This document shows, one piece after another, positions 1 to 64,000 of a stretch of 64,000 bases of DNA (position 1 is its first letter; every line of letters starts with the position of its first letter). Origin of the DNA: a virus; IMG/VR virus record IMGVR_UViG_3300022934_002389, positions 62,001 through 126,000 of that record, one strand, 5' to 3'. A program made the translations under genes and the position numbers. The notes beneath the pieces were generated by a model. The model saw only the letters and a list, made by a program, of their open reading frames with translations, was not told the origin of the DNA and ran no database searches.

Positions 1-912
1 AACAATCCTCTTAATAAATTAATTTGGGATAAAGTGCAAGAAATGTTTTATTGGAACATTGCACCAGAATCTCCAATATGCCAATTGCCGTTTACACAAG
101 AATTTATTGACGCATGTGAACAAGAATTTTCAATGACTGTTCGTGATATGCATTATCCTATTTCCTTAGGAAAAGTTGATCAATGGTTTGGTAAACGTAT
201 GCAAGATTTTGTAAAAGAAATTGACGCACAATATCAGCACAATTATTTTGTCGGAGAAAATGGAACTAGCACAACTGGTGTAGTAGGAACTATATATGAT
301 GTTGACGAAAAACCTATTACAAACAAATGGAATATTAGAGGACAAGCACTTGTAGACAGATTACAGGCTATGCAAAAAGAAAATCCTAATTTAACAATTT
401 TAGATATGGGTTGCGGAGTTAACGAATACAAAAAACATTTGAATAATGTTACTGGAGTTGATCCGTATAGAGAAGAAGCAGATATTTTGTCCAAGCAAAG
501 TGATTTTATTACGCAAGGTAAAACTTGGGATATAATCATTTGCTTTGGCCCACAGAATTGGTATACTTACGATGAACAATTTAGAAACTTCAAAAAACTC
601 AAAGAATGTTTGGCACCGGGCGGGTTACTTTTGTGGTCGCACGTACATCACTATTATAAAGTATTTCAGCCCGATCATCTTTATGCGCACACTTGGATAC
701 ACGGAGACATGGATCATGCTCAACGTAATAGTGCTTTTTATTTTTATGATCGCGATTGGAAATATACTTGGTATTTCAATTGGACCGAACATGCCGTAGA
801 AACACTTGCTAAACATGTAGGACTGTCTATTGATAAAGTAGATTATGATCATTGTAATTTATATAGACCGCCTATGTATAGAATATTTGTGGAGATGACA
901 CATGAAAAATAG
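1..912 (+). CDS. Class I SAM-dependent methyltransferase, 5' end outside window
   Basis: The frame is open from base 1, so the gene starts upstream. The GTG at 34 and ATG at 43 are internal candidates only. The middle carries a class I methyltransferase core: a motif I strand and glycine loop (ILDMGCG), an acidic residue after the next strand (GVDPY), then WDIIICFG and the post-motif APGGLLLWSH. The N-terminal third is not recognisable. The substrate is unknown; the neighbours (oxygenase-like, radical SAM, PP-loop) suggest a biosynthetic or modification pathway rather than DNA methylation, and no DPPY-type DNA-methylase motif is present. It overlaps the next gene by 11 bases, so the two are probably translationally coupled. 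Confidence 0.75.
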   Translation, partial: NNPLNKLIWDKVQEMFYWNIAPESPICQLPFTQEFIDACEQEFSMTVRDMHYPISLGKVDQWFGKRMQDFVKEIDAQYQHNYFVGENGTSTTGVVGTIYDVDEKPITNKWNIRGQALVDRLQAMQKENPNLTILDMGCGVNEYKKHLNNVTGVDPYREEADILSKQSDFITQGKTWDIIICFGPQNWYTYDEQFRNFKKLKECLAPGGLLLWSHVHHYYKVFQPDHLYAHTWIHGDMDHAQRNSAFYFYDRDWKYTWYFNWTEHAVETLAKHVGLSIDKVDYDHCNLYRPPMYRIFVEMTHEK

Positions 913-1471
913 ATGGGACGTAACAGTAGCAGCGTCTAATTATCATTGGGATCCTAACGCAAACGATAGCAATACTATTAGAATAATAAGTAATGTGTTT
1001 GATGAATGGAATGATGAAATCGAACGTGCTATAGAATTACAAAAACCTGTTATTAGTGACGGAACAATCGAAAAGCACATATCTGCCGGAACGCACATGT
1101 ATAACGGAGTTATAGTTGATACTACAGAATTTCCAATACTCGGTAGTATCGGTAAAAAACTAGGATTTGAAGAATATAATACAAGTATTCAAACACAAAC
1201 TACTGGAATGACAACTCCATTGCATATAGATTCATCTTCTGGAGATAAAGAAAGAGTTATTGTTATGCTTCAAGACTGGTACTGGGGACAAATACTTCAA
1301 TTTGGTAATATAGTATTACATAATTGGAAAGCAGGGGATGTATTATATTTTAGTATCAATGGTACACCGCATAGTACAGCAAATTTAAGTCCACATAGTA
1401 GAACTATAGCAAAAATTACAGGACGCACAACAGATGCATTTGAAAAATTATTAAAGGGAGAGTCTCAGTGA
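902..1471 (+). CDS. 2OG-Fe(II) oxygenase-like protein, first of a tandem pair
   Basis: A 189-residue protein. His108 and Asp110 (LHID) with distal His157 (PHSTAN) and Arg167 (SRTIAKI) form the HxD...H plus Arg pattern of double-stranded beta-helix 2-oxoglutarate/Fe(II) oxygenases. The sequence between them (VMLQDW, FGN, WKAGDVLYF) fits the usual jelly-roll strands. The substrate cannot be read. The start ATG lies inside the end of the methyltransferase gene, and the stop overlaps the next start by 4 bases (GTGA). It is clearly paralogous to the next gene: same first nine residues, and the same metal-site layout. A cupin-like protein without oxygenase activity is the alternative. Confidence 0.6.
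   Translation: MKNRWDVTVAASNYHWDPNANDSNTIRIISNVFDEWNDEIERAIELQKPVISDGTIEKHISAGTHMYNGVIVDTTEFPILGSIGKKLGFEEYNTSIQTQTTGMTTPLHIDSSSGDKERVIVMLQDWYWGQILQFGNIVLHNWKAGDVLYFSINGTPHSTANLSPHSRTIAKITGRTTDAFEKLLKGESQ
903..929 (+). repeat. 27-bp direct repeat, copy 1 (start of first oxygenase-like gene)
   Basis: Bases 903-929 are identical to 1469-1495. The repeat begins at the second base of each start codon and covers the first nine codons, after which the genes diverge sharply. Such nucleotide identity inside otherwise diverged paralogues suggests a duplication junction, gene conversion or a constrained translation-initiation region. Confidence 0.9.
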
Positions 1472-2130
1472 AAAATAGATGGGACGTAACAGTAGAACAA
1501 AGTAATTATGATTTTAATCCGTTTAGAGAAAGTGATCATGGCAAAAGCTTTAGAACAGTAGGAAATATAGAACCTACATGGAAAGATGAAATACCTATTG
1601 CAAATGCTAATCAATACGACTTTTATTGGCCTTCGCCTGTGTCTCCAGAAGGCGACAGTTTTAATTATGACTATGAAGAATTGCTTTGCAAGGATTGGGG
1701 TATACCTTTAGACTTTGTTGTATACAGACAGTGGACAACAACGGATGAAACACCAATACTAAACAGTCTAGCCGAACAAATCGGTTTAGAAAATGCACAA
1801 ACAAATATTCAAACTCAACATACAGGAATGATGCTACATTTACATATAGATAGTTTAACTGGTTTACGAAAAGAACGTACAGATCAAACAAGTAGTAGAG
1901 CAACAGACGATGAATGGGGTAGATGCTTTGTAATGCTTGATGATTGGGCACCTGGACATATTATTCAATTTGGTAATACCTACGTACCACCTTGGCATGC
2001 AGGAGATGTAATTTGGTTTGATTGGGCAAACATACCACATAGCACTGCTAACACTGGACCATGGCCTAGAAACATTGCAAAAATTACAGGTAAAGTTACG
2101 CAAAGGTATAAAGAGTTTGTTGGAATCTAA
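1468..2130 (+). CDS. 2OG-Fe(II) oxygenase-like protein, second of a tandem pair
   Basis: A 220-residue paralogue of the preceding gene. The metal site is His126/Asp128 (LHID) and His191 (PHSTAN), with Arg201 as the likely 2-oxoglutarate anchor. It has about 30 extra residues, mostly between residues 45-95 and in a loop at 131-150 that follows the HxD motif, so the substrate pocket probably differs. The start is GTG at 1468, overlapping the upstream stop; the same nine N-terminal codons make this start secure. The 3' end abuts or overlaps the following radical SAM gene. Confidence 0.6.
   Translation: MKNRWDVTVEQSNYDFNPFRESDHGKSFRTVGNIEPTWKDEIPIANANQYDFYWPSPVSPEGDSFNYDYEELLCKDWGIPLDFVVYRQWTTTDETPILNSLAEQIGLENAQTNIQTQHTGMMLHLHIDSLTGLRKERTDQTSSRATDDEWGRCFVMLDDWAPGHIIQFGNTYVPPWHAGDVIWFDWANIPHSTANTGPWPRNIAKITGKVTQRYKEFVGI
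1469..1495 (+). repeat. 27-bp direct repeat, copy 2 (start of second oxygenase-like gene)
   Basis: Second copy of the repeat at 903-929, in the same position relative to the start codon of the paralogous gene. The first base of the start codon differs (ATG versus GTG). Confidence 0.9.
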
Positions 2131-3226
2131 ACCTAGTTGTTGGTTTGCTTATAAAGGTTTATCTGTAGATTCTACAGGCAATCTAAATCCTTGCGGCCAT
2201 AGCACTTATAAGTTTGGAAAATTTACTGACTACAACTCTTTGAATGTTGACAGAACAAATGCTATAAAAGATTTTGATCAACATGTTCCGAAAGGGTGCA
2301 TTTCTTGTACAAATAGAGAAGTGAGAAACGAACAAAGTAGACGTTTATATCATTACGATTGGTTCAGTCAACAGGTAAATTTTGATATAGAATTTTTAGA
2401 TATTGATATAGGTAATCTATGCAATCTCAAATGTAGAATGTGTAATCCTGGACAGTCGTCTAGTTGGATAAAAGATGGACACCTTAAAGATAAAGTTGAT
2501 TTTACGTTAGACGATTTTGATAATAATAAGATTCTTGATAATATAAATGGCGATATGATAAAATTTTTATCTAGTTTAGATTCTTTAAGGTATATTATTA
2601 TAAAAGGTGGAGAACCTTTTATGCATCCAAGATTCTTTGAGTTTATAGAATGTATTCCAAACAAGCATAACGTAAAATTACAGATTATTACCAATGGCAC
2701 ACATAAATTGACTAAAGATGAAAAGAGATTGTTTGCTAAATTTGATAAACTGAATATTTTCTTTTCAGTAGAATCTGATGGAGAGATGTATCAATACATT
2801 AGAGGCGGAAAATTTACATTTGAAGAATCATTAGATAATTGGAAATCTTACAAAACGTTTCCTAATGCAAATGAAATTGGATGGATTTATACTGCAAACA
2901 TTTATGGTATCTATAATTTTGATAGTTTACAGAGTAAAATAGAAAACTCTATTGATTTTGGACATCAAGTTCTTGATCCTATGTATTTGAATCCGTTGAT
3001 TACACCTTTACATATAAAACAAAAAATATTAGAAACTACAAACTATTCTCATTGGAAAAAATATTTTGCAACTAGTGCAACAGATTTGTTTGGTATAAGC
3101 ATAGACAAACAATACAAACTTTTATGCAATTTGTATTCTTACACAACAACATTAGATAATATTAGAAGACAACACCTTTTAGATGTAGAGCCCAGGTTTG
3201 AGTGGATTTATGAATACAACAAATAA
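2117..3226 (+). CDS. Radical SAM protein with extra N-terminal cysteine motif (type A)
   Basis: The CNLKCRMC motif is a canonical CxxxCxxC radical SAM cluster site, followed by the GGEP motif (IIIKGGEPFM) and a SAM-domain barrel. Upstream of the core is a region with CWFAYKGL, NPCG and CISC cysteines that could bind a second cluster, as in SPASM or twitch-type enzymes. The frame is open back to 2018, but that would overlap the upstream gene by 113 bases. TTG at 2117 or 2120, just before the first conserved block and behind an AAGG, is the more likely start. The same architecture occurs at 22269-23504 and 40496-41578. The substrate is unknown. Confidence 0.75.
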   Translation: MLESKPSCWFAYKGLSVDSTGNLNPCGHSTYKFGKFTDYNSLNVDRTNAIKDFDQHVPKGCISCTNREVRNEQSRRLYHYDWFSQQVNFDIEFLDIDIGNLCNLKCRMCNPGQSSSWIKDGHLKDKVDFTLDDFDNNKILDNINGDMIKFLSSLDSLRYIIIKGGEPFMHPRFFEFIECIPNKHNVKLQIITNGTHKLTKDEKRLFAKFDKLNIFFSVESDGEMYQYIRGGKFTFEESLDNWKSYKTFPNANEIGWIYTANIYGIYNFDSLQSKIENSIDFGHQVLDPMYLNPLITPLHIKQKILETTNYSHWKKYFATSATDLFGISIDKQYKLLCNLYSYTTTLDNIRRQHLLDVEPRFEWIYEYNK

Positions 3227-3245
3227 TTAGTGTATAGGAGAAGGT

Positions 3246-3989
3246 ATGATTGAAAAAGGCGTTACAATAGATTTACACGGAACCAAAAGAATTGGTATGA
3301 AATTGTCAGGTGGACCTGACAGTGCAATGATTCTTTATATGATTTGTAAAAAAATAACTGATGAGAATATAGATATTGAATATATTCAACCAATTACTGC
3401 TACAGCAGATGTTAAACCATACAATATAAAATTTGCCAGAAGAGTAATTGAATGGATGCGAAATAGATATCCTAATATTGAAATCAAAGATACACATTGT
3501 GCTGTATGCAGATATGAAGAATATAATTCTCGACAAGAAGAATTAGTAAGGGATTTAATTTTAAACAGAGATATTGATATTACATTTGCAGGAATTACAG
3601 CAAATCCTCCCGATGAAAAAGGCAGGAATTTTTGGCCTTGCAATCCTAAATACACTAGAGCAATTGAATTAGACTTTGACGAGCATCCTGAAGACATTTC
3701 AAATGCAGATTGGAATACAAGAGCAGTTGAAAGAGACGAACCTGATGTCGAAGTTTATTGGTCTACTTGGAGAGGCAAGGACGAAAAAGTTCCAATGGTA
3801 AGACCTTTTATTAATCATGATAAAAGGAAAGTAGCAGAATTATATCATCACTACGATATTATGGAATTGTTTGATATAACAAGATCTTGTGAAAACAGAG
3901 ATGGTCCTGCGCTAAACGATTTCGAAGATCATTGCGAAACAGAATGTTGGTGGTGCTATGAACGTAGATGGGCCTTTGGGCGAGTTTAA
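3246..3989 (+). CDS. queC: QueC-like PP-loop ATP pyrophosphatase
   Basis: The PP-loop SGGPDS lies at residues 21-26 of 247. The C-terminal part has four cysteines (215, 230, 234, 237) in a CWWCYERRWAF context. This matches the zinc site and terminal block of QueC, which uses ATP and ammonia to convert 7-carboxy-7-deazaguanine to preQ0. The middle is not obviously QueC, so another PP-loop enzyme (adenylating or thiolating) is possible. In favour of QueC, FolE, QueD, QueE and DpdA homologues are all on this contig and no other QueC is seen. Against it, the gene sits between two radical SAM genes, far from the others. An AGGAG precedes the ATG, and it overlaps the next gene by 32 bases. Confidence 0.5.
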   Translation: MIEKGVTIDLHGTKRIGMKLSGGPDSAMILYMICKKITDENIDIEYIQPITATADVKPYNIKFARRVIEWMRNRYPNIEIKDTHCAVCRYEEYNSRQEELVRDLILNRDIDITFAGITANPPDEKGRNFWPCNPKYTRAIELDFDEHPEDISNADWNTRAVERDEPDVEVYWSTWRGKDEKVPMVRPFINHDKRKVAELYHHYDIMELFDITRSCENRDGPALNDFEDHCETECWWCYERRWAFGRV

Positions 3990-4818
3990 GTATACAGGCT
4001 GGCACATTGAACTAACAAACAGATGTCCACTAGCATGTCCTGCATGTATTAGAACTATGCACGGGCCTGGTTCTAAGTCAGACATTGATACTAAATTACT
4101 TCTCAACTTTTTGCCTAATCCTGAAAAATATGATTACATATTTTTTCAAGGTAATTTGGGAGATCCTATATATCATCCTGATTTCCACAAAATTTCAGAA
4201 CATTTTTTCCCAGCAAATGAATTACAAGTTACAACAAATGGAATGCAAACAAAAGAGTTTTGGCAAAGAGTGCTAGAAACATGGCCCGAGTCTAGTATTG
4301 TTGAACTTAGTATAGACGGCCTACAAGACACTAATAGCATATACAGAGTTAACAGTAATTGGAACAAAATACAAGAACTTTTTGAACTTATAGCAACTAC
4401 TAAACGCAAATGTCAGATTATATGGAAGTATATTGTTTTTGAACACAATCATCATCAAGTTGAAGAAGCAATAGCCTTAAGTAAAAAAATAGGCATGAAT
4501 GAATTTAAAATTAAAAAAAGTTGGACTATACATGATGACATGTCCAATAATGGCCAAGTTAAAGACTATTATAATCCAGAATGGTTTGATTATGTAAAAA
4601 GAGAAACACTTGACGAATTAGCACCTTTCTGTTATACTGGAGACATGCATTATATAAATTCGCAAGGTAACTATTATCCTTGTTGTTGGATAGATAACGA
4701 CATAAGTTCTGTAGGACACATATCAGAAGGTTTAGATAGTATTAAAGATAAATTTTTAAACTTTAGTAACTTATTAATTTGGAGTAAATGTCCTAAAGTA
4801 TGCAAAAATGTGTTGTAA
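3958..4818 (+). CDS. Radical SAM protein with C-terminal cysteine cluster (type B)
   Basis: A 286-residue protein with CPLACPAC (CxxxCxxC) near residue 23. The GGEP position is degenerate (QGNLGDP), and the barrel includes LSIDGL. The C-terminal cysteines (FCYTG, YPCCWID, KCPKVCKN) resemble a SPASM/twitch auxiliary-cluster region, here followed by a short tail. It is closely similar in layout to 41544-42665. The ATG lies 32 bases inside the PP-loop gene, implying coupled expression. It may act on the same substrate as the PP-loop enzyme, but the reaction is unknown. Confidence 0.75.
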   Translation: MNVDGPLGEFKYTGWHIELTNRCPLACPACIRTMHGPGSKSDIDTKLLLNFLPNPEKYDYIFFQGNLGDPIYHPDFHKISEHFFPANELQVTTNGMQTKEFWQRVLETWPESSIVELSIDGLQDTNSIYRVNSNWNKIQELFELIATTKRKCQIIWKYIVFEHNHHQVEEAIALSKKIGMNEFKIKKSWTIHDDMSNNGQVKDYYNPEWFDYVKRETLDELAPFCYTGDMHYINSQGNYYPCCWIDNDISSVGHISEGLDSIKDKFLNFSNLLIWSKCPKVCKNVL

Positions 4819-4883
4819 AATTAGTGATAACGATAAAGAAATGATTACACCTAACAACGTTGTTGATAGAAAAATAATAGTAA

Positions 4884-6173
4884 ATGATTGAATTAGGAAT
4901 TTGGAGTGGTATCGGTTTACTAACTGGTCTTTTAGCCGGGTTAGTGCCAGGTGCTGGTCCATTTGTTGCTATTGGTGTCTTATACCCGTTTTTAGCGTCA
5001 ACTAGTGCGGTTAATATTATGGCGTGTTATGTTGCTATACTCATTACCACTAACTATACTAATAGTGTTACAGCAATCTTATACGGTATACCCGGAGATG
5101 CTACTGCAATTAGCACAGCAAGATACGGACATAAAATGTTTCAAAAAGGCGCAGGCGGCCTTGCTGTAACAAGTAACGCAATTAGTAGCACCGTTGGTGT
5201 AGCATTTGCAATGTGTTTGTTTTTAGTTGCCTTGCCTAGTATTATGCATGTATTCAAATTTTATAACAGTATTATACAAACAATTGTAATACTAGTTGCA
5301 ATATGTATGATTACATTTTTTACAAAACAGAATAAACTTTTGACATTATTACTGTTTTGTTTTGGAGGATTAATATCACATCAAGGAATTGATCCGATTA
5401 CATTTGATCAGTTTCTTGTTTTTAACAATTTTTATCTTAGTTTAGGAATACCTTTTGCAAGTGTAATGATTGGATTGTATCTGTTTCCTGAGATACTAAA
5501 AATTCATAACATTTCTATTTCCCAACCTAGCAAGATAAGTAAGTATGCAATAGGAAAAGGCACATTTGGTCCAAGCCTGTTAGGTAGCTTTATTGGATTT
5601 TGGTGCGGTCTTATTCCTGGCATAACGAATATTCTTGGTAGTTATGCTAGTGCAGGCATTGTAAAACGCTTTTTTAAAAAGCCTGTACTTAAAAGCATTG
5701 CTGCCGCAGAGGCTGCTAACAATAGTGGAGCATTATCCAGTTTGTTGCCTTTGCTAATCCTTGCTATACCTATTACGGGTAGTGAAGTAATTGTGTACTA
5801 CTTGATGTTAGAAAGTGGTTATCAATTTAATATAGAAAACACAGTAGACAAACTGTCTTCTATACTTTACTTTATACCGGTAGTGACATTAATATGTTTA
5901 CTTTTAAGTTGGTATGGTTTTAACCTGTTAGGTCAAATAGTGTATCTTTATAAACAATATAGAGTATATGCAAATACGTTGATCCTAACTACTATAAGTG
6001 TAATAAGTGTCGTTATCTTTCCTATACACGAATGGATGGTAGCATGTATACTGATTGCAATGGTACTAGGATATTTTCTACGAAATTACGATACGAGCCC
6101 AGTCATTTATGGATATTTCCTTAGTGACTTGTTCTATGAAAGTTTTGTAAGGACTGTTATAATATTATCTTAG
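4884..6173 (+). CDS. tctA: TctA-family tripartite tricarboxylate transporter membrane subunit
   Basis: A 429-residue polytopic membrane protein, shorter than the usual roughly 500 residues. It keeps the duplicated TctA signatures: GLVPGAGP near the N-terminus, the GIPGDATAISTARYG block, then in the second half GLIPGITN and AEAANNSGALSSLLPLL. TctA is the large permease subunit that imports carboxylates using a periplasmic TctC. No TctB small subunit is adjacent. It is followed 8 bases later by a TctC-like gene, so the two form an operon. It probably serves as an auxiliary uptake gene, or replaces or modulates a host permease. A 65-base gap precedes it. Confidence 0.85.
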   Translation: MIELGIWSGIGLLTGLLAGLVPGAGPFVAIGVLYPFLASTSAVNIMACYVAILITTNYTNSVTAILYGIPGDATAISTARYGHKMFQKGAGGLAVTSNAISSTVGVAFAMCLFLVALPSIMHVFKFYNSIIQTIVILVAICMITFFTKQNKLLTLLLFCFGGLISHQGIDPITFDQFLVFNNFYLSLGIPFASVMIGLYLFPEILKIHNISISQPSKISKYAIGKGTFGPSLLGSFIGFWCGLIPGITNILGSYASAGIVKRFFKKPVLKSIAAAEAANNSGALSSLLPLLILAIPITGSEVIVYYLMLESGYQFNIENTVDKLSSILYFIPVVTLICLLLSWYGFNLLGQIVYLYKQYRVYANTLILTTISVISVVIFPIHEWMVACILIAMVLGYFLRNYDTSPVIYGYFLSDLFYESFVRTVIILS

Positions 6174-6181
6174 GAGAAAAA

Positions 6182-6949
6182 ATGAAAAAATTTATCACAG
6201 CACTAACAGCAATGTTTATTGCAACATCTGCAAACGCAGAAATTTTAATTGTAAATCCAGGTTCAGAAGAGGGTGCTTTTAGACAAGTATTGACTGAAAT
6301 TGGAAACAAAATTGATCATCAATTTGTACAGGCAAATAATCCTGTAACAGCATCAACCTATTTAGCAAAAGGCAATGCACTTACTATTTGGAGTAGTGAA
6401 TGGCCTGGAGATCCTAAAATGCCATCAGTAGAAGTAAGTGAAGACACACTTGTTGCTCTAATGACATATGAAACTATGATGTGTAGTAGAGAATTTACAA
6501 CACTAGAAGATCTTAACGGACAGGAAGTAAAGATTGCAACATGGGGTAGCGCACCAGTAGCGAAATTCTTAGGAAACTTAGAACAAGCAACAGGAGCAAC
6601 ATTTACAGTTGTACCATTTGGTGGTAGTGGTAGTACAACAAAAGGTTATCTTGCAGGTGATGCAGATACAGTGTTTACTATTACAACTAGACAAACTGCT
6701 ATCGAAGAAGATGCAAACACAACATGTTTTGCATTTAGTGAAACAGGCGATCTAGGTTTCCGTTTTGTTGATGCAATCAACACAGTTTGGCTAGACAACA
6801 ACACTACAACAGAACTTCGTGCAATTGTTGGTAATTTGTCTATGACACCAGAATGGCAAGATAAGTTTTCAGGCACAAAAACTTATATTGGCGGAACACC
6901 AACAAATGTTGCTATGTTTGAAGAAGCGGTAGAAAACTTCTCACAATGA
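6182..6949 (+). CDS. tctC: TctC-like periplasmic solute-binding protein
   Basis: A 255-residue protein with a clear Sec signal peptide (MKK, hydrophobic stretch, cleavage after SANA near residue 19). The body resembles the Bug/TctC solute-binding family: an early strand ending in NPG, a VVPFGGSGSTTKGYLAGDAD block equivalent to the family's loop-and-'GG' region, and a hinge-like middle. It would deliver a carboxylate or related anion to the TctA permease encoded just upstream. TTAGGAG precedes the ATG. It is slightly shorter than cellular TctC (about 300 residues). It overlaps the next gene by 4 bases. Confidence 0.75.
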   Translation: MKKFITALTAMFIATSANAEILIVNPGSEEGAFRQVLTEIGNKIDHQFVQANNPVTASTYLAKGNALTIWSSEWPGDPKMPSVEVSEDTLVALMTYETMMCSREFTTLEDLNGQEVKIATWGSAPVAKFLGNLEQATGATFTVVPFGGSGSTTKGYLAGDADTVFTITTRQTAIEEDANTTCFAFSETGDLGFRFVDAINTVWLDNNTTTELRAIVGNLSMTPEWQDKFSGTKTYIGGTPTNVAMFEEAVENFSQ

Positions 6950-7467
6950 ACTTCGAAATTAGACGCCTTTATGTAGATAATCTACCTAGTCAGATATATG
7001 ACTTTATGCAGTCGTGTGCTGAACAAGGATTAGAAAACAATGTTTCAAAGGTGTCTATGAAGTTTGGTAAATGGAAAGATGAAGCGTGGTGGTGTACTTG
7101 GGTTGACAATAAAATTGTTAGCATAAGCGGCTGCCACGCTTTTGACGATTATATACCAGATAGTTACAGAGTTTGTTTGCGCACTGCAACACTTAAAGAA
7201 TACAGAGGAAAAGCACCAGGAAGTATAAAAAAGATGCATAATGATTTTAATTGGGGTCATATACTTCCTTATCAAATTGAGTATGCTAAAAGCAAAGGTG
7301 CTAAAAGAATAGTTTTTACAACAAATAGTGAAGTTGACAAAAGTCCAAACAGTTTTAGGACCAACAGGGTTGTTGAAAAAGTTTTCATTCCGCAAGGATT
7401 GTGTAGACTTGTTGAAAAAGATGCAGAAGTCTTCTATACGAAGCAAAATATTTGGGAAGTGATATGA
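6946..7467 (+). CDS. GNAT-like acyltransferase, putative
   Basis: A 173-residue protein. The order of segments (a WTWVDNKIVSISG-like strand pair, then LRTATLKEYRGKAPGS, then an AKSKGAKRIVFTT strand) resembles the GNAT fold with a degenerate acetyl-CoA loop (R-G-K-A-P-G). No strict Q/RxxGxG/A is present. The ATG overlaps the tctC stop (ATGA) and its own stop overlaps the next ATG, so it belongs to the same operon. A smaller GNAT-like protein is in the second radical SAM locus (42692-43126). Confidence 0.4.
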   Translation: MNFEIRRLYVDNLPSQIYDFMQSCAEQGLENNVSKVSMKFGKWKDEAWWCTWVDNKIVSISGCHAFDDYIPDSYRVCLRTATLKEYRGKAPGSIKKMHNDFNWGHILPYQIEYAKSKGAKRIVFTTNSEVDKSPNSFRTNRVVEKVFIPQGLCRLVEKDAEVFYTKQNIWEVI

Positions 7468-8105
7468 ACGAACAATTGATTGCAATGCAAAGATTAGCCA
7501 TGATGGGAGATTGGTTAGAATTAGATGTTTTTCATCATGATAATCTTATGAAAGAAATTGAACCATTCAAAGATGATTGGAAACCATACAATACTAGAAA
7601 ACCTAACAATAGATGGGGATTAAGTGTTACTAGTTTAGATGGTGGTTTGAGCGGCATTCCTGACTTAGACAGTCTTTCAGAATACAATAAAAAATATAAT
7701 ACTAATATTACCAATCATGACATAGACAAGCCTACACCTGTATATGAGGCTAGTCCTACATTGCAAAGCATTTTAGAACCTTTTAAACCATGGCTAGGAC
7801 GCTGTCATTTTTTAAAATTAGATGAAGGTGGCTTTTTTCCTGAACACTATGATATTAATAAAACAACATATGATTACGATGAAATAAGATTGATTGGTTT
7901 TGTTCATAACTGTAATAAACATTTTTTAAAATTTGTTTATGAAGATACAATACCACAGTATGATGATAGTAATTTATTCTACTTCAATGCTAATAAAAGA
8001 CACACTGTTTTTAGCACAGTTGATGATTGTATTATGCTTGTTGTTTGTTTAAAATTTGATACAGGATGTTATAAAGCTTTACTTGACCAATATATTTGCT
8101 CGTAG
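7464..8105 (+). CDS. 2OG-Fe(II) / Asp-hydroxylase-like oxygenase
   Basis: A 213-residue protein from the ATG at 7464, which overlaps the upstream TGA. FFPEHYD supplies His128 and Asp130, and NKRHTVFS supplies distal His180, the HxD...H iron triad of the aspartyl/asparaginyl hydroxylase-like branch. A good 2-oxoglutarate Arg partner is not obvious. It is not closely similar to the tandem pair at 902-2130. It is the last forward gene of the accessory block and converges with the ATP-grasp gene, overlapping it by 27 bases with no terminator visible. Confidence 0.55.
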   Translation: MNEQLIAMQRLAMMGDWLELDVFHHDNLMKEIEPFKDDWKPYNTRKPNNRWGLSVTSLDGGLSGIPDLDSLSEYNKKYNTNITNHDIDKPTPVYEASPTLQSILEPFKPWLGRCHFLKLDEGGFFPEHYDINKTTYDYDEIRLIGFVHNCNKHFLKFVYEDTIPQYDDSNLFYFNANKRHTVFSTVDDCIMLVVCLKFDTGCYKALLDQYICS

Positions 8106-9398
8106 TTTATTGTTTACTGAATTATAATTATCAAATAATTCTTTTTCATTTGTTCCTGTAATATCTAAATTTACATTAAAATTTTTATCTTGTAAATTTT
8201 GAAATGCAGGAATGCGTATGCCTGTCTTTATTTCAGTGTTTTGTTTATTTAGATATGGTGTAATATTTTCTAAATTTTTTACTTCTTTAATTTTTCCAGG
8301 TTGTAATACAGCACATCCCCATAATAGTCTTTTTTGTAAATTTATTTCTTTTCCTTGCAACATATTACTAATAATTTTGCCATCGTTCATTCTGTCTAAA
8401 ATGTTAACAAATTGTCCTGGTCTTGGATTAAAGTCAATAGCAACCTTTCTACCATTGTTAAAATGAAAGTCAGGACCTGCAAAAAACATATCTTTGATTG
8501 CAAGTTTATCTACAATAGTTTGCAAGAAGAATTGACATAATCCTGGAAAATCTGTAGGAACTTCATCTGCGGTTACAATCCATACTGCACGTTCTCTAAC
8601 AATATCACTTTTTTTACTTTTACTATGACTTTCTATTGGATTGCTATTATGATCTAATTCGTCGCCATATTTTATCTTACTATTTTTTACATAGAATGCA
8701 ATGTTTACTTTTCCATCTTTTACATATCCGTAAGGACTAATACTAGGTTCTTCGCTCCAAATATATTCTTGAAACATAATTTTACACGGTTTAAAATTAA
8801 AACGTTGTGTATGTATACCTTGTCTGTTAAGATCAAAAAATTCATTGTGTATATTCTTAGATTTAATATGATCTAAGAAATGATGCATGTTATTCCATCT
8901 TCTATATTCTATTACAGGATTGCTTGCATCGTCACCTGGATAAAAGACGTTACTTCCTGTACCAATGTCTGGTTTACTAAACATTTCTTTGTTTTTAAAT
9001 GCTTTTAGTTGGTTGTAAAATGTAGGAGTAATACTTTTTGGTACTAGTACATCCATACCAACTTGTCTACAAAAGTCATCAAACTTCTGTTTGTTGCTCA
9101 ATATTTCTGCTGCAAATGCACTTATATTTTTAATGCCGTAAAATGATTCTAGTTGTGCTTGAATAGGAAGTAAGTTTTCGCTAATAGTATAAATTCTGTC
9201 TACACAACTGAAACGTTTTGTAATTTCAAGAATGTCAAACCCTTTACAAATAAACACTTCTTGTGGTAGATCTATAAAATGTTCATGATCTGGTGCAGGT
9301 TCAAAATCAGTTACAATACTACAATTTTTTCTTAATGCTGTAACAAGGCCTTCGCATTTGTTTAAACTTCGTTCATGTGCTATTATTAGTGTTTTCAT
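8079..9398 (-). CDS. ATP-grasp family protein
   Basis: A 439-residue protein. The order is an N-terminal pre-ATP-grasp region, a KQKFDDFCRQVGMDVLVPKS segment typical of the start of the ATP-grasp domain, a lysine strand (EMFSKPDIGTGS), an EYIW hinge segment, and the metal-binding end AIDFNPRPGQ (Asp...Asn). Members ligate a carboxylate to an amine or thiol using ATP. The substrate is unknown. A peptide- or amino-acid-ligase role would fit the nearby oxygenases, GNAT and radical SAM genes. Its start overlaps the end of the upstream alpha/beta hydrolase gene by 26 bases. Confidence 0.7.
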   Translation of the reverse strand: MKTLIIAHERSLNKCEGLVTALRKNCSIVTDFEPAPDHEHFIDLPQEVFICKGFDILEITKRFSCVDRIYTISENLLPIQAQLESFYGIKNISAFAAEILSNKQKFDDFCRQVGMDVLVPKSITPTFYNQLKAFKNKEMFSKPDIGTGSNVFYPGDDASNPVIEYRRWNNMHHFLDHIKSKNIHNEFFDLNRQGIHTQRFNFKPCKIMFQEYIWSEEPSISPYGYVKDGKVNIAFYVKNSKIKYGDELDHNSNPIESHSKSKKSDIVRERAVWIVTADEVPTDFPGLCQFFLQTIVDKLAIKDMFFAGPDFHFNNGRKVAIDFNPRPGQFVNILDRMNDGKIISNMLQGKEINLQKRLLWGCAVLQPGKIKEVKNLENITPYLNKQNTEIKTGIRIPAFQNLQDKNFNVNLDITGTNEKELFDNYNSVNNKLRANILVK

Positions 9399-10032
9399 TT
9401 ATATCATGCTTTATCATATTCATACACATTATATACGCATTTTCAGAATATTGCAACCTAATTTTTTCTTCTTTGTACGGATATTTTTGTATAGTTTTTG
9501 ACATGTTAAATGTATTTTGTCTAGTATCTTCTTCTAATGGAATTATTGGCTTGATAACTTCAAATGAATTATTTTTGTTCATAAAGCCGTGATAGCAATT
9601 TGCAAGCCTAATATGGCTGATGTTTTTTGCTTGATCGCAAAATTCAGTTATGTTATCACACCAATTGTCTAGTTCTGCACTGTAGACTGTAGTGTTTGAA
9701 TAATCTTTTGATAAAGTTTCTTTTGTAAAACCTAGCATACCTGGATAAAATATATGATTACTAACAAACTTTTCTGAATGAACTAACCCTAAATATCCAC
9801 CTAAACTTAATCCAATGTGTATGCATTCGTCCGGAAAAGGAATATCATAGATCATTTCTTGTAGTGTAACATCATGTTCATCTTCTAATGTCCAGTACAA
9901 GCAATCTATACCGTGCGGGCTAAAGTAATCATTTAAGATTACTTCATGCCCTAATTCTTCAAATTCTTTTTTAAGTTTTAACTCACAATTACCAATGCCC
10001 CCACTTCCGTGAGATATTACAATTGGTAACAA
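9373..10032 (-). CDS. Alpha/beta hydrolase
   Basis: A 219-residue protein with an oxyanion-type HGSGG at residues 8-12, the nucleophile elbow GLSLGG, a likely acid at AELDNW and a catalytic His in CYHGFMN. It lacks a signal peptide, so it is cytoplasmic. The best start is TTG at 10032, directly after the tail-fibre stop codon. Its own 3' end overlaps the ATP-grasp gene, which suggests co-expression late in infection by read-through from the tail-fibre promoter. The substrate is unknown. Confidence 0.6.
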   Translation of the reverse strand: MLPIVISHGSGGIGNCELKLKKEFEELGHEVILNDYFSPHGIDCLYWTLEDEHDVTLQEMIYDIPFPDECIHIGLSLGGYLGLVHSEKFVSNHIFYPGMLGFTKETLSKDYSNTTVYSAELDNWCDNITEFCDQAKNISHIRLANCYHGFMNKNNSFEVIKPIIPLEEDTRQNTFNMSKTIQKYPYKEEKIRLQYSENAYIMCMNMIKHDINENTNNST

Positions 10033-12009
10033 TTATGCAGCCGTACCATCGTCTAAATTAATCCAAGCACCGTTTTGATAACCTTGGAATCTGTCTACTG
10101 ATTCGTTGTAAATAACCATGCCGTTGACAGCAGTTAATGCATTTCTATTTGCTGTTGTGTATTGACCAAACTGTATGTAGCCACCTGATGTGATAGTATT
10201 TTCTACAGCATCTACTATAATTGTAGAATCGTCAGCAACTAAACTACCTTTAAACGCCGACGCTGTAACATCACCCTCAAAAATACCTGAACCATTAACA
10301 TCTAATTCTGCACTAACAGTTGCTTTACCAATACCTACTTTGATTTGATCTGAATCGTTTGTTGTAAACATAACAAACTTTTCGTCAATTGTCAAATCGT
10401 TGTTTTTAGCAACACCTATGAATAATGCATCGTGTCCAGCTGTAATTTTGGAACTATTGATATCCCCGTCAATATCTGATATTGCGCCAAATTTTATTTC
10501 GCCTCTGATATCATAAACTCCGTCATCTAGTGCTGCATCTGCTTTATTCTTTTTGAGATCTAATTGCATTCTTCCTTCAAAAGAATTAAATTGAATAACT
10601 TGATCACCTGTTGTTTGCGATCTGTTTTCAAATAAAACTGTTAAATCATTTGGCAACCATCTAGTAAAGTGCATTTCTGATAGTTCTACTGATGTTAAAC
10701 TAACAGATGCTTCGTCGTATAAGTCACCGAATGTATTACCAAATAAATCACCTTGGAAAACTCCTGTCGGTGAACATTCAAAAGCACCTATAAATAAATT
10801 TCCTGTAAAAGTTTTATCCGCTGCATTTACTATTACTGCTGAATCATCTGCAATAACATTACCTTGCACGTTACCATTAAGTTGATTACTTACACCATCA
10901 ACAAGTATTGTAGAATCTTCGCCGATTAGATTACCTTGTACATCAATGGTATATGTTTGTCCGTCAACAATACCAATAGTAGGAGGAAAATTAAACAATC
11001 CGCTTGCATCACCCGTTACTCTATCAAAGTTACCAGTTGTTGCGTTAACTTCTTCAAACTTTGTTCCTACTCTACCAATTTTACCTGTTCCGCTAACAAC
11101 AGGGACAACATCTTTGTTGTTTAAAAAGTTTACACCGTTGACGTTAACAGAGCCACTTGGTGCAGTAATATCTATGTTTTGATCTGGTGATGTAATAACA
11201 CCACTGCCTGTGTATTCTGTATCTGCTCTTAATTTTCCTGCAACAGAATCTACCATTACAAAACTACTGTCTGAGAAAATACTACCTGTAACGTCACCAT
11301 CTAACGGACCAAAAATTTGATCAGCTTCTATATTACCGTTGAAGAATGAATTTCCGGTAATTGTTAATCCTAAACCAGCAAACGTTTGATTTGTTGCATC
11401 TAACAATAATGTGCTATCATCAGCAACAATGTTGATATTATAGTTACCACCACCTACAACACCTTCACCGCCACCTCCGCCAGTACTTGGAAGATTTGTT
11501 AAAAGACTACCGTCACCTACAAAAAAGTTTGCTGTTACTGTTTTAGAGAACGTATCAACCATAATAGTTGAATCATCTGCTACTACATCACCTGTAATAC
11601 TAATATCATATGTTTGGCCTTCGAGGATGCCTGTGCCTCCTCCTCCTCCGCCTGTTACTGGTAAGTTTGTAAGTCCGCTACCGTCACCTACAAATGACCC
11701 TGCGGTAACAGAACCAGTTGCTGTCATTGTATTTGCGCTAACATTAGCAGCAGCAGCAACTGATGTAGGACTAATAGTACCACCGATTGTGATATTACCT
11801 GTACCTACAATGTCAAAGTTATTAAGATCTAAATTTTGGCTTAGTACTGCTGGGGAACCACTTACACTACCTGTAACTCTGATACCGCCTAGTGTGCTGC
11901 CATCGCCCACGTAAATTTCTTGTGTATCAGTTGTGTAAACTAGTTCGCCTTCTGCAAACGTAACGCCCAACCTTTCAAGGTTTGTTCCGCGGCGAAGTCT
12001 CAATGTCAT
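10033..12009 (-). CDS. Tail fibre / receptor-binding-type structural protein with repeats
   Basis: A 658-residue protein. The first 45 residues (MTLRLRRGTN, AEGELVYTTDTQEIYVGDG) are the conserved N-terminal module of many marine phage fibres and tropism determinants. The body is Gly/Ser/Thr/Asp-rich and contains at least six imperfect repeats around ADDSTI-VDA, most followed by a T-A/G-xFxGDGS segment. The C-terminus (GMVIYNESVDRFQGYQNGAW) is typical of fibre tips. It is driven by a late promoter at 12046-12053 and has a hairpin over its ribosome-binding site. The predicted role is host attachment, from composition and context. Confidence 0.75.
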   Translation of the reverse strand: MTLRLRRGTNLERLGVTFAEGELVYTTDTQEIYVGDGSTLGGIRVTGSVSGSPAVLSQNLDLNNFDIVGTGNITIGGTISPTSVAAAANVSANTMTATGSVTAGSFVGDGSGLTNLPVTGGGGGGTGILEGQTYDISITGDVVADDSTIMVDTFSKTVTANFFVGDGSLLTNLPSTGGGGGEGVVGGGNYNINIVADDSTLLLDATNQTFAGLGLTITGNSFFNGNIEADQIFGPLDGDVTGSIFSDSSFVMVDSVAGKLRADTEYTGSGVITSPDQNIDITAPSGSVNVNGVNFLNNKDVVPVVSGTGKIGRVGTKFEEVNATTGNFDRVTGDASGLFNFPPTIGIVDGQTYTIDVQGNLIGEDSTILVDGVSNQLNGNVQGNVIADDSAVIVNAADKTFTGNLFIGAFECSPTGVFQGDLFGNTFGDLYDEASVSLTSVELSEMHFTRWLPNDLTVLFENRSQTTGDQVIQFNSFEGRMQLDLKKNKADAALDDGVYDIRGEIKFGAISDIDGDINSSKITAGHDALFIGVAKNNDLTIDEKFVMFTTNDSDQIKVGIGKATVSAELDVNGSGIFEGDVTASAFKGSLVADDSTIIVDAVENTITSGGYIQFGQYTTANRNALTAVNGMVIYNESVDRFQGYQNGAWINLDDGTAA

Positions 12010-12017
12010 TTTATGTT

Positions 12018-12063
12018 CTCCTAAGGTGATAATAGTATTTGTATGTATTTATCACCTTAGGAG
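12018..12063 (-). promoter_or_regulatory. 15-bp hairpin sequestering the tail-fibre RBS
   Basis: Perfect inverted repeat 12018-12032 / 12049-12063 with a 16-base loop. On the minus-strand RNA the 3' arm contains the Shine-Dalgarno TTAGGAG nine bases before the tail-fibre ATG. The 5' arm overlaps the late promoter box. RNA read through from upstream genes would fold and hide the RBS; RNA started at the late promoter would lack the 5' arm. No U-run follows, so it is not an intrinsic terminator. Confidence 0.8.
12046..12053 (-). promoter_or_regulatory. T4-type late promoter (GATAAATA)
   Basis: Minus-strand GATAAATAC, one base from the T4 late consensus TATAAATA, with no -35 element. Transcription would start about 6-8 bases downstream, within the hairpin loop before the tail-fibre gene. 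Confidence 0.75.
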
Positions 12064-12070
12064 GTTTTGT

Positions 12071-12421
12071 TTATCGATTTAGTTTAAGGAATTTATGAAC
12101 TCTTTTAGCAAGATCGCTTTTTAGTTGTTTAGTATCTAGCCTAAAATCTACGATATCAATTTGGTCTTCGTATTGCATAAACAAATTATCAAGGGTCTCT
12201 TCGATTTGGTCAATAGTTTGTTTTTTCTTACTATCGTCAACATCGATGTCCCATTGTGTACCGTTATGAAACTTAATTACAATTCTACTGAGGTATTCAA
12301 TAGGCAGTACTTCCATTTCAATGGATTCGAATATGTCATCCCAGTGTGTTTCCGTATCTGCTTCGTAATCAATAAGTTTCTTAGGCACTTGTTGTTGTTT
12401 TTTTCTTTTTGGTAGGAACAA
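12071..12421 (-). CDS. Hypothetical protein
   Basis: Up to 116 residues, starting at TTG 12421 inside the upstream gene; no downstream Met before residue 36, so the start is unsure. The N-terminus is very basic (KRKKQQQVPKK), the middle is acidic, and the C-terminus is an amphipathic helix (LAKRVHKFLKL). No known fold is recognised. It lies in a run of small genes ahead of the tail fibre. Confidence 0.6.
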   Translation of the reverse strand: MFLPKRKKQQQVPKKLIDYEADTETHWDDIFESIEMEVLPIEYLSRIVIKFHNGTQWDIDVDDSKKKQTIDQIEETLDNLFMQYEDQIDIVDFRLDTKQLKSDLAKRVHKFLKLNR

Positions 12422-12989
12422 GTTCTTCTGCTTGTTCTCTTAAGGCTTTGGCTTCTTTAAAAAGCCTATCTGCTTGTGATCTATAACTTGCTGCTAGATC
12501 TTCATCAGATAATACACTATCTGCTGGCGCAGAGGTCTGTTGTGCAACAGGTTCTTGTACATAATCATCTGCTGGCGCTGCTTGTGTTTTTGCTTCTTTG
12601 AACTCGGGCTTAATAGCAATATCGTCTAATGCTACACCTTGTTGTTCAGCAATAATCCTATTAAGTTCATCTAACATAATCGATGTTGATCTGTCAGGAA
12701 CCATCTCAATTTCATTTGTTGGAAATTTATTTAATCTTCCCGTTGAATGAAATGCTGCAAGCATATTTCTGCCATCTGGCAAAGTATCGCGAGCCATTGC
12801 TTCTGCAAGTTCGTTTGAGGTTTGACCTGCTGGTGATTCAACAAGTCTCATTAGTGCATCATGTTCGTCTGATGGTAGTGATTCGGTCATAACAACTAAA
12901 CAATTTTCAACGTCATTTGGAATTGTTCTATATGCTACTACCACAGACTTCTTATTTTTTGCAAGTCTTCCTACGTGTTTAAGTGGCAT
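12381..12989 (-). CDS. Conserved phage hypothetical protein with helical C-terminus
   Basis: A 202-residue protein beginning MPLKHVGR. The first 120 residues look globular (VVVAYRTIPND, HDALMRLVES, LPDGRNMLAAFH). A Pro/Ala/Gln linker follows, then a coiled-coil-like tail (YRSQADRLFKEAKALREQAEEL) ending in a Lys/Thr run. I recall similar proteins in T4-like cyanophages with no assigned function. It overlaps the upstream gene by 11 bases. Confidence 0.7.
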   Translation of the reverse strand: MPLKHVGRLAKNKKSVVVAYRTIPNDVENCLVVMTESLPSDEHDALMRLVESPAGQTSNELAEAMARDTLPDGRNMLAAFHSTGRLNKFPTNEIEMVPDRSTSIMLDELNRIIAEQQGVALDDIAIKPEFKEAKTQAAPADDYVQEPVAQQTSAPADSVLSDEDLAASYRSQADRLFKEAKALREQAEELVPTKKKKTTTSA

Positions 12990-13242
12990 CTTCTTCTACT
13001 TCCTTTTCTGGTTTTGGCGCATCTGGATCAGGTGCGTCTCCTTGTTCAGCCTGTGCTGCTTTTTGCTGTTCTTCAACATTTTTTAAGAACGCTTCTAATT
13101 TGTTGTATACTGTACCTACAGCAGCCATCTCTCCTGGTTTAAATGAACCACGCTCACTAGCGATGTCAATAATACCTTTCATAACTGCTAGATCTTGAAT
13201 GTTTAGATCCATAGGATTTGGTTGTTGTTCTTGTTCAGACAT
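12979..13242 (-). CDS. Conserved small acidic hypothetical protein
   Basis: An 87-residue protein: Gln/Glu/Pro N-terminus, a central helical pair (DLAVMKGIIDIASERG, YNKLEAFLKNVEEQ) and an acidic, proline-rich tail. An AAAGGAG lies ahead of its ATG. The stop overlaps the next gene, with which it probably forms a small operon. Such domains occur beside structural genes in marine myoviruses; no function can be read. Confidence 0.65.
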   Translation of the reverse strand: MSEQEQQPNPMDLNIQDLAVMKGIIDIASERGSFKPGEMAAVGTVYNKLEAFLKNVEEQQKAAQAEQGDAPDPDAPKPEKEVEEDAT

Positions 13243-13278
13243 ATTCGGAATCTCCTTTATAATGTAATTATTTGATGT

Positions 13279-13560
13279 CTAGTTTCTATATTTTAAAAGT
13301 GGACAAGCAAGTGCAAAATAACTTAGTTCTTTTGATTCTTCAAACGCTATTTTAACTTTACTTGCTAACGGTTGTTCTGCTTCATAAACAACTTCTTTAT
13401 CGATATAATATCTTCCTTTAAGATTTGTTTGCACCCATTCTTCTAGTGCCTTTTGAATATTATATTTTTGGGGAATAACCATACATTCCCAATAGGGTGG
13501 ACAAAAATCCACCCGTCTAATATCAAAAACGTTTAAAGGGTTAATTTTGATTTTATCCAT
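13279..13560 (-). CDS. Hypothetical protein
   Basis: A 93-residue protein starting MDKIKINPLNVFDIRR, with one amphipathic helix (IQKALEEWVQTNLKG) and no recognised motif. The start overlaps the stop of the VWA/metallopeptidase gene by 8 bases, so it is probably co-translated with it. Confidence 0.6.
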   Translation of the reverse strand: MDKIKINPLNVFDIRRVDFCPPYWECMVIPQKYNIQKALEEWVQTNLKGRYYIDKEVVYEAEQPLASKVKIAFEESKELSYFALACPLLKYRN

Positions 13561-14872
13561 TTAATTCTTCGTAATGTGCAGTAAGACCAAATGGTGCTTC
13601 TAGTCCTTTATCATGGTGTCCATGGATAATAAAAATAGTATCACAGTAATCTGGATCACCCCAGCTACCGAAAGGATAGCCATCTGTAAACATAATAAAC
13701 TTCTTAGGCGTAATATCGTTTGCTTTCATGTAGGTCCAGTTAGCATCAAAGTCAGTGCCACCGCCTCCCATAACTTCGTAGTCGGTGAGACTTTCGCCGC
13801 AATCGGCACTAAAATCTTGTTCATTGTATACTTTAGTATCAAAGCACCACAATTTAATATTGTAATCTTTGAATTGGTCCATAATGCCTTGTACTTCGCT
13901 TAGAAAAATGTTTGCTTGTTCGTTTCCAATGGAGCCTGACATGTCAACACCAATACAAACATCAATAGTTTCTTGAAAGTTCATGCCTGGCAAAATAACA
14001 CCAGTATGCCAGCCTTTGCGTGAAGGACGCATAAATGTAAAATCATTTTTTACGGTGCTTTGGATTTGCTGACGGATGATTTCACCCCAGTTCATTTTAG
14101 GCTCAGTAAGGTCTTTAATAATTCTTGCAATTTCGCCCGGAGTGTTACCAGCGCCTGCGGCATTTGCTGCTGAAATCATGCTCTCTTTGATTTCGTCACG
14201 AATTTGTTTCATTTCTTCTTTTGAATATTTAGGTGCTTTACCCTTACCTTCGCCTTCTTCGTCTCCGTCATCTCCTTCTAAATCAAGGTGTTCGTCTAGC
14301 ATCTCTCCTAATTGTTTTAGGAATTCTTGGCCTTGTTTTTCAAACTCTGGAAACAGATCATCGTATACTTCTTCCGAAGTCCACCCTTCGTATTTAAAGT
14401 CTTGAAAACAATCAACGATGCTGGGTTTAACACCAATACGATCGCGAACAAGTAAATTGTTAACAATATAATCTGCTGAAATATTATAAAGCATAGGATG
14501 ACGATCATCTCTACGACCTAAGTGATCAAATACACAGTGTAGAATTTCGTGTGCAATTACAAACTCAATTTCTTTATTATCCATTGCATTAAAGAATTGA
14601 GTGTTAAAATACAAATTACGACCATCTACAGCGGCAGTCGGAATCCAGTCGTCAGCAGCAACAATTTTAAGACGTGTTGCCATATTACCAAAAAATGGAT
14701 GACGGAGTAGCAAACCTACTCGTGCAACAATGATACGATCTAATACTTCTTCACGCATCACAGAAAGAGCATCTTCTGTAATATCTAGATCAGGTTGCCA
14801 ATTTTTAAGTTTACTTGCAGTCTTGTCTGTAGACATTTGCATTGCAACGTATTGCGGTAAAAAATCTAACAT
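13553..14872 (-). CDS. Metallopeptidase-like plus VWA domain protein (DUF2201 type)
   Basis: A 439-residue protein. An HExxH zinc motif sits in VIAHEILHCVFDH near residue 108, followed by an acidic Glu/Gly/Lys linker near residues 195-215. The C-terminal von Willebrand A domain has an intact DxSxS MIDAS (GVDMSGSIG) with later Thr (GGGTDFD) and Asp (FTDGYP) ligands. This is the architecture of VWA partners of MoxR/RavA/CobS-type AAA ATPases. The upstream gene is such an ATPase, and both have nearly identical promoter regions. Chaperone-like remodelling or metal insertion is the family theme; the target in this phage is unknown. Confidence 0.8.
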   Translation of the reverse strand: MLDFLPQYVAMQMSTDKTASKLKNWQPDLDITEDALSVMREEVLDRIIVARVGLLLRHPFFGNMATRLKIVAADDWIPTAAVDGRNLYFNTQFFNAMDNKEIEFVIAHEILHCVFDHLGRRDDRHPMLYNISADYIVNNLLVRDRIGVKPSIVDCFQDFKYEGWTSEEVYDDLFPEFEKQGQEFLKQLGEMLDEHLDLEGDDGDEEGEGKGKAPKYSKEEMKQIRDEIKESMISAANAAGAGNTPGEIARIIKDLTEPKMNWGEIIRQQIQSTVKNDFTFMRPSRKGWHTGVILPGMNFQETIDVCIGVDMSGSIGNEQANIFLSEVQGIMDQFKDYNIKLWCFDTKVYNEQDFSADCGESLTDYEVMGGGGTDFDANWTYMKANDITPKKFIMFTDGYPFGSWGDPDYCDTIFIIHGHHDKGLEAPFGLTAHYEELNG

Positions 14873-14902
14873 GTCATTCCTCTTATATCAGTGCCTATAT
14901 TT

Positions 14903-14930
14903 AATATAACATATTTAAGTTTTTTGTCAA
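14903..14930 (-). promoter_or_regulatory. Sigma70-like promoter for the VWA gene
   Basis: Minus strand: TTGACA, 16-bp spacer, TATATT. It is directly followed by the 13-base element TATAGGCACTGAT (14887-14899), shared with the MoxR gene leader. An intrinsic terminator for the upstream gene sits just before it. Confidence 0.75.
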
Positions 14931-14935
14931 CCATT

Positions 14936-14972
14936 AAAAAGAAAAAATGGGCAGAGTATATACCCTGCCCAT
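14936..14972 (-). terminator. Rho-independent terminator after the MoxR-like gene
   Basis: Minus-strand hairpin with arms ATGGGCAGGGTAT / ATACTCTGCCCAT (14947-14972; 12 Watson-Crick pairs and one G-U in the ideal duplex, with the TATATA centre forming the loop) followed directly by a T-rich run. It separates the AAA gene from the VWA gene, which then has its own promoter. Confidence 0.85.
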
Positions 14973-14985
14973 TCCTGTGGCACAC

Positions 14986-16074
14986 TTACTGTTGTGCTGC
15001 CTTAATATACTTTCCATAACGATCATGGAACTCATCAAAACACTCAACAGCATCTGGATCGATTGGAAGACTGTATTGAGTAAGAGCAAGTTTGATACCC
15101 ATAACAACCAATTCCGTATCGAAATTATCCATTGCAAAACGCAAAAAGTTATTCACCTTAGCATCAAACTTTTTATCATTTTTTGCATCTGCATCTTGAA
15201 GTTCGTAACAAAGTGAAACAGTCAAGGAATACATGGCACTGATTTCTTTTGTGTTCAACTCTTTTACTTTACCATCTAAGATGTCTGATGGATTTGGCAT
15301 ACTCGATGCAACTTTACGGTGTGCCATAAACTTAACAGCAAGTCCTTCGCCAACCGAACCCGCTACAAGATCTGTAATAACTTCTTGATCATCTTCATCG
15401 TCAAGCAATTCGCTCACAAACGTCCATGTTCGTGGTGTTGCAAACGAACGACTTGGACTACGAGGATCAAAGTCAAACAAATCTTTTTTTGCAAACTGAA
15501 GATAACCAACTACATCTTTGTGTATCTTGTTAGCAACAGCCCACTCAAACCAGTCATTGAAATCAACAGCCAGTTCCAAGTGTACAAAACGGTTAGCAAG
15601 CGGAGCAGGCATGCGGTAAGTAACACCTTTGTCTGCTTCGCGGTTACCAGCCGCAATGATTACTACATTGTCAGGTAGTACATATGTACCAACCTTACGG
15701 TTAAGAATAAGTTGATATGCAGCCGCTTGTACAGCAGGTGCCGCTGAGTTCAACTCATCTAAAAACAAATAAATTGTCGAGAATTTTTTAGCAAATTCTT
15801 CGCTTGGAAGTTCTACAGGAGGAGCCCATTTCATTGTGTTATCATTTGCACTGTAGTAGGGCATACCTTTGATATCTGTAGGTTCCCAAAGTGACAAACG
15901 AACGTCAATGAGATATGAATTAGGTGTTGAAGTTTGAATCTGTTCAACAATTTCGGATTTACCAATACCTGGAGGCCCCCACAGGAAGATTGGACGTTTT
16001 TTAGCAATTGCTCGCTGAATTCGTGATTTAGCCTTGTTAGGGCTTACAGTACGTGTAATTTCTGCAACACTCAT
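14986..16074 (-). CDS. MoxR/CobS-type AAA ATPase
   Basis: A 362-residue protein. Walker A is GPPGIGKSE near residue 34 and Walker B is LFLDELNSA. A sensor asparagine lies in IIAAGNRE, and arginines (MPAPLANRF) sit at the expected finger position, as in MoxR ATPases. It pairs with the VWA/metallopeptidase protein encoded next. In T4-like cyanophages a related ATPase is annotated CobS; nothing here proves a cobalt-chelatase role. It is transcribed from its own sigma70-like promoter and ends at a strong terminator. Confidence 0.85.
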   Translation of the reverse strand: MSVAEITRTVSPNKAKSRIQRAIAKKRPIFLWGPPGIGKSEIVEQIQTSTPNSYLIDVRLSLWEPTDIKGMPYYSANDNTMKWAPPVELPSEEFAKKFSTIYLFLDELNSAAPAVQAAAYQLILNRKVGTYVLPDNVVIIAAGNREADKGVTYRMPAPLANRFVHLELAVDFNDWFEWAVANKIHKDVVGYLQFAKKDLFDFDPRSPSRSFATPRTWTFVSELLDDEDDQEVITDLVAGSVGEGLAVKFMAHRKVASSMPNPSDILDGKVKELNTKEISAMYSLTVSLCYELQDADAKNDKKFDAKVNNFLRFAMDNFDTELVVMGIKLALTQYSLPIDPDAVECFDEFHDRYGKYIKAAQQ

Positions 16075-16114
16075 CTGTGTATTCCTTTCAATGTTAATCA
16101 GTGCCTATACAACT

Positions 16115-16142
16115 AATATAGCACCAAACAAGAAAGTGTCAA
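16115..16142 (-). promoter_or_regulatory. Sigma70-like promoter for the MoxR-like gene
   Basis: Minus strand: TTGACA, 16-bp spacer, TATATT, then TATAGGCACTGAT at 16097-16109. The same arrangement precedes the VWA gene. The -35 box touches the 3' end of the upstream gene. Confidence 0.75.
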
Positions 16143-16534
16143 CCACTATTTTCTATTTTTTTTGATCTTTTTAAAGCTTTTGCTAAACCGTATTTTCTTA
16201 TATCTCCTGAGAAAAGAGTAAGTTCGACTGCTTTCTTTTCATTTGTTACGTACACTGCTCTTGATGTAAGGTAATATGGACAATCTATAAAATGATCCAG
16301 CCAAATTATAATTTGTGTTGTGATAGGCATGTCTAACGGAAAAGGTATCTCATAGTTTGCTAGTTCAATACTTTGTACTACATTCCATCCTTCATCAGTT
16401 AAACGTAGTCCGCCTTCGTCTTTTTCTCTAGTATTTTTCCACCATATAGGCAAATGTATTTTTACATTACTAGAAGAATCTGCTTCTCCTATTTGTTTTA
16501 AAAATATCTTTGTATATGCTTCTTTCCATTTCAT
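16139..16534 (-). CDS. Hypothetical protein
   Basis: 131 residues from the ATG at 16534 (a TTG at 16558 is possible but overlaps the upstream stop). It begins MKWKEAYTK. A Trp-rich patch (LPIWWKN) and a WLDHFIDCPYYL segment are visible. No family is recognised. Confidence 0.6.
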   Translation of the reverse strand: MKWKEAYTKIFLKQIGEADSSSNVKIHLPIWWKNTREKDEGGLRLTDEGWNVVQSIELANYEIPFPLDMPITTQIIIWLDHFIDCPYYLTSRAVYVTNEKKAVELTLFSGDIRKYGLAKALKRSKKIENSG

Positions 16535-16541
16535 ATGGTAT

Positions 16542-17453
16542 TTAATCGTAATCTGCAAATCTATTGTGCAATAAGAATGCTTGATTGTATTCTATTATTT
16601 TGCTTATATCAGGCCAAATAGTTTGCCAATCTAATTTACAGATATAATCTATAGTTTCTACAATCTTTTGTAGTCTTTTTTCTTGATCTATTTCTTTATC
16701 ATAATCTTCTGACCAGAAATTATTAAATGTTTTAAATCCTAATTTATGTAAACTTTTTAAACTATTATTTTTGCCTACAATGACAAAAGGATGTGCAGCA
16801 AGAATAGTTTTAAATATTTTTTCTGAATGAAACATTGCATCTTCATTAAAGAAAGTTTCATTTACAACACTAAACCATGTGTTAAGAAAAATATCTCTAT
16901 TGAAATTGTTAGCCCAGTTTACATCAAAATCTTTTCTATCAACCACAAGGGGACTGTTTTCTAATTCTTCGTGCTCTGGATAACTAACAAGGTTGTTTTT
17001 TATAAGGCCTAGTTTTTTTAGTTTAATAATTATACTTAATCTGTGCTGTCTATTTTGCCTGTTTAAACAATTAAACAAATGTTTTCTTGTATTGTTGTAT
17101 TCTTTAATTGGAATAGGAACATGATCAGTTTTTACACGCTCTGCCCAAACAGGTTGTGCAATTATATTAATAGGTGTTGTAAATTGACTTTGTGCCTTGA
17201 ACCATCTTTTGTATCTTTTTTGTTCGTACAAATTGCTAGTAATTATATAAAGAGGTTTACCTCTAGGTATTTTATTGTGAATATATTTGTAGTGGTTATG
17301 TAGAGGAAATGCTTCTGACATTTGATCAATTACAAGGCGAGATCTATTCCAATGATCAATTAATTTATCTATCCATTCGTAAGGTCCTTCACTAAGCGTA
17401 TATCCACCTAATGGTTGTGCAGAAAGAACGGTACTATTCTGATACAACTTCAC
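16542..17453 (-). CDS. Putative glycosyltransferase (GT10/exostosin-like C-terminus)
   Basis: A 303-residue protein. The block FHSEKIFKTILAAHPFVIVG followed by LHKLGFKTF resembles the nucleotide-sugar-binding C-terminus of fucosyltransferase/exostosin-like enzymes (E-K-T/I-F-K-P/T...HPFI). A related block is in 39646-40512. The N-terminal half is not recognisable. The start is GTG at 17453, overlapping the upstream gene by 20 bases. The substrate is unknown; capsular or tail glycosylation and DNA-base glycosylation are both open. Confidence 0.45.
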   Translation of the reverse strand: MKLYQNSTVLSAQPLGGYTLSEGPYEWIDKLIDHWNRSRLVIDQMSEAFPLHNHYKYIHNKIPRGKPLYIITSNLYEQKRYKRWFKAQSQFTTPINIIAQPVWAERVKTDHVPIPIKEYNNTRKHLFNCLNRQNRQHRLSIIIKLKKLGLIKNNLVSYPEHEELENSPLVVDRKDFDVNWANNFNRDIFLNTWFSVVNETFFNEDAMFHSEKIFKTILAAHPFVIVGKNNSLKSLHKLGFKTFNNFWSEDYDKEIDQEKRLQKIVETIDYICKLDWQTIWPDISKIIEYNQAFLLHNRFADYD

Positions 17454-17721
17454 CTTGTGTCAACTTTATTACTACAAATTTATCTGTTTTAAATTGTTGA
17501 TTTAATCTTTTTGCAAGATTATGTGCATGTCCTGGATTAGAAAAACTTGTTTTCTTATACTTAGGACCTGGATAGTTTGTAATTGAATTACTACTTTTTA
17601 AATTAAAAGGCTTGCCGTCGTAGAATACTGCCCAGATTGCATCTGCATCTAAAATTTGCTCACATTTGTACGTTGCACTATTTGTAAATTCTAACAGTAT
17701 TGTAGGCTTTGGTCTTGACAT
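17434..17721 (-). CDS. Conserved small hypothetical protein, late-regulated
   Basis: A 95-residue protein starting MSRPKPTILLEF, basic and with a compact alpha/beta look (IWAVFYDGKPFNL, HAHNLAKRLNQQF). It is preceded by a late promoter and a hairpin in which the start codon is paired and the AAAAGGA Shine-Dalgarno sits in the loop. I recall similar proteins in cyanophages without a function. Confidence 0.7.
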   Translation of the reverse strand: MSRPKPTILLEFTNSATYKCEQILDADAIWAVFYDGKPFNLKSSNSITNYPGPKYKKTSFSNPGHAHNLAKRLNQQFKTDKFVVIKLTQGEVVSE

Positions 17722-17750
17722 ATACGTATCCTTTTAAAAACTACGTATAT
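17720..17750 (-). promoter_or_regulatory. Hairpin hiding the start codon of the downstream gene
   Basis: Perfect 9-bp inverted repeat 17720-17728 / 17742-17750, loop 13 bases. In the minus-strand RNA the 3' arm includes part of the ATG and the loop holds the SD. The 5' arm lies immediately downstream of the late box, around the expected late start site, so late RNAs would lose most of it. Confidence 0.65.
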
Positions 17751-17757
17751 ATTTATC
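17750..17757 (-). promoter_or_regulatory. T4-type late promoter (GATAAATA)
   Basis: Minus-strand GATAAATAT, 28 bases before the ATG of the 95-residue gene. No -35 box. It overlaps the 5' arm of the start-codon hairpin by one base. Confidence 0.7.
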
Positions 17758-17760
17758 TTT

Positions 17761-18003
17761 TTACCAACCAGTTCCGGCGTCTATATCAACTTTTATTACC
17801 TGATCTCCGAGTCCGCCGCTGTTTTCTTTTACATATTTTTCCATGTCGCCTTGTAATCTAGACATTACAATGCCCATAGTAAAAGCCAAGTTTTTTGCAG
17901 TAGTAATATCTAAACGCAAATCCTTGGCTCTACTATTCTCAGCAGCCTGTACTTGTTTAATAAATTGCTGTATAGGTTGTGTATTAAGAGGTTCTGTTGA
18001 CAT
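17761..18003 (-). CDS. Small hypothetical protein
   Basis: An 80-residue, largely helical protein (IQQFIKQVQAAENS, LAFTMGIVMSRLQGDMEKYV) ending DAGTGW. It overlaps the upstream gene by 20 bases. No family is recognised. Confidence 0.6.
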   Translation of the reverse strand: MSTEPLNTQPIQQFIKQVQAAENSRAKDLRLDITTAKNLAFTMGIVMSRLQGDMEKYVKENSGGLGDQVIKVDIDAGTGW

Positions 18004-18457
18004 TGCTTAACATTAATTTCATTTCTAATTCAGTTTTGTATGGACCCATATACTTATTTCGCTCAAGTGTAATTAACTTAGGGCAAAAACTTTTTAACCA
18101 GTTTTTGTTAAATTTAATTAGATAGTATCCTGCACAATATACACTTTTAGATTTTTCACTTTTTGTAAAAAGCGGCAAGTTTCTGCTTATATCAAACATA
18201 CTGTTATAAGGTTTGTTTTTTGTAGGAAAGCCGTGTATTTCTCTTGTGTCTTCATCTACATCGGGTGTTGTAATTTTTGCTGTTAAGAAACTTTTGCCAA
18301 ATTCTTGTTTAATTTGTGTTTCACTATGAAATGTAACTACGCCTTTTTTTGTATAGATAAATTTATCTTCGTCTTTAGTAAGTGTACCTATACGGATGCC
18401 TTCATCCTCAACAATCCAAAATTTATCTTTTAATACTGGTTTTACATTCATTGTCAT
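17984..18457 (-). CDS. Hypothetical protein
   Basis: A 157-residue protein beginning MTMNVKPVLKDKFWIVEDEG, mostly beta-rich, with a GIRIGTL segment and basic C-terminus. The ATG overlaps the stop of the exonuclease gene (ATGA). Its place beside a T4 RNase H-like gene suggests an early/DNA-metabolism operon, but no motif supports a function. Confidence 0.65.
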   Translation of the reverse strand: MTMNVKPVLKDKFWIVEDEGIRIGTLTKDEDKFIYTKKGVVTFHSETQIKQEFGKSFLTAKITTPDVDEDTREIHGFPTKNKPYNSMFDISRNLPLFTKSEKSKSVYCAGYYLIKFNKNWLKSFCPKLITLERNKYMGPYKTELEMKLMLSNVNRTS

Positions 18458-19437
18458 TTAATATACCTCGCTTGTAAAGGTTCTGCAAATGTTGCTGCTT
18501 GATCTGCTACACGTTGCATATCCCACTTTGCACAGAATTTCATAAGGCGCATGCCTACTTGTGAAATATTTTTAGATTCTACAGTTTGAATAGTCGTATC
18601 AATTTGTTCTCTAATATCATCTGGTTGTGCTGTAAGATCACACAATGTAACATTGCGGTTGTAATCATCTAGCACACGATGTTCTGCACCTTCATGATCT
18701 ACCCAACGTTGTAACATCATGTTGTTCCAGTTGAAGCCTTTTGTGTCTTTGTCAGCAAACGCTTCTAACAAACCTACTTTGTTCTTTGTGCCTTTTTTGC
18801 GTACACCTGGATATGCACTAAACACGTTGTCACTAGTGTCACCACGCATACATTTTTCAAACAACATAAATTCAGGGTCAGGAGCAGCCTTTGCTTCACC
18901 CGTTTTCTTATCAACTACCGCATGACCTTTATCGTCAAAGTAGCCTTTGTATGTAATAGTTGTGTTGCTCACACCGTTGTACTGTTGTACATTATGAGCA
19001 ATAAGTTGTGCAAAGTCACCGTCTGTTGAAATAATAATATGTTTGTCGTTGGGATGATTTTGTATCCAGCCTGCAATTAAGTCGTCTGCTTCTAGTACAG
19101 AATTGTGTAACACAGTGCAGTTTGTTTTTGTATCTACAAACTGTTTAAAGTCGTCAAACACTTCAAAAAAGATTTTATCTTCTTCTGCTTCACGTGGACT
19201 CATTGCATCTCGGTGTTCTTTGCGATTACGTTTGTAAGGCTCATAATAGTCCTTACGCCAACTGCGTCCTTCTAAACAAAACACAACATGATCTGCGTCA
19301 AAGTCACGCCATGCTTTCTTTACACTGTTAAGTGTAATGTGTAGTGCCATACCGACTTTAGTATCGATGTCGCCACGCACAACATGACGAGCACGAAAGA
19401 ATGTGTTAAGTGTGTCTACTAGTACATAGGTTGCCAT
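18454..19437 (-). CDS. rnh: 5'-3' exonuclease / T4 RNase H-like (FEN superfamily)
   Basis: A 327-residue protein. FEN-type metal ligands are visible in order: VDTLNTFFRA near the N-terminus, the SWRKDYYEPYKRNR gate motif, LEADDLIAGW, STDGDFAQL and the helix-hairpin-helix entry GDTSDNV. T4 RNase H (305 residues) removes RNA primers from Okazaki fragments; the same role is expected here. It is transcribed from a consensus sigma70 promoter located inside the upstream small gene. Confidence 0.85.
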   Translation of the reverse strand: MATYVLVDTLNTFFRARHVVRGDIDTKVGMALHITLNSVKKAWRDFDADHVVFCLEGRSWRKDYYEPYKRNRKEHRDAMSPREAEEDKIFFEVFDDFKQFVDTKTNCTVLHNSVLEADDLIAGWIQNHPNDKHIIISTDGDFAQLIAHNVQQYNGVSNTTITYKGYFDDKGHAVVDKKTGEAKAAPDPEFMLFEKCMRGDTSDNVFSAYPGVRKKGTKNKVGLLEAFADKDTKGFNWNNMMLQRWVDHEGAEHRVLDDYNRNVTLCDLTAQPDDIREQIDTTIQTVESKNISQVGMRLMKFCAKWDMQRVADQAATFAEPLQARYIK

Positions 19438-19640
19438 TAAAAAGCCTCTTCATATCCTTCATTACTAATAGCATTATAATACAATTCTGTGCCTTTGTCA
19501 AGATCTGTTTCAATCGTTTGATCAAATTTATAATCTTTATAACAATCAATAGTTACACGGTTATGTTTACGACTTACAGCAAATGCCATCGAATCTTTGT
19601 TTTTTGTTATAATCATATTCTTTGCAACTAGTTTAGCCAT
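19437..19640 (-). CDS. Small hypothetical protein
   Basis: 67 residues from the ATG at 19640, chosen because GAGG precedes it by seven bases (an upstream in-frame ATG at 19661 overlaps the methyltransferase further). It is beta-rich at the start (MAKLVAKNMIITKN), with an acidic end (GYEEAF). It carries the exonuclease promoter within its coding sequence. Confidence 0.6.
   Translation of the reverse strand: MAKLVAKNMIITKNKDSMAFAVSRKHNRVTIDCYKDYKFDQTIETDLDKGTELYYNAISNEGYEEAF
19473..19501 (-). promoter_or_regulatory. Consensus sigma70 promoter for the exonuclease gene
   Basis: Minus strand: TTGACA, 17-bp spacer, TATAAT, exact matches to both boxes. It lies inside the preceding small gene, about 36 bases before the exonuclease ATG. 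Confidence 0.8.
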
Positions 19641-20505
19641 TGTCAACCTCAAATAAATCATTGTCTAGTTCTGCTTTACGTTGTGCTCTTTTGTTTGCCC
19701 AGCCTTCACGCATTTTGTTACGCTTTGCAAGTTCTTCTGGACTAGGATCGATTGGAATAGGATCATCTTTTGGAGTAATTTGATCTAGTGTGGGTAAAAA
19801 TGCATCATATGCATTTTTGTTTAATTCAAAGCCGATAAAGTTTCTACCATAACGTAATGCAGTACGTGCAGTTGTAAAGCCGCCACAGAACGGATCCATT
19901 ACAGTTTCTTCTCTGTTACTACTGTATAAAACAAATTTTTCAATAAAGTCTTCACTCAATTGATTTTTGTTTTTTATTTGACCTGGCTTGTAATCACGTG
20001 GCATATCTTGTACAGTTAATCTATCATGATAACTGTCTTTTTGATCTGAGTAATATACGTTTGTATTAAATGTACGTTTTTGTTTACCTCTATTTGGCTT
20101 TTGCCAAAACAACACATGATAGTGACTGCTTACCCATTTCTTTTTAGTGCTTACACCAAATGAATACTTTGCAATTATATGATTAATTTCTTGTAAGTCT
20201 GTTGCGTGTAGTGCGTTCAATACATGGTGTAGGTTAGTATATCCGCTTACAATATAAATGCTACCACCTGGTCGTAAACATCTAGCACACTCTGAAATCC
20301 ACTCTTTGCTGAATGTATCGTATGTTTCTAATGGAACTTCTACATAACCTGGAACTACATTGCTTTCATCTCTGTGATAAACAACATCAAGTTTATCTCC
20401 TTCGATGCCATAAGGAGGATCAGTGAATATCAAATCCACTGATCCATCTGCTATATGTTCACGCATACCAGAAATACAATCCTGGTTGTAAACTTTATAA
20501 GTCAT
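19633..20505 (-). CDS. DNA methyltransferase, beta-class (N6-A or N4-C)
   Basis: A 290-residue protein. Catalytic motif IV FTDPPYG comes first (near residue 30) and the SAM-binding motif I block (MDPFCGGFTTARTA...GFELN) comes last, the order of beta-class amino-methyltransferases such as CcrM or MboII. The C-terminal extension is highly charged (EELAKRNKMREGWANKRAQRK). It protects or epigenetically marks DNA. The recognition site cannot be predicted. It is encoded directly after a ParB-like gene with the start touching its stop. Confidence 0.85.
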   Translation of the reverse strand: MTYKVYNQDCISGMREHIADGSVDLIFTDPPYGIEGDKLDVVYHRDESNVVPGYVEVPLETYDTFSKEWISECARCLRPGGSIYIVSGYTNLHHVLNALHATDLQEINHIIAKYSFGVSTKKKWVSSHYHVLFWQKPNRGKQKRTFNTNVYYSDQKDSYHDRLTVQDMPRDYKPGQIKNKNQLSEDFIEKFVLYSSNREETVMDPFCGGFTTARTALRYGRNFIGFELNKNAYDAFLPTLDQITPKDDPIPIDPSPEELAKRNKMREGWANKRAQRKAELDNDLFEVDNG

Positions 20506-21557
20506 TAATAGTCCTTTGTGTCTACTAATTTGTCACCTTCTAGTGCATGTCTATCTTTAATCTGCGGAACTGCACCTAGTATTTTCCACGGACGTTCGTC
20601 GCCTACTTTGCTTAGTGTCATTCCAATCTTTTCAAAAATTGACGTAGTTATCATATTATACGACAACTTGTATAAAGATTCAAGTGTTTTTTCGAAGTTT
20701 CTTACACCATCTCTTGCTTTTTTAGGATTGTATGAATTTGTAAACAATATAATTTCAACTGGGTCAAACTTTTTATTACATGCATCTAAAATATGAGAAA
20801 ATGTTCGTAACGGGTATGTATCGTTATCTACACTTACAAGAATTCTGCTTTTATTGTTTATATCAAATCCACTACTTTTACACCAGTCTTCCCAGCCTTT
20901 GCGATTTTGTGTTCTAACAAGTCCTAAATCTTGTCCTGCTTCATATCCTGAAATAATATTATTGATGATTTTTGTAATGTTTCCGCTCTTGTTATTAAAA
21001 AACTTTTCAATATCTACATCGTTATATAACCACCATTCGATTTCTTCTGAGATAGGTTTTAATTCTCCCAATCTACAAAGCTCAATTCCTGCTGTCTCAA
21101 AGTCTTTTCTAAGTGTAGGAACTGCCGGAGGGTGCTCGTTAGCAATAAGTCCGTTAGTAACATAGTTACGTTCACTATCGTCTTCGTAATCATATACTGC
21201 TACTGGGAGCCATTTTTCTTCGTTGCGTTTTGCTGCAATTACACGACCTCTACCGTCTCTAAACTTGCCATCTGTGCCATAACATGGCGGTGCATACTTT
21301 GTTGAAAAGCCGTGGTAGAAAAAACTAGCCTGAATACTTTCGATACGCTCCTCTGTATTCTGCTCTTGTCTAATCGACATATTCCAAAGATCTGGATTGG
21401 TTTCGTCGACTGTATCTAAATCTAAAAATGTAAAATGTTGGAACTCAGCATTTTTTTGCTGACGGATATGTTCAAATCCGTATTCTCTTAAATTAATTGT
21501 TCCGTGATTGTTGAATCCTGTCACCGTTGAGGTGCCTGCGATTTCTGGTGTCGCCAT
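20505..21557 (-). CDS. ParB/Srx-like domain protein
   Basis: A 350-residue protein. Residues about 70-130 carry a ParB/sulfiredoxin-type core: RIESIQASFFYHGFS, then GKFRDGRGRVIAAKRN, equivalent to the ParB GERR-like nucleotide site (here D-G-R-G-R). The rest is unrecognised. ParB-like domains with an adjacent DNA methyltransferase are common in phages and may act in DNA recognition or as CTP-dependent switches. A late promoter at 21629 lies in the leader and GAAGGAG precedes the ATG by 8 bases. Confidence 0.65.
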   Translation of the reverse strand: MATPEIAGTSTVTGFNNHGTINLREYGFEHIRQQKNAEFQHFTFLDLDTVDETNPDLWNMSIRQEQNTEERIESIQASFFYHGFSTKYAPPCYGTDGKFRDGRGRVIAAKRNEEKWLPVAVYDYEDDSERNYVTNGLIANEHPPAVPTLRKDFETAGIELCRLGELKPISEEIEWWLYNDVDIEKFFNNKSGNITKIINNIISGYEAGQDLGLVRTQNRKGWEDWCKSSGFDINNKSRILVSVDNDTYPLRTFSHILDACNKKFDPVEIILFTNSYNPKKARDGVRNFEKTLESLYKLSYNMITTSIFEKIGMTLSKVGDERPWKILGAVPQIKDRHALEGDKLVDTKDY

Positions 21558-21628
21558 AGTATATCTCCTTCATTGCTCTATGCGTTTGGGTAAACAGAAT
21601 TTGCCTAAGCGTTTACTGTCTACATAAC

Positions 21629-21636
21629 TATTTATC
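21629..21636 (-). promoter_or_regulatory. T4-type late promoter (GATAAATA)
   Basis: Minus-strand GATAAATAG in the 95-base gap before the ParB-like gene, leaving a leader of roughly 65 bases. This would express ParB-like protein and methyltransferase late. Confidence 0.65.
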
Positions 21637-21652
21637 ATTTTGCAATTAACTA

Positions 21653-22210
21653 TCAAATACTTTCGATTAATGCTCTTTGCATTGCACGTTTTTGATCTTT
21701 ATAAGAAACTTCTACTAGATTATTAGGTTTAATCTTAGAAAAAACAAATTCTACTGCACTAAATGGAATATGTGCTTCAATGCCATCTGGCACTGCAACT
21801 AGATATTGTTTTATGTCTTTACCGCTAATAATTGCAATACTATCTTGTTGCCCTAGTAGGTAAAAATCTGCAGGATTTTCAATCTCTACACCTTTGTTCT
21901 TACCTAAACTGTTTTTAAGTTTTACTTTGATAAATGCTTTTTCTTTGCCTGTTTTTGTAAACAGACCATTTGCCATATATTTAAATTCTAAATCTAAACC
22001 TGTTTTAACATCATGATGATCTCTACCAATATCGTCTACCCATTGTAGACGTCCTTGTGTATAAACTTCTAGAGATTGTTCAATAATGTCTGCTTTATCA
22101 AATCGATCCTTACGATCATTAAGTTGATCGCCTACACTTGCTATTAGTTTAGCATATCGATTAGATTGTATTACTTCGCTAAGTACTTTCGCATAAGTTT
22201 GTGTGTTCAT
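21653..22210 (-). CDS. Hypothetical protein, possible PD-(D/E)xK-like nuclease
   Basis: A 185-residue protein. The segment HHDVKTGLDLEFKYM has a D...ExK arrangement that could be a restriction-endonuclease-fold active site, followed by KAFIKVKLKNS. This is a weak match and the fold may be different. It is transcribed from its own near-consensus sigma70 promoter and lies upstream of the ParB-like and methyltransferase genes, so a restriction-modification-like or self-marking unit is conceivable. Confidence 0.5.
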   Translation of the reverse strand: MNTQTYAKVLSEVIQSNRYAKLIASVGDQLNDRKDRFDKADIIEQSLEVYTQGRLQWVDDIGRDHHDVKTGLDLEFKYMANGLFTKTGKEKAFIKVKLKNSLGKNKGVEIENPADFYLLGQQDSIAIISGKDIKQYLVAVPDGIEAHIPFSAVEFVFSKIKPNNLVEVSYKDQKRAMQRALIESI

Positions 22211-22242
22211 TGTTGTGCCTCTATTGCATTATTAACTATTAA

Positions 22243-22271
22243 TAATATAACACACAAACACCCAAATGTCA
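22243..22271 (-). promoter_or_regulatory. Sigma70-like promoter
   Basis: Minus strand: TTGACA, 17-bp spacer, TATATT, in the 58-base gap before the 185-residue gene. The leader contains ATAGAGGCAC, a partial match to the TATAGGCAC element after the MoxR and VWA promoters. Confidence 0.8.
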
Positions 22272-23504
22272 ATCTTTTAAAAAACCAAATTCAGGATAAA
22301 GATCTAAGAATTTTGTTGCTCTTGTACTGTCAAAATAATCCAACATGTATCTAAAATAATCACGTTGTTTATCTGATAAAGTTTTTTGTGGCTCCGTTTT
22401 AATCCAATCTAACCAGTTGTAGTCGTCTATTAGGTTTAAAGTTTTTAACTCTGGTAAGAAAGTTTCAATTTTTTTTACAATTTCAATTCTGTAATCAATG
22501 GGTGAGTTGGCAAAATGTAATGGCTCTGGCCAATCTAAAAATGTTGTATTAAAAGGAAACTTATTTTGTTTAATAAAGTCAAGCAAATTTGGCAAATCTT
22601 TTAGATTTAGCAATTGTATTGTAGGCTCTAAGGTAATTTGAAAATTCTCATATTGGTCGCATATTTTTTTAGATCTTAAAATCTTGCTTTCCAATGCAGA
22701 CCAAGAACTAGGGTATCGAACATATTCTAAAACTTTTCCAGTAGCATCCAAACTTATTGATAAGTTTACATGCTTAAACTTTGTAAGGTATTTTTCTATC
22801 CATGATTCTTTGATAATTGTGCCATTTGAAATTATGTGTACCTTTATATGACCGCTTTCTTTTCTATTCACTAATTCTTCTATCAAAGATGTAAATCCCT
22901 TCATCACAAACGGCTCGCCGCCGACTGCCATAATCTCTTGAGTTCTTTTTGCATTTTCAAGTATATGGTCAACAAATCGCTGGTTGAAATTATTAGATGA
23001 TGTAGAAAGAACTTCTAGGTCTTTACTATTGGTATAAGGATTGCTTTTGCCGAATTTATTATATTCTAGCATGTTCTTTGCAATTTGATTGCTCAATGTA
23101 GGGTTACACATCACGCACTGCAAGTTACATTCGTTGCTCATTCTCAAATCAAAACTCAGAGGACTAGGAACAACTGTATGGGCATTTTTATAATAATAAT
23201 CGGCTAATGATTTCCATTTATGATTTTCATACTGTCGGTTTGAAATGATTCCCTGTTCTTCACTTTCAATACAACTTTTACAGATATTTTTAGGGATGAT
23301 TCTTTGATTGAATTTGTGTCTTAATTTTTGTAAAGTCTTGCTGTTCCATACTTCATCGACATCCTTGCCTAGAATATTAATATCGTCTGAATCTAATTGT
23401 TTTGCATAACAACAGGCTTTCATATGCCCTGTTGTTGTCACAAACATTTTAACAAAAGGATGGACACAAAAATTTTTGTATAAATCTTCTATTTCATTCG
23501 TCAT
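22269..23504 (-). CDS. Radical SAM protein with extra N-terminal cysteines (type A)
   Basis: A 411-residue protein. CNLQCVMC gives the CxxxCxxC cluster site and MAVGGEPFV the GGEP motif. A preceding region with CVHPF, ACCYA and CKSC cysteines matches the layout of 2117-3226 and 40496-41578. Twitch/SPASM-type radical SAM enzymes often act on peptides, but no precursor peptide is seen nearby. The substrate is unknown. It is the only one of the five accessory radical SAM genes without a type B partner beside it. Confidence 0.8.
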   Translation of the reverse strand: MTNEIEDLYKNFCVHPFVKMFVTTTGHMKACCYAKQLDSDDINILGKDVDEVWNSKTLQKLRHKFNQRIIPKNICKSCIESEEQGIISNRQYENHKWKSLADYYYKNAHTVVPSPLSFDLRMSNECNLQCVMCNPTLSNQIAKNMLEYNKFGKSNPYTNSKDLEVLSTSSNNFNQRFVDHILENAKRTQEIMAVGGEPFVMKGFTSLIEELVNRKESGHIKVHIISNGTIIKESWIEKYLTKFKHVNLSISLDATGKVLEYVRYPSSWSALESKILRSKKICDQYENFQITLEPTIQLLNLKDLPNLLDFIKQNKFPFNTTFLDWPEPLHFANSPIDYRIEIVKKIETFLPELKTLNLIDDYNWLDWIKTEPQKTLSDKQRDYFRYMLDYFDSTRATKFLDLYPEFGFLKD

Positions 23505-23510
23505 GCACTA

Positions 23511-23900
23511 TTATGATACTTCACTTCTTCCTTTATCTATAGGTACAACATTAATATAGCCTGCACCTCTGTCTGTATCTAAACCTTCATCTACAAGCAT
23601 ATTGTAAACAATATCTTTAAACCATCTATCAACAATTTCTTCTTCAGGATCAACATCTGTTCCATAACCTGCTTCTAAAAGTTGTTTAATAAAATATTCA
23701 TTCCAATCTAGTTCAAAGAATCCGTTACGAATATTTTCTTCATTCACTTGCACATCTAAAACACTTACCCATGGCTCTTTTCTTTTTGTTGCATATTCTT
23801 TTGGATCTTTCTTTTTTAGAAACTCGAGTTTTTCTTTTTCAAACTTTGCCTTTTCTTCTTCGGCTTTTTTGTCTCTAACAATTTTATTCCACCATCCCAT
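23511..23900 (-). CDS. Conserved hypothetical protein
   Basis: A 129-residue protein: a basic/acidic coiled-coil N-terminus (KAEEEKAKFEKEKLEFLKKK) and a globular acidic second half (FFELDWNEYFIKQLLEAGYG, IVDRWFKDIVYNML). I recall similar proteins in T4-like marine phages. Its ATG overlaps the stop of the tiny upstream ORF (TAATG). No function can be read. Confidence 0.65.
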   Translation of the reverse strand: MGWWNKIVRDKKAEEEKAKFEKEKLEFLKKKDPKEYATKRKEPWVSVLDVQVNEENIRNGFFELDWNEYFIKQLLEAGYGTDVDPEEEIVDRWFKDIVYNMLVDEGLDTDRGAGYINVVPIDKGRSEVS

Positions 23901-23986
23901 TATAAGTGTTTCCTTAGTTTTTTGTATTGTTCTTCAGTGACTATCCCACTAGCGTACTTACTAATTTCCTTATGTTCCCCAGGCAT
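23900..23986 (-). CDS. 28-residue ORF between queE and the next gene
   Basis: ATG at 23986 lies inside the end of queE in another frame and the stop forms TAATG with the next start. The peptide (MPGEHKEISKYASGIVTEEQ, then YKKLRKHL) resembles the short SHOCT-type helix-turn motif (GIVTEEQYKKL). It could be a real small protein. It could also be the tail of QueE after a frameshift; no slippery sequence was identified. Confidence 0.35.
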   Translation of the reverse strand: MPGEHKEISKYASGIVTEEQYKKLRKHL

Positions 23987-24863
23987 TTCCGAATAGGCTA
24001 ATGTGGAGTCTTGGAGTGAACCTCCAGCCTCGTTCCATACAGAGCTTCGCCACCTCTTGTACCGTGATGTTGTACCCTTCCGAGCGACCGCCAAGCGGCA
24101 TAAGATAGACAGGGCATTCCACACCCGCTGAACGATATTCACTAACTGCTCTACTAACTTCATCAACATCATCCATATCAGCAACAACAAATTTAAGATA
24201 CACAGAACTGCTGTCACAACGAGCGTAATCACGCAAGACGTCAGGTTTGATAGCTGAATCCCAAGTTTCTCCGCTGACGGATAACTTAGGAGAACAACTA
24301 AATGTCCATTCAATTCTGTCATTGTTGTTGATGTAATTGAACAAATCATCATGTAAAAATTGTGTAGTGTTTGTTTCAAACGTGACATTTTTTAAATCTT
24401 TCATTTTCGGATGTTCAAACAACTCTACGTAGAGTCGTTGCCATGCAAGTAATGGTTCACCGCCTGTCATAATCAAATGAATATCTTGTCCATTATCTTG
24501 TGTCCATTTGCCTTCCGGCAATAAACTAATCAAATGATCTACAACTTCGTCTACTTCTGCAAGTTTGTTAAAGTGTTTAAACTCTGGATAGATACTAGCA
24601 TATGTATCACAACCTGTGTGAATAATAGGTAAATCTTCAAATTTTTCTGTAGTTTCGTGTACGCCTGCGTCAAGTAGTGCCTTTACTTCTGGATTGTAAC
24701 GATTGCCTTCTGCGTGTTGTTCCCAACGATTCTTGTCTTTTGGTAAGCCAAAATTCATACAACGAAAGTTGCAACCAAATGTACGTAAAAATACGCTAGG
24801 TACTCCTACGTATTTACCCTCACCTTGTACACTATAAAATGCTTCACTGTAACGTAATTTCAT
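23970..24863 (-). CDS. queE: QueE-like 7-carboxy-7-deazaguanine synthase, atypical cluster motif
   Basis: A 297-residue protein. SEAFYSVQGEGKYVGVPSVF is the QueE signature, and ITGGEP-like MTGGEPLLAW and FETNTTQ follow. The cluster motif is unusual: GCNFRCMNF has Phe where the third cysteine of CxxxCxxC should be. The next cysteine is some 50 residues away (HTGCDTY). A cluster ligand may come from that Cys, as variant spacings are known in QueE. QueE converts carboxytetrahydropterin to CDG, a step towards preQ0. With FolE, QueD, a QueC-like gene and DpdA it fits a DNA 7-deazaguanine pathway. Confidence 0.8.
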   Translation of the reverse strand: MKLRYSEAFYSVQGEGKYVGVPSVFLRTFGCNFRCMNFGLPKDKNRWEQHAEGNRYNPEVKALLDAGVHETTEKFEDLPIIHTGCDTYASIYPEFKHFNKLAEVDEVVDHLISLLPEGKWTQDNGQDIHLIMTGGEPLLAWQRLYVELFEHPKMKDLKNVTFETNTTQFLHDDLFNYINNNDRIEWTFSCSPKLSVSGETWDSAIKPDVLRDYARCDSSSVYLKFVVADMDDVDEVSRAVSEYRSAGVECPVYLMPLGGRSEGYNITVQEVAKLCMERGWRFTPRLHISLFGNAWGT

Positions 24864-25482
24864 GTGTCTGTTCCTTTATATAATTTGCAATATTTGTACC
24901 AAACTCTTTATGCACTCCGTAACCTGGATGACGTTTGTCTTTTGCCAAATCACTATCTTTTCTTCTTCTCATAGTATCAATGTCTTCTACTGCAATAAAA
25001 TCTATGTTATTCCATTTTTCGTGTTGAAAGTGCCAAGGTTTTGCATTAGCATGGTAATTGATTATGTTATGCTCGTCTAAGTAAGATTTTGCTACTCTCA
25101 TGTATAAGTTAGTTGTCCAATTAGAATCATAATCTGTATAAAGATTTTTAAAATATGATTTAATTGCTTTATCGCCTTTCATACCCCACATCTTTACTTG
25201 TACTGAATTCATTGATATTTCGTCAGTTAGTATTGCATGTCTGTTATGAAATGTCCATAAACAAATAACTGTGTCACCTTCTTGGTATTCAAATGTCAAC
25301 AAGTCGTTAAGTATTTCTTTATTTGAATAACCACTCATTCCTTTGTTAATGCATTCTAAATTTAACAATTTAGAAACAACAGAAGGCCAAGCAAGTTTGC
25401 TCGGCTCTTCATTGTGCGGCCATATATCTTTTAAATTATCACCGTATGTCAAACTACAACCAAATGCAATTAACCTTGCCAT
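24844..25482 (-). CDS. SGNH/GDSL-like hydrolase
   Basis: A 212-residue protein. Block I is AFGCSLTYGD (nucleophile Ser), block II a Gly at NKGMSGYSN, block III an Asn-containing WTFHNRH and block V DKRHPGYGVHKEFG with the catalytic Asp/His. There is no signal peptide. It is one of three such proteins here (see 54569-55312 and 60998-61861). Possible roles are deacylation or deacetylation of glycans; the target is unknown. Confidence 0.7.
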   Translation of the reverse strand: MARLIAFGCSLTYGDNLKDIWPHNEEPSKLAWPSVVSKLLNLECINKGMSGYSNKEILNDLLTFEYQEGDTVICLWTFHNRHAILTDEISMNSVQVKMWGMKGDKAIKSYFKNLYTDYDSNWTTNLYMRVAKSYLDEHNIINYHANAKPWHFQHEKWNNIDFIAVEDIDTMRRRKDSDLAKDKRHPGYGVHKEFGTNIANYIKEQTHEITLQ

Positions 25483-25589
25483 TCTGCTTTTGCCTTGATA
25501 AATCTTTCTGCTAGATCGTATTTAAGTTGCAGATTAAAAATGGTTGTAGTGTTATAAGGTTGTGTAAAAGAATAATTAATTTCAAACAT
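25470..25589 (-). CDS. 39-residue small protein between folE and the SGNH gene
   Basis: The ATG overlaps the folE stop (TAATG) and the stop lies 13 bases inside the SGNH gene, as expected of a packed, coupled operon. The peptide (MFEINYSFTQPYNTTTIFNL, then QLKYDLAERFIKAKAEWQG) ends in an amphipathic helix. No family is recognised. Confidence 0.5.
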   Translation of the reverse strand: MFEINYSFTQPYNTTTIFNLQLKYDLAERFIKAKAEWQG

Positions 25590-26272
25590 TAGCAAGCAAA
25601 TTCCTGTTGTAGTTTGATGTTGTCAAAGAACTCTTTCTTAGTTGTAGGATCATCTTTAAAACTACCTCTTAGCACAGTTGTTTGTGTAAGTGAACTATGT
25701 GCCATAATTCCGCGATTCTCGCAGCAGCCGTGTGTTGCTTGAATGTATACACCTAAGTGCTCGGCACCTGTCGCTTTTTGAATCTCACGTGCAATATCAT
25801 TTGCAAGTTCTTCTTGCAGTGTGCCGCGTCTTGCACACCACTGTGCAATTCGTGTATATTTAGAAAGACCAATTAATTTTTCAGCAGCAATAATACCAAT
25901 GTATGCAGTGCCAACAACAGGCTGGTGATGATGTGAACACATTGATTTAAGTTCACTGCGTACTACTAGCATACCTTCATAACGGTCTTCCGAATCATTT
26001 GGAAATGCTGTTGCATCAGGCTTAGGATCATAACGTCCTGCCATAATTTCATTTATATACATTTTTGCTAGACGTCTGCCTGTATCCTTTGAATTAGGAT
26101 CATTTACAATGTCAATACAAAGACTTTCAAGAACGCTTTCGAACTTAGGTGTAAGTTCTTCTATAAGGGCTTCTTTGTCACCTTTTTGCATAACATATGA
26201 TATGTTATCGCCAGCCCAGTAACGTTTACCAGCATCTTCTAATCGTTGTTTTAGTTCTAAACTTTTTGTCAT
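25589..26272 (-). CDS. folE: GTP cyclohydrolase I
   Basis: A 227-residue protein. The zinc site is visible as SMCSHHHQP and THGCCENRG, with IGLSKYTRI and QEELANDIA between them, all diagnostic for FolE. It makes dihydroneopterin triphosphate from GTP, the first step to 7-deazaguanines (and folate). Here it most likely feeds QueD and QueE encoded nearby. It has its own sigma70-like promoter, so it is expressed early. Confidence 0.93.
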   Translation of the reverse strand: MTKSLELKQRLEDAGKRYWAGDNISYVMQKGDKEALIEELTPKFESVLESLCIDIVNDPNSKDTGRRLAKMYINEIMAGRYDPKPDATAFPNDSEDRYEGMLVVRSELKSMCSHHHQPVVGTAYIGIIAAEKLIGLSKYTRIAQWCARRGTLQEELANDIAREIQKATGAEHLGVYIQATHGCCENRGIMAHSSLTQTTVLRGSFKDDPTTKKEFFDNIKLQQEFAC

Positions 26273-26311
26273 TTATTTCTCCGAGTTATAGACGAGGATG
26301 TCTATTAATTT

Positions 26312-26340
26312 AATATACCATGTATTTAGGTTTTTGTCAA
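26312..26340 (-). promoter_or_regulatory. Sigma70-like promoter for folE
   Basis: Minus strand: TTGACA, 17-bp spacer, TATATT, followed by a roughly 35-base leader and GGAG before the folE ATG. Confidence 0.8.
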
Positions 26341-26588
26341 GATATTTCTTCAATATCTGTTACATCACTAAAAGGAACTACACGTTTGATAAATTGTTTC
26401 TCAGCATCTTTAATTTCGTACAGTTCTCTTTTGCTATCTTGAGATAATAGAACACCTTCTCTTTCTAGTTCGACATATGCATTAACCGGAAGATCTGCCA
26501 TGCTATACATTCCACCAAGTCTGCCAAATTTGTCTACAGGCCATTCTGCTTTATACTTGCATTTATATTCTTTATATTCAGTACTCAC
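26337..26588 (-). CDS. Small hypothetical protein
   Basis: An 83-residue beta-rich protein (YKCKYKAEWPVDKFGRLGG, VNAYVELEREG) overlapping the upstream phosphoribosyltransferase gene by 11 bases. No family is recognised. Confidence 0.55.
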   Translation of the reverse strand: MSTEYKEYKCKYKAEWPVDKFGRLGGMYSMADLPVNAYVELEREGVLLSQDSKRELYEIKDAEKQFIKRVVPFSDVTDIEEIS

Positions 26589-27162
26589 TTACATTCTCCC
26601 AAGGATAAACTAACCAAACATCTTCTTCTGCTTTATTGATTTCGTGTGCGTAATAACGAACTAATCCGCAGTCACTTGCTAAATTTTCAGTTAAAGTTGC
26701 GAAACGAACGTTTTGGTCCCAAACTCTGTTCCATCGATCATGATCGGGTAAACAACCACTAGTCCAGTCTTTTACAATCCAGTTAAATGTTGTACCAGTG
26801 TCGTTAATATCGTCTACAATAAGAATATTACTTTTGTTTTCAATAGTAATAATATCAACACCTGCACTTGCTTGAATGTCTTGATTATGAGTTTGAATTT
26901 TCATATCTTCATATCCAAATGCATCTTCTGCCATCCAACAGTTGCTTTCGTTTCCGTAACCTTCATTGTCATCACGCAAACTAACCTTTAGTGCTTCGCA
27001 ACGAATACCAGTCATGTTAGAAATAATAGTTGCAGGAATGTTACCACCTCGTGTAATACCTACAATGTAATCAGGACGCCAATTATCTTTATACATCTGC
27101 ATGACAATACTTGCACACATCTTTTCTACGTCTTGCCACGAATAATAATGTTTCTTAATCAT
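26578..27162 (-). CDS. Phosphoribosyltransferase
   Basis: 194 residues from the ATG at 27162 (an in-frame ATG at 27177 gives 199). The PRPP loop ILIVDDINDTGTTFN and GITRGGNIPATIIS are the type I PRTase signatures. It could salvage a purine or xanthine/guanine base. In this context a deazapurine-related or nucleotide-pool role is attractive but unproven. It sits between FolE and QueD genes in the same transcription direction. Confidence 0.8.
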   Translation of the reverse strand: MIKKHYYSWQDVEKMCASIVMQMYKDNWRPDYIVGITRGGNIPATIISNMTGIRCEALKVSLRDDNEGYGNESNCWMAEDAFGYEDMKIQTHNQDIQASAGVDIITIENKSNILIVDDINDTGTTFNWIVKDWTSGCLPDHDRWNRVWDQNVRFATLTENLASDCGLVRYYAHEINKAEEDVWLVYPWENVSEY

Positions 27163-27382
27163 TCTTTTTCCACTCATCCATTTCAGTTTTTATATCAGTA
27201 ATTTGTTCGTTTGCAATACCAGCAGCCATTGATTGAACTTGTTCTAGTAAGTGCCTACAAGTAGATTCGTCATATTGTTTATAACTAATTTCAGCAAATT
27301 CATTACGAATACGATGTGCTTGTATACACAAATCTTTCATTGCATTTATACGTCTAATCCATTCTTCAATTGGATGTTGCAT
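27155..27382 (-). CDS. Small helical hypothetical protein
   Basis: A 75-residue protein, nearly all helical (IEEWIRRINAMKDLCIQAHR, HLLEQVQSMAAGIANEQ). It overlaps genes on both sides. No family is recognised. Confidence 0.6.
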   Translation of the reverse strand: MQHPIEEWIRRINAMKDLCIQAHRIRNEFAEISYKQYDESTCRHLLEQVQSMAAGIANEQITDIKTEMDEWKKND

Positions 27383-27765
27383 TAAAATGGTACCTCTGCT
27401 TCTGGTTCGTGATTACCTTTATAGTCTTGATGAACCATTTTGTAAATTGATTCAAAGTTTTTAAAAGCTTTTTCTAAACCGGGATAATGTTGACACATAT
27501 CTTTAATTTTATTTAATGAAGGCATTGTATCTACAAATTCAGTTTGTTCCCAAGTAATATTGTCACTCCAGTGTGTATCATCAATTGTGATGGTTAAATT
27601 ACCATCACTAATAGTACTGGCATTATTAATATTAATGTCTGATATATTAAATGTTAAATCTTCGTCAGAAATAATGTCTATAGTTGCTGTTGTGATATCA
27701 CTTATACTAGTTGAATATGTGTGGTCTGTACTTGTACCAAAAATAATATCATCATCATTACCCAT
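27382..27765 (-). CDS. Hypothetical protein with Ser/Thr/Asp-rich beta repeats
   Basis: 127 residues from the ATG at 27765 (AGGAA eight bases upstream; an in-frame start at 27798 overlaps more). The first 75 residues are a Ser/Thr/Ile/Asp-rich repeat-like stretch (ISDITTATIDIISDEDLTFN). The C-terminus (LNKIKDMCQHYPGLEKAFKN) is a separate helical domain that looks conserved. The repetitive part may be an extended beta structure. Confidence 0.6.
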   Translation of the reverse strand: MGNDDDIIFGTSTDHTYSTSISDITTATIDIISDEDLTFNISDININNASTISDGNLTITIDDTHWSDNITWEQTEFVDTMPSLNKIKDMCQHYPGLEKAFKNFESIYKMVHQDYKGNHEPEAEVPF

Positions 27766-28816
27766 CTGCAATATTCCTGTATAGTTCGGTTCCGTCAAAA
27801 AATTCTTTGTTAAGTTTAGTGCGCTGTTTTTCTAAACTTATAAGATAGTCATCGTAGTTTTCCATATAGTCAACAATCTTGGCAGCAATGTCTCCTCTAT
27901 GTTTTCTATATGCACTATAATCTTCAGTCCATTGACTAGGATATTTAAATTCGGGCAATGCCATTTCTGAATAACTTAATCTATCAGGTACCATAGGAAT
28001 AGCATCTACTAGAGCGCCTTCGTACCAACTGATACCTAGTGTTTCTTGTAAGTTAGCACTAAACACAAGTTTTGCTTCTCCTAACAAGTTGTGATATTCA
28101 TTTTTAGTAAGCGTTTGCTCTTGACATACAACAAATTCATATTCGGGTAGTTGTTGTTTTAAATCATGGAATATATCAACTTGTTTTTCTGGAGCAATAC
28201 GATGCGGGAAAAGAATTAGATCACGCTTCTCCATACCTTTGTATTGATCTAAACTGCTACGTAAATATTCCATAGGCCAACCTACACGATGTGTTTTATC
28301 TATATCAACTTGATAATCTTCACCTAATGTATCTGCAAACATTTCAATATGAAAGTCAGTTGCAAAAAAGTTATCATCATAACATTCAAACATTGACATT
28401 TCAGCATGTCTTACCCAGGGCTTATCTCCAATCAACCTGCCAAGAAAGTCATGAGGGTCATAACTACCAGCATGCCAAAGCCCGCCGATGCTAACATCAA
28501 CGTCCAAGAGTTCTGCCATATAACGTAACTGAATAACAGTAGGGTTCCAAGCATCGGTATATAAGAAATAATCTCCATTTTGAATTTGCCCTTTACAAAA
28601 CATTTCGCCTATGATTTCTAGTTGTTTTGATTTGTAAACATTGGTTCCGCCAAAATTGAGAAATGCCCCAGGCGTTGTTGCCTGAGGCGTCTCGCCACCA
28701 CTGATGACTTTTACATTTTCGTTTGTAGATCGTGATAGTTGCTTTGGAAGGTAATCTTTCCATTGCTTAGTGTAGCGTGTATCAACTGCTTCAATATCTA
28801 CAATATAAATTGTCAT
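27758..28816 (-). CDS. GT-B type glycosyltransferase
   Basis: A 352-residue protein. The C-terminal half has a GT4/GT1-like donor site: LILFPHRIAPEKQVDIF, VVCQEQTLTKNEYHNLLGEAK and an LGISWYEGALVDAIPMV acidic block (E...G) equivalent to the ExFGxxxLEAxAxG motif. The N-terminal half has DYFLYTDAWNP. Phage enzymes of this type can glucosylate DNA bases or surface glycans. Its location inside the deazaguanine gene region makes a DNA-modification role worth testing, but there is no direct sequence proof. Confidence 0.65.
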   Translation of the reverse strand: MTIYIVDIEAVDTRYTKQWKDYLPKQLSRSTNENVKVISGGETPQATTPGAFLNFGGTNVYKSKQLEIIGEMFCKGQIQNGDYFLYTDAWNPTVIQLRYMAELLDVDVSIGGLWHAGSYDPHDFLGRLIGDKPWVRHAEMSMFECYDDNFFATDFHIEMFADTLGEDYQVDIDKTHRVGWPMEYLRSSLDQYKGMEKRDLILFPHRIAPEKQVDIFHDLKQQLPEYEFVVCQEQTLTKNEYHNLLGEAKLVFSANLQETLGISWYEGALVDAIPMVPDRLSYSEMALPEFKYPSQWTEDYSAYRKHRGDIAAKIVDYMENYDDYLISLEKQRTKLNKEFFDGTELYRNIADG

Positions 28817-29028
28817 TAATGTCTCCGATTGTTAAAACTTCGACTTGCGTTACGTGACTTAGCACGTAAATAATTTTGATATTTAATATAAGATTGCCAA
28901 ATAGGCGCATCTTTTTTATACAAATCAGCCTCGTTAAAGACTTTACCTTCAAAGCGACAATAGTCGCGGAACTTATCCAAATCATTAAACACTTTTGTAT
29001 AAGCGTCACGATTGAACTTAATAGTCAT
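28816..29028 (-). CDS. Small basic hypothetical protein
   Basis: A 70-residue protein (MTIKFNRDAYTKVFNDLDKF...) with a strongly basic Arg/Asn-rich tail (RAKSRNASRSFNNRRH) that could bind nucleic acid. Its stop touches the glycosyltransferase start. Confidence 0.55.
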   Translation of the reverse strand: MTIKFNRDAYTKVFNDLDKFRDYCRFEGKVFNEADLYKKDAPIWQSYIKYQNYLRAKSRNASRSFNNRRH

Positions 29029-29046
29029 TTACCTAATTCCTTTTTA

Positions 29047-29514
29047 CTATGGGTAAACAATTTGACAGCCATTTTCGCCATCTTCGGCGACATCAATAAC
29101 AACAAAGCGGCCGGGATACTTTGCGTTAATCTGTGTGTACAAGTCATCTGCGATCATTTCGCACGACTTGTGATTTAGTTCAATAACCTTGTCGTCATAA
29201 AGACTTTCTAGCCAACGCTTGAACTGAATAAATTCAATGTCACGATCATTATGTGTAACTTGAATTTGTACCTTAAAATGAAAGATGTGTCTATGAGCCA
29301 CACCTAAAAAACTTACGTCATCCCAGCCACCTGTTGCTAGTGCTGGATCGTCTTTTGCCGCAGGATAAAGATGGATACCTTCTTTACGGAATGTTACCCA
29401 AATACTACGTTTTGCATTTTCTAATCTGTGTGAAATACTCAATTTTTTATCTTCCTGTCGCATTTTCCAAAGCATCCAATCATAATAACGCTTAGGTTCT
29501 TTGTCTCTACTCAT
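29047..29514 (-). CDS. queD: QueD-like 6-carboxytetrahydropterin synthase
   Basis: A 155-residue protein. GVAHRHIFHFKVQIQVTH corresponds to the QueD/PTPS zinc HxH strand, DIEFIQFKRWLE to the conserved DF-L helix, ELNHKSCEMIADDL to the H-P-T-S-E block and VAEDGENGCQIVYP to the terminal strand. The N-terminal catalytic Cys and first zinc His are not obvious. It would convert FolE product to carboxytetrahydropterin for QueE. It overlaps the upstream gene by 8 bases. Confidence 0.7.
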   Translation of the reverse strand: MSRDKEPKRYYDWMLWKMRQEDKKLSISHRLENAKRSIWVTFRKEGIHLYPAAKDDPALATGGWDDVSFLGVAHRHIFHFKVQIQVTHNDRDIEFIQFKRWLESLYDDKVIELNHKSCEMIADDLYTQINAKYPGRFVVIDVAEDGENGCQIVYP

Positions 29515-30061
29515 TTACTATAGTACCATTTTCAATACTTGTCAACTCGATAATTTCATCAGATCCATAATTAGACCAGTCAGTAAATTTTTTCCTATCC
29601 ATTAAGTCGTGTAAACTATGACACCAAACACCTGGATTAGTTGCCTTAAAATCTTTATCATCAATTTTCAACATAGTGTTATAATTCCATAGTTTGATAT
29701 ATGGAATAGGAACTCTTAGTTGCGGAATAAAATTTTCGTATTCTGTTAAACCACTTTCTAGAAATGCTTCTGCAAGTGCAATAGGAATATCTAAACTGCA
29801 ATAATAGTCTTCATTTAGACAATCCTTGATCATTGATTCCCACCATTCCCAGTCTTCATCTGTATCAGGATTAAAACTATGATTAGCACCAAAAAACAAA
29901 TGCTTAATTTTATTCAAATTAGCAATGCCCTTGATTTCTTCTAAAGGCTGTTTGCCTGTAATAAACAAAGTTTTTAAACCAAATGCAGGTGTACGTTCTA
30001 CTTCGTTACCAATGAAGTAAACAGCATCATCTGCTGAACCTGTAGCATAATCTCTATTCAT
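29507..30061 (-). CDS. Conserved hypothetical protein in the deazaguanine region
   Basis: 184 residues from the ATG at 30061, which forms TAATG with the upstream stop and has GGGAGG upstream; the frame extends further but into the neighbour. It contains TGSADDAVYFIGNEVE and IKHLFFGANHSF. I recall related proteins beside phage Que genes without a function. It could be a pathway accessory protein. Confidence 0.65.
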   Translation of the reverse strand: MNRDYATGSADDAVYFIGNEVERTPAFGLKTLFITGKQPLEEIKGIANLNKIKHLFFGANHSFNPDTDEDWEWWESMIKDCLNEDYYCSLDIPIALAEAFLESGLTEYENFIPQLRVPIPYIKLWNYNTMLKIDDKDFKATNPGVWCHSLHDLMDRKKFTDWSNYGSDEIIELTSIENGTIVNE

Positions 30062-30375
30062 TAATATTGAGCCTCCCATTCGTTGCCGCCGTTACCATAT
30101 TGAAGAACTTCTACTTTTTTAACACGATCATATCTAAAACTTCTAAAACCGTTTGATTCAATAGCCCATACAACAACATTTTTTTCATGTTTTTGTGTTG
30201 TATCTTTCTTTGGGTCTGGAAAGAAAGACGGCATAAGAGTACAAGGCATCACTCTTTCAGTGCCGTCTAATTTGTTAAAAGTTACTTCAACTACTTCTTT
30301 TTCTAATAGCGCAACTAATTCATCTTTTGTAGGAATACCCTTTAGGGCTGCTACTGTTTCTTCAACTTTTGCCAT
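30061..30375 (-). CDS. Small phage protein, SH3-like (DUF2693-type) candidate
   Basis: 104 residues from the ATG at 30375 (AAGG upstream and a sigma70-like promoter about 70 bases ahead). Pattern: helix (KVEETVAALKG), then strands VEVTFNKLDGTERVMPCTLM, VVVWAIESNGFRSFRYDRVK. This matches the short beta-barrel proteins described as DUF2693 in T4-like phages, from memory only. A nucleic-acid-binding role is possible. Confidence 0.55.
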   Translation of the reverse strand: MAKVEETVAALKGIPTKDELVALLEKEVVEVTFNKLDGTERVMPCTLMPSFFPDPKKDTTQKHEKNVVVWAIESNGFRSFRYDRVKKVEVLQYGNGGNEWEAQY

Positions 30376-30538
30376 TTTTAACCTTATACATCTCGTTCCA
30401 AATGTCCCAACGTTTTTTATTGTACTCATTTATTTGTTCATTAGTATAATTGTTTTTATGCATACTGTCAATGATTTTTTCAATTTCTTCTAAAGCCATT
30501 TCTAATGCTTCTAATCTAAGTTCTTTTTCCGAGCGCAA
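30362..30538 (-). CDS. 58-residue small protein
   Basis: The best start is TTG at 30538 with GGAG seven bases upstream; an ATG at 30499 would give 45 residues. The protein is helical and charged (ELRLEALEMALEEIEKIIDS, KKRWDIWNEMYKVKNG). It overlaps neighbouring genes by 14 and 23 bases, filling an otherwise empty gap. It contains the promoter of the next gene. Confidence 0.5.
   Translation of the reverse strand: MRSEKELRLEALEMALEEIEKIIDSMHKNNYTNEQINEYNKKRWDIWNEMYKVKNGKS
30443..30471 (-). promoter_or_regulatory. Sigma70-like promoter
   Basis: Minus strand: TTGACA, 17-bp spacer, TATACT, inside the 58-residue ORF. It could drive the DUF2693-like gene and queD. Confidence 0.6.
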
Positions 30539-30704
30539 TGATATTCTCCAGTCTGTGTATTTCGTCTTTATACCAAAGTTTTTTTGTTTTTAATTTCCTA
30601 ATTGCGTCATCTACAATGTATGATTTTTCAAGTTCAATAATTTCTTCATCTAGTTTTCTGTGCTTTCTTTTCAGTTCGACTAAATGTTCTTCATGTCCCA
30701 TCAT
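30516..30704 (-). CDS. DUF465/YdcH-family small protein
   Basis: A 62-residue protein. HLVELKRKHRKLDEEIIELE and LKTKKLWYKDEIHRLEN are the two halves of the DUF465 (YdcH) helical hairpin, found across proteobacteria and their phages. The function is unknown. It starts at the dpdA stop. Confidence 0.8.
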   Translation of the reverse strand: MMGHEEHLVELKRKHRKLDEEIIELEKSYIVDDAIRKLKTKKLWYKDEIHRLENIIALGKRT

Positions 30705-32161
30705 TACAATTCCTCGAATAGATTGTTAAATTGCGTTTGAGCATTTACAATACGCTTGCCTGTATTGCCTCTAGTACCTATAATACTATCCCAGTATCTA
30801 GAAAATTCTAAAATGACAGCCTCGGCTTTTTGTCTGTCATCAGTTTCAAAAATTGCATCAACAACATCTCTAAACGCAATTCTATCAAATTTTTCTTGTA
30901 TCAACATATTAGGAATAATACCTGCGTCATATTGACGGTTTGCTTCTTGTACAGCATTAATGTGCATCCATACATTGTGACCCATCATAATTGCATACGA
31001 GAAACTATCCCATGAAGTTTTTCCTTCTTTACCGATCTTATTTAGATCGCCCGGACCGTATATACAAATTTCTTTTGCTTGTAGTCCTGTTGTTATAGGC
31101 GAATCTAAGAAACTAGGATGTTTTCCTTCTCTAACAAAAGCTTGTCCAAAAGCAGTTGTATCATTTGCAAGTGCTTTGTCGTCGATACTAGGTACCATTC
31201 TATATACCCACTTGCTTCTATCTTCTGTTTCTAGTTCACAGTAAATCTGTCCATTAGCAGTTGCAAGGAAAGGCGAAGCACAATCAAATGTAATAGTAAA
31301 GTTTTCGTTATGATATTTGCGCACTGCTCTTTGAATGTCAGTGAGCAGTGTAGCCCACTCTAGTTTTGAAGTTCCTAAGAAGTGCATGAAATCATGTTTG
31401 CCTTTTTCAAGCAATCCGTCAAAACGTAACGCAACAACACGTTTAAGTGCTAGGTGTACATCGCACATATTTTGTCCACCCATTGACCATCCGTTGAAAT
31501 GATCTTCATATTTTTTAGGATCACAGTAGTCTTTCATTTGATCGTACCAGTCATCTGCGTCTGCATGATTCTCGCCTTGTAGTACGTTCAAAAACTTACA
31601 AGCACCTGTACGATGCTTCATCCAGTAGTCATTATTAATACGTGTTGCTTTAACTGCTTCTTGGTAAGTTGAAATGCCAGTTGCTTTTGCACCTGCAGGC
31701 GAACGTGCAACCCATGCCGGAATATCAAGGATCATACCGTAGTCCATATAAGCATCCATCCAACGCAGTACGCCATCACGTTTCTTTTGTGCCTTTGGAC
31801 AGTTTGGATCTTTCCAGTCACCTTCCCAAACACCCTTACCAATCTGGAAGCCACCTGAGTCGCCAAGTAGCCAAGTGTTTGCTCTGTCTCTGTTACGCAC
31901 CATATCTTCCTTAGGTGCATGTTTTGTAGTATCTAAGTCAGCATGTCCTGCTGAGTATAATGTCCACTTATATTGAAACTGTCCTTGATCTTTATTTAGA
32001 TAGTTAAGACTTTCAACACCATTATTTAAATTACTAGGTATTCTAGCAGGGTCGACATAGTTTTCAAAACGCTGTTTGCCTACGTAAGTAGCATAAAAGC
32101 CACTCAACGCGGGCAGAAAAACAGCATAGTCATTTTGTGTTGCAGTTAAATTTGTATTCAT
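30704..32161 (-). CDS. dpdA: DpdA-like DNA guanine transglycosylase
   Basis: A 485-residue TGT-superfamily protein. LLGDSGGFQIG (Asp101) is the TGT base-binding motif, VLQGENHADADDWYDQMK and GWSMGGQNM match the QG and GG-L regions, and FTITFDCASPF (Asp293) matches the nucleophile block (FDC-x-PTR). The TGT zinc-binding CxCxxC is absent, as in DNA-acting DpdA. Such phage enzymes exchange guanine in DNA for preQ0 or related 7-deazaguanines, protecting against restriction. It is encoded beside the sliding clamp and in the region of folE, queD and queE. Confidence 0.8.
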   Translation of the reverse strand: MNTNLTATQNDYAVFLPALSGFYATYVGKQRFENYVDPARIPSNLNNGVESLNYLNKDQGQFQYKWTLYSAGHADLDTTKHAPKEDMVRNRDRANTWLLGDSGGFQIGKGVWEGDWKDPNCPKAQKKRDGVLRWMDAYMDYGMILDIPAWVARSPAGAKATGISTYQEAVKATRINNDYWMKHRTGACKFLNVLQGENHADADDWYDQMKDYCDPKKYEDHFNGWSMGGQNMCDVHLALKRVVALRFDGLLEKGKHDFMHFLGTSKLEWATLLTDIQRAVRKYHNENFTITFDCASPFLATANGQIYCELETEDRSKWVYRMVPSIDDKALANDTTAFGQAFVREGKHPSFLDSPITTGLQAKEICIYGPGDLNKIGKEGKTSWDSFSYAIMMGHNVWMHINAVQEANRQYDAGIIPNMLIQEKFDRIAFRDVVDAIFETDDRQKAEAVILEFSRYWDSIIGTRGNTGKRIVNAQTQFNNLFEEL

Positions 32162-32889
32162 TATTTACTTTGTGCTGGCAGGATATAGTCATACTTGGCC
32201 ATACCACTGTCTACTGTAATCATCATAGCACCTTGATCTGTGATGCTAATTTTCTTATCGCCATCTAGCCCTAAAATAGAAATAGTTTGCGCAACTGGCC
32301 ATGCCCAAGTATGTTGTAAGTTTCCGCCAACATCATGTTGGAATGTAAACTTACCCGCATGTGTATTCAAGTCACCAAAGTAAAAATTAAGATTTCCATC
32401 TTCTGTCTTAACTTGGAATACAGGTTCTTCTGAATGAGCACCGGCCATTAGTTTCATACGTGCAATTGCTGCAACACTTGGTTGAAATTCTACATCCCAT
32501 GTGCTACCTTTAAATTTTACACTTTTTAGTTTTTCTTCAATAATCGCTTTGTTCATAAAGCGATAATCATTTTGGAAGTCTCCACCTTCATTTTCAAAAT
32601 GAATGTGTGTTGGAATAGTTTCACCATTCCGATCTTCTTGCACTACGTCAATTTTTGCTTTATCTTGATATTCTGGGTTCTTCAAATGATATGCAAGTTT
32701 GTTAAGATCTGGCATACCAAATGTACCTACAAATTCTGACACTGGCGAATGTGTTGTAGCACTAAGTACAACACTTCTATCTTCCGCCATACTTTCAATA
32801 CTTGTCTCTTGTTCTGCTACAACTTTTAATGTTGTAATAAAGCCGAGACTATGTGTGTGCGACACAACATCTTGTAAGATATCTTTCAT
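32161..32889 (-). CDS. Sliding clamp, gp45-like
   Basis: A 242-residue protein. It has the two-domain beta/alpha rhythm of T4 gp45: an EFVGTFGMPDLNKLAYHL early segment equivalent to 'YDLNGFL', a central MARMKLM-like helix (AAIARMKLMAG) and a terminal MITVDSGMAKYDYILPA strand like the 'YVVALEA' end. Identity is low, so this is a fold- and context-based call. It lies near polymerase and clamp-loader genes, and T4 gp45 is also required for late transcription, consistent with the late promoters in this window. A consensus promoter drives it. Confidence 0.65.
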   Translation of the reverse strand: MKDILQDVVSHTHSLGFITTLKVVAEQETSIESMAEDRSVVLSATTHSPVSEFVGTFGMPDLNKLAYHLKNPEYQDKAKIDVVQEDRNGETIPTHIHFENEGGDFQNDYRFMNKAIIEEKLKSVKFKGSTWDVEFQPSVAAIARMKLMAGAHSEEPVFQVKTEDGNLNFYFGDLNTHAGKFTFQHDVGGNLQHTWAWPVAQTISILGLDGDKKISITDQGAMMITVDSGMAKYDYILPAQSK

Positions 32890-33662
32890 ACTGTTTCTCC
32901 ATTGTTAAGTTCTATTATATTGCCTAGTGTGTTGTTTGTCAATAGTTTTTCTATCGAGTATTTAGGTTTAAAGCCTAATGTTTTAATTTTTTCCATATTT
33001 GCACAAGTCCATTGTCTTTCATTTGGGGTATTTAGACGGATGGGCAAATCTTCTGCAAAGTCACGGACACGAAAAGGATGTCCTGTACCTATATCAATTT
33101 CTCCTTTATACTTGCTATTCATGCACAATTCTATTGCATCACATACATCTTCAATATGTATAAAATCTCTATAATGATTTGTAACATATTCAAGTTCTCC
33201 GTCTAGATACTTTTGCATAAACATTCCTTTGCGTGGAATATCTGAATACACTGTATGAAATCTCATGCATAGTGTATTTGAATAACATGATGCTGCTTCT
33301 TCTACAATATATTTGCTGGCTGCATATGGATTTAGATGTGGTTCATATGCTGAACTAGAACTTGCAATCAACATACGTGTATCTGGATAGCGTTCTAAAA
33401 GTCTTTTGGTAACTTCTACATTATTTTGCCAATAGCCTGCAGGATCATTCATTGATTCACGAACACCACTTTTTCCTGCTAGGTGTATAATTAAATCAAA
33501 TTCTTCTTTCAATTCACAAGTTGTCAGATCTTGACTGTTGTTAAGTTTGTCTCTATCCCAACCGTCCTTAAGATCAAACCCTACAACACTATGTTTTTTT
33601 GTAAGTCTTTTTAGTAAATGACTTCCAATAAAGCCTCTATGGCCTGTTAACATAACTTTCAT
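32886..33662 (-). CDS. NAD-dependent sugar-nucleotide epimerase/dehydratase
   Basis: A 258-residue extended SDR. The Rossmann motif is MLTGHRGFIGSHL (GxxGxxG), IHLAGKSG follows, and the catalytic YxxxK is in NPYAASKYIVEE with SSSSAY upstream. It is shorter than typical GalE/RmlB. It probably makes a nucleotide sugar, together with the adjacent phosphomannomutase-like and nucleotidyltransferase genes. Its 3' end contains the clamp promoter. Confidence 0.85.
   Translation of the reverse strand: MKVMLTGHRGFIGSHLLKRLTKKHSVVGFDLKDGWDRDKLNNSQDLTTCELKEEFDLIIHLAGKSGVRESMNDPAGYWQNNVEVTKRLLERYPDTRMLIASSSSAYEPHLNPYAASKYIVEEAASCYSNTLCMRFHTVYSDIPRKGMFMQKYLDGELEYVTNHYRDFIHIEDVCDAIELCMNSKYKGEIDIGTGHPFRVRDFAEDLPIRLNTPNERQWTCANMEKIKTLGFKPKYSIEKLLTNNTLGNIIELNNGETV
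32914..32942 (-). promoter_or_regulatory. Consensus sigma70 promoter for the clamp gene
   Basis: Minus strand: TTGACA, 17-bp spacer, TATAAT, both boxes exact, inside the 3' end of the epimerase gene and about 25 bases before the clamp ATG. Confidence 0.85.
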
Positions 33663-34353
33663 TTAAGATCTCCATTGTATCCTTCCAGTCTTTGACATGA
33701 TAGGATTTACCATTGCCTCTTTTGGCAATTGCAGTTGATAATGGTTCGTCATTACCACCAGGTTCTTGTTTATCGCCAAAAAAGATTAGTTTGTCATGGT
33801 CGTTAAAATCATTAATAATTTGTGATTTGTCACAACCTGTAGGATAGATATCAATACCTGTTTCTCCTCCTACTTTTGCTGTAATGTTTTCAAATTCTGT
33901 GTTAATTTGATAAGCAATACTTTCACGTTCTCTACTTTCGAGATCGTGTTTAATATATAATTTACGTTCGCCTAGTGTGCAATTACGCCCTACAATTGAA
34001 AAGTTTACACAACCTGGACGTACTTCGATATGGTTTCCTGTGCGTAAAGGAAAATTACTTGCTTGTAGCCATCCATTCATTAAATCCATAAGTTCTTTTG
34101 GTGCCGTCCAGTCGTTAGTTTTTACATTTACACCGTGACTCCAAACATCATTACCAGAACAATTATAAACAACTTTTGCTGTGTTAAACAAAACATTTCC
34201 AATTTGTTCAACTGTTTTATCTTTGTCACTACCGGTAATCAGATAAACATCGTTAGTTGTTACAAAATCAAAAAAGAATTTGTTAAACTCAGGATCAATA
34301 GTTTGTCTACTAGGAGTTAGTGTTCCGTCGACATCAAAAATAAACTTATTCAT
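33637..34353 (-). CDS. Phosphomannomutase-like HAD protein (eukaryotic PMM type)
   Basis: A 238-residue protein. FIFDVDGTLTPSR is the catalytic HAD motif I. EVRPGCVNFSIVGRNC, GGETGIDIYPTGCDKSQ and FFGDKQEPGGND are the signature blocks of alpha-PMM (eukaryotic-type phosphomannomutase). It would interconvert mannose-6-P and mannose-1-P or a related hexose. It overlaps the epimerase gene by 26 bases, forming a sugar-nucleotide unit. Confidence 0.85.
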   Translation of the reverse strand: MNKFIFDVDGTLTPSRQTIDPEFNKFFFDFVTTNDVYLITGSDKDKTVEQIGNVLFNTAKVVYNCSGNDVWSHGVNVKTNDWTAPKELMDLMNGWLQASNFPLRTGNHIEVRPGCVNFSIVGRNCTLGERKLYIKHDLESRERESIAYQINTEFENITAKVGGETGIDIYPTGCDKSQIINDFNDHDKLIFFGDKQEPGGNDEPLSTAIAKRGNGKSYHVKDWKDTMEILNESYVNRP

Positions 34354-34507
34354 TTATGCATACCGCCTTTTCTCCTTCTGTAAACAATGCTTCAAGAACT
34401 GCTGCATTTATACTGCATTGCTGCTGTGTATTATACTCGTTAAATTTTGTAACTTTATATTCATCAATATCTACAAGTGAACTAATTATCAATAGTGTCC
34501 ACATCAT
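34346..34507 (-). CDS. 53-residue small protein
   Basis: ATG at 34507 (a second ATG follows directly) with GAGAGG upstream; the stop overlaps the PMM-like start. A hydrophobic beginning (MMWTLLIISSLVDIDEYKV) is followed by QQQCSINAAVLEALFTEGEK. Real by packing and RBS; the function is unknown. Confidence 0.55.
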   Translation of the reverse strand: MMWTLLIISSLVDIDEYKVTKFNEYNTQQQCSINAAVLEALFTEGEKAVCINE

Positions 34508-34637
34508 CTTTTTCCTCTCTTATTATAAAGTGTACTTTTACAATACCTTTCTTTTCTTTTTTGATATAAAATTCTAACCCATTCTCTATAAAAATTTTTC
34601 TAAGTTCATTAAGTGTTGGATCGGTATCTCGTATCAT
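34482..34637 (-). CDS. 51-residue small protein
   Basis: ATG at 34637 after the cytidylyltransferase-like stop, preceded by ACAAGG. The protein (MIRDTDPTLNELRKIFIENG, then LEFYIKKEKKGIVKVHFIIR, acidic end) looks like a compact alpha/beta protein. It overlaps the next small gene by 26 bases. No family is recognised. Confidence 0.55.
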   Translation of the reverse strand: MIRDTDPTLNELRKIFIENGLEFYIKKEKKGIVKVHFIIREEKDDVDTIDN

Positions 34638-34649
34638 CCTTGTTGCGCC

Positions 34650-35069
34650 TTATGCATTTGATTCCCTTTCGCATACTCGTTTTCTTAAATCGCTGCTTGA
34701 GAAGCGGTGATCTCTTTTGTTGAAATGTAGCTGGATACCCCGCTTCTTGCAAATATCCTTGCCAGTAAAATCCTTTTCACGATACTCTTCACCTAGTATT
34801 CTAACATCAATATGATACATTGTCAAGATATCTTCTAGGTCCTGTTCAGTTGCATAAGGAATTATTTCATCTACATAACTCACTCCTTTGAGTTGTGTAT
34901 AACGTTCCACTATAGTTTGTACAGGTGGATTCTTCTCTGGCCTATCTACACTGGGATCCATTTGCAATCCGCATATAAGATAGTCACATTGTTCTTTTGC
35001 TTCACGTAGCATTTGTACATGTCCTGCATGTAACAAATCAAATGTTGAACAAGTAAATCCTACTTTCAT
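34650..35069 (-). CDS. Cytidylyltransferase-like nucleotidyltransferase
   Basis: 139 residues from the ATG at 35069 (a TTG at 35078 lies too close to the GGAGG). FTCSTFDLLHAGHVQML is the HxGH nucleotidyltransferase site and FSSSDLRKRV matches the ISST-R block of glycerol-3-phosphate cytidylyltransferases and RfaE-type enzymes. It probably activates a sugar or glycerol phosphate for the neighbouring epimerase and glycosyltransferases. Confidence 0.85.
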   Translation of the reverse strand: MKVGFTCSTFDLLHAGHVQMLREAKEQCDYLICGLQMDPSVDRPEKNPPVQTIVERYTQLKGVSYVDEIIPYATEQDLEDILTMYHIDVRILGEEYREKDFTGKDICKKRGIQLHFNKRDHRFSSSDLRKRVCERESNA

Positions 35070-35335
35070 TCGTACCAATGCCTCCTTTTTCTATTAAAAC
35101 CCATTTCTTCATCATACTTTTTTATTGCATGATTTATTATTGTCCATTTTACCCAACTTTCCCAACAGTGATCATTATTTCTAAATATTATATTAATAAT
35201 ATACACTAGATTTATTTTATTGTCACGTTTTCTTTGCCAGTTCCTTGCACTAAATGTTTGGTTAATTCTGCCTCCAAGTATAACATTTATAAAAATACTA
35301 AATGCTATAGAAAGTCTTTTAAGATACTTCTTCAT
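35066..35335 (-). CDS. Conserved hypothetical protein with N-terminal hydrophobic segment
   Basis: An 89-residue protein. It has a basic start, then a LSIAFSIFINVILGG hydrophobic stretch, then NQTFSARNWQRKRD and a Trp-rich region (HCWESWVKW). The NQTFSAR-xxQRKRD pattern is familiar from other phage proteins without a function. It may be membrane-associated. Confidence 0.6.
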   Translation of the reverse strand: MKKYLKRLSIAFSIFINVILGGRINQTFSARNWQRKRDNKINLVYIINIIFRNNDHCWESWVKWTIINHAIKKYDEEMGFNRKRRHWYE

Positions 35336-35570
35336 TGCTCCCTAAAAGTTTATCGTCATTATTTGCTAACATGTTATCTTTAATATCATAAATCTGTTCA
35401 TGTTTAATCATAGTTATTATAGTATTAGTTAGGTCGACTTCTCTACGCAAGTATCCAATCTTAGTTTGTAATTTTTGTAGTTCTTCCAAATAATACTCTA
35501 ATTCTTTTTCTTTGCGTAACTTTTGTTCTATAAAGTCTGTGATAAGAATAAGTTTTTGTTCTTCACTCAT
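35319..35570 (-). CDS. Small coiled-coil hypothetical protein
   Basis: An 83-residue protein with a long charged heptad region (IEQKLRKEKELEYYLEELQK, LQTKIGYLRREVDL). It overlaps genes on both sides. No family is recognised. Confidence 0.55.
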   Translation of the reverse strand: MSEEQKLILITDFIEQKLRKEKELEYYLEELQKLQTKIGYLRREVDLTNTIITMIKHEQIYDIKDNMLANNDDKLLGSNEEVS

Positions 35571-35841
35571 TTAATAAAGTACTCCATTTTTTTAATTTTT
35601 CACGTTTTTTGTTGGAACGTTCAGCAACTTCAACATGAGTAACAATTCCATGATCAATCATAAGTTCGATCATACACTGCACATCGCCAATTTCTTCCAT
35701 CAATTTAACACGCTGATCTTCTTCAATTAATTTAGTTGTAGCGTATTTCCGCATAATCTTACTACAACGTTGTGTAAGTTCTCCACATTCTTCCATAGTA
35801 ATTGTCATTAGTTGTTGTAATTTGTTAATAGGACTTTCCAT
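35563..35841 (-). CDS. MazG-like NTP pyrophosphohydrolase
   Basis: 92 residues from the ATG at 35841, which has GGAG six bases upstream. The all-alpha NTP-PPase metal motif is seen as EECGELTQ and EEIGDVQCMI (ExxE...ExxD). Phage MazG-like proteins hydrolyse (d)NTPs or alarmones and tune the nucleotide pool. It follows the polymerase gene. Confidence 0.75.
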   Translation of the reverse strand: MESPINKLQQLMTITMEECGELTQRCSKIMRKYATTKLIEEDQRVKLMEEIGDVQCMIELMIDHGIVTHVEVAERSNKKREKLKKWSTLLNE

Positions 35842-35842
35842 A

Positions 35843-38539
35843 TTATACTCCAAATTCAAATAGACTGTTAAATGTAGTGTGCTGTTTTGTATCTTCTAGT
35901 GGATAGTTTAGCACACCGATTAAATTGTCTAGTTTGTTGTCAATAATAGTTTCTGCCATTGCTGCATCATCAAATGGCAAGTCTTTAAACCATTCTGGGA
36001 TACGCAATTCGTCTGTTGGATACGCAACACTTGTATAACCTAGCGGATTCTGTTTTAATTTGCATACGATAACCTTCATACCATCTACAATTTCCTGCGA
36101 ATACTTGTCGCCATTCATACGTTTAAGTGTATTCCAATTAATACTTGCTCTCACATGTCCGGGCATGTTTGCTTTGCCTTGCTTTTCTTCAAGACGCTGA
36201 TAGTGTCCGATCTTGTTTGCACGTTTAGGAGCACCCTTTTCCCATCCTGGACGTTCTGAAAATTCTTTTCTAAATTCAGTAATACGATCAAGAATTTCTT
36301 TTTGAGTTTTTTCTTGAAGTACCATCATAAGAATTTCTTTCAAAAAATCTTGCATGTATACCGGAGTATCTGATCTACGCAAATCTAAGCCCATTGCTTT
36401 TACTTTGCCCGGCTTGCCATCTGTGTCGCTTCTAAAGCCTTCTACGTCATACACAAGTGCTGCGTAACGCTTCTTAGTAATATATAAGCCAGACTCTGCA
36501 ACAATTTCTCTACCTGCTGCAATAACGTCTGAGCGGCTCTTAGGGCAATGGAATGCTTGCATCATAAAATCTGGAAACGTTGCATTTGCTGCTTCGCACA
36601 CTTGATCATACAGTGTAATTACATTGTCTTTGCTCCAAGGAATATTACCCGCATCAATTTCTTTACGTAGTGTTGGATATGCACTAAAGTAACAAGAGTC
36701 AGTATCACCATATATCATTGCTTCGCCGACATGATCATATTCACCTGTAATTACTTTGTTTACTTCTGCACTCATGTGCTTAACAATAGTACGACCAGTA
36801 AGGGTAGTTGATTGGCCAATACGTTTATCAAAGAATCTACAACCTGGATTCAAAATAGCACCGTACAAACTATTCAAGTTAATTTTTTTAACAAGTTGTC
36901 GTTTATCCCAGTATTCAATTTCTGCTTCGTTTTCTGCTTCTTTTGCTTTCTTAAGCATCTTTTGCATATCTTTGCGTTCTGCATACCAACGCTTTAGGAT
37001 ACCAGGAATAACGCCTTCAAACTCTGTAGTAAAAATAGTACCGTTTGAACTTAGCATCCAAGGCATGTTTGAATCAAAAACAAGTTTATGTATTTCAGCA
37101 GCACTTAATACATCTGAACGACCATCTTCCCAATCAACTGTTAGTGCAACATCTTTACGTTGATCCATGACTGCTTCATATTCTTCTGTACTAAAGCGAC
37201 CTTCCCAACTACCTGCAAATGACTTTTTCTTTAGCCCCATATCTTCAGTAACACGAGCTTCACTTATTTCTGGACGTATTTGCCCTATGATAGTTTCTGG
37301 AGCCATGTTCAATGCACGAATCACACTTGGATACAGACTGTTTAAGTCCATTGAGCCAATCCATTTGTGTACACCTTTTTTAGGAAACGCAACATACGCA
37401 CCTGCTGCCTGTGTGTTTTCGTCATCACGTTTTGGACGATTAGGAACACGTAGATCTCTGTTGTGTGCTTCGTTAATAATGCCTTGTTCTGTAACAGCAA
37501 CCGCACCCATAGTTGTTTGCAGTAGCACAGTGTTTTCGTGTGCAACTGTGTTGCTTAGATCGATAAAACGTAATTTCTTATCTAGTTTGTCAAGTAGTGC
37601 AACGTCTTGTCTATTATATTCGATAAATGTTTCAAAGTCTTGATTATACAATTGATCAAGTGTACCTTCATAAACAGTTTTGTTTTCGCCTACTTCAATT
37701 TCACCAATTGCATCTAGTCGATAAGTGTGTCTTTCTTCATATGTGTACTTGCGATACAGTTCAAGACTGTCTAAATGCACACGACCTACAAAGTCATATG
37801 TTTCTGACGTTTTACCAAATTTTTCATATTCACGCTTCTTGGGCATTTGCCCCCAAAGACAAAAGCGTCTGCAATCGTCATTACTTAATACACGTTTGAT
37901 TCTATTTACAGTATAAGGAACATCATAGCCTTCTGAGTTCCAACCACTTTGTACATCTGCATCTTCAAGTAAATCCAAAAAAGTTAGCAACATCTGACGT
38001 TCGCCGTCACCGTCTTTGTCGTTAGTGAAAAGTATTACTTCGTCTCCCCAACGTTCTTTACACATAGCAACAGCATCTTCATGCTTCATACCTTTAGGCG
38101 GAACAGCAAGTGTAATTAGCGCACTGTCTAGCCACTGTAAACATACAGTGATAGCAGTGATCGGCATAAACGGATCTTCTACCGGAGCAAAGCCTCGCTC
38201 TGGATCAAAGTCAGTCTCAATATCCCAAAATGCAATGTTTAGTTTAGGTGCGTCTTGGTTAAGATAGTTTTCACTGAGACATTGGAAGATTGGATTAATG
38301 TCGCTTTCAAACAAGTTCTTGCCTTTGTTAATAGCAACTTCTTTTCGAAAGTCTTTTGTGTTTTTACACACAATACGTGTAAGAGGATCTCCATAAACAC
38401 TTTTGTATTTGCCTCTTTGATCTTCATAATAAAATGTATATTTTGCTTGATATTCGTGGAAATGTCGCTTTCCATCTTTGCGTTCTACAACACGAATGAT
38501 ATCTTGATCACGGTCAAAGAATGCATCTACATAACTCAT
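35843..38539 (-). CDS. 43: Family B DNA polymerase, T4 gp43-like
   Basis: An 898-residue protein, the same length as T4 gp43. The 3'-5' exonuclease motif is FWDIETDF (Asp106/Glu108). The polymerase motifs are A (DLNSLYPSVIR), B (KKINLNSLYGA) and C (IYGDTDSCYF), all intact. It replicates the phage genome with the clamp, clamp loader and RNase H genes in this window. No intein or split is seen. ATTCTCC-type RBS (AGGAG) precedes the ATG. Confidence 0.97.
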   Translation of the reverse strand: MSYVDAFFDRDQDIIRVVERKDGKRHFHEYQAKYTFYYEDQRGKYKSVYGDPLTRIVCKNTKDFRKEVAINKGKNLFESDINPIFQCLSENYLNQDAPKLNIAFWDIETDFDPERGFAPVEDPFMPITAITVCLQWLDSALITLAVPPKGMKHEDAVAMCKERWGDEVILFTNDKDGDGERQMLLTFLDLLEDADVQSGWNSEGYDVPYTVNRIKRVLSNDDCRRFCLWGQMPKKREYEKFGKTSETYDFVGRVHLDSLELYRKYTYEERHTYRLDAIGEIEVGENKTVYEGTLDQLYNQDFETFIEYNRQDVALLDKLDKKLRFIDLSNTVAHENTVLLQTTMGAVAVTEQGIINEAHNRDLRVPNRPKRDDENTQAAGAYVAFPKKGVHKWIGSMDLNSLYPSVIRALNMAPETIIGQIRPEISEARVTEDMGLKKKSFAGSWEGRFSTEEYEAVMDQRKDVALTVDWEDGRSDVLSAAEIHKLVFDSNMPWMLSSNGTIFTTEFEGVIPGILKRWYAERKDMQKMLKKAKEAENEAEIEYWDKRQLVKKINLNSLYGAILNPGCRFFDKRIGQSTTLTGRTIVKHMSAEVNKVITGEYDHVGEAMIYGDTDSCYFSAYPTLRKEIDAGNIPWSKDNVITLYDQVCEAANATFPDFMMQAFHCPKSRSDVIAAGREIVAESGLYITKKRYAALVYDVEGFRSDTDGKPGKVKAMGLDLRRSDTPVYMQDFLKEILMMVLQEKTQKEILDRITEFRKEFSERPGWEKGAPKRANKIGHYQRLEEKQGKANMPGHVRASINWNTLKRMNGDKYSQEIVDGMKVIVCKLKQNPLGYTSVAYPTDELRIPEWFKDLPFDDAAMAETIIDNKLDNLIGVLNYPLEDTKQHTTFNSLFEFGV

Positions 38540-38602
38540 TTATTCTCCTTCGTTGTTTCTGGCCAACGGACCTTCTACATGCTCGTAATGTGAGCGACTC
38601 AT
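38540..38602 (-). CDS. Possible 20-residue leader peptide before the polymerase gene
   Basis: ATG at 38602, stop immediately before the polymerase ATG. The peptide is MSRSHYEHVEGPLARNNEGE. No RBS is evident before it; the AGGAG at its end serves the polymerase. It could be a chance ORF. Confidence 0.25.
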   Translation of the reverse strand: MSRSHYEHVEGPLARNNEGE

Positions 38603-38611
38603 TATTATATA

Positions 38612-38893
38612 TTACAGCAAGAATAATTGCACCATTGCTATTGAGTTCATTACAACGAACCATGCACATAATACTATTGCAAATGCTGCTTTACGAATTA
38701 CAGTGCTAATAACTCCAAGTATACTTCCGATTAAATACATCGGAATAAAAATCTCTGTTGCTGGATCTAACACTGTAAATGTAAGTACAGCACTTGCAGA
38801 AATTAAAATTAATGTTTCTGCCATTTCGCAATAAAATGCTAGTGGAGAAAGTCTATAACTTTCTTTACAGAAATCAATTATAGATTTAATCAT
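38612..38893 (-). CDS. Small membrane protein
   Basis: A 93-residue protein with three predicted membrane segments (around residues 24-42, 48-66 and 69-92). It lacks charged catalytic residues. It lies between a DsbA-like gene and the polymerase gene. The function is unknown; immunity, superinfection exclusion or a holin-like role cannot be separated by sequence. Confidence 0.6.
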   Translation of the reverse strand: MIKSIIDFCKESYRLSPLAFYCEMAETLILISASAVLTFTVLDPATEIFIPMYLIGSILGVISTVIRKAAFAIVLCAWFVVMNSIAMVQLFLL

Positions 38894-39150
38894 TTATCTT
38901 TACCAACAGTAACAACAAGTGTTTCGAGATCTTCAAACTCGTCTTGGTGTTTATCCCAATCTCCTTTTTGTGCAACTTTAATTGCCTTGTTGATTAAACT
39001 TGGCTTAATGTTAAGTTCTTCTGCTACTGCTTTTACTGTGTCTTTTAAACCTGCTTGTAAGTCTTCAATTTCTTGAAGCACAGTCACACCTTCATTAACT
39101 AGGCGTTCTAGTTTTTGCTTTTCTTCAGAACCATATACTCGATCACTCAT
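38890..39150 (-). CDS. DsbA-like dsDNA-binding protein, putative
   Basis: An 86-residue protein. The pattern LQEIEDLQAGLKDTVKAVAE, then ELNIKPSLINKAIKVAQKGD and an acidic end resembles T4 DsbA (89 residues), a protein that binds late-promoter DNA. The match is by layout, not by strong identity. It has its own sigma70-like promoter with a TATAAT box. Confidence 0.5.
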   Translation of the reverse strand: MSDRVYGSEEKQKLERLVNEGVTVLQEIEDLQAGLKDTVKAVAEELNIKPSLINKAIKVAQKGDWDKHQDEFEDLETLVVTVGKDK

Positions 39151-39170
39151 AAGACTTCTCCTTTATTTGT

Positions 39171-39198
39171 ATTATACAGTTTATAAGGAAAAAGTCAA
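39171..39198 (-). promoter_or_regulatory. Sigma70-like promoter for the DsbA-like gene
   Basis: Minus strand: TTGACT, 16-bp spacer, TATAAT, followed by AAAGGAG before the ATG at 39150. Confidence 0.75.
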
Positions 39199-39205
39199 GA
39201 GGTAA

Positions 39206-39424
39206 TTACCACTTTAATGATGTTCTTTTTTTGTAATCTTGTTGAGCACGGATGGCATTTATACATCGAAGGATTCTATTTTTCTTTTCACCAGGACGAT
39301 GATAGTTATTTTTTTGTTCCCAAGTTTTGTCTCTTTCGAGTTCTTTGGCAAATTGCTCGCCTAATAGTTTTTCTAAATACGTCAAGTCGTCGTTACTAAG
39401 TTCTTGTATCTTCTTTGAAACCAT
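39206..39424 (-). CDS. Small basic hypothetical protein
   Basis: 72 residues from the ATG at 39424; the frame is open further upstream but that part overlaps the next gene completely and looks non-coding. It is charged and helical (VSKKIQELSNDDLTYLEKLL...), with a basic tail (YKKRTSLKW). Confidence 0.55.
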   Translation of the reverse strand: MVSKKIQELSNDDLTYLEKLLGEQFAKELERDKTWEQKNNYHRPGEKKNRILRCINAIRAQQDYKKRTSLKW

Positions 39425-39614
39425 TTTGTCTGTCTTTCCATGCTTGTTCAAACTGTTCACTGTAGTCATACAAAGGAGCGCCATCGGCACCATCATACCA
39501 AAGGCGTTTGAAATAACCTTCAGCACTTTGTACAACTGTTTCAGGGGATGCGTCAAGATGACCCTTGACCATGTAAAATAATCTGTATTCTTCTTTGAGA
39601 TCATTTCTTAACAT
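39396..39614 (-). CDS. Small hypothetical protein
   Basis: A 72-residue protein starting MLRNDLKEEYRLFYMV, with Tyr/Asp/Trp-rich middle (YFKRLWYDGADGAPLYDYSE). No family is recognised. It overlaps the next gene by 29 bases. Confidence 0.55.
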   Translation of the reverse strand: MLRNDLKEEYRLFYMVKGHLDASPETVVQSAEGYFKRLWYDGADGAPLYDYSEQFEQAWKDRQNGFKEDTRT

Positions 39615-39645
39615 ACTGTATTTACATATTTGTTACAATAGAGCG

Positions 39646-40512
39646 CTAACATAGTATTTTATTCAATCTGTTTTGTTGTATATGTTTAATTTCATTTTCC
39701 GGCATTCTAGCAATGACATCCAAATAAAATTGCGGAACAAGTGATTTATTTTTAATAATGTTATATACTAAATTTTTATTGTAGTCAATCTCTTTTTGAT
39801 CAATTTCTTTAGGAAAATTTTCAATACTTTCTATAAAAAGATCAACCCTGTTGTCAACATCTTCGTCATATCTATAATCTACTCCAGTGTATGGTTTGAA
39901 TCCTAGAGATTGTAAAAATTTATTGAATCCTGGTGCAGCAAATGTAATGAAAGGTTTGCTACAAAGTAAAGGTCTAACGGTCTTTTCTGTAATAAAAATT
40001 CTCTCTACAGATGTTTCTAATACAACATCAAATCTTGATCTTAAATATTGCATAGGTAAACTATATTGCTTATCGATATCTGTCCATCCTTTATGAAAAG
40101 TTAGAAATGCATTATTATGCAAATTTTTACTTTTTATTTTGTCTATAATTTCGATTCTATGTGGCCTTGCTATATTATTCATGCAAGCAAAATTATATTT
40201 TATTGGTTGTTTAGAAATTCTATCTACCAATCGATAGGCTGTGTAATTAAACCAATATGTTGGCCAATAGTATATATTCATATTTTTTATAGGATATAAT
40301 TTTGTATAATCGTACCCAGGTGCAGATCCTAATACAATATATACTTCTATGTTATTATCATTAATTATTTGGCAACAGTTTTTATATTCTAACCAACATT
40401 GATCCTCATGTTGGGCAAATATTACAATATGCTTTGGCAACTTTTTATTGTTAAGTAGGTATACAATCCTATCAATATCAAAGTCGTGCCAAACATCAAA
40501 AAACCATGTCAA
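39646..40512 (-). CDS. Putative glycosyltransferase-like protein
   Basis: A 288-residue protein. The block ERIFITEKTVRPLLCSKPFI followed by FLQSLGFKPYTG resembles the donor-binding end of GT10/exostosin-like enzymes and the similar block of 16542-17453. The N-terminal half is Tyr/Trp-rich and unrecognised. The likely start is TTG at 40512, overlapping the radical SAM gene by 17 bases, so it probably acts in the same pathway. Confidence 0.45.
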   Translation of the reverse strand: MTWFFDVWHDFDIDRIVYLLNNKKLPKHIVIFAQHEDQCWLEYKNCCQIINDNNIEVYIVLGSAPGYDYTKLYPIKNMNIYYWPTYWFNYTAYRLVDRISKQPIKYNFACMNNIARPHRIEIIDKIKSKNLHNNAFLTFHKGWTDIDKQYSLPMQYLRSRFDVVLETSVERIFITEKTVRPLLCSKPFITFAAPGFNKFLQSLGFKPYTGVDYRYDEDVDNRVDLFIESIENFPKEIDQKEIDYNKNLVYNIIKNKSLVPQFYLDVIARMPENEIKHIQQNRLNKILC

Positions 40513-41578
40513 TACAAGTACCTCTGAATTTATCTAAATGTTTTTGGTAACTCATGCCTTGTTCAAAGTGTTTTATATTACGTTCTCGAGTAACTGCCGG
40601 TAAGCTTCTTTTAAGATCTTTATACACATCGCATAAGTCTATATAAATTTGTTTATGATCATCAGGTGCATGACACGGTGCAAATTCTTTAGGACTGTTC
40701 ACAGGATAAACTTCCCATCTTTCAAAATTATTTGACATAATCCATTCACCTAGTGATTCCATATGTTTTACGTTAATCCAACTTACAGTTGTACAGACAT
40801 CACTTGTACCAATTTGTTGTGCTTTTGCAATGTTTTTTATAATTTTATCCCAATTGCTAGGATACCTAATATATTCATTTATTTCTTTATAACCGTCAAT
40901 GCTAAAATGCCACTCCACATCAAATTTTTCTAAAATTGAAAGTAGTTTAGTGGGTAAATTGTTTCCGTTTGTAGTTATACGTAAACTAGGTTTGCTATCA
41001 TATACTAAAAGATATTCGCAAAACTTTTGAAGGTAATTGTTTACAGTTGGTTCTCCACCTGTGAAACGTATTTCATCTCTATCGTGTAAAAATTCAGCAA
41101 GTTTTTGTAAATTGTTTTCGTCTTCATACCATACATCAAACGAATACTTGTGTCTTTGTATTAGTTTATGTTGTATACCTTGGCTATCTAGTTTTGTAAG
41201 TTCTGCATCTATAAGACTGCTGTTCACAGGACCGCACATTGAACACGAAAGATTACATTTGTTTCCAAATTTTATTTCAGCGTCTTTACGATTGTTTCTA
41301 TACTTTCTTTCGCTTTGCAATCGTAAACTTTCAAAGCCGTAAGATTCTTCTTCTTTACAATCTCTACATCCTTCGGGAAATATTCCATTATCAAGATCTT
41401 TCTTAACACTTGCTAAAAAGTCACTGTCTTTGTATTTTTCAATATCTGAAACTTTTACAAGATCTTTTCTGTCGCGGTCGTCCCAATTACAGCAAGGGCG
41501 TAAATTACCCAAAGTATCCATGCTGATGTGATTATCTAGCCATTTACACTTCTTCGGAGAGTTCGAAGAGTTTGTCAA
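40496..41578 (-). CDS. Radical SAM protein with extra N-terminal cysteines (type A)
   Basis: About 360 residues from TTG 41578; the frame is open to 41665, but that would overlap the upstream radical SAM gene by 122 bases. CNLSCSMC supplies the cluster, IRFTGGEPTV the GGEP motif. The N-terminal cysteines (KKCKW, RPCCNW, GCRDC) match the layout of 2117-3226 and 22269-23504. It has a type B partner directly upstream. Confidence 0.75.
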   Translation of the reverse strand: MTNSSNSPKKCKWLDNHISMDTLGNLRPCCNWDDRDRKDLVKVSDIEKYKDSDFLASVKKDLDNGIFPEGCRDCKEEESYGFESLRLQSERKYRNNRKDAEIKFGNKCNLSCSMCGPVNSSLIDAELTKLDSQGIQHKLIQRHKYSFDVWYEDENNLQKLAEFLHDRDEIRFTGGEPTVNNYLQKFCEYLLVYDSKPSLRITTNGNNLPTKLLSILEKFDVEWHFSIDGYKEINEYIRYPSNWDKIIKNIAKAQQIGTSDVCTTVSWINVKHMESLGEWIMSNNFERWEVYPVNSPKEFAPCHAPDDHKQIYIDLCDVYKDLKRSLPAVTRERNIKHFEQGMSYQKHLDKFRGTCIDMVF

Positions 41579-42665
41579 TTTCTCTGACTTTTCCACAGGA
41601 TTTTCCGCACTGGACCCAGCATTGACTGATTGATTTTGATTGCCAACTGTCTGAATAAACTGCAAGTACGCCTCCGTCTATAATTTGATCAAGTCTATGA
41701 TGATGTAAATTGTTAGCATCACCTAGTGCTTTTTGTAGTGTTTGCATTTCTCTTGCTTCAGGAACATATCTAGGACCTTGCATTTTATTTCCTATAAAGC
41801 AACAAGGATGAACTCTTCCCAATGCATCTATATATAGTTCAACCATTGGTTCTTCATGGTATGGATATGGCAAAGTTCTAAAACTATTACAGGCAATAAC
41901 GCCTTCTTCTTTAACAGGTTCTGGCAAATCTGCTTCCCAACCTAATGGAGCAGGTGTATAATGGTCATGTCCGTAATCAGTAGCATGTTCTAACACATAT
42001 TCTAAGTTATAGTCTTTGTCGTATGCAGGCATACCTGTTCCATCTACACCAAATGGATTTTTTAACACAAAATTGATACCATTTTCTTCTGCAATTTTTC
42101 TACTGAGTTCAACTTGATGTTTGTTGTGTTTAAATTGTAAAAAGTCCCAATCAGTATGCGCACCTGTATATGCATAGGCAATCATGTTATTCCATGCTTT
42201 ATCCCAAATAACATTTCTTCTGTATATATGGTTAGTATCTTCTAAGCCGTCTATACTAAATGTAATTTTACGCATTGGTTTTGGATCTAAACCATTTGTT
42301 GTTTCTATAAACAGTTCTCCTATTGCACGGAAATGATCCGGAGTACGCAAACCACCATTTGTGTTAATTTGTATAGTTGCTATACTGTTAGAGCATATAT
42401 AATCTAATATATCATATATGTCATTACAGGCCAATGGATCTCCATGTGTTCCGCAAAATATCCAACTTTTAGATTTTTGTACAAGATCTAGTGGAAACCA
42501 TCTTTTAAACAAATCAATTGTAATATCAGTCTGCACAACTTCCGGATCGACATTAGTGCTATTACGTAAGAATCTTGGACAGCCTGGACACGCTGCGTTA
42601 CAACGTGTACTTAATTCTACGTGGAAAGCATTTAAATCGTTATAATTCCATGCATTATACTTCAT
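41544..42665 (-). CDS. Radical SAM protein with C-terminal cysteine cluster (type B)
   Basis: A 373-residue protein with CNAACPGC near residue 22, ITFSIDGLEDTNHIYRRN and C-terminal cysteines (VHPCCFIG, QCWVQCGKSCGK) suggesting an auxiliary Fe-S cluster. It resembles 3958-4818 through FHVELSTRC/WHIELTNRC and the SIDGL-DTN-IYR block. A late box lies only five bases before the ATG. The reaction is unknown. Confidence 0.8.
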   Translation of the reverse strand: MKYNAWNYNDLNAFHVELSTRCNAACPGCPRFLRNSTNVDPEVVQTDITIDLFKRWFPLDLVQKSKSWIFCGTHGDPLACNDIYDILDYICSNSIATIQINTNGGLRTPDHFRAIGELFIETTNGLDPKPMRKITFSIDGLEDTNHIYRRNVIWDKAWNNMIAYAYTGAHTDWDFLQFKHNKHQVELSRKIAEENGINFVLKNPFGVDGTGMPAYDKDYNLEYVLEHATDYGHDHYTPAPLGWEADLPEPVKEEGVIACNSFRTLPYPYHEEPMVELYIDALGRVHPCCFIGNKMQGPRYVPEAREMQTLQKALGDANNLHHHRLDQIIDGGVLAVYSDSWQSKSISQCWVQCGKSCGKVREIDKLFELSEEV

Positions 42666-42669
42666 ATAG

Positions 42670-42677
42670 TATTTATC
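42670..42677 (-). promoter_or_regulatory. T4-type late box very close to a start codon
   Basis: Minus-strand GATAAATAC ends five bases before the radical SAM ATG at 42665. Transcription from it would begin at or inside the start codon, giving a leaderless or truncated message, or it serves a downstream start. Confidence 0.55.
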
Positions 42678-42691
42678 ATAAAGTGCGTATA

Positions 42692-43126
42692 TTATGAAAA
42701 CGCTAAATGACTATCTAAAGTAATGTGTTCAAAGCCTTGTAGTTCTTGTTTATAGGAATACAAATCTCCCAGTATCAAATAATTTAATCCTTGATCTCGA
42801 AAATAAGCACATTCGCTACGCAAGGATCTGTATCCTAATTTTAATTTTGGTGTTTTATAATTCCATGCAAATTGATCGGCATGTGCTGTGCTCTTACTAG
42901 GATAAACCATATAGCAACTCCATGCTGCTAGTTCATCATTATCGTAATAACCAAAAACTGTACTCCTATCCCAGTCTTCTTTGAATATAGGATAAATTGT
43001 ATCAAATTTTTTATATATTATATATTGTTTGTAAATTTGTTCACATTCTGCAAAGTGTGAACTGTCTAGTAGTTTAAAATCAATTGTTTTGTATTTTGTA
43101 TTTTGTAAATCTATTCTACTTGTCAT
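42692..43126 (-). CDS. GNAT-like acyltransferase, putative
   Basis: A 144-residue protein. The ECEQIYKQYIIYK helix, VFGYYDNDELAAWSCYMVY strands and GYRSLRSECAYFRDQGLNYL resemble the GNAT fold, but the acetyl-CoA loop (LGYRSL) is degenerate. It overlaps the next gene by 4 bases (ATGA). Another GNAT-like protein is in the forward-strand block beside radical SAM genes. Confidence 0.4.
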   Translation of the reverse strand: MTSRIDLQNTKYKTIDFKLLDSSHFAECEQIYKQYIIYKKFDTIYPIFKEDWDRSTVFGYYDNDELAAWSCYMVYPSKSTAHADQFAWNYKTPKLKLGYRSLRSECAYFRDQGLNYLILGDLYSYKQELQGFEHITLDSHLAFS

Positions 43127-43623
43127 TCACCCACAACTTCGTTATAATAACCTTGGTCCCAATTCACGTAATAGTTTTGTTTACGTAAAGACTTTCGTGC
43201 AAGTTCAAGTTTATCTTTTTGCTGCAAGAAACTTACAGCGTATTTACCGTTATTAAGAACTGTATTTTGTACCTGTTCTTTTTCATTTGGATGATCTTCT
43301 AAAGCAATAAATCCTCTATTGTGTAGGAATTGGTCGTTTGCATGACCAACTGCACGTGATAGTTCTTCTGATGAAATTAAAGTAGGGTCACAACCTAATA
43401 TAACAACTTCTGTATTTTTAGGCCAATGATAAGAAAAATTTTCAAGTTCTGCTATAAAATAAGAACTCATACTTATATTATAAATATCTTTTAATTCTAC
43501 ACACTTAATCTTGTCTTCTAGCATTGCTTGTTTAGCAAACGGACAAGGAGGAAGGTTATTAAATGTTTTAGAAGGTATGCTGAGAAAAGTTTCTATCCAG
43601 TTTTGTATATGTTGTTCAAACAT
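43123..43623 (-). CDS. Hypothetical protein of the second radical SAM locus
   Basis: 166 residues from the ATG at 43623 (GTG at 43638 possible). It contains LPPCPFAKQAML near the start and VVILGCDPTL in the middle; the CPFA motif looks conserved but is not assigned. It lies just upstream of the GNAT-like and type B radical SAM genes. Confidence 0.55.
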   Translation of the reverse strand: MFEQHIQNWIETFLSIPSKTFNNLPPCPFAKQAMLEDKIKCVELKDIYNISMSSYFIAELENFSYHWPKNTEVVILGCDPTLISSEELSRAVGHANDQFLHNRGFIALEDHPNEKEQVQNTVLNNGKYAVSFLQQKDKLELARKSLRKQNYYVNWDQGYYNEVVGE

Positions 43624-43627
43624 AACA

Positions 43628-43813
43628 TTACTTTGCACCTTTAGTCATTGACTTTTTGCGGATAGTGGCATAGTAAACATTTTCCCAATCTTTACCATAC
43701 TGTTTTTTCATATTCTTTTTCATATCACCGTCGTCATACTTTTTCTTAAGTTTTGTTTCCTTAGACTTTTCAGCCCCGGTCATTTTACGTTCAGTGAATT
43801 CGTGAATACGCAT
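43628..43813 (-). CDS. Small basic protein with MTGAEKSKE module
   Basis: A 61-residue protein. MTGAEKSKETKLKKKYDDGD, then MKKQYGKDWENVYYATIRKK is a short module that I recall at the ends of many T4-like cyanophage virion proteins. Function unknown; virion association is an inference. Confidence 0.6.
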   Translation of the reverse strand: MRIHEFTERKMTGAEKSKETKLKKKYDDGDMKKNMKKQYGKDWENVYYATIRKKSMTKGAK

Positions 43814-43815
43814 TA

Positions 43816-44712
43816 TTAATCACATTTACATGAGCCTGGTTCACCGCGTGGTACGCCTGCTACTTTACGACAACCTTTCCAGCATTTATCATAAATTTTA
43901 CTGTTGCCGTGACGCTTACCTTCTGGCAGATTTGCTAGTTCTTTTTTCTCTTGAGCAGTAAGCATTGTCTTGCCACATTCGTTACAAGTTTGTTCTTTCA
44001 TTTTTTCAGCAAGCGTTGTTTTATAATCAGCTTTTGCTGCTTCGTCCATATTGCCTTTGAATGTTTTCTTTGACTCTCCCATCATATCATAATCTAGTGT
44101 ATGATATACTGAGCCCATATAGTCTGCTGCTTTTGTGATTTTGCTTTGCATCCAACCTTCGATGCCCTCTGCCTCTGAAACACCTTTTAGCATTTCGTGT
44201 AGTTTAATTGCATACTTTGCAATTTTATAAAGTTCTGCACGAGCCATTTGTACTTCGTGATCACGTTCTGCAACACCTGCCATATCAGCCAAACCTTCTG
44301 TAACTGCATTGCAATTACAGTGTTTGCATGTTGGAGGACATGTGCAGTCTTCTGCTTTTACGTCTGAACCGCAGCATTTATCTGAACAATGTGTATCTTT
44401 TGCTTCAATCATGCCTTCGCTAGTACCACCTTTAGCAAGAGCAACTAATTCTTTAAAACGATCTACAGTAAACTCACCTTGATCACGCATTGTTGTATAT
44501 TCACTCATCGCATCTAGCAACTCTCTTGCGGTTGATACTTGCTGATTAGCAATTAGTGATCCCATATGATCTAATTGATTAAAATCAACATCATTCATAG
44601 GTGCGTTCTTGACGTTTTGAATACGTCTGCGAATCATTGGAAGCAGTGTCTTTGTCATTTGAGCGAACTGCATCTGTGCTTTGTTTTTTGCTGCTTTATT
44701 CATTGTAGGCAT
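43816..44712 (-). CDS. Late Cys-rich hypothetical protein
   Basis: A 298-residue protein. Helical N-terminus; then a cysteine cluster around residues 108-134 (HCSDKCCGSD, DCTCPPTCKHCNCN); a helical GIEGWMQSKITKAADYMGSV segment; and a second cysteine set at the C-terminus (TCNECGK, DKCWKGCRKV, GSCKCD). The clusters look metal-binding or disulfide-linked. A late box 28 bases upstream and GGAG before the ATG suggest a virion or assembly protein. Confidence 0.65.
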   Translation of the reverse strand: MPTMNKAAKNKAQMQFAQMTKTLLPMIRRRIQNVKNAPMNDVDFNQLDHMGSLIANQQVSTARELLDAMSEYTTMRDQGEFTVDRFKELVALAKGGTSEGMIEAKDTHCSDKCCGSDVKAEDCTCPPTCKHCNCNAVTEGLADMAGVAERDHEVQMARAELYKIAKYAIKLHEMLKGVSEAEGIEGWMQSKITKAADYMGSVYHTLDYDMMGESKKTFKGNMDEAAKADYKTTLAEKMKEQTCNECGKTMLTAQEKKELANLPEGKRHGNSKIYDKCWKGCRKVAGVPRGEPGSCKCD

Positions 44713-44739
44713 CGGTGGCTCCGTTTTCTCTTGTTGTAG

Positions 44740-44747
44740 TATTTATC
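44740..44747 (-). promoter_or_regulatory. T4-type late promoter (GATAAATA)
   Basis: Minus-strand GATAAATAC, 28 bases before the Cys-rich late gene ATG, overlapping the 3' end of the upstream small gene. Confidence 0.75.
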
Positions 44748-44925
44748 GTTTCAGCAGTGATCCGCCAAATAATGATACACCTTTCATATCCAATGCATTA
44801 TCAGTTGGCTTTTGTTTTTTAGGTTTTCTTTTAGATTTTGCAACAGTTGGATTTACCACTGTTGATACACTTGATGTTCCCATTCCTGTTGCAACTTCAT
44901 TTACTATAACATCTTTTATCTTCAT
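44743..44925 (-). CDS. Small late-region hypothetical protein
   Basis: 60 residues from the ATG at 44925, preceded by AGGAGGG. The sequence has Val/Thr-rich strands, then a basic KSKRKPKKQKP stretch and ends SLFGGSLLKR. Probably a virion-associated or DNA-binding protein. Confidence 0.5.
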   Translation of the reverse strand: MKIKDVIVNEVATGMGTSSVSTVVNPTVAKSKRKPKKQKPTDNALDMKGVSLFGGSLLKR

Positions 44926-44927
44926 TG

Positions 44928-45197
44928 TCAAGTCCCTCCTACTAACTTTCCTCTTAAAGGATGTTTTGTTGTAGGACCTTTACCCGGCTTTGATTTCTTA
45001 GGCATTGGATCTTTGCCTTTAGCATGATCAGCATGTTTATATTCTTCATATGCCTTGCCTTTATGCTTTTCTTTCCGAGGTAGTACTTTCTTTTTATCTT
45101 TGTGAGCACCTGCTGCACCACTTTTGCGAATATCCTGCATAGTTTTACTGCTAGGATCTCTCTGTTTCACTGCTTCTAAAATATCTTGCATCTTCAT
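44928..45197 (-). CDS. Small, very basic protein
   Basis: An 89-residue protein, Lys/Gly/His-rich (AHKDKKKVLPRKEKHKGKAY), probably nucleic-acid-binding or disordered. No family is recognised. Starts four bases before the stop of its upstream neighbour. Confidence 0.55.
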   Translation of the reverse strand: MKMQDILEAVKQRDPSSKTMQDIRKSGAAGAHKDKKKVLPRKEKHKGKAYEEYKHADHAKGKDPMPKKSKPGKGPTTKHPLRGKLVGGT

Positions 45198-45382
45198 TTG
45201 GCTCTCCTGAGGTCTGTAATGCCTGCGTTTTTACCGTATTGAGCATAAATGATGTTACGTGCTTCTCTGTTATTTCTTGCGCTAACTTGGACAGGTATCC
45301 ATTGTGTGTATGTACGCTGGCGCACTCGGACATTTGCTATCCAAACAGAAAATTGACTCTTTTTGACTTCTCTTATTAGCAT
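45194..45382 (-). CDS. Small hypothetical protein
   Basis: A 62-residue protein, MLIREVKKSQFSVWIANVRV with Arg/Tyr-rich body and a REARNIIYAQYGK helix. Reminiscent of short host-attachment or DNA-binding proteins, with no certain family. The ATG lies five bases after a late box. Confidence 0.55.
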   Translation of the reverse strand: MLIREVKKSQFSVWIANVRVRQRTYTQWIPVQVSARNNREARNIIYAQYGKNAGITDLRRAK

Positions 45383-45386
45383 AATG

Positions 45387-45394
45387 TATTTATC
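45387..45394 (-). promoter_or_regulatory. T4-type late box very close to a start codon
   Basis: Minus-strand GATAAATAC ends five bases before the ATG at 45382 and overlaps the stop region of the upstream nucleotidase gene. As at 42670, a start at this promoter would be leaderless or miss the ATG. Confidence 0.55.
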
Positions 45395-46223
45395 TTAAAC
45401 CTTTTAAGTTCTTCACAGTTCTTTCAAACTTGTGATCTTTGTGTTTAAAGCCGATGCCGCCTGCTTCAGACCATTTGTTAATGTTAACACCATAATCGTC
45501 GATTAGAATATTTGCAGAACCGTCTGAGTTCGTAGCATACTGTGCTTTGTCGTGTGTTAAAAATATTCTTCTAGGTGGAAAAAATGACAAATTTTTCTTG
45601 ATCCATTCCTTTTTATGTGGAATACTTTTAGGATCATCAGCAAGCGGACTGCTTAATATATTATAACTGCCTTTGACACGCTTGATTAACATTAACAAAG
45701 GCTTTGCATTTTTTGTAAGAGGTAAATTTAACCAAAAATCATCTACTGTTTTAATTTTATTAATTGCATTAGCAGGATCTTCGATATCAGTCCAGTGTTT
45801 TTTGTTCATTAATTTAGCCCAATCGCCAAAAAAGTCAGCAAGTACACCGTCCATGTCTACGTAAATTTCAGTATTAGGACCTATATTTTCTAGTTCTTCT
45901 ACTAGTTCATTGTTATATGCAAGCCATGCGATTTCACTTCCGTGTCCTTTTGGCCATGAATGTTCTTCCGGTAGGCTATGCCCGCCCTCCATCAGTGCAA
46001 GTTCATATGCACTATAGGTTTTTTCTGCTAGTCCTAAATTAAAAAGTACGTTAGTAGATTTACCTTTTACTTTAGTTGATAGTGTAGGTGGACGTCCGTT
46101 TTTATCTACAGTATTACCAAATTTTGCTGCTTGCTTTGGTATTTCGTCTACGTCTACATCAGGAGTAGTGTTAACTCCTTTTACAATACGTCCATCTTCT
46201 TTTAAAAATTCAAATAGTTTCAT
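45390..46223 (-). CDS. 5'-deoxynucleotidase-like HAD protein with phage N-terminal extension
   Basis: A 277-residue protein. Residues about 120-277 form a 5'(3')-deoxyribonucleotidase (NT5C) domain: IYVDMDGVLADFFGDW is motif I, NILSSPLADDP motif II and ILIDDYGVNINKWSEAGG motif IV. The first 120 residues (MKLFEFLKEDGRIVKG, GHSLPEEHSWPKGHGSE) are a phage-specific extension. The role is nucleotide turnover, or a structural protein that reused the HAD fold. The ATG overlaps the stop of the tiny Cys-rich gene. Confidence 0.75.
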   Translation of the reverse strand: MKLFEFLKEDGRIVKGVNTTPDVDVDEIPKQAAKFGNTVDKNGRPPTLSTKVKGKSTNVLFNLGLAEKTYSAYELALMEGGHSLPEEHSWPKGHGSEIAWLAYNNELVEELENIGPNTEIYVDMDGVLADFFGDWAKLMNKKHWTDIEDPANAINKIKTVDDFWLNLPLTKNAKPLLMLIKRVKGSYNILSSPLADDPKSIPHKKEWIKKNLSFFPPRRIFLTHDKAQYATNSDGSANILIDDYGVNINKWSEAGGIGFKHKDHKFERTVKNLKGLR

Positions 46224-46330
46224 TCACAATTACACTTCGTACATACATCGTTTACACAGTCTTTACAATCGGGTTGATAGCAATGGCATTTATGCCCACA
46301 ACTTTTGCAAGTTCTTCTTTCGCCCTTCAT
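46220..46330 (-). CDS. 36-residue cysteine-rich microprotein
   Basis: MKGERRTCKSCGHKCHCYQP, then DCKDCVNDVCTKCNCE: nine cysteines and two histidines in 36 residues, suggesting zinc or another metal. Start and stop both form ATGA overlaps with neighbouring genes, strong evidence that it is translated. It is too short for standard gene calling. Confidence 0.75.
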   Translation of the reverse strand: MKGERRTCKSCGHKCHCYQPDCKDCVNDVCTKCNCE

Positions 46331-46539
46331 TTCTTTCTCCCTCTAAATTGCACGGGACCTGTCATATAAGGTTTTGAAAACCATAGTTTAAACCAATCTT
46401 CGTCTCCTGGCTTAAGACCCATTTCGCGTTCTTTCTTTTTTAGAGCAGCCGCAGTTTTATCTGGACTTTCTATTTTATATTCTGTATAGCCTTGGAATTC
46501 ATTAATTCCTGCCAGCTTCTTTAGATCTTCTATGTTCAT
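46327..46539 (-). CDS. Small late-region hypothetical protein
   Basis: A 70-residue protein. It begins with the phage leader-like MNIEDLKKLAGINEF seen in several T4-like marine virion proteins (from memory), and ends FRGRKK. Confidence 0.6.
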   Translation of the reverse strand: MNIEDLKKLAGINEFQGYTEYKIESPDKTAAALKKKEREMGLKPGDEDWFKLWFSKPYMTGPVQFRGRKK

Positions 46540-46732
46540 CCCAGTATTTGTTTCTTTCGTTTGTGCTTGTTCTGTTTTCTTCGTGTTGTTTATATTTGGC
46601 TATATAGTGTGCCCATTCTATGTCATCGATACTCATATCTTCGTGTTCTCTCCACGTTTTGCTATACCCATCTGGGTATTCTTCTGCCCAGTCTATTTTT
46701 TCTTTTTGCCCGACTTCATGTTTGCGCACCAA
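46502..46732 (-). CDS. Small charged hypothetical protein
   Basis: A 76-residue hydrophilic protein (EEYPDGYSKTWREHEDMSID, HRRSKEAGRN). It overlaps the upstream gene by 40 bases and the next by 38, unusually large overlaps, so the start is uncertain. Confidence 0.45.
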   Translation of the reverse strand: MVRKHEVGQKEKIDWAEEYPDGYSKTWREHEDMSIDDIEWAHYIAKYKQHEENRTSTNERNKYWDEHRRSKEAGRN

Positions 46733-48777
46733 TGATACATCCTCGCTTTTTCACCACTACTATTTTTAGCCCTCTTGCGTAGTGCTGTAACACTACCATT
46801 ACAACTAGCACCTGAACGCTTTACACGCCCTGGTCTGCTTTTGCCTTTTACTTTACCATCAGCAAAGTTTTCATTCATTCCAAGTTGATCAACCATTATT
46901 TCTAACGCTGAATCTACATCATTTAAACCATTTTCTTCTTTTGTTTTCTCATACCAACTTCTTACAAAGTTTGATGCTGCGTGTCCATAAGTATCTGGCG
47001 CCATCATCATTTGATAAAGAACTTGATCAGGTGCTTCTCGTTGAGACCTAACAAATTTTCTAAGACTATCTAAGTCTGTACTTTCATTATATGCTATATT
47101 TGTTGCTGCTTTTGCTTTTGCACCGTGTGGATGTTTAGGATTTATACCCACAGGTTCGCCATTTATAAGTTGTGAAATATCTACACTCTTGCCTAGTCTA
47201 TCTAGCAGTTGATGTAATTTGTCAGTGGGATCGTAATTACCGCTTTCATAACCACTTTTACCACGCACTTCGGTACGTTTACCTGTAGCAGTATCTACAA
47301 TGTGTAGTATCATTAGATCGCCGTCACGTTCTAATGTTAGTTTGTAACCTTCAGTAATTTTTTTTTTGGGTTTTGTCTTTTTTGGCTTTTCGTCTGAACT
47401 ATGACCAAAATACTTGTGAACTAATTTGTCTAGTTTTCTATGGAATTCATCTTCTTCATCCGGAGAAGCATCTTCAGATATGTCAATTGATTCGTCGGCC
47501 ATCTTTTTAACAAGTTCGTCACCTTTTTTCGTAAAGAATTTTTGTAGGGCAACACCTCCTAAGATCAATATTACTGCCATCATAATACTAAACTTGTTTG
47601 CAACAAGGAATTTAACCATTTCAGCACCAAGTATACTTTCAACCCAGTCCCATCCTTTTTTAGCATAATATGCCGCTGTGCCGCCTATTGCTATTTTGCC
47701 GCCATGCCGTCTAATTGCCCATTTGACTACAGGAACTGCGCCTCTCCTTGCAGCCCATCCTAAAACCCAACCTGCTGCTTTTGCACCTGCCCATAATACT
47801 GCTGGTGCAATTTCATTAACTTGTTGTTCATTGACATTATCTGCCATTCTGATACTGTGTTTTATGCCAATATTGTTAAAAAGTTTACTTGCATTTTGCA
47901 CACTTGTTAGTGCTCTTTTCATTCTATCTTGATATTTAGGATTGTTATCAAACTTTGAAATAAATTTCTTTGCTTCATCAGGTTTAACATATATAAGTTT
48001 GCCACTCCATGCAGCACCTTTCCTATAAAAACTTAAAAAATGTTCTTTACCGTCTGCGCGATCTGCAATCCAACTTAGTACTTTAATTTTATTAGGATCT
48101 TGGCTTTTTATACTTGTATTATCGTTACCTAAACCAAATAATTCTTTAACACTTTCTTCTGCTGGTGCTTCAGTATCTCCTAATGCTTGATTAAGTAGTT
48201 TTACAGCAACAGGAGCACCATTACCGTACATAAGTTTTGCGGCTTTTAATTTATCTTCGTCTGACATTTCAGGCCATGTTGCTCTAAGTTCACTAGCACT
48301 CTTAATTTGTATACCTGAAAAACCAAAATCTATAGTAGGACCATAGGCCATATAGCCCATTTCATCACTAGTTCTAAGATTTTTTCCTTTGTATGACCTT
48401 AAATAACCAGGCTCACCATTCTTCTTTGTTTGATCTGGCAACGGTTGTTCGCCTTTGTCTTTTAGACTTCGTACAAATACTATTGCTGCATCGTCTCCTA
48501 ACATGTCTTTATAACTGTTTAAGTTAAAAGGTGACTTGACTTGTATAAAACGCTCTGCAGGAACTCCTGCCATACTAGCAAGTTTCTTTTTTACATCGAA
48601 AGGAAATGGTCTAGTTTTAGTGTCTGCTGTTGCAGCAACATATACATTTTCACTGCCAAATGTTTTTGTTGCCCAATCATATAAACTTTTGTGACCAGGA
48701 TGAAAAGGATGAAATCCTCCAGGCATAATTGCAACAATTCGTCTTGCCTGTGCTTCAAATAGGTCACGGACGAACAT
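46693..48777 (-). CDS. Large multidomain late protein: nucleotidyltransferase domain, membrane segments and Cys module
   Basis: 694 residues from the ATG at 48777 (TAATG overlap with the upstream stop, GGAG in place). Residues about 10-180 contain a cytidylyltransferase-like fold: IMPGGFHPFHPGHKSLYDW (HxGH) and FVRSLKD. Around 330-405 are hydrophobic helices (LWAGAKAAGWVLGWAA, FSIMMAVILILGGVAL) that could span a membrane. A Lys-rich linker follows. The C-terminus carries the RPGRVKRSGASCNGSV, MYHWCANM module found on many T4-like phage virion proteins. It may be an ejected or internal virion protein. Confidence 0.65.
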   Translation of the reverse strand: MFVRDLFEAQARRIVAIMPGGFHPFHPGHKSLYDWATKTFGSENVYVAATADTKTRPFPFDVKKKLASMAGVPAERFIQVKSPFNLNSYKDMLGDDAAIVFVRSLKDKGEQPLPDQTKKNGEPGYLRSYKGKNLRTSDEMGYMAYGPTIDFGFSGIQIKSASELRATWPEMSDEDKLKAAKLMYGNGAPVAVKLLNQALGDTEAPAEESVKELFGLGNDNTSIKSQDPNKIKVLSWIADRADGKEHFLSFYRKGAAWSGKLIYVKPDEAKKFISKFDNNPKYQDRMKRALTSVQNASKLFNNIGIKHSIRMADNVNEQQVNEIAPAVLWAGAKAAGWVLGWAARRGAVPVVKWAIRRHGGKIAIGGTAAYYAKKGWDWVESILGAEMVKFLVANKFSIMMAVILILGGVALQKFFTKKGDELVKKMADESIDISEDASPDEEDEFHRKLDKLVHKYFGHSSDEKPKKTKPKKKITEGYKLTLERDGDLMILHIVDTATGKRTEVRGKSGYESGNYDPTDKLHQLLDRLGKSVDISQLINGEPVGINPKHPHGAKAKAATNIAYNESTDLDSLRKFVRSQREAPDQVLYQMMMAPDTYGHAASNFVRSWYEKTKEENGLNDVDSALEIMVDQLGMNENFADGKVKGKSRPGRVKRSGASCNGSVTALRKRAKNSSGEKARMYHWCANMKSGKKKK

Positions 48778-49130
48778 TAGTACTCTCCGTTGCGGAAGTT
48801 TTCTATTTCGCCTCTTAGTATTTGATCGATTACCATCATCTTTTCTTCTCTTGTACACATCTCTTCGGGCATTTTTTTGATTTTAAATTTATTAACATAT
48901 TCTTTTATAGCACATTCGACAGTAGGAAGTAAAGACTTTTTATCGTATCTTTTGCCTTTTTTTACAACTTCTTGTACATCACACATTTTTGGATATAACT
49001 GGCGTCTATAAAATTCAGGATCATTCTTCATATACACCACTAAATCGTCAACAACGTTAAACGGAAGTTTATCTCCCGTTTTTGTATCCATGTCTTGGCT
49101 AAGATCGTGAAACTCGTTGATTTTTACCAT
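48777..49130 (-). CDS. Conserved late-region hypothetical protein
   Basis: 117 residues from the ATG at 49130 (GGAG nine bases upstream; TTG 49139 is an alternative). Helical, charged (MKNDPEFYRRQLYPKMCDVQ, VECAIKEYVNKFKI). I recall similar proteins in cyanophages. No function can be read. Confidence 0.65.
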   Translation of the reverse strand: MVKINEFHDLSQDMDTKTGDKLPFNVVDDLVVYMKNDPEFYRRQLYPKMCDVQEVVKKGKRYDKKSLLPTVECAIKEYVNKFKIKKMPEEMCTREEKMMVIDQILRGEIENFRNGEY

Positions 49131-49882
49131 TTGCGGCAACTCCAGTAACGTGCTTTTGTTCTTGGTCCTGGATTATCACAGTTATGTCTAGCACGGAATG
49201 AACGTCTACGTGCTGGGTTAGACTTTTTGATCTTCATGTTTGGATCACCAAAGTTAACTTTCTTAATATTTTTAGTCTTTGGATCTCTTACATATACTTT
49301 GAACTTTTTAACATCGCCGCGCATAGGTTTGCCAAGTTTAACTTTGCGTCCTTGATATTCAGCTTCGTCCATTGATTTTCTATCACGTCTTAATTCTAAA
49401 TATTTTGTTCCACTAGTTGCTACCATACCCATTGCTTTTGCATCGTTTTGTGCTTGCATTTTATTTGTTATTGGATAGCTTTTTTTAACTTCTAGTGTTC
49501 CTGGATCATAGACAATATACATATTTCTATATTTTTCAAACTCTGATCTTTCTTCTAAACCTTCATCTTCATCTTCGTTGAACCACATGACACCGTAGTT
49601 TTCAAAAAACTCGTCGCCGTCATATGTTTCTTCAATATCTGAAATTTCTTCGTTAGCAGATATTTCAATATCAAAGTCGTCATAACCTTGTTCAAACATA
49701 TAATTTGCTAGGTGCTCTGCATATCCATCTGCTTCTTCTTCTGATAATTCCCTAGATAGAGGAATTTCAAAAACTGTTGCACCCTGTTCTGATTCAAAAA
49801 TGTCGTTGCCTGGAAAAATTGACTCATCTAACTTTTCAGCAATATCAGTTTTTTCCATGACTACTCGGATAAAATGTTCCAT
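49124..49882 (-). CDS. Late acidic protein with C-terminal Cys module
   Basis: A 252-residue protein. The first half is strongly acidic (ELSEEEADGYAEHLANYMFE, EDEDEGLEE). The second half is basic and ends with ARRRSFRARHNCDNPGPRTK, ARYWSCRKW, a C-terminal module shared by several T4-like phage proteins. A late box precedes it by 28 bases. Virion or assembly function is inferred. Confidence 0.65.
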   Translation of the reverse strand: MEHFIRVVMEKTDIAEKLDESIFPGNDIFESEQGATVFEIPLSRELSEEEADGYAEHLANYMFEQGYDDFDIEISANEEISDIEETYDGDEFFENYGVMWFNEDEDEGLEERSEFEKYRNMYIVYDPGTLEVKKSYPITNKMQAQNDAKAMGMVATSGTKYLELRRDRKSMDEAEYQGRKVKLGKPMRGDVKKFKVYVRDPKTKNIKKVNFGDPNMKIKKSNPARRRSFRARHNCDNPGPRTKARYWSCRKW

Positions 49883-49909
49883 GATCGATCCTTTGTAAAT
49901 TTACTAATA

Positions 49910-50608
49910 CTATTTATCTAGATCGTGTTTGTAAATTAGTTTATCGATCCTTGAAATATTACCACCTGCAAGTAGTTCAAACAATGTAAGTGCTTTGTCG
50001 TTCTTAATATAAACGTATTGCCCTTTTATCCAGTTTTTGTTTTTTATTTTTTGTAACAGTTTAGTGCCGCATTTGCATAAATTAGGATTTTTTACAATCC
50101 AATTAGCCATTTCAGGATTAACATTCTTGCCACCAAATGTAACTTTATAATCAAACTCTGTTTCTTTGTTAACAATAATTACATTTTTATTATTTTGCAA
50201 ATATTCTATCATATCAGGACTCGGCTTCCAAACTTTAATGTAGTCTGCTGATAAAGTATTGGCTAATTTGTCTATCAAACTCTCGTTGTTTGAATAAATG
50301 TTTAAGAAACTTTGCTCTATTCTAACAGTATAGTCTGTTTCATGCATTAGATTGGTAATGATTCTTTCGACATCTAATATCTCATTAGTATCAATAGAAA
50401 TATGTGAGTGACCAAATCTTGCGTTTACTTGAAATGTTTTACTTCCAGGAAAAATTCTTGCTTTAAATGAATTAAGTTCTCGTCTTGCGTACTGAAAGTT
50501 TTTCCCGTGCTGTATTTCAGTACGCAATATATGTGCTATATAAAGTCTTGTTTCTAATTTATATAGATATTTGTTATAATGTAGTTTTGTAGTCTCAGCT
50601 TGTTGCAA
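49910..50608 (-). CDS. Hypothetical protein
   Basis: A 232-residue alpha/beta protein with a Lys/Asn-rich C-terminus containing one CKCG motif. No family is recognised. Its end carries the late box of the next gene and its start overlaps the ClpA gene stop by 14 bases. Confidence 0.6.
   Translation of the reverse strand: MQQAETTKLHYNKYLYKLETRLYIAHILRTEIQHGKNFQYARRELNSFKARIFPGSKTFQVNARFGHSHISIDTNEILDVERIITNLMHETDYTVRIEQSFLNIYSNNESLIDKLANTLSADYIKVWKPSPDMIEYLQNNKNVIIVNKETEFDYKVTFGGKNVNPEMANWIVKNPNLCKCGTKLLQKIKNKNWIKGQYVYIKNDKALTLFELLAGGNISRIDKLIYKHDLDK
49911..49918 (-). promoter_or_regulatory. T4-type late promoter (GATAAATA)
   Basis: Minus-strand GATAAATAG, 28 bases before the ATG of the acidic late gene at 49882. 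A short CGATC/GATCG pairing with the RBS region exists but is too weak to call a hairpin. Confidence 0.75.
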
Positions 50609-52844
50609 TTACAGTACTCTCAACATTTAAGACGATGTCTTTGCCTTTTGCGTTGATTGATAGTTTACCACCGTCTTTCAAATCACCAAACAATAGCATT
50701 CTTGACAAAGGACGTTTAATATCTTTGTCAATAACACGCTGTAATGGTCTTGCACCCATTTTACGATCAAAGCCTTTGTCTACTAACAAATCTAATGCTT
50801 CGTCTGTAACAGAAACTTCTACGTTTTTATCCGCAACTTGATCTTTAAGTTCTTTTAAGAACTTGCCAACAATTTTTAACATCACAGGCTTACCAAGTTT
50901 AGCAAACGTAATAACGCCATCTAGCCTATTTCTAAACTCTGGTGCAAAGAATTTTTTCAATTCGCCATCTTCGTAGTCAGAACCGTCTGATTCTTCACCA
51001 AATCCGATAGCATTTTTCTCTGCTTCTCTTGCACCAAGATTTGTTGTTAGGATTAGGATACTGTTACGTGCATCTGCTTCCTTACCGTTGCTGCCAGTGA
51101 TCATACCGTTGTCCATAAGTTGCAATAAAACATTACTTACATCTGGGTGTGCTTTTTCAATTTCATCTAGCAACAACACACAGTTGGGATTTTCTTGCAG
51201 TTTGATAATCAACTGTCCTGCATCGTCTTCAAATCCTACATAACCTGGAGGTGCACCGATAAACTTTGCAACACTATGCTTCTCTTGATATTCACTCATA
51301 TCAAATCGTACAAGTTGTACACCTAAATGATGTGCAAGTTGTTTTGCTGTTTCTGTTTTACCTGTACCTGTCGGACCCATAAACACAAATGATCCAATCG
51401 GTTTATCTTCTGGTTTAAGTCCTGCTTGCGAAACAAGTATTTTATCAACAATACCTTCGATTGCTTCGTCTTGACCGTAAACACTACCTTTCATATTAGT
51501 TTCTAAATTAGCAAGATTTTCTGTCTCACGTTCTGCAACTTGCTCTTTTGGTATTTTAACCATTTTTGCAAGTTCAAATTGAATACTTTCTTCTGTGACA
51601 ATTTTATTTTCTGTCTGATTATTGACCTTGAACCTACTACATGCAACATCAATAACATCAATTGCTTTGTCAGGTAGTTTTTTATCTGCTTGATATTTGA
51701 TTGTAAGTTTTACTGCTGCTTCAATTGCTTCATCTGTAATTTCTACAGTATGAAATTCTTCATAATATTTCTTAATACCATGTAAAATATCTTTTGTAAT
51801 TTCTGCACTCGGCTCGTCAACAGTTACACGCTGGAATCTTCTCATAAGCGCACGATCTGATTCGAAGTACTTGCGGTACTCTTCCCAAGTAGTTGAAGCA
51901 ACAACTTTGATATTACCTTTAGACAATGCAGGTTTTAACATATTTGCTAAATCATTTGCACTATTACTTCCACCTGCGCCAGCGCCACTAATCATGTGTG
52001 CTTCGTCAATAAACATAATAGTTTTGCCTTTTTTCTGTAGTGCAGATAACACAAGTTTAAAGCGTTCTTCAAAGTCGCCGCGGTATTTTGAACCTGCAAG
52101 CATACTGCCGATATCAAGTGCATAAACATTGTATTCTTTTAAAAACTCTGGAACATCGTTGTTTACAATTTTCCATGCTAAACCTTCAGCAATAGCAGTT
52201 TTACCCACACCTGGATCGCCGACCATAAGCACATTTGATTTTGTGCGGCGTCCTAGTGCAAGTGCTAGTGATTCTATTTCGTCTTCCCGTCCGATAACAG
52301 GATCTATACGACCTTTTTTAACATCGGCATTGAGATCGTCAGTAAATGCTTTTAATGCTTTGTTAGCAATACCAGCATTTTCCATGTCTTCGTCTGCTAC
52401 TATATCTAATTCAAGTTCTGCACTCATATATTGGATAAACTTATCTTTCTGAATGCCTGCTTGTTGACATGCAAAGAACGCATAACTTCTTTTTTCGCTT
52501 AATGTACTAATAAAAACATCAGTAATTTCGATTTGATTGCGTCCTTGAAATAATACTTGTGCAAAAGCTCGATTTAAAACCCGCTCAACAGTGCCTGTCT
52601 TAACAGGTTTATATTTTTTTGCTTCTGTTTTAATTTCGTTTAATTTTGTTTTGAGATAATTTTCTACATTCTTTTTCAATAGGTCTACATCTGTATCAAA
52701 CCCTTTTAATGCTGTAGAAAATTGTTCTTCACACAGCATTGCAAACAGAAGATGTTCAAGAGTAACATATTCATGCTGTAATTTCTTTGCGTCTTTAACT
52801 GCCTTATCAAATACTACTTGTAATGCTTGGCTAGGTTCTACCAT
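50595..52844 (-). CDS. clpA: ClpA-like ATPase of the Clp protease
   Basis: A 749-residue protein, the length of E. coli ClpA (758). Two Clp_N repeats (residues 1-145), D1 AAA with GDPGVGKT (209-216) and IMFIDEAHM, and D2 AAA with GPTGTGKT (490-497), a YVGFED pore loop and LLLDEIEKAH. No ClpB-type middle domain is present. Residues 613-615 (IGF in NAIGFGEE) fill the position of the ClpP-binding IGL loop, so it could dock onto host ClpP. It is followed by deformylase and DnaJ genes, i.e. a proteostasis group. Confidence 0.9.
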   Translation of the reverse strand: MVEPSQALQVVFDKAVKDAKKLQHEYVTLEHLLFAMLCEEQFSTALKGFDTDVDLLKKNVENYLKTKLNEIKTEAKKYKPVKTGTVERVLNRAFAQVLFQGRNQIEITDVFISTLSEKRSYAFFACQQAGIQKDKFIQYMSAELELDIVADEDMENAGIANKALKAFTDDLNADVKKGRIDPVIGREDEIESLALALGRRTKSNVLMVGDPGVGKTAIAEGLAWKIVNNDVPEFLKEYNVYALDIGSMLAGSKYRGDFEERFKLVLSALQKKGKTIMFIDEAHMISGAGAGGSNSANDLANMLKPALSKGNIKVVASTTWEEYRKYFESDRALMRRFQRVTVDEPSAEITKDILHGIKKYYEEFHTVEITDEAIEAAVKLTIKYQADKKLPDKAIDVIDVACSRFKVNNQTENKIVTEESIQFELAKMVKIPKEQVAERETENLANLETNMKGSVYGQDEAIEGIVDKILVSQAGLKPEDKPIGSFVFMGPTGTGKTETAKQLAHHLGVQLVRFDMSEYQEKHSVAKFIGAPPGYVGFEDDAGQLIIKLQENPNCVLLLDEIEKAHPDVSNVLLQLMDNGMITGSNGKEADARNSILILTTNLGAREAEKNAIGFGEESDGSDYEDGELKKFFAPEFRNRLDGVITFAKLGKPVMLKIVGKFLKELKDQVADKNVEVSVTDEALDLLVDKGFDRKMGARPLQRVIDKDIKRPLSRMLLFGDLKDGGKLSINAKGKDIVLNVESTVIATS

Positions 52845-53355
52845 TTTTGTTCCTTTTTGCTTGCTTTTTTAAACCCATGTTAAGTTTTAGTCTGCTAACT
52901 CTATTAATGAATTGTATTCCTTGTAAGTGATCATATTCGTGTAAAAATATTCTACTGTCAATATCATTAAATTTTGTCTCTACATGTATAACATCTTTAT
53001 AGTCATTTGTCAACGTATCAAATTCAACAACACAACTAATTGGACGTCTTACTTTAAGTGTCAACCCCGGATGGCTTAAACACCCTTCAATTCCTTCTTC
53101 TAATTCTTTACTAATACCTTTAATGTGCGGATTTATTACAACGATTGTATCGCCGTATTTTTTATTTAACAAACATTTCATAACAAATATCTGCCCATTT
53201 ATTCCCACTTGATTTGCTGATAATCCTAACCCTCCTTCCTTTTGCATTAATTCAATCATTTCAAATGCAAGAGGTCTTGGATTGTCTGTAGCCAAATCAA
53301 ACTTTGGAACAGGATTTTCTAGTCTTGTATCAGGCGCTACGATTAATTGCATCAT
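52831..53355 (-). CDS. def: Peptide deformylase
   Basis: A 174-residue protein with all three deformylase motifs: [10 protein letters not shown] (motif 1), EGCLSHPG (residues 90-94, metal Cys) and HEYDHLQG (139-143, HExxH). It removes N-formyl from nascent proteins. Phage-encoded versions are common in marine myoviruses. The C-terminus is basic and overlaps the clpA start. Confidence 0.93.
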
Positions 53356-54160
53356 TTATTAATTTTACCTTTTCTAGCATATTAGGATCTTTTATTTTTG
53401 GTGTAATACCTTTCAACTTTACATATAAATTTCCTGTACGTCCTGTATTAAGTTCTGGCAAACCTTTTCCAGATATACTTAATATAGTACCTGGGTTTGT
53501 TCCTGCAGGGATATTCAATCTAACCATGCCTCCTTCTAGAGTTGGAATGTTTTTAGTTGTACCTGCTATAAATTCCAATAAATTGACCTTTTCTTCAATA
53601 TGTAAGTGTGCATTATCCCTTCTAAACCTAGGATGTTTAACAATGGCTATTTGCATAATCAAGTCACCTCTAGGTAAACTATGTGCAGAGTGATCTCCTA
53701 ATCCTCTGTATCTCATTAATTGACCATCCATTACACCAGGAGCAATTCTAATACTTGCACTTGTTTCTACACCATTCAACATATTATAAGTTGCAAGAAA
53801 ATCTTTACCTCGTAAAACATCTTCTAGTGTGAGACTTACCCGCAACCTAATATCTTTGTTTCTGACTGCACGATGTTGTTGTGCAAAACCTTGTCCAAAC
53901 ATACTGCCAAAAATATCATTAAAATTACCGAAGTTATCAGTAAACGCATTACCTTGAAAATTATTATTAGTTGCAGGATTGTCATACAACGATCTTTTTT
54001 CAGGATCTTTTAACGTATCATATGCTTCGTTAATTTGAGCGAACTTTTTGCCATCACCACCCTTGTCAGGATGGTGTTGCATTGCAAGTTTTCTATATGC
54101 TTTCTTTAATTCGTCTGACGTGGCGTCTTTGTTTACACCCAGTACGCTGTAATAGTCCAT
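53330..54160 (-). CDS. dnaJ: DnaJ-like co-chaperone, no zinc-finger domain
   Basis: A 276-residue protein. An N-terminal J domain with intact HPD (QHHPDKGG), a Gly/Phe/Asn-rich linker, and two C-terminal beta domains ([40 protein letters not shown]). The CxxCxGxG zinc domain is missing, so it is a type II (CbpA-like) co-chaperone that would recruit host DnaK. Confidence 0.92.
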
Positions 54161-54183
54161 ACTATTACTTATTTACTACTTTG

Positions 54184-54579
54184 TTATTTTTTGCTAGTTC
54201 CGGTGTATAGTCCAAACCATGCTGCGCCAGCACCTACAATTACGGAAATTAGTGCAGACTGATTCATGCTAGGATCAGGTAGTTCCATATACCATAAAAC
54301 TGTTTTGTAAAGCAAAAAGATATAAACTGTTAGGAATGCTCTTGGAAAAATCCTCCATGCATCTACTGCTTTTGCTAAATGTATAAGTTTAGCATAAGGA
54401 TTTGGTCCTAGATCTTTTACAGTTGTATCAACTTCCAAATCAAGTTTTACTTTCTTTGTTGCTCCTTCAGAACTTGCTGGAACTGCTACTGTAGAATCAT
54501 ATGTAGGCATTTCAGTCATTTGTTCTGCTTTTGCTTTAGGTGCTGCTGGTTTTAAATCTTCTGGTTTTTTACGCGGCAT
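54184..54579 (-). CDS. Holin-like membrane protein, putative
   Basis: A 131-residue protein. A Lys/Pro/Ala-rich cytoplasmic N-terminus, then two hydrophobic segments (FLTVYIFLLYKTVLWYM and ALISVIVGAGAAWFGLY) and a short tail GTSKK. Size, topology and location beside the lysis genes suggest a holin. Other small membrane proteins here (56048-56335) compete for that role. Confidence 0.5.
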   Translation of the reverse strand: MPRKKPEDLKPAAPKAKAEQMTEMPTYDSTVAVPASSEGATKKVKLDLEVDTTVKDLGPNPYAKLIHLAKAVDAWRIFPRAFLTVYIFLLYKTVLWYMELPDPSMNQSALISVIVGAGAAWFGLYTGTSKK

Positions 54580-55312
54580 TCTTAAGCCCTCCTTTTAAGT
54601 AATCAAACATTTGTTCCGCTATACGTTTATGTCCTTGAGGACTAGGGTGCGGATCTTGTTTTCCTATTATATCATAACTCATCGTTGGCATGATGTCTAT
54701 GTCTTTATATAATTCTCGGTATTCTGGTGGATATTGTTTTGGTACAGATCCGAACTGCATCCACCAATAAGTTTTAACATTAAAACTTTTAAATATCCTA
54801 TCTAATGATAAAACATGGCTGATACTTTCGTACATTCCTTGCACTTCGGTAAATGATCTTGTTCTGGCTTCGTGTATTGTTTTATTTGATGGAGGTAACG
54901 ACTTATGAAAATCGTTACCCCATACGTTTACCCTAACCCATTTTTTATCATCGTGTGTATAAGTATAATCTTTTCTTTTCCAAAAACGTCCATCTTCAAA
55001 CGGTACTTTAGTTTCTACATATTCATCCTTGCCTGTGTAATATTCCATCCTGAATGCTTCTGTAGTCTGTAAAACTGCAATTGTATTATCTAAGATTACT
55101 TGAGGTGTATTGACTAACCAGTCTATACTTGTCCTTACCATCCTTTGATTACTACCACAACCTTTAGCATGTTGAATCGGAGTTCTGTCTAACAATTGTG
55201 CTAGATAGTAAGGCCAAACTAGTTTTTCTCTATCGGCTTCTTTGTATCCGTGGTCTTCGTTAATACCGCCTCCCCATGTAAAACTACATCCGTTAGTGTA
55301 AAGATATTTCAA
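54569..55312 (-). CDS. SGNH/GDSL-like hydrolase
   Basis: A 247-residue protein. Block I TNGCSFTWGGG (Ser), a GCGSNQR block with Gly/Asn, and block V DPHPSPQGHKR (Asp/His). The start is TTG overlapping the lipase stop (TTGA). No signal peptide. Its place within the lysis cassette suggests action on cell-envelope glycans or lipids, but it may equally be a virion decoration enzyme. Confidence 0.65.
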   Translation of the reverse strand: MKYLYTNGCSFTWGGGINEDHGYKEADREKLVWPYYLAQLLDRTPIQHAKGCGSNQRMVRTSIDWLVNTPQVILDNTIAVLQTTEAFRMEYYTGKDEYVETKVPFEDGRFWKRKDYTYTHDDKKWVRVNVWGNDFHKSLPPSNKTIHEARTRSFTEVQGMYESISHVLSLDRIFKSFNVKTYWWMQFGSVPKQYPPEYRELYKDIDIMPTMSYDIIGKQDPHPSPQGHKRIAEQMFDYLKGGLKNAA

Positions 55313-56058
55313 TCCATGTTTCCTATGTGTTTAATATATTCAGTCATTGAATGATCGCCAAAGTTGTCAATTTTGCCCTGTTTGAGTCCCATCCACATAC
55401 CGCGCCAACGATCTTTAGTACGTTGCCAAGGTGTTAATGGACGAAACTTGCCATATGCGTTTATGTAATGTTCTGTACCGTGATGTTTGTAAGCCATAAC
55501 TGCTAATGGAACTCTTGTTACAATATCGTTATTATTAACAAATCTATGATGCTCTACACATAAACTTTTACAATAACCTTTCCAACCCACACGTGGAGAA
55601 CCGAATGTGTAAAGTTCTTCTACTGGATTAATGCCTTCGTACAAATGGCATCTGCTTGCCATAATAGTTGCCATTGCTGCACCTAAACTATGTCCACAGA
55701 ACCATAATTTTTTCTTTTCATTTGCTTTGCGATCAATATCTTCTAGTACCATTGGCCAAAGTTCGTCAACTTCTGCTTTAAAGCCTCTGTGTACTCTTGA
55801 TACTGTTTCTGCCATTACAGGCATTGCTTTTAAATCTGCCTTAATATCATTAAATTCGCTCGGCTGTGTTCCCCGGCAAGCAATAACTAAATCTTCTTTA
55901 TTCATGAAGCGCCAAGCTTGTGCGCCATCTTTATTATAAAACTCTGTTGTTGTAAAGCCTAGTTTTTTGGCTTCTTTCGTTGCATCATCTAAATATGCTA
56001 TACTTGCTAAACGTGCAAAAAGGAGACTGCGCTCCTTAAAATTCATTTCACTTATCAT
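55309..56058 (-). CDS. Class 3 lipase-like hydrolase
   Basis: A 249-residue protein with the lipase-3 signatures: CRGTQ (oxyanion/RG-T), GHSLGAAMA nucleophile elbow, YTFGSPRVG, NNNDIVTRVP with the catalytic Asp and a His near the C-terminus (GDHSM). GGAGGG precedes the ATG. No signal peptide is seen. It could attack host membrane phospholipids during lysis; the substrate is not proven. Confidence 0.8.
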   Translation of the reverse strand: MISEMNFKERSLLFARLASIAYLDDATKEAKKLGFTTTEFYNKDGAQAWRFMNKEDLVIACRGTQPSEFNDIKADLKAMPVMAETVSRVHRGFKAEVDELWPMVLEDIDRKANEKKKLWFCGHSLGAAMATIMASRCHLYEGINPVEELYTFGSPRVGWKGYCKSLCVEHHRFVNNNDIVTRVPLAVMAYKHHGTEHYINAYGKFRPLTPWQRTKDRWRGMWMGLKQGKIDNFGDHSMTEYIKHIGNMD

Positions 56059-56335
56059 TTTTGCCCTCCAAATCTGCTAAACGTTTTTCAATGCTATCAA
56101 TTTTTGCAGTTATTTTTGGATATTTTTTACGCCAAGCATCTTCCGGTTGTTCTAACCAAGTAAGGCCCCACCGTTCTACCAGATAATCTATTGCTCTATC
56201 TACTTGAGCATATCCCCATAACCCTATACGAGTTGTGCTTATGTATGCAACAAAAATTGCACCAAAAACTGACCCTGCTAGTGCTGTGTATATCCACAGC
56301 CTATCACTGGCCATCCTTTCTATCATTTCCCACAT
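56048..56335 (-). CDS. Small membrane protein with coiled-coil tail
   Basis: 95 residues from the ATG at 56335 (GAGGG upstream; a GTG three codons earlier is possible). A single membrane segment (LWIYTALAGSVFGAIFVAYI) followed by a helical tail with a short heptad (IDSIEKRLADLEGK). A lysis-related role is inferred from context. Confidence 0.6.
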   Translation of the reverse strand: MWEMIERMASDRLWIYTALAGSVFGAIFVAYISTTRIGLWGYAQVDRAIDYLVERWGLTWLEQPEDAWRKKYPKITAKIDSIEKRLADLEGKNDK

Positions 56336-56879
56336 CGTTAACACCCTCTATTAACTGTGTGTATTTATACCTACGTATACCTAAAGCATGTTTAGGATTG
56401 TATAAATCATATCTAACTTCGTTTTTTTGATTTCCGCCTAGTATTACCCAATACGTTTGTCCGTTTACTGTCTGTGTTTCAGTGTAAAAACCTACATGTC
56501 CTTGCCAACCTCTATCGCCTCTAGGAAATATTACAACGTCACCACGTTGAATATTTTCAGGTTCTACTGGATCGCCCCAAGTTAAAAAACTTCGTGCCAT
56601 TAGAGGAACATCACTTACGCTTTCGCTGCCAGGTATACCGTCTAGTTCAAGTACAGCATTTACAAATGCCGCACACCATTCTGTACGAACAGGATCAACA
56701 CCTACAAATTCTTTGATTTGTTTCCTATCTTGACGTTCTTCTAAACCTATGAAAGGCTGTGCTGATACTACTGGATCCGGTTGAGATGCATTACATCCTG
56801 CTAAGACGCTCGTAAAACTAATCGTCCACAATAACTGCTTTATCAAGTGCCTGTTCTGCCTCTTTATAATAACCTTCAT
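56304..56879 (-). CDS. Lipoprotein with NlpC/P60-like (CHAP-type) domain
   Basis: A 191-residue protein. It has a type II signal with lipobox VLAGC (Cys29). The domain has WCAAFVNAVLE (catalytic Cys), LTWGDPVEPENIQRGDVVIF and GWQGHVGFY (catalytic His), the pattern of TIGR02594-type peptidoglycan amidases/peptidases. As an outer-membrane-anchored enzyme it would cut cross-links from the periplasm. It lies between the spanin-like and lipase genes. Confidence 0.75.
   Translation of the reverse strand: MKVIIKRQNRHLIKQLLWTISFTSVLAGCNASQPDPVVSAQPFIGLEERQDRKQIKEFVGVDPVRTEWCAAFVNAVLELDGIPGSESVSDVPLMARSFLTWGDPVEPENIQRGDVVIFPRGDRGWQGHVGFYTETQTVNGQTYWVILGGNQKNEVRYDLYNPKHALGIRRYKYTQLIEGVNDVGNDRKDGQ
56362..56369 (-). 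promoter_or_regulatory. T4-type late promoter (TATAAATA)
   Basis: Minus-strand TATAAATAC, exact T4 late consensus, inside the end of the lipoprotein gene and about 27 bases before the ATG at 56335. It would give a separate late message for the membrane protein, lipase and SGNH genes. Confidence 0.8.
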
Positions 56880-57210
56880 AGGCTGCTATAATTGCTTGTT
56901 GTTGTTGAACCAACGCCCGTATATCTGAGAAGTTCAATCCTAGGTTACCGTAGCCTTCGCCCGTAAGTGCATACAGAGCAAATGCTTTGCCTTCGCTGTT
57001 TAGTTTGGCAATTACTGCGTCTACATTATTTTCATTGAGGACAATCCATTCAACATTCCGCATATTGAGTTCGTCAACAGGAGGAAGTTCCAGTGTTGGT
57101 TTTTCAACTGGTGATGTGGTTATTTCAATCTGCTGTGGTTTCGTTGAGCAGGCCGCGAGACTTATAAGTATCGTAAAGCCAAGGACACTCTTTGTTAAAA
57201 GCGATGCCAT
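56818..57210 (-). CDS. Outer-membrane lipoprotein, o-spanin-like
   Basis: 130 residues from the ATG at 57210 (AAGGA upstream; a start at 57234 is possible). Lipobox LISLAAC (Cys21) follows a hydrophobic segment, then a Pro/Glu linker and an alpha-helical body. It overlaps the i-spanin-like gene by 86 bases in another frame, the embedded arrangement typical of Rz/Rz1 pairs, although it is longer than usual Rz1 proteins. Confidence 0.6.
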   Translation of the reverse strand: MASLLTKSVLGFTILISLAACSTKPQQIEITTSPVEKPTLELPPVDELNMRNVEWIVLNENNVDAVIAKLNSEGKAFALYALTGEGYGNLGLNFSDIRALVQQQQAIIAAYEGYYKEAEQALDKAVIVDD

Positions 57211-57613
57211 TTTCAGCGTTCCTTTCTTTGTCATTCAATTCTGCCCCCGAAAGCAATTCAAAACATCTGCCAGCATTTACAGTTCCTCTATTTACAGCAC
57301 GTTCAATACTTTCAGCATTTGCTATTGCTGCTGCTGTTAAATCAATTTCCTGTAATTTGTCTGCTAGTCTTTGGTTTTGTCTACGTATAGCAGTGTATGC
57401 TTCGTTTAAACTAGCAAGTTCACTAGATGCTTTTTCATAGTCTTGTTCTAGTGAACTTATAGTTTGTTCATTTAATTCAACTGCGGTGTTAAGTTTAGCA
57501 TTGTTTTCTTGTAGGATAGCCATACGTTCTTGTGTATCGTTATAATACCAATAACCTATACCGCCTGCTCCTAAGAGCAACATGAACATAACAATAGCTA
57601 ATTTAGCACCCAT
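57125..57613 (-). CDS. Inner-membrane coiled-coil protein, i-spanin-like
   Basis: A 162-residue protein with an N-terminal membrane anchor (residues 5-23), then a coiled coil to about residue 90 (MAILQENNAKLNTAVELNEQ, LASLNEAYTAIRRQNQRLAD) and a periplasmic tail with two cysteines. This is the i-spanin (Rz) layout. It follows the endolysin gene by 5 bases. Confidence 0.65.
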   Translation of the reverse strand: MGAKLAIVMFMLLLGAGGIGYWYYNDTQERMAILQENNAKLNTAVELNEQTISSLEQDYEKASSELASLNEAYTAIRRQNQRLADKLQEIDLTAAAIANAESIERAVNRGTVNAGRCFELLSGAELNDKERNAENGIAFNKECPWLYDTYKSRGLLNETTAD

Positions 57614-57618
57614 ACCAC

Positions 57619-58476
57619 CTACCCTAGTAATTTTCCCAATGTTTTGGGTCCTACTATGCCATCAGCAACAAGTCCATTTGCACTTTGCCATTTTTTTATA
57701 ATGCGCTCTGTACCAGGACCAAAAATACCGTCTGCTGGAGAAATATCAAGTTTTTCTTGTACTTCTGCAACTAGTGGTCCTCTGCTGCCTTTACGTATAG
57801 TTTGATTTAGATTTAATTCTTTTTCTTCAGGCTCTTCAAAATCACCACCTAACACATCCATTGCATGTAGATAATGTTTTTTACGATCGTCTAAACCAAT
57901 TGTACCACCGTTGATACGTTTTGTAGCGCCTACTACATCCATATCGTCACAATATTTGTTAATGTTGTTTGTATCCCAAAACCAGCAAGCACTATCTAAT
58001 GCACCTTTTTTAGTGCGTACATAGTCGACTGCTTCTTCTGGTGACATGTCTACTTCTTTACCAAATTTTGTGTAGTTGTAACGTCCAGTAAGCTGAAGTA
58101 TGCCGCCTCCGCGAAAACGCCAGCCATCACCGCTTTCTGGACTTCCGTTATCCATACGATTTGCATAAATGACGTTAGCAATCTTTTCAGGCTGTCTATG
58201 ATAATCATTTGCATCTCTTCCTGCTCTTTTAAAATACTTTGGGAAAATTGTGTTTAATGCTTTTGCACTATAATTTAAGTTTTCGCTTAACACTCTAAAG
58301 CCGCCACTTTCGTGTCCACATTGAGCAACAAACATTGCTACACGTTCAATAGTGTCTACTTCCCATAAAGGAAGAATTTCACACATTGCTTCGTACCATT
58401 CTTCCCAGTCATCTCGGTGGATCAGTTCTTCTGCCATCCACGGTTCAAAATCAAATTTAAAATTTTCAGCGCCCAT
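57619..58476 (-). CDS. Endolysin: GH19-type lysozyme plus peptidoglycan-binding domain
   Basis: A 285-residue protein. Residues about 40-205 are a GH19-like muramidase/chitinase domain: MFVAQCGHESGGF (Glu56), LNYSAKALNTIFPKYF, WRFRGGGILQLTGRYNY and ATKRINGGTIGLDDR. Residues 220-285 are PG_binding_1 (GSRGPLVAEVQEKL, DGIFGPGTERIIKKWQ, DGIVGPKT). No signal peptide, so a holin is needed to release it. Confidence 0.9.
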   Translation of the reverse strand: MGAENFKFDFEPWMAEELIHRDDWEEWYEAMCEILPLWEVDTIERVAMFVAQCGHESGGFRVLSENLNYSAKALNTIFPKYFKRAGRDANDYHRQPEKIANVIYANRMDNGSPESGDGWRFRGGGILQLTGRYNYTKFGKEVDMSPEEAVDYVRTKKGALDSACWFWDTNNINKYCDDMDVVGATKRINGGTIGLDDRKKHYLHAMDVLGGDFEEPEEKELNLNQTIRKGSRGPLVAEVQEKLDISPADGIFGPGTERIIKKWQSANGLVADGIVGPKTLGKLLG

Positions 58477-58622
58477 TACTTTTCCTTATTTGGCTGGCAA
58501 TCATTGCAGCGACAACAATCACAGACTTTTATAGCGTAAATTCTATTATCGTAATCTTTTTCATCACGATAGAGGGGAGTGTTACAATGTGCAGTATGTC
58601 CACAATTTTGACAATAGGTCAT
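58476..58622 (-). CDS. 48-residue cysteine-rich microprotein
   Basis: MTYCQNCGHTAHCNTPLYRD, a middle acidic/Tyr section, then VCDCCRCNDCQPNKEK: eight cysteines. Zinc-ribbon-like. Start and stop both form TAATG overlaps with neighbouring genes, so it is almost certainly translated. It belongs to the same type as the 36-residue protein at 46220-46330. Confidence 0.75.
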   Translation of the reverse strand: MTYCQNCGHTAHCNTPLYRDEKDYDNRIYAIKVCDCCRCNDCQPNKEK

Positions 58623-59338
58623 TATAATCTTTCTACTACTAGTGTATGTCCCTCGTTTTCAAAAGTTAAAGTTTTAGATCCATATTTCATAATATTATAA
58701 TCACCGATATATTTTGTTAAAAACAAAATTTCTGCATAATCATTCATATTTACTTTTTCGTTAATACTTTCTTGTATTTGCTGACTTGGACCAAAGTCTT
58801 TGATAGCAAAACCTATTGGATCTGCATATGCTTTTTTGAGAATTAGATCTTCGTATTCATCTAAGTCACATTCTTCTAAATAACTTTTGTTAAAAAAGTT
58901 TTTAAAATTATTCATATTTGCTTCATTAACAGTTGCTTCGTATGCTTCATTATCTGCTGGAATAGTTGCTGCCAAACTTTCTAGTGTTGCAGGCTCGCTT
59001 TGAAATCCTTTGTAGTATCTATATCTAAAATTTGTTCCTGTAAGTTTGCCTACACCATCTAGCATCTCAACAATCTGTTCAGGTACATCTGAGTTTCTTT
59101 CCATCTCTACATATACTCTGTACATTCCGTCGCTTTGCTCGCCTGCTGTAACATCTGCATCTAATACAAAGCCGTAACCTTTTTCAATAAAATTAACTAA
59201 GTCTTCACCGATTGCTTTTTCATTTACTGAAAAACTTACTACAACGATCTCCGAATCACTGCCCATTTTACTTTTGTAAGCATCTACTTCAAATACTGGA
59301 TAAATCATATCTTTTAAATCATTTGCTTCTAATGTCAT
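58622..59338 (-). CDS. Late hypothetical protein, possible virion component
   Basis: A 238-residue protein. Alpha/beta N-terminal half (MIYPVFEVDAYKSKMGSDSE, VVVSFSVNEKAIG) and a helical, acidic C-terminal half ending in a beta strand (GHTLVVERL). I recall related proteins in T4-like marine phages without function. It overlaps the upstream gene by 4 bases. Confidence 0.65.
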   Translation of the reverse strand: MTLEANDLKDMIYPVFEVDAYKSKMGSDSEIVVVSFSVNEKAIGEDLVNFIEKGYGFVLDADVTAGEQSDGMYRVYVEMERNSDVPEQIVEMLDGVGKLTGTNFRYRYYKGFQSEPATLESLAATIPADNEAYEATVNEANMNNFKNFFNKSYLEECDLDEYEDLILKKAYADPIGFAIKDFGPSQQIQESINEKVNMNDYAEILFLTKYIGDYNIMKYGSKTLTFENEGHTLVVERL

Positions 59339-59868
59339 ACTTCTGTATCCAATGTCTCATCTGGCGCAGGTGCTGCGGCTTGTTGTACTTGTGCTTGTTG
59401 TTGCTGTAATTGTTCATCTGGTTGTGCTTCTGGTTCTAAATTTTCAGCACTTGCAGCATAAAAATCCATTAACATTTTTTTAGGTACTGCAATCTCTACA
59501 ACCCAAATAGGGTTTCTATCTAATTTACCAAATTTTGTGCCAGGACGTAAATCTTCTTTCTTTGTAACTTTGCGTGGTTTTAGCAAAGACATTTTTTGAT
59601 AGTTAACTTTGCAATCATAATCAAGAAGTCTCTTTGCACCCATTGGATCTGGCATTGTTTCTCTTGGCCACATAAACTTTGCAGTCACCCAATGCCTGTC
59701 AATATTAGGTCCTTCAGCAAGTTCACCGTCGCTCCAATTTTTGTAAACATATAGATCTAGTTCGTCTATAATACGCTCAAAGTCTTTTAGCACATTGAAT
59801 GCTGTGTTACTTTCGTACATGTTTTCAATGTTCTTAATTACATCAATTTCATCTAGGATATTGGCCAT
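59335..59868 (-). CDS. Late hypothetical protein with Gln/Pro-rich tail
   Basis: A 177-residue protein. N-terminal helical region (YESNTAFNVLKDFERIIDEL), a middle with KPRKVTKKEDLRPGTKFGKL, and a Gln/Ala/Pro-rich disordered C-terminus (QLQQQQAQVQQAAAPAP). Probably a virion or assembly protein. Confidence 0.65.
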   Translation of the reverse strand: MANILDEIDVIKNIENMYESNTAFNVLKDFERIIDELDLYVYKNWSDGELAEGPNIDRHWVTAKFMWPRETMPDPMGAKRLLDYDCKVNYQKMSLLKPRKVTKKEDLRPGTKFGKLDRNPIWVVEIAVPKKMLMDFYAASAENLEPEAQPDEQLQQQQAQVQQAAAPAPDETLDTEV

Positions 59869-59893
59869 TAAAAAAATCCTTTTTTGTTAATAG

Positions 59894-59917
59894 TATTTAG
59901 TCGATTTCGATTGTCAA
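59894..59917 (-). promoter_or_regulatory. Promoter region of the 59868 gene (late-like ACTAAATA and a weak sigma70 set)
   Basis: The minus strand has ACTAAATACTATT at 59894-59901, one or two bases from the other late boxes. An upstream TTGACA (59912-59917) is spaced 16 bp from TACTAT. Either early or late use is possible. A similar GTTAAATACT occurs in the plus direction at 59921-59930 ahead of PhoH. Confidence 0.4.
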
Positions 59918-59988
59918 AAGGTTAAATACTGTTGCAGGGAATGCTTCCTGCGTTGGAACATTCCCATTATCCATACAAGGAGGACTAC

Positions 59989-60711
59989 ATGGGTGCTAAA
60001 AGGGCCAAACGGCACAACATTTCAAACGGCAATAATATTGTAAAACTTAATTCATTCCTTCCAAAAAAACAAAAAACAGTAAATATTCTACCTAGAAATT
60101 ACAATCAAGAAAATTACGTTATCAAACTACTTGACTCTGATAAGAGTATTGTATTTGGTATTGGACCTGCAGGTACAGGTAAAACTCTACTTGCTTGTCA
60201 AGTAGCAGTTAAGAAATTTCTTGAAGGAGAAGTAGAAAAAATTATTGTTACTCGTCCAGCAGTAAGTGCAGATGAAGATATTGGATTCTTACCAGGTACA
60301 CTAGAACAAAAAATGGCACCTTGGACAAGACCTATTTTTGATGTATTTAGAGACTATTTTTATGCTAACGAGATCGAAGGCATGATTGCAGAAGGTGTGA
60401 TTGAAATTTCTCCATTAGCATATATGCGTGGTAGAACTTTCAAGGACAGTTTCATCATTGCTGATGAAATGCAAAACGCAACCCCAAACCAGATGAAAAT
60501 GCTACTAACAAGAATTGGTACTGGTAGCAAAATGGTGGTAACTGGAGATCTTAATCAAGCAGATAGGTTAAAAGAAAATGGATTAATTGAATTTACTAAA
60601 TTACTATCCAAGCATAACAGTCATAGGATAGACATTGTAAATTTTGTCAGCAAGGACATCGAACGGCATCAAGCGGTAAAAGAAGTTTTACAAGTATACG
60701 GCGAAGTCTAA
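59989..60711 (+). CDS. phoH: PhoH-like ATPase
   Basis: 240 residues from the ATG at 59989, which has AAGGAGG seven bases upstream (the frame is open from 59932, but without an RBS). Walker A is GIGPAGTGKT and Walker B IIADEMQNAT, with VTRPAVSADEDIGFLPG and GDLNQAD. This matches the PhoH helicase-like family, common in marine phages. It is the only plus-strand gene after 8.1 kb and ends at a bidirectional hairpin. Confidence 0.92.
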   Translation: MGAKRAKRHNISNGNNIVKLNSFLPKKQKTVNILPRNYNQENYVIKLLDSDKSIVFGIGPAGTGKTLLACQVAVKKFLEGEVEKIIVTRPAVSADEDIGFLPGTLEQKMAPWTRPIFDVFRDYFYANEIEGMIAEGVIEISPLAYMRGRTFKDSFIIADEMQNATPNQMKMLLTRIGTGSKMVVTGDLNQADRLKENGLIEFTKLLSKHNSHRIDIVNFVSKDIERHQAVKEVLQVYGEV

Positions 60712-60718
60712 ACATTCA

Positions 60719-60740
60719 GTAAGGGCTATTGAGCCCTTAC
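60719..60740. terminator. Bidirectional hairpin between phoH and the convergent gene
   Basis: Perfect 9-bp stem GTAAGGGCT / AGCCCTTAC with an ATTG loop, followed on the plus strand by CACTTTT-AAAT. It also covers the last codons of the minus-strand gene. The T-run is short, so termination may be partial. Confidence 0.6.
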
Positions 60741-60998
60741 ACTTTTAAATACAGGTGCTCCTAAGGGGTGCTGGTACTTATTTTCGTCTTGTTTTAACAA
60801 GTACATTAGATACTCATTTTCAGTATAAATGAGTTTCCAACTTTTCTCTTTGATTGGCGGTCGACCCATTGCGTCATAATAAATTTCACCAACGTGATAC
60901 TTTTTAAACCATATACGTTTTTTACTCCAACTACTGCGTACAGGCCACCATGCGTAGTATTCATTCCACTCTATGTCTACTTCAATTGTTGCTGGCAT
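60726..60998 (-). CDS. Small aromatic-rich hypothetical protein
   Basis: A 90-residue protein rich in Trp/Tyr/Lys (YYAWWPVRSSWSKKRIWFKK) with a GEIYYDAMGRPP segment. No family is recognised. The C-terminal codons are inside the terminator hairpin. Confidence 0.6.
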   Translation of the reverse strand: MPATIEVDIEWNEYYAWWPVRSSWSKKRIWFKKYHVGEIYYDAMGRPPIKEKSWKLIYTENEYLMYLLKQDENKYQHPLGAPVFKSVRAQ

Positions 60999-61861
60999 TA
61001 TATTATTTCACCCGCCCTTTGTCCTTTCGGCCCAATTATTTCATTTTGATGCCAATGTAAATTTTGATTTATTTTTCCTGGATCTATATCCATATACTTT
61101 TTTACCAGTCCTATGGTTTTATCATGCACGCCTTTTACATATTCTTTTGTGGTTTCTTTCATTTGGTAGTCAAAAGTTTCTGTTAAAAATTTATAATGCT
61201 CACCAGGCAAAGGGTGAGTATCCCAAAATAAATCATGAATATGTTTTTTATTCCAATTCACTTTCCAAGTAAGATTATCTCTCCACAATGTATCGTAAAA
61301 ACTTTTTCTCATCTCTTGTAATGCTGGTTTATAAAATCTAAGAAATTTATTATCGACTTTAAGTCTTTGGTCCATTCCAAGATGTGCTGTTTCATGCTGT
61401 TGATCAAACCATCTAGACAAATCTAACATTTGCAAAAAATGTACATTTGTTTTTAACTTTAACATTTCATGAACAGGTTGAATATATGCCATGTCACGTA
61501 GTAATAAATCTGTTTGATCAATTTTCTTCAAATATTTGCGACTGTAATTTTCGTTGTTAAAAATATTACCATTTAAATGCCACCTATCTTCTGTTGAATC
61601 ATATCTATCTATTCTTGCAACATTAGTCCAACACACTATTACTAAATCATTTTTTGTAAATTTATGTTTTACATCGGCCATACCAACTCTAGTGGCAATA
61701 AATCTATTGCCAGCTCCGGATGCAGCATAATTATAAAAAGGAACTTGTAGGTCTAGGGCAAGAATATTTGCCCAAGTCATCCAGCAGTATTCTGTGAAAC
61801 TACAACCAAATACAAAAAGTCTTTCTGGTTTATTTTTGTATAACTTAATTCTCTTCGCCAT
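60998..61861 (-). CDS. SGNH-like hydrolase
   Basis: A 287-residue protein. Block I is FVFGCSFTEYC, block II YAASGAGNRF (Gly/Asn), block V DTHPLPGEHYKFL (Asp/His). It begins MAKRIKLYKNKPERL, without a signal peptide. Its longer middle region is Tyr/Trp/His-rich. The substrate is unknown. The ATG overlaps the thyX stop. Confidence 0.6.
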   Translation of the reverse strand: MAKRIKLYKNKPERLFVFGCSFTEYCWMTWANILALDLQVPFYNYAASGAGNRFIATRVGMADVKHKFTKNDLVIVCWTNVARIDRYDSTEDRWHLNGNIFNNENYSRKYLKKIDQTDLLLRDMAYIQPVHEMLKLKTNVHFLQMLDLSRWFDQQHETAHLGMDQRLKVDNKFLRFYKPALQEMRKSFYDTLWRDNLTWKVNWNKKHIHDLFWDTHPLPGEHYKFLTETFDYQMKETTKEYVKGVHDKTIGLVKKYMDIDPGKINQNLHWHQNEIIGPKGQRAGEII

Positions 61862-62540
61862 ATGTTACTGCTAGTGGAAAAATTTCTGCTATAACTTTTG
61901 CACATTCATGTGCAATATCCATGTGTTCTTTTTGTGTACCATTTGCACCACGTAATTCAATGTAGTGTACCCAACTACGTAAAGTACCGTTCATATATAA
62001 ACGTGTTTTGGTAAGTCCTTCTGGCAACACTTTGCGAGCAACTTCTTTAGCAATACCTTGTTTAATTGCCCAGTCATATGCTTTACCTGCTGTAAAACAA
62101 ACATCTTGCTGTAGTTCTTCCCATTTTGTAACAAGTTCAGCAGCACCTTCTTGCCCTAGATCGATTTCAATAGAGTTTTGCCTATTTTTATGATCCTGTA
62201 AACGGGCTTCACTTGTAATAAAAATCTCGCCCATTTCACCCGGCTCGGCATAACGTTGTGAGAACTCTTGGAATGCAAAACTACGATGACGCACAATTTG
62301 ATGTGCAATATCACGTGTAGTATCAATCTCCATACACACGTTTACCATTTCGAGCGGGCTCCAGTGTGCATGTTTAATAAGATATTTTACAAGTTTTTCA
62401 CTTGTTTCTGAATTCATTTGATTAGCAGGATTTGAAACCCTTGCACAAAATGCTACAAGATCTAATAAATCATTGTCAGCAATGCCTTCGTTTACAAATT
62501 CTTCTGTTGGTTTAGTGTAACTTACTAAGCGAACGGCCAT
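61845..62540 (-). CDS. thyX: Flavin-dependent thymidylate synthase
   Basis: A 231-residue protein with the ThyX signature RHRX7S (residues 84-94, VRHRSFAFQEFSQRY) and conserved downstream LPEGLTKTRLYMNGTLRSW and HIELRGA-type blocks. It makes dTMP from dUMP using FAD and methylene-tetrahydrofolate, supplying DNA synthesis. AAAGGAG lies upstream of the ATG. Confidence 0.95.
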   Translation of the reverse strand: MAVRLVSYTKPTEEFVNEGIADNDLLDLVAFCARVSNPANQMNSETSEKLVKYLIKHAHWSPLEMVNVCMEIDTTRDIAHQIVRHRSFAFQEFSQRYAEPGEMGEIFITSEARLQDHKNRQNSIEIDLGQEGAAELVTKWEELQQDVCFTAGKAYDWAIKQGIAKEVARKVLPEGLTKTRLYMNGTLRSWVHYIELRGANGTQKEHMDIAHECAKVIAEIFPLAVTYGEEN

Positions 62541-62710
62541 CCCGTTATTTCTCCTTTTAAATTAGAAAGTCTTTGACTCAAGAAACTTATTGTTGTGTTA
62601 ATGTGTCCTGTGTCATGGGGTTGTAGTAATGTTTTGTAATATTCTATTTCTTCTTCTAGTACGTTTATACGTACAATATCATTTATCAGTTTTTTATTTT
62701 TAGTCACCAC
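62525..62710 (-). CDS. Small coiled-coil hypothetical protein
   Basis: A 61-residue protein (GTG start at 62710, overlapping the ferredoxin stop) with a heptad-like [15 protein letters not shown] and a second helix. No family is recognised. Confidence 0.55.
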
Positions 62711-63041
62711 GGCCGGGCTCCTCTGAAAAATATTGCATTTTATTTTCTACGCCTTCCCATTCCTTTGCATCTGATGGAACATCTTCTGGACGCATTTCTG
62801 TAATATTTGGCCACACTTCACTCCATTTTCTATTGAAGTCTACCCACTGTTCTGTGCCCTCTACTGTGTCTGGTAAAATTGCATCAGCAGGACACTCTGG
62901 TTCGCATACACCACAGTCAATGCATTCATCAGGGTGAATAACCAACATGTTCTCACCTTCATAAAAACAATCCACAGGACACACTTCTACACAATCCATG
63001 TGTTTACACCTAATACAGGCGTCATTTACAATATAAGTCAT
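62700..63041 (-). CDS. fdxA: 7Fe ferredoxin, FdxA type
   Basis: A 113-residue protein. Cysteines 9, 12, 17, 21, 25 and 40, 43, 46, 50 give the C-x2-C-x4-C-x3-CP and C-x2-C-x2-C-x3-CP spacings of the bacterial 7Fe (3Fe-4S/4Fe-4S) ferredoxin. The sequence, including [17 protein letters not shown] and WPNIT, is very close to alphaproteobacterial FdxA. It could supply electrons to the radical SAM enzymes. The ATG overlaps the clamp-loader stop. Confidence 0.92.
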
Positions 63042-63952
63042 AATGATCCTAATCTGATTAATGTTGCTGCAAGGTTAATTTCTGGATCAACAACTAGCGT
63101 ATGATCTACTAAACCTTGCTTAATAATTAGCACTGCTTTGTCTTGTTGTTCCTCATCTCCGAACAATTCTATATTGTCATAAAGCCAACGATAGATTTCT
63201 TCCATTTCTTCTGCTCGCACAGTACCACATAATAATTTACGTGCATCTTGAATCTTACCTGCTTTGAACAGTTCTACCATATCCAGTTTCCAGTCTGCTT
63301 CACCTGAGTCACCTTCTGTTGGCGAAACAAGTTTACCGTCTACACTATTCATTTGCACCATGTTGATACATTTGCGCAAGTCTGGATATGTTGCTTTTAC
63401 ATATGTATCAAGTGTATCCAAGTCTGGAGTTACGCCTTCAGTAATTAGAATTTGGGCAACTCTTGCTGTAAACTCAGTTTGATCAATTTTTGCAATATGA
63501 AAACCTTGACATCTACTATGTATTGCTGGAATGATCCTATTTGGATAATTACAAGTAAGAATAAAACGTGCAGTTGTATGATATTCTTCCATAACGCCAC
63601 GTAATGCTGCTTGTGCGTTTGGCGACAAGTAATCAGCCTCATCTAGTAACACAACCTTGAAGTCACCAAATGGAATCATTTGCACAAACGCAACAATCTT
63701 GTCTCGCACATCATCTACTGAGTTTGTGCGACTTGCGTTGATTTCTAATATGTCTAATGGATTTACATCAAGTTCATTAAAAAGTAATTTAGCAAGAGTA
63801 GTTTTACCAATGCCAGCATTGCCACTAAAAAGCAAATGCGGAATAGTTTTATCTTTGATCCATGTTTTAACTTGGTTTCTTTGTGCGTCATCTCTAAATA
63901 CATAACCGTCCACTGTGTTTGGACGATACTTCTCTACCCATAGTTCTTTCAT
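63038..63952 (-). CDS. 44: Clamp-loader large subunit, gp44-like
   Basis: 304 residues from the ATG at 63952 (AGGAAG upstream; the frame extends a little further). [11 protein letters not shown] is the RFC/gp44 start, [12 protein letters not shown] Walker [11 protein letters not shown] Walker [20 protein letters not shown] sensor 1 and the SRC arginine finger (IHSRCQGF). It loads the gp45-like clamp. Confidence 0.92.
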
Positions 63953-64000
63953 TCTTCTTCCTGTTCCCAATAGCGACTATACTTACTTGCTACATCTAAC
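63949..64000 (-). CDS. 3' end of an upstream gene, partial
   Basis: The minus strand from the window edge is open and reads [16 protein letters not shown] before a TGA that overlaps the gp44 ATG (ATGA). Too short to identify. Confidence 0.5.
   Translation of the reverse strand, partial: LDVASKYSRYWEQEEE

Follow-up and report, generated by a model that had tools for sequence, protein, structure and literature searches.

We read the first 10 kb of the window (the whole 64,000-nucleotide stretch analysed, which begins at record position 62,001) as the right end of a large accessory island carried by a marine, T4-like jumbo myovirus, the core of which would be a horizontally exchanged phage cassette for importing and tailoring a carboxylate. 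This joint reading is given a probability of approximately 0.48, slightly short of even odds. Underlying it are the genes observed and their motifs, the folds predicted for two of them, their linkage, evidence of purifying selection, and exchange between lineages. The virus itself is a jumbo T4-like marine myovirus; a Gp23-type major capsid protein (PF07068, approximately 1e-102) is encoded in the near-identical longer records G002 and G004, and a DNA polymerase gene lies in the window, where no tRNA genes for host inference were found.

Gene content of the block and its island

Twelve open reading frames lie at window positions 1–10032 (Table 1). The layout described in the earlier note, with ten mostly overlapping forward genes (1–8105) facing two reverse genes (8079–9398 and 9373–10032), was confirmed, and the block seen there is real. 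It is not isolated, however, but forms the right end of an approximately 50 kb island, whose forward operon reaches back to record position 19.7 kb, about 42 kb 5' of the window, which cuts off most of it. Virion structural genes are found on the left side of the island, and receptor-binding genes adjoin it. The whole block holds 16 radical SAM matches and is rich in iron-dependent enzymes, and its upstream genes include a UDP-glucose dehydrogenase, an epimerase and a DegT aminotransferase, as well as a conserved 75-aa ORF (record 38439–38666). For the precursor peptide gene of a RiPP or peptide-modification cluster there is scant intergenic space in the operon, whose genes overlap. Promoter- and terminator-like sites occurred at chance frequency. 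No Rfam family was detected in the island loci searched, and thus no cobalamin riboswitch there. With regard to a DNA hypermodification pathway, Pfam searches of the block proteins gave no match to a hydroxymethyl-pyrimidine synthase or DNA-directed transferase.

Table 1. Genes of the block and its right border, in window coordinates
Feature	Position	Strand	Evidence
SAM-dependent methyltransferase MT53	1..912	+	PF13489 4.8e-7; omega 0.07
2OG-oxygenase-like protein, paralogue of oxy55	902..1471	+	HxD..H..R invariant in alignment; no Pfam match
2OG-oxygenase-like oxy55, conserved member	1468..2130	+	HxD..H..R; omega 0.018 vs G005
N-terminal-twitch radical SAM protein	2018..3226 (open frame)	+	NF033640 N_Twi_rSAM 1.6e-51, above cut-off; PF04055 2.7e-9
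PP-loop ATPase, QueC/NAD-synthetase type, C-terminal Cys cluster	3246..3989	+	PF06508 1.1e-4; PDB profile 6scy 1.2e-4
Radical SAM protein, weak C-terminal SPASM domain	3958..4818	+	PF04055 1.1e-5, below cut-off
TctA-family permease	4884..6173	+	PF01970 2e-57; 9 hydrophobic segments
Periplasmic substrate-binding protein, predicted Bug/TctC fold	6182..6949	+	AlphaFold pLDDT 79; signal-peptide-like N-terminus
Conserved protein, family A9	6946..7467	+	53-64% identical; adjoins ATP-grasp/hydrolase pair in seven loci
hyd62, Asp/Asn-hydroxylase-like 2OG oxygenase, core member	7452..8105	+	HxD..H invariant
ATP-grasp ligase ATPg63, core member	8079..9398	-	AlphaFold pLDDT 89; Foldseek
Alpha/beta-hydrolase-like protein	9373..10032	-	invariant HGSGG, GxSLGG, Asp, His (A10); no Pfam match
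Receptor-binding protein with Mtd_N domain	10033..12009	-	PF18454 7.6e-9; right island border

Most of the functions first proposed from the sequence held up. The methyltransferase call is backed by an HMM; the true start of MT53 lies 6 bases before the window, and its orthologues occupy the same position in G007, G009, G016 and L021. Both radical SAM calls are likewise supported by PF04055, the second below cut-off. The first of these genes probably starts near 2130, while orthologues of the second adjoin TctA in G009, G016 and L019. The PP-loop protein has SGGxDS and C-terminal Cys residues that are invariant in the alignment, and matched PDB PP-loop enzymes at about 1e-4. In the hydrolase, Ser, Asp and His are invariant. 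The acetyltransferase call (GNAT) at 6946–7467, on the other hand, was not borne out, neither an HMM nor a convincing PDB match being found.

The two tandem oxygenases are indeed paralogous, and hyd62, missed earlier, is a third 2OG-hydroxylase-like protein of the window. The first of the pair is an extra copy, with an identity of only 54% in the sister phage G005, whereas oxy55 is 86–87% identical in G009/G016 and, in a PDB profile search, weakly matched phytanoyl-CoA dioxygenase/EctD (E 0.05). An HxD...H metal triad is invariant in alignments of these three proteins and of the upstream g48, g49 and g51. On this motif, and with no Pfam match, they are all assigned as putative 2OG/Fe(II) dioxygenases.

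The ATP-grasp assignment of ATPg63 is supported by its predicted fold together with conserved ATP-binding residues (invariant KP-IG-G and D-N-R). Foldseek returned 356 PDB matches at E<=0.001, all of the matches listed being ATP-grasp enzymes, and the best were L-amino acid ligases (RizA, 4wd3, E 2.7e-16; 3vot; BacD). RizA, BL00235 and BacD are the closest structural neighbours, although their sequence identity to ATPg63 is about 10–14%. The family occurs in 66 viral loci. PDB sequence-profile searches returned nothing useful for the ATP-grasp, binding protein, hyd62, GNAT-like protein, hydrolase, g48 or g49.

A putative transporter pair for a carboxylate is also supported. TctA, which alone in the block is a polytopic membrane protein, was present in 10 of 13 contigs searched, and the adjoining binding protein has a predicted Bug/TctC-like fold that had previously gone unseen, with the terephthalate-binding protein 8hka and Bug27 (2qpq) among the top Foldseek matches. 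The arrangement resembles TctABC/Bug systems in this respect but differs from them in three others: the ATP-grasp is always linked, the binding protein falls outside the TctC sequence family, with no match to the Pfam TctC model, and TctB (PF07331) was absent from all 12 contigs searched, with a positive control. To our knowledge, TctB is a component of every classical TctABC system. The missing TctB and the failed Pfam TctC match make both the direction of transport and the kind of substrate uncertain, which counts against the import reading.

Linkage, selection and exchange among viral contigs

Clustering at 90% identity gave 26 TctA clusters. All those with at least 3.5 kb downstream contained the ATP-grasp and the binding protein (23/23), and hyd62 was present in 16 of the 17 flanked on both sides, the exception (L021) beginning inside the locus. 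Seen from the ATP-grasp, the 16 fully flanked clusters contained the binding protein in 15, TctA in 15 and hyd62 in 16. The conserved core thus consists of TctA, the binding protein, the ATP-grasp and a 2OG hydroxylase, with an extended B12-radical-SAM and 2OG set on top. It was found in three gene arrangements and in two T4-like lineages, the minimal form being hyd62-TctA-ATP-grasp-binding protein and the longer one adding a methyltransferase, B12-radical-SAM enzymes and further proteins of 2OG-oxygenase type. Counting against the unit, TctA is missing altogether from three contigs that retain the ATP-grasp and the tailoring genes.

The possibility raised in the earlier note, that these genes are never conserved together, clearly fails, as the linkage recurs in independent viral contigs. 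The gene order it proposed to look for (methyltransferase-oxygenase-oxygenase-radical SAM-PP-loop-radical SAM) was found only in the window phage and near-identical relatives. Its idea of a modification pathway with carboxylate uptake, kept as a unit, is partly borne out: linkage and folds support it, but not this order or an isolated block.

Cultured phages yielded no relatives of the PP-loop protein, ATP-grasp or methyltransferase, and just weak TctA and BtuB matches of bacterial appearance. A pattern scan of 84,980 bacterial and archaeal species genomes, which reaches close relatives only, found no relative of the ATP-grasp, and a scan of the same sensitivity found no bacterial relative of TctA.

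The eleven window genes comparable with G005 are under purifying selection (omega 0.018–0.256). TctA is 66–70% identical between the two lineages, compared to 58–59% within the jumbo lineage, while capsid gp23 identity between the lineages is 35–40%. The capsid genes thus disagree with the history of the cassette, which indicates, as judged from these sequence comparisons, that it was exchanged between phage lineages. Distances were correlated (r 0.90–0.96), as shared ancestry would also yield.

Proposed pathway and competing explanations

We infer the enzymatic steps of the cassette, their order, and its substrate and product as follows. The periplasmic Bug-fold protein would capture a carboxylate, which TctA would move across the inner membrane. 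The ATP-grasp may then activate it with ATP and couple it to an amine, in chemistry resembling that of amino-acid ligases, and hydroxylation and methylation of the product could fall to the 2OG oxygenases, joined in the longer form by cobalamin-dependent radical SAM enzymes and the methyltransferase. These radical SAM enzymes come closest to methylcobalamin C-methyltransferases of the KedN5 type (1e-56 and 5e-52), at scores below cut-off. Pelagimyophage-type carriers also encode a BtuB-like outer-membrane receptor (L021:3255-5039, for example), which probably brings in cobalamin or another ligand of similar bulk; its reading frame overlaps TctA in 55 of 55 locus copies, and its best match is BtuB (PDB phmmer 6e-30; TIGR01779, 2.8e-53), although at 181 bits it scores below the equivalog cut-off of 599.7. 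Against this part of the reading, the receptor is absent from the window phage and all jumbo contigs tested, and a strict pairing of the BtuB-like gene with B12-radical-SAM genes is only suggestive, the association not being significant after clustering (p 0.099).

A wider version is put forward only tentatively, at about one chance in three. Marine T4-like phages would carry a self-contained, mobile small-molecule pathway with its own uptake chain, an apparently virus-restricted ATP-grasp ligase family and a 2OG/radical SAM battery, with which a specialised metabolite or a modification of the cell would be made in the course of infection; in some carriers the chain might begin at the outer membrane and end in the cytoplasm, where a protein resembling a B12 receptor would provide for radical SAM methyltransferases that depend on B12. 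If true, widespread ocean phages bring a whole import-and-synthesis pathway, exchanged as a unit, beyond single borrowed host-boosting genes. This would also offer a testable function for the radical SAM and 2OG-oxygenase genes whose abundance in marine T4-like phages is unexplained and for the orphan tctA genes reported earlier, and a possible link between phage infection and marine vitamin B12 use.

The foremost alternative, unlikely but deserving of weight at roughly one chance in four, is that the island mainly serves host-surface modification, its enzymes building or decorating lipopolysaccharide, capsule or phage fibres, which alters adsorption and excludes competitor phages, while the transporter supplies one building block. 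Such a role was proposed for the pelagimyophage island (PMC7029224), and it would suit both the adjoining Mtd_N receptor-binding gene, with tail-fibre genes in relatives, and the upstream sugar and aminotransferase genes. Nevertheless, Pfam revealed no glycosyltransferase, flippase or polymerase among the proteins of the block, and the four-member minimal cassette lacks any sugar gene.

Plain nutrient scavenging, in which TctA and the binding protein would fuel the carbon metabolism of the infected host and the other enzymes would be unrelated passengers, has precedents in known phage transport AMGs and in the tctA of SUP05 viruses (PMC4164917). It appears improbable, being largely refuted by the linkage, as TctA never occurred without the ATP-grasp in the clusters with sufficient downstream sequence, and joint movement between two phage lineages is not expected of unrelated passengers.

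About equally improbable is metallophore handling, with the receptor, binding protein and TctA importing a chelate, possibly phage-made, to provide iron or cobalt for Fe-S, Fe(II) and B12 enzymes. Siderophore pathways include hydroxylase-like and ligase-like enzymes, the block is rich in iron-dependent ones, and in pelagimyophage-type carriers a TonB-dependent receptor gene stands immediately 5' of TctA. However, Pfam gave no match to a siderophore synthetase in the block, and the receptor is closest to BtuB rather than to ferric-siderophore receptors and is missing from the jumbo carriers.

That accessory genes have merely come to lie together by chance within a hypervariable region is very improbable: although the island is mosaic (neighbouring genes differ widely in dS, and G005 lacks genes 49–51, having one 49-like gene instead), purifying selection and a linkage that recurs across 26 clusters and in three arrangements contradict it for the cassette core, while it may hold for the genes at 902–1471, 2018–3989 and 6946–7467.

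Relation to described marine phage genes

Marine phages were already known to carry radical SAM cassettes and single tctA genes, and tctA and 2OG-oxygenase genes were reported, with no known role, in SUP05 viral contigs (PMC4164917). The linked module is new to the literature searched, where it was not found described in any virus, and the claim of the earlier note that no such phage system had been described stands to that extent. TARA_ERS488813_N000010, a marine T4-like environmental genome, has 12 radical SAM genes; a passage on Fe-S assembly genes in its source (PMC5332604) mentions no TctA/ATP-grasp/BtuB module. PF01521, the Fe-S carrier domain, occurs in some other carriers and not in the window record.

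A close likeness is to the "host recognition cluster" islands with "radical SAM cassettes" of pelagimyophages (Zaragoza-Solas 2020, PMC7029224), which are likewise large and accessory and lie next to the tail-fibre genes of marine T4-like phages. The window phage differs in being jumbo (contigs up to 257 kb, compared to 132–164 kb for pelagimyophages) and in the number of radical SAM matches in its island. The pelagimyophage cluster lies between VrlC and gp14, neither of which was identified in the window phage, whose island is bordered on the right by the Mtd_N gene and has virion structural genes on its left. No TctA, binding protein or ATP-grasp was found in the stretch searched of Pelagibacter phage Mosig EXVC030M. 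Its island does, however, encode an Asp/Arg-hydroxylase-like protein ("Asp_Arg_Hydrox") 40% identical to hyd62, and many cassette-flanking genes of pelagimyophage-type contigs have Mosig counterparts, with identities of up to 89%.

Extent and content of the island

All twelve genes that the earlier note had listed at the left end of the window were recovered by ORF calling, ten forward genes with overlapping or almost touching ends facing two reverse genes. The window covers positions 62001-126000 of a virus record of 135,461 bases. ORF calling across that record placed the start of the forward gene run at approximately 19.7 kb, about 42 kb ahead of the window; of 19 radical SAM matches in the whole record, 16 fall in this run. 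Pfam matches in the upstream part of the island comprised three B12-binding radical SAM proteins and many SPASM-bearing ones, together with a redoxin, a UDP-glucose dehydrogenase, an epimerase, a DegT aminotransferase, an amidinotransferase-like protein and a 2OG oxygenase. A conserved 75-residue protein encoded among the island genes, 75% identical in the records G009 and G016, matches no family and is a candidate small partner or peptide.

The island is bordered by virion structural genes on the left and on the right by a gene whose product has the receptor-binding domain Mtd_N, and in adjoining such genes it is similar to the pelagimyophage 'host recognition cluster' (PMC7029224). As the border genes of that cluster were not identified in the window phage, membership is not claimed. 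Hypervariable islands with radical SAM cassettes have already been described (PMC7029224), as has a T4-like genome carrying 12 radical SAM genes (PMC5332604). The window phage is itself a jumbo T4-like myovirus: the window encodes a family-B-type phage DNA polymerase, whose closest isolate relatives are those of Sinorhizobium phage Phosso and Agrobacterium phage Atu_ph07, and the Gp23 capsid gene is present in near-identical longer records (256,558 and 236,366 bases). Its relatives suggest that it is marine.

Locations of features (window positions unless a locus or the record is named)
Feature	Location	Remark
Duplicate oxygenase	902-1471	second copy, preceding oxy55
Radical SAM protein	2018-3226	NCBIfam 'N_Twi_rSAM' subfamily, over cut-off
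QueC-like PP-loop gene	3246-3989	
2OG-hydroxylase-like gene (hyd62)	7452-8105	far end of the cassette
Radical SAM gene	22269-23504	outside the island
QueE-like protein	23970-24863	by eye; 7-deazaguanine pathway
Small sugar-type gene cluster, second	30704-35078	by eye; epimerase, HAD phosphatase, RfaE-like cytidylyltransferase
Small ferredoxin-like protein	62700-63041	Cys clusters by eye
75-residue protein	L010:18939-19163 (record 38439-38666)	
BtuB-like TonB-dependent receptor overlapping TctA	L021:3255-5039; L041:2373-3998; L139:15840-17645	pelagimyophage-type contigs
FkbM-type methyltransferase	L149:10084-10786; L089	by eye; in TctA/ATP-grasp gap

Conserved cassette and its arrangements

Gene order was compared with independent contigs. 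The suggestion that the neighbourhood is conserved held, but the genes kept together differ from the methyltransferase-oxygenase-oxygenase-radical SAM-PP-loop-radical SAM set named earlier. Scanning 161 loci with profiles resolved three arrangements. The first runs B12-rSAM46, redoxin47, g48, hyd62, g49, B12-rSAM50, (g51, MT52), the methyltransferase MT53, the oxygenase oxy55, (rSAM58), TctA and the binding protein, followed by the ATP-grasp gene on the other strand; the second has hyd62, TctA and ATP-grasp followed by an oppositely oriented binding-protein gene; the third has hyd62, TctA and the binding protein followed by an oppositely oriented ATP-grasp gene.

When TctA was clustered at 90% identity (26 clusters), ATP-grasp and binding protein both accompanied it in 23 of the 23 clusters with at least 3.5 kb downstream, and of the 17 clusters covered on both sides 16 had hyd62, the exception being a contig that begins inside the locus. 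Conversely, the 16 well-flanked ATP-grasp clusters contained the binding protein in 15, TctA in 15 and hyd62 in all 16. Three contigs with ATP-grasp and tailoring genes lacked TctA along their entire length. A g48-based scan recovered essentially the same contigs, save a few truncated ones. A linked TctA/binding protein/ATP-grasp/hydroxylase module was not found in the literature searched, which is weak evidence since only openly licensed papers were covered; tctA and 2OG-oxygenase genes have been reported in SUP05 viruses with no role assigned (PMC4164917).

Eleven window genes could be aligned with an orthologue in the sister phage G005; their dN/dS values of 0.018-0.256 indicate purifying selection and functional genes. 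The duplicate oxygenase has diverged (54% against G005).

Exchange and recombination

Comparison of the carriers indicates that the cassette moves between phages. Carriers belong to two capsid lineages, between which Gp23 is 35-40% identical. TctA of the jumbo records G002 and G016 nevertheless shares 66-70% identity with its counterpart in the pelagimyophage-type G018 and only 58-59% with that of the jumbo G022, which in turn reaches 66% with the pelagimyophage-type G026. A further sign of exchange is the insertion of an FkbM-type methyltransferase in one jumbo and one pelagimyophage-type contig. In pelagimyophage-type contigs the cassette is flanked by relatives of island and tail-fibre genes of Mosig (Pelagibacter phage EXVC030M). 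In the Mosig stretch searched, different genes occupy the cassette's place, and overlap is limited to hyd62, one radical SAM protein and a redoxin, plus a weak match to the GNAT-like gene.

Within the island, dS against G005 differs strongly among neighbouring genes, and in G005 one 49-like gene replaces genes 49-51, which together point to recombination. Outside it, one radical SAM gene has a dS of 0.004 where most neighbours have 0.1-0.8, suggestive of recent recombination or transfer.

Predicted pathway and associated genes

The ATP-grasp model (AlphaFold, pLDDT 89) matched L-amino acid ligases best (RizA, 2.7e-16), and the binding-protein model (pLDDT 79) Bug/TctC proteins (terephthalate-binding protein, Bug27). 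HxD..H, a motif commonly seen in 2OG/Fe(II) oxygenases, occurs in five protein families (oxy55, hyd62, g48, g49 and g51); a Mosig protein with the annotation Asp_Arg_Hydrox is a relative of hyd62. Nearest to the B12-rSAM enzymes, with a score below cut-off, are KedN5-type methylcobalamin-dependent C-methyltransferases. A pattern scan of 84,980 species genomes, which reaches close relatives only, returned no relative of TctA or ATP-grasp.

Import is the favoured direction of transport, because the block yielded no exporter and has TctA as its sole polytopic membrane protein. Substrate would be captured in the periplasm, transported by TctA and ligated at the expense of ATP, with hydroxylation and radical methylation following, each catalytic step being predicted from fold or motif. 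Its product could finally be placed at the cell surface, which fits the island position and the upstream sugar genes. A role in nutrient uptake alone would not easily account for the strict association of TctA with ATP-grasp.

In pelagimyophage-type carriers a TonB-dependent receptor gene, with BtuB as nearest match, overlaps TctA in 55 of 55 locus copies. Its sole hits in cultured-phage records resemble bacterial sequence, and a BtuB-like gene in such phages was not found in the openly licensed papers searched, a weak form of evidence; a marine megaphage with a SusC-like TonB-dependent receptor is known (PMC9723777). PF02310 was present on 10/10 extended-type contigs tested and on 0/7 minimal-type ones. 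The receptor was seen solely on contigs with B12-rSAM genes or on cut-off contigs, an association that is not significant once clustered.

The Fe-S carrier domain PF01521 occurs on carrier contigs G018, G019, G020 and G023 and is absent from the searched records of the window's phage. The many radical SAM enzymes may draw their electrons from the ferredoxin-like protein. A QueE-like protein is encoded in the same phage as the QueC-like gene, and the epimerase of the second sugar-type cluster is 41% identical to an epimerase of the Mosig island.

Follow-up and report, generated by a model that had tools for sequence, protein, structure and literature searches.

Is this phage fibre gene kept silent by an RNA hairpin until a late promoter nested in that hairpin comes into use? 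The window, the whole stretch of 64,000 nucleotides that was analysed, is part of a 135,461-base virus fragment. The first-pass annotation had described a late promoter box within a hairpin that hides the Shine-Dalgarno (SD) of a tail-fibre gene, and had proposed that early read-through RNA is closed to translation while RNA from the late promoter, starting in the loop, is open, as in phage T4. It gave no strand; the gene and the hairpin are both on the minus strand (Table 1). We consider it likely that this locus carries a timing switch of the T4 type, in which early read-through RNA is closed and late RNA from GATAAATA is open. The proposal draws on sequence: a hairpin with its late box, predicted promoters and terminators, and arms that co-vary among relatives. 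The late start site, the timing and the translational effect are what we infer from these.

Table 1. Coordinates in the window of the features of the two putative switches and of their surroundings.
Feature	Position	Strand	Basis
658-aa fibre-like protein, N-terminal Mtd_N domain (PF18454)	10033..12009	-	ORF and Pfam
3' arm (TTATCACCTTAGGAG), Shine-Dalgarno AGGAG inside at 12018-12022	12018..12032	-	repeat
Loop; predicted late +1 at 12040	12033..12048	-	sequence plus inference
Late-promoter box GATAAATA, then C; inner end of 5' arm and three loop bases	12046..12053	-	sequence, motif placement
5' arm, anti-Shine-Dalgarno (CTCCTAAGGTGATAA)	12049..12063	-	repeat and fold
Upstream ORF, 116 aa, stop 7 nt before 5' arm	12071..12421	-	ORF
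Sigma-70-type promoter TTGACA-16-TATATT, 11/12, TG before -10; 2.9 kb upstream	14903..14930	-	promoter scan
Terminator-like hairpin just upstream of the sigma-70-type promoter	14943..14976	-	terminator scan
95-aa conserved protein behind second switch	17434..17721	-	ORF, homologues
Second hairpin: 5' arm 17752-17742, 3' arm 17728-17718 over ATG (17721)	17718..17752	-	repeat
Late box GATAAATA of second, soc-like switch	17750..17757	-	sequence

The physical description of the hairpin was borne out in full. Read on the minus strand from 12063 downwards, the order is CTCCTAAGGTGATAA, 16 nt of loop, TTATCACCTTAGGAG, AACATAAA and the ATG of the fibre-like gene (12009-12007). The two 15-bp arms are 100% complementary, AGGAG lies entirely inside the 3' arm, and the late box does sit at the inner end of the 5' arm, contributing five bases to it and three to the loop. 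The long leader RNA is predicted to fold at -23 kcal/mol (z -5.5, with 0 of 200 shuffles equally good), with the SD paired. A script search for perfect 15-mer repeats with loops of 3-60 returned this single one in the window; 100 dinucleotide shuffles gave 0.03 on average, although one of them contained three. A chance origin of the hairpin is ruled out by the repeat shuffles, the fold shuffles and the arm-swap permutations described below.

The gene behind the hairpin probably encodes a fibre. Its product matches Mtd_N (PF18454) at the N-terminus with 35.8 bits (Pfam cut-off 26.3), and annotated tail fibre proteins are among the weak matches of the domain consensus. P0001 gave no match in the phage collection, its N-terminal consensus gave weak matches only, and the 116-aa upstream ORF matched no family. 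An identical fibre protein is present on contigs of up to 256 kb. By DNA polymerase, the nearest cultured relatives are Sinorhizobium phage Phosso, Agrobacterium phage Atu_ph07 and a Vibrio phage, with records of 349-490 kb.

The late box is real by its position; what is special is its placement and not its count. GATAAATA occurs seven times in the window against 6.0 expected, which is no excess, and TATAAATA, with 3 copies against 9.1 expected, is under-represented. When 7-mers seen at least six times were ranked over the 100 nt upstream of the 158 called ORFs, ATAAATA was the most enriched, and 13 of its 18 copies in the 135-kb record lie at most 100 nt upstream of a called ORF, a 13-fold enrichment. 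A gp55-type late sigma factor (phrog_12791, E ~1e-79; T4 in the same search, 7e-8) was found in all eight related contigs searched, seven of which have the hairpin, weaker in L138; the 135-kb record itself, a fragment, gave no match to the family. The late TATA box is described in the available part of PMC2988020 as 8 bp long and placed roughly one helical turn ahead of the start, with its first bases at -13/-12. Because of this numbering, and taking the box start as -13, the late +1 is predicted at 12040, inside the loop, and the predicted late RNA is without the 5' arm. Box placement, the sigma factor of the relatives and this predicted start agree with the earlier view that late RNA starts in the loop.

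The predicted consequence for translation is large. At 37 °C, the calculated cost of opening the SD falls from 12.2 kcal/mol in the long leader to 2.7 in the predicted late leader, and that of opening the region from the SD to the AUG falls from 12.8 to 2.8. The long-minus-short opening difference of the fibre gene, 9.8, is the largest among the 107 SD-bearing genes of the record (median 0.37). Computation therefore sides with the view of the first-pass annotation that early read-through RNA would be closed and late RNA open.

Read-through across the hairpin, also part of the earlier claim, finds support in the sigma-70-type promoter upstream, the predicted source of such RNA: five ORFs separate it from the fibre gene, and the terminator scan listed no minus-strand terminator-like site in this interval. 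A similar promoter lies ~2.8-2.9 kb upstream in five of six related stretches, two of them close kin of the window; L340 lacks it, and L341 has the same upstream promoter but is without the fibre hairpin. The record holds 20 sigma-70-type promoters of like quality against a shuffle mean of 9.55 and a maximum of 17, and therefore single ones can be chance. In Rfam, the only hit was a sub-threshold one to tpke11 (26.1 bits, cut-off 43) at window 14918-14993 (-), over the terminator-like hairpin and the promoter.

We propose that RNA reading through from this early-type promoter would include both hairpin arms, so that the SD would be paired and fibre translation shut. Late in infection, RNA polymerase with the gp55-type sigma factor of the phage would start at GATAAATA, and the late RNA, beginning near 12040 in the loop without the 5' arm, would be open. 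The promoter box would thereby double as part of the stem.

Fibre homologues were picked by protein N-terminus only. The first set comprised the best 80 of 557, of which 79 had enough upstream sequence and 70 a box at -30 to -60, leaving 50 distinct leaders in 39 clusters after filtering; the second, the best 80 of 522, added 20 new clusters. Each set lost one of its 80 leaders for having less than 85 nt of upstream sequence; boxless leaders (9 of 79 and 16 of 79) and 14 second-set leaders already present in the first were also dropped, and near-duplicates were merged in clusters at 80% identity. In the arm-swap test, the box and the 30 nt preceding it were paired with the leader, either natively or with arms swapped between phages. 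The sum was -541.8 against -356.3 (sd 20.4) in the first set and -195.1 against -154.6 (sd 9.7) in the second, with 0 of 10,000 permutations reaching it in each, and over all 59 clusters z was -10.65, again with 0 of 10,000. Clustered homologues are still related, but the negative controls, which share that relatedness, showed no signal, with z -0.46 for a segment 50 nt further upstream and z +1.39 against the first codons. Pairing of -16 kcal/mol or better was found in 19 of 59 native clusters and in 226 of 3422 cross pairs.

Changed yet matching arms are seen in L169 (AGTGTGATA/TATCACACT), L181 (AGCGTGAT/ATTACGCT) and L136 (CTGGATCAGAT/ATCTGATCCAG), and L152, L199, L300 and L202 have further arms that differ but match. 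In the main class, with loops of 14 to 25 nt, the 18 leaders that were typed fold at -11 to -26 in the long form and at 0 to -1.6 in the predicted late form. Mismatches in the fibre helix are G-U in 11 cases and A-C in seven. Because MAFFT alignment A3 misplaced the 3' arm in both L169 and L181, it was passed over for pair counts in favour of the arm-swap permutations and a single fixed-register table. The predicted fibre lock thus recurs across many uncultured phages with arms that are changed but matching. It is common and not universal, because many homologues, mainly those with CATAAATA, have none: a strong hairpin is absent from about two thirds of the clusters, and the CATAAATA homologues give a weaker arm-swap signal (17 of 10,000). 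When viral contigs were searched with a pattern that fixed the box and the 3' arm but not the 5' arm, 40 stretches were returned, 17 of them distinct, and 16 of these precede an MxxRLRRG-type fibre start (like MALRLRRG); the odd one, L239, is without the 5' arm. These fibre starts were identified by eye, Pfam having been applied to the window protein and the consensus. The two-arm pattern returned 55 stretches, by eye mostly in other contexts, which serve as leads only.

An alternative would be translational coupling, in which fibre translation from the long RNA needs ribosomes finishing the 116-aa gene, late RNA is translated independently, and the outcome is control of a ratio and not a shut-off. 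This retains a small share of the probability because the upstream stop adjoins the 5' arm; the distance is 7 nt here and ranges from -7 to +11 nt over 19 helices of homologues. However, T4 e and soc are similarly spaced (7 and 6 nt, read by hand), and yet early e RNA is ~100-fold less active according to the accessible text of PMC3014915. It is considerably less probable that the hairpin is a transcription attenuator or terminator, ending read-through RNA before the fibre gene. Several homologues are U-rich after the stem (mean T 3.6 of 8 in 19 hairpin leaders, 2.9 of 8 in 39 others), and in L041 a late box sits in a terminator-like hairpin, but in the window the stem is followed by AACATAAA with no U run, and the hairpin is absent from the terminator scan. 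As an intrinsic terminator, a stem followed by a U run, the fibre hairpin was accordingly rejected. In L041, on the minus strand at 5667-5690, the hairpin containing GATAAATA is followed by 8 T and precedes a portal-like gene, as judged by eye.

A second, soc-like arrangement with the same box lies before the gene of the 95-aa conserved protein. Here GATAAATAT stands directly before the 5' arm, and the partner arm covers the ATG. We collected 84 leaders, namely those of 80 contigs (the best 80 of 585 relatives) together with the window, Phosso, PA5oct and Atu_ph07; 75 of the 84 have the box, and 71 distinct ones form 35 clusters. The arm-swap test gave 2 of 10,000. The pair formed by box+11 and ATG-3 is G-C in 12 of the 35 clusters, A-U in eight, G-U in five, A-C in none and otherwise composed in ten, and its co-variation has a Fisher p of 0.0016 on 25 clusters, with relatedness ignored. 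In three cultured phages, PA5oct, Atu_ph07 and Phosso, the counterpart of the 95-aa gene has a structured leader; in SCTP-2, a fourth cultured relative, the box is farther upstream and no clear lock was seen. A DNA palindrome serving as operator for a repressor is very improbable: the repeat does overlap the promoter box, but both arms change together, the main-class loop varies from 14 to 25 nt, and the fixed-register pair of the second switch has five G-U and no A-C, as RNA pairing predicts.

A third late-box gene (ATG 49882, -) encodes 252 aa and has a short hairpin over its SD. As a candidate switch (49882-49930, -) it was rejected: its opening difference is 9.0, but its fold (z 0.5) is no better than that of shuffles.

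The RNA switch that we favour has well-known counterparts. In T4, e, soc, 49 and I-TevI have structures sequestering the SD or AUG, and at e and I-TevI late starts escape them (PMC3014915 and PMC2988022, as far as their available text goes); lysozyme synthesis is ~100-fold lower from the long RNA (PMC3014915). The T4 record NC_000866 shows the e, soc and 49 hairpins, and the earlier comparison with these three genes therefore agrees with both the source and the T4 sequence. The closest likeness is to e, where the 5' arm contains or adjoins the late box, the 3' arm contains the SD, the long early RNA is closed and the late RNA open (PMC3014915), and the upstream stop is ~7 nt before the arm; the same logic is predicted for the fibre switch. 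The differences are that e encodes lysozyme and has two late promoters and a shorter stem, whereas our locus has a fibre-like gene, a single box and a 15-bp stem without a mismatch. T4 soc, gene 49, I-TevI, segB and Aeh1 mobE follow the same logic of a late gene inside an early or middle unit (PMC2988022 and PMC3014915, in the portions available) but differ in the gene. The soc box is outside the 5' arm, as in our second switch, whereas the fibre box overlaps the arm by five bases. The NATAAATA late promoters of cyanophages S-PM2 and Syn9 share the box and the gp55-dependent logic; unlike for the fibre switch, no hairpin is mentioned in the accessible part of PMC2984593.

The design is already known from T4; what this analysis adds is another class of gene, a wide spread and the co-variation of the arms. 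Literature listings, drawn from a library with few subscription papers, showed no previous account of a hairpin of this sort before a fibre gene. With confidence that is evenly balanced, it can be hypothesised that, in a broad and mostly uncultured group of large T4-related phages, RNA locks around a late promoter silence late receptor-binding fibre genes and the 95-aa gene at the ends of early-type units. The locks would turn over or arise anew (L136, L152, L169, L181, L199/L300, L202). Because this appears to happen repeatedly, fibre timing may be under lasting selection, with single locks replaceable. The predicted fibre switch carries a design known from a handful of T4 genes over to the fibre genes of a large phage group, with co-variation in its favour, and raises the question of why early fibre synthesis would be harmful. 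For the second switch, the leaders of PA5oct, Atu_ph07 and Phosso, all of them cultured, could be tested at once.

Elsewhere in the window, three radical-SAM-like genes and a GTP cyclohydrolase gene (2018-3226 (+), 22269-23504 (-), 41544-42665 (-) and 25589-26272 (-)) possibly form a deazaguanine-type DNA modification set, and genes for a peptide deformylase and an ATP-dependent protease lie at 52831-53355 (-) and 50595-52844 (-).
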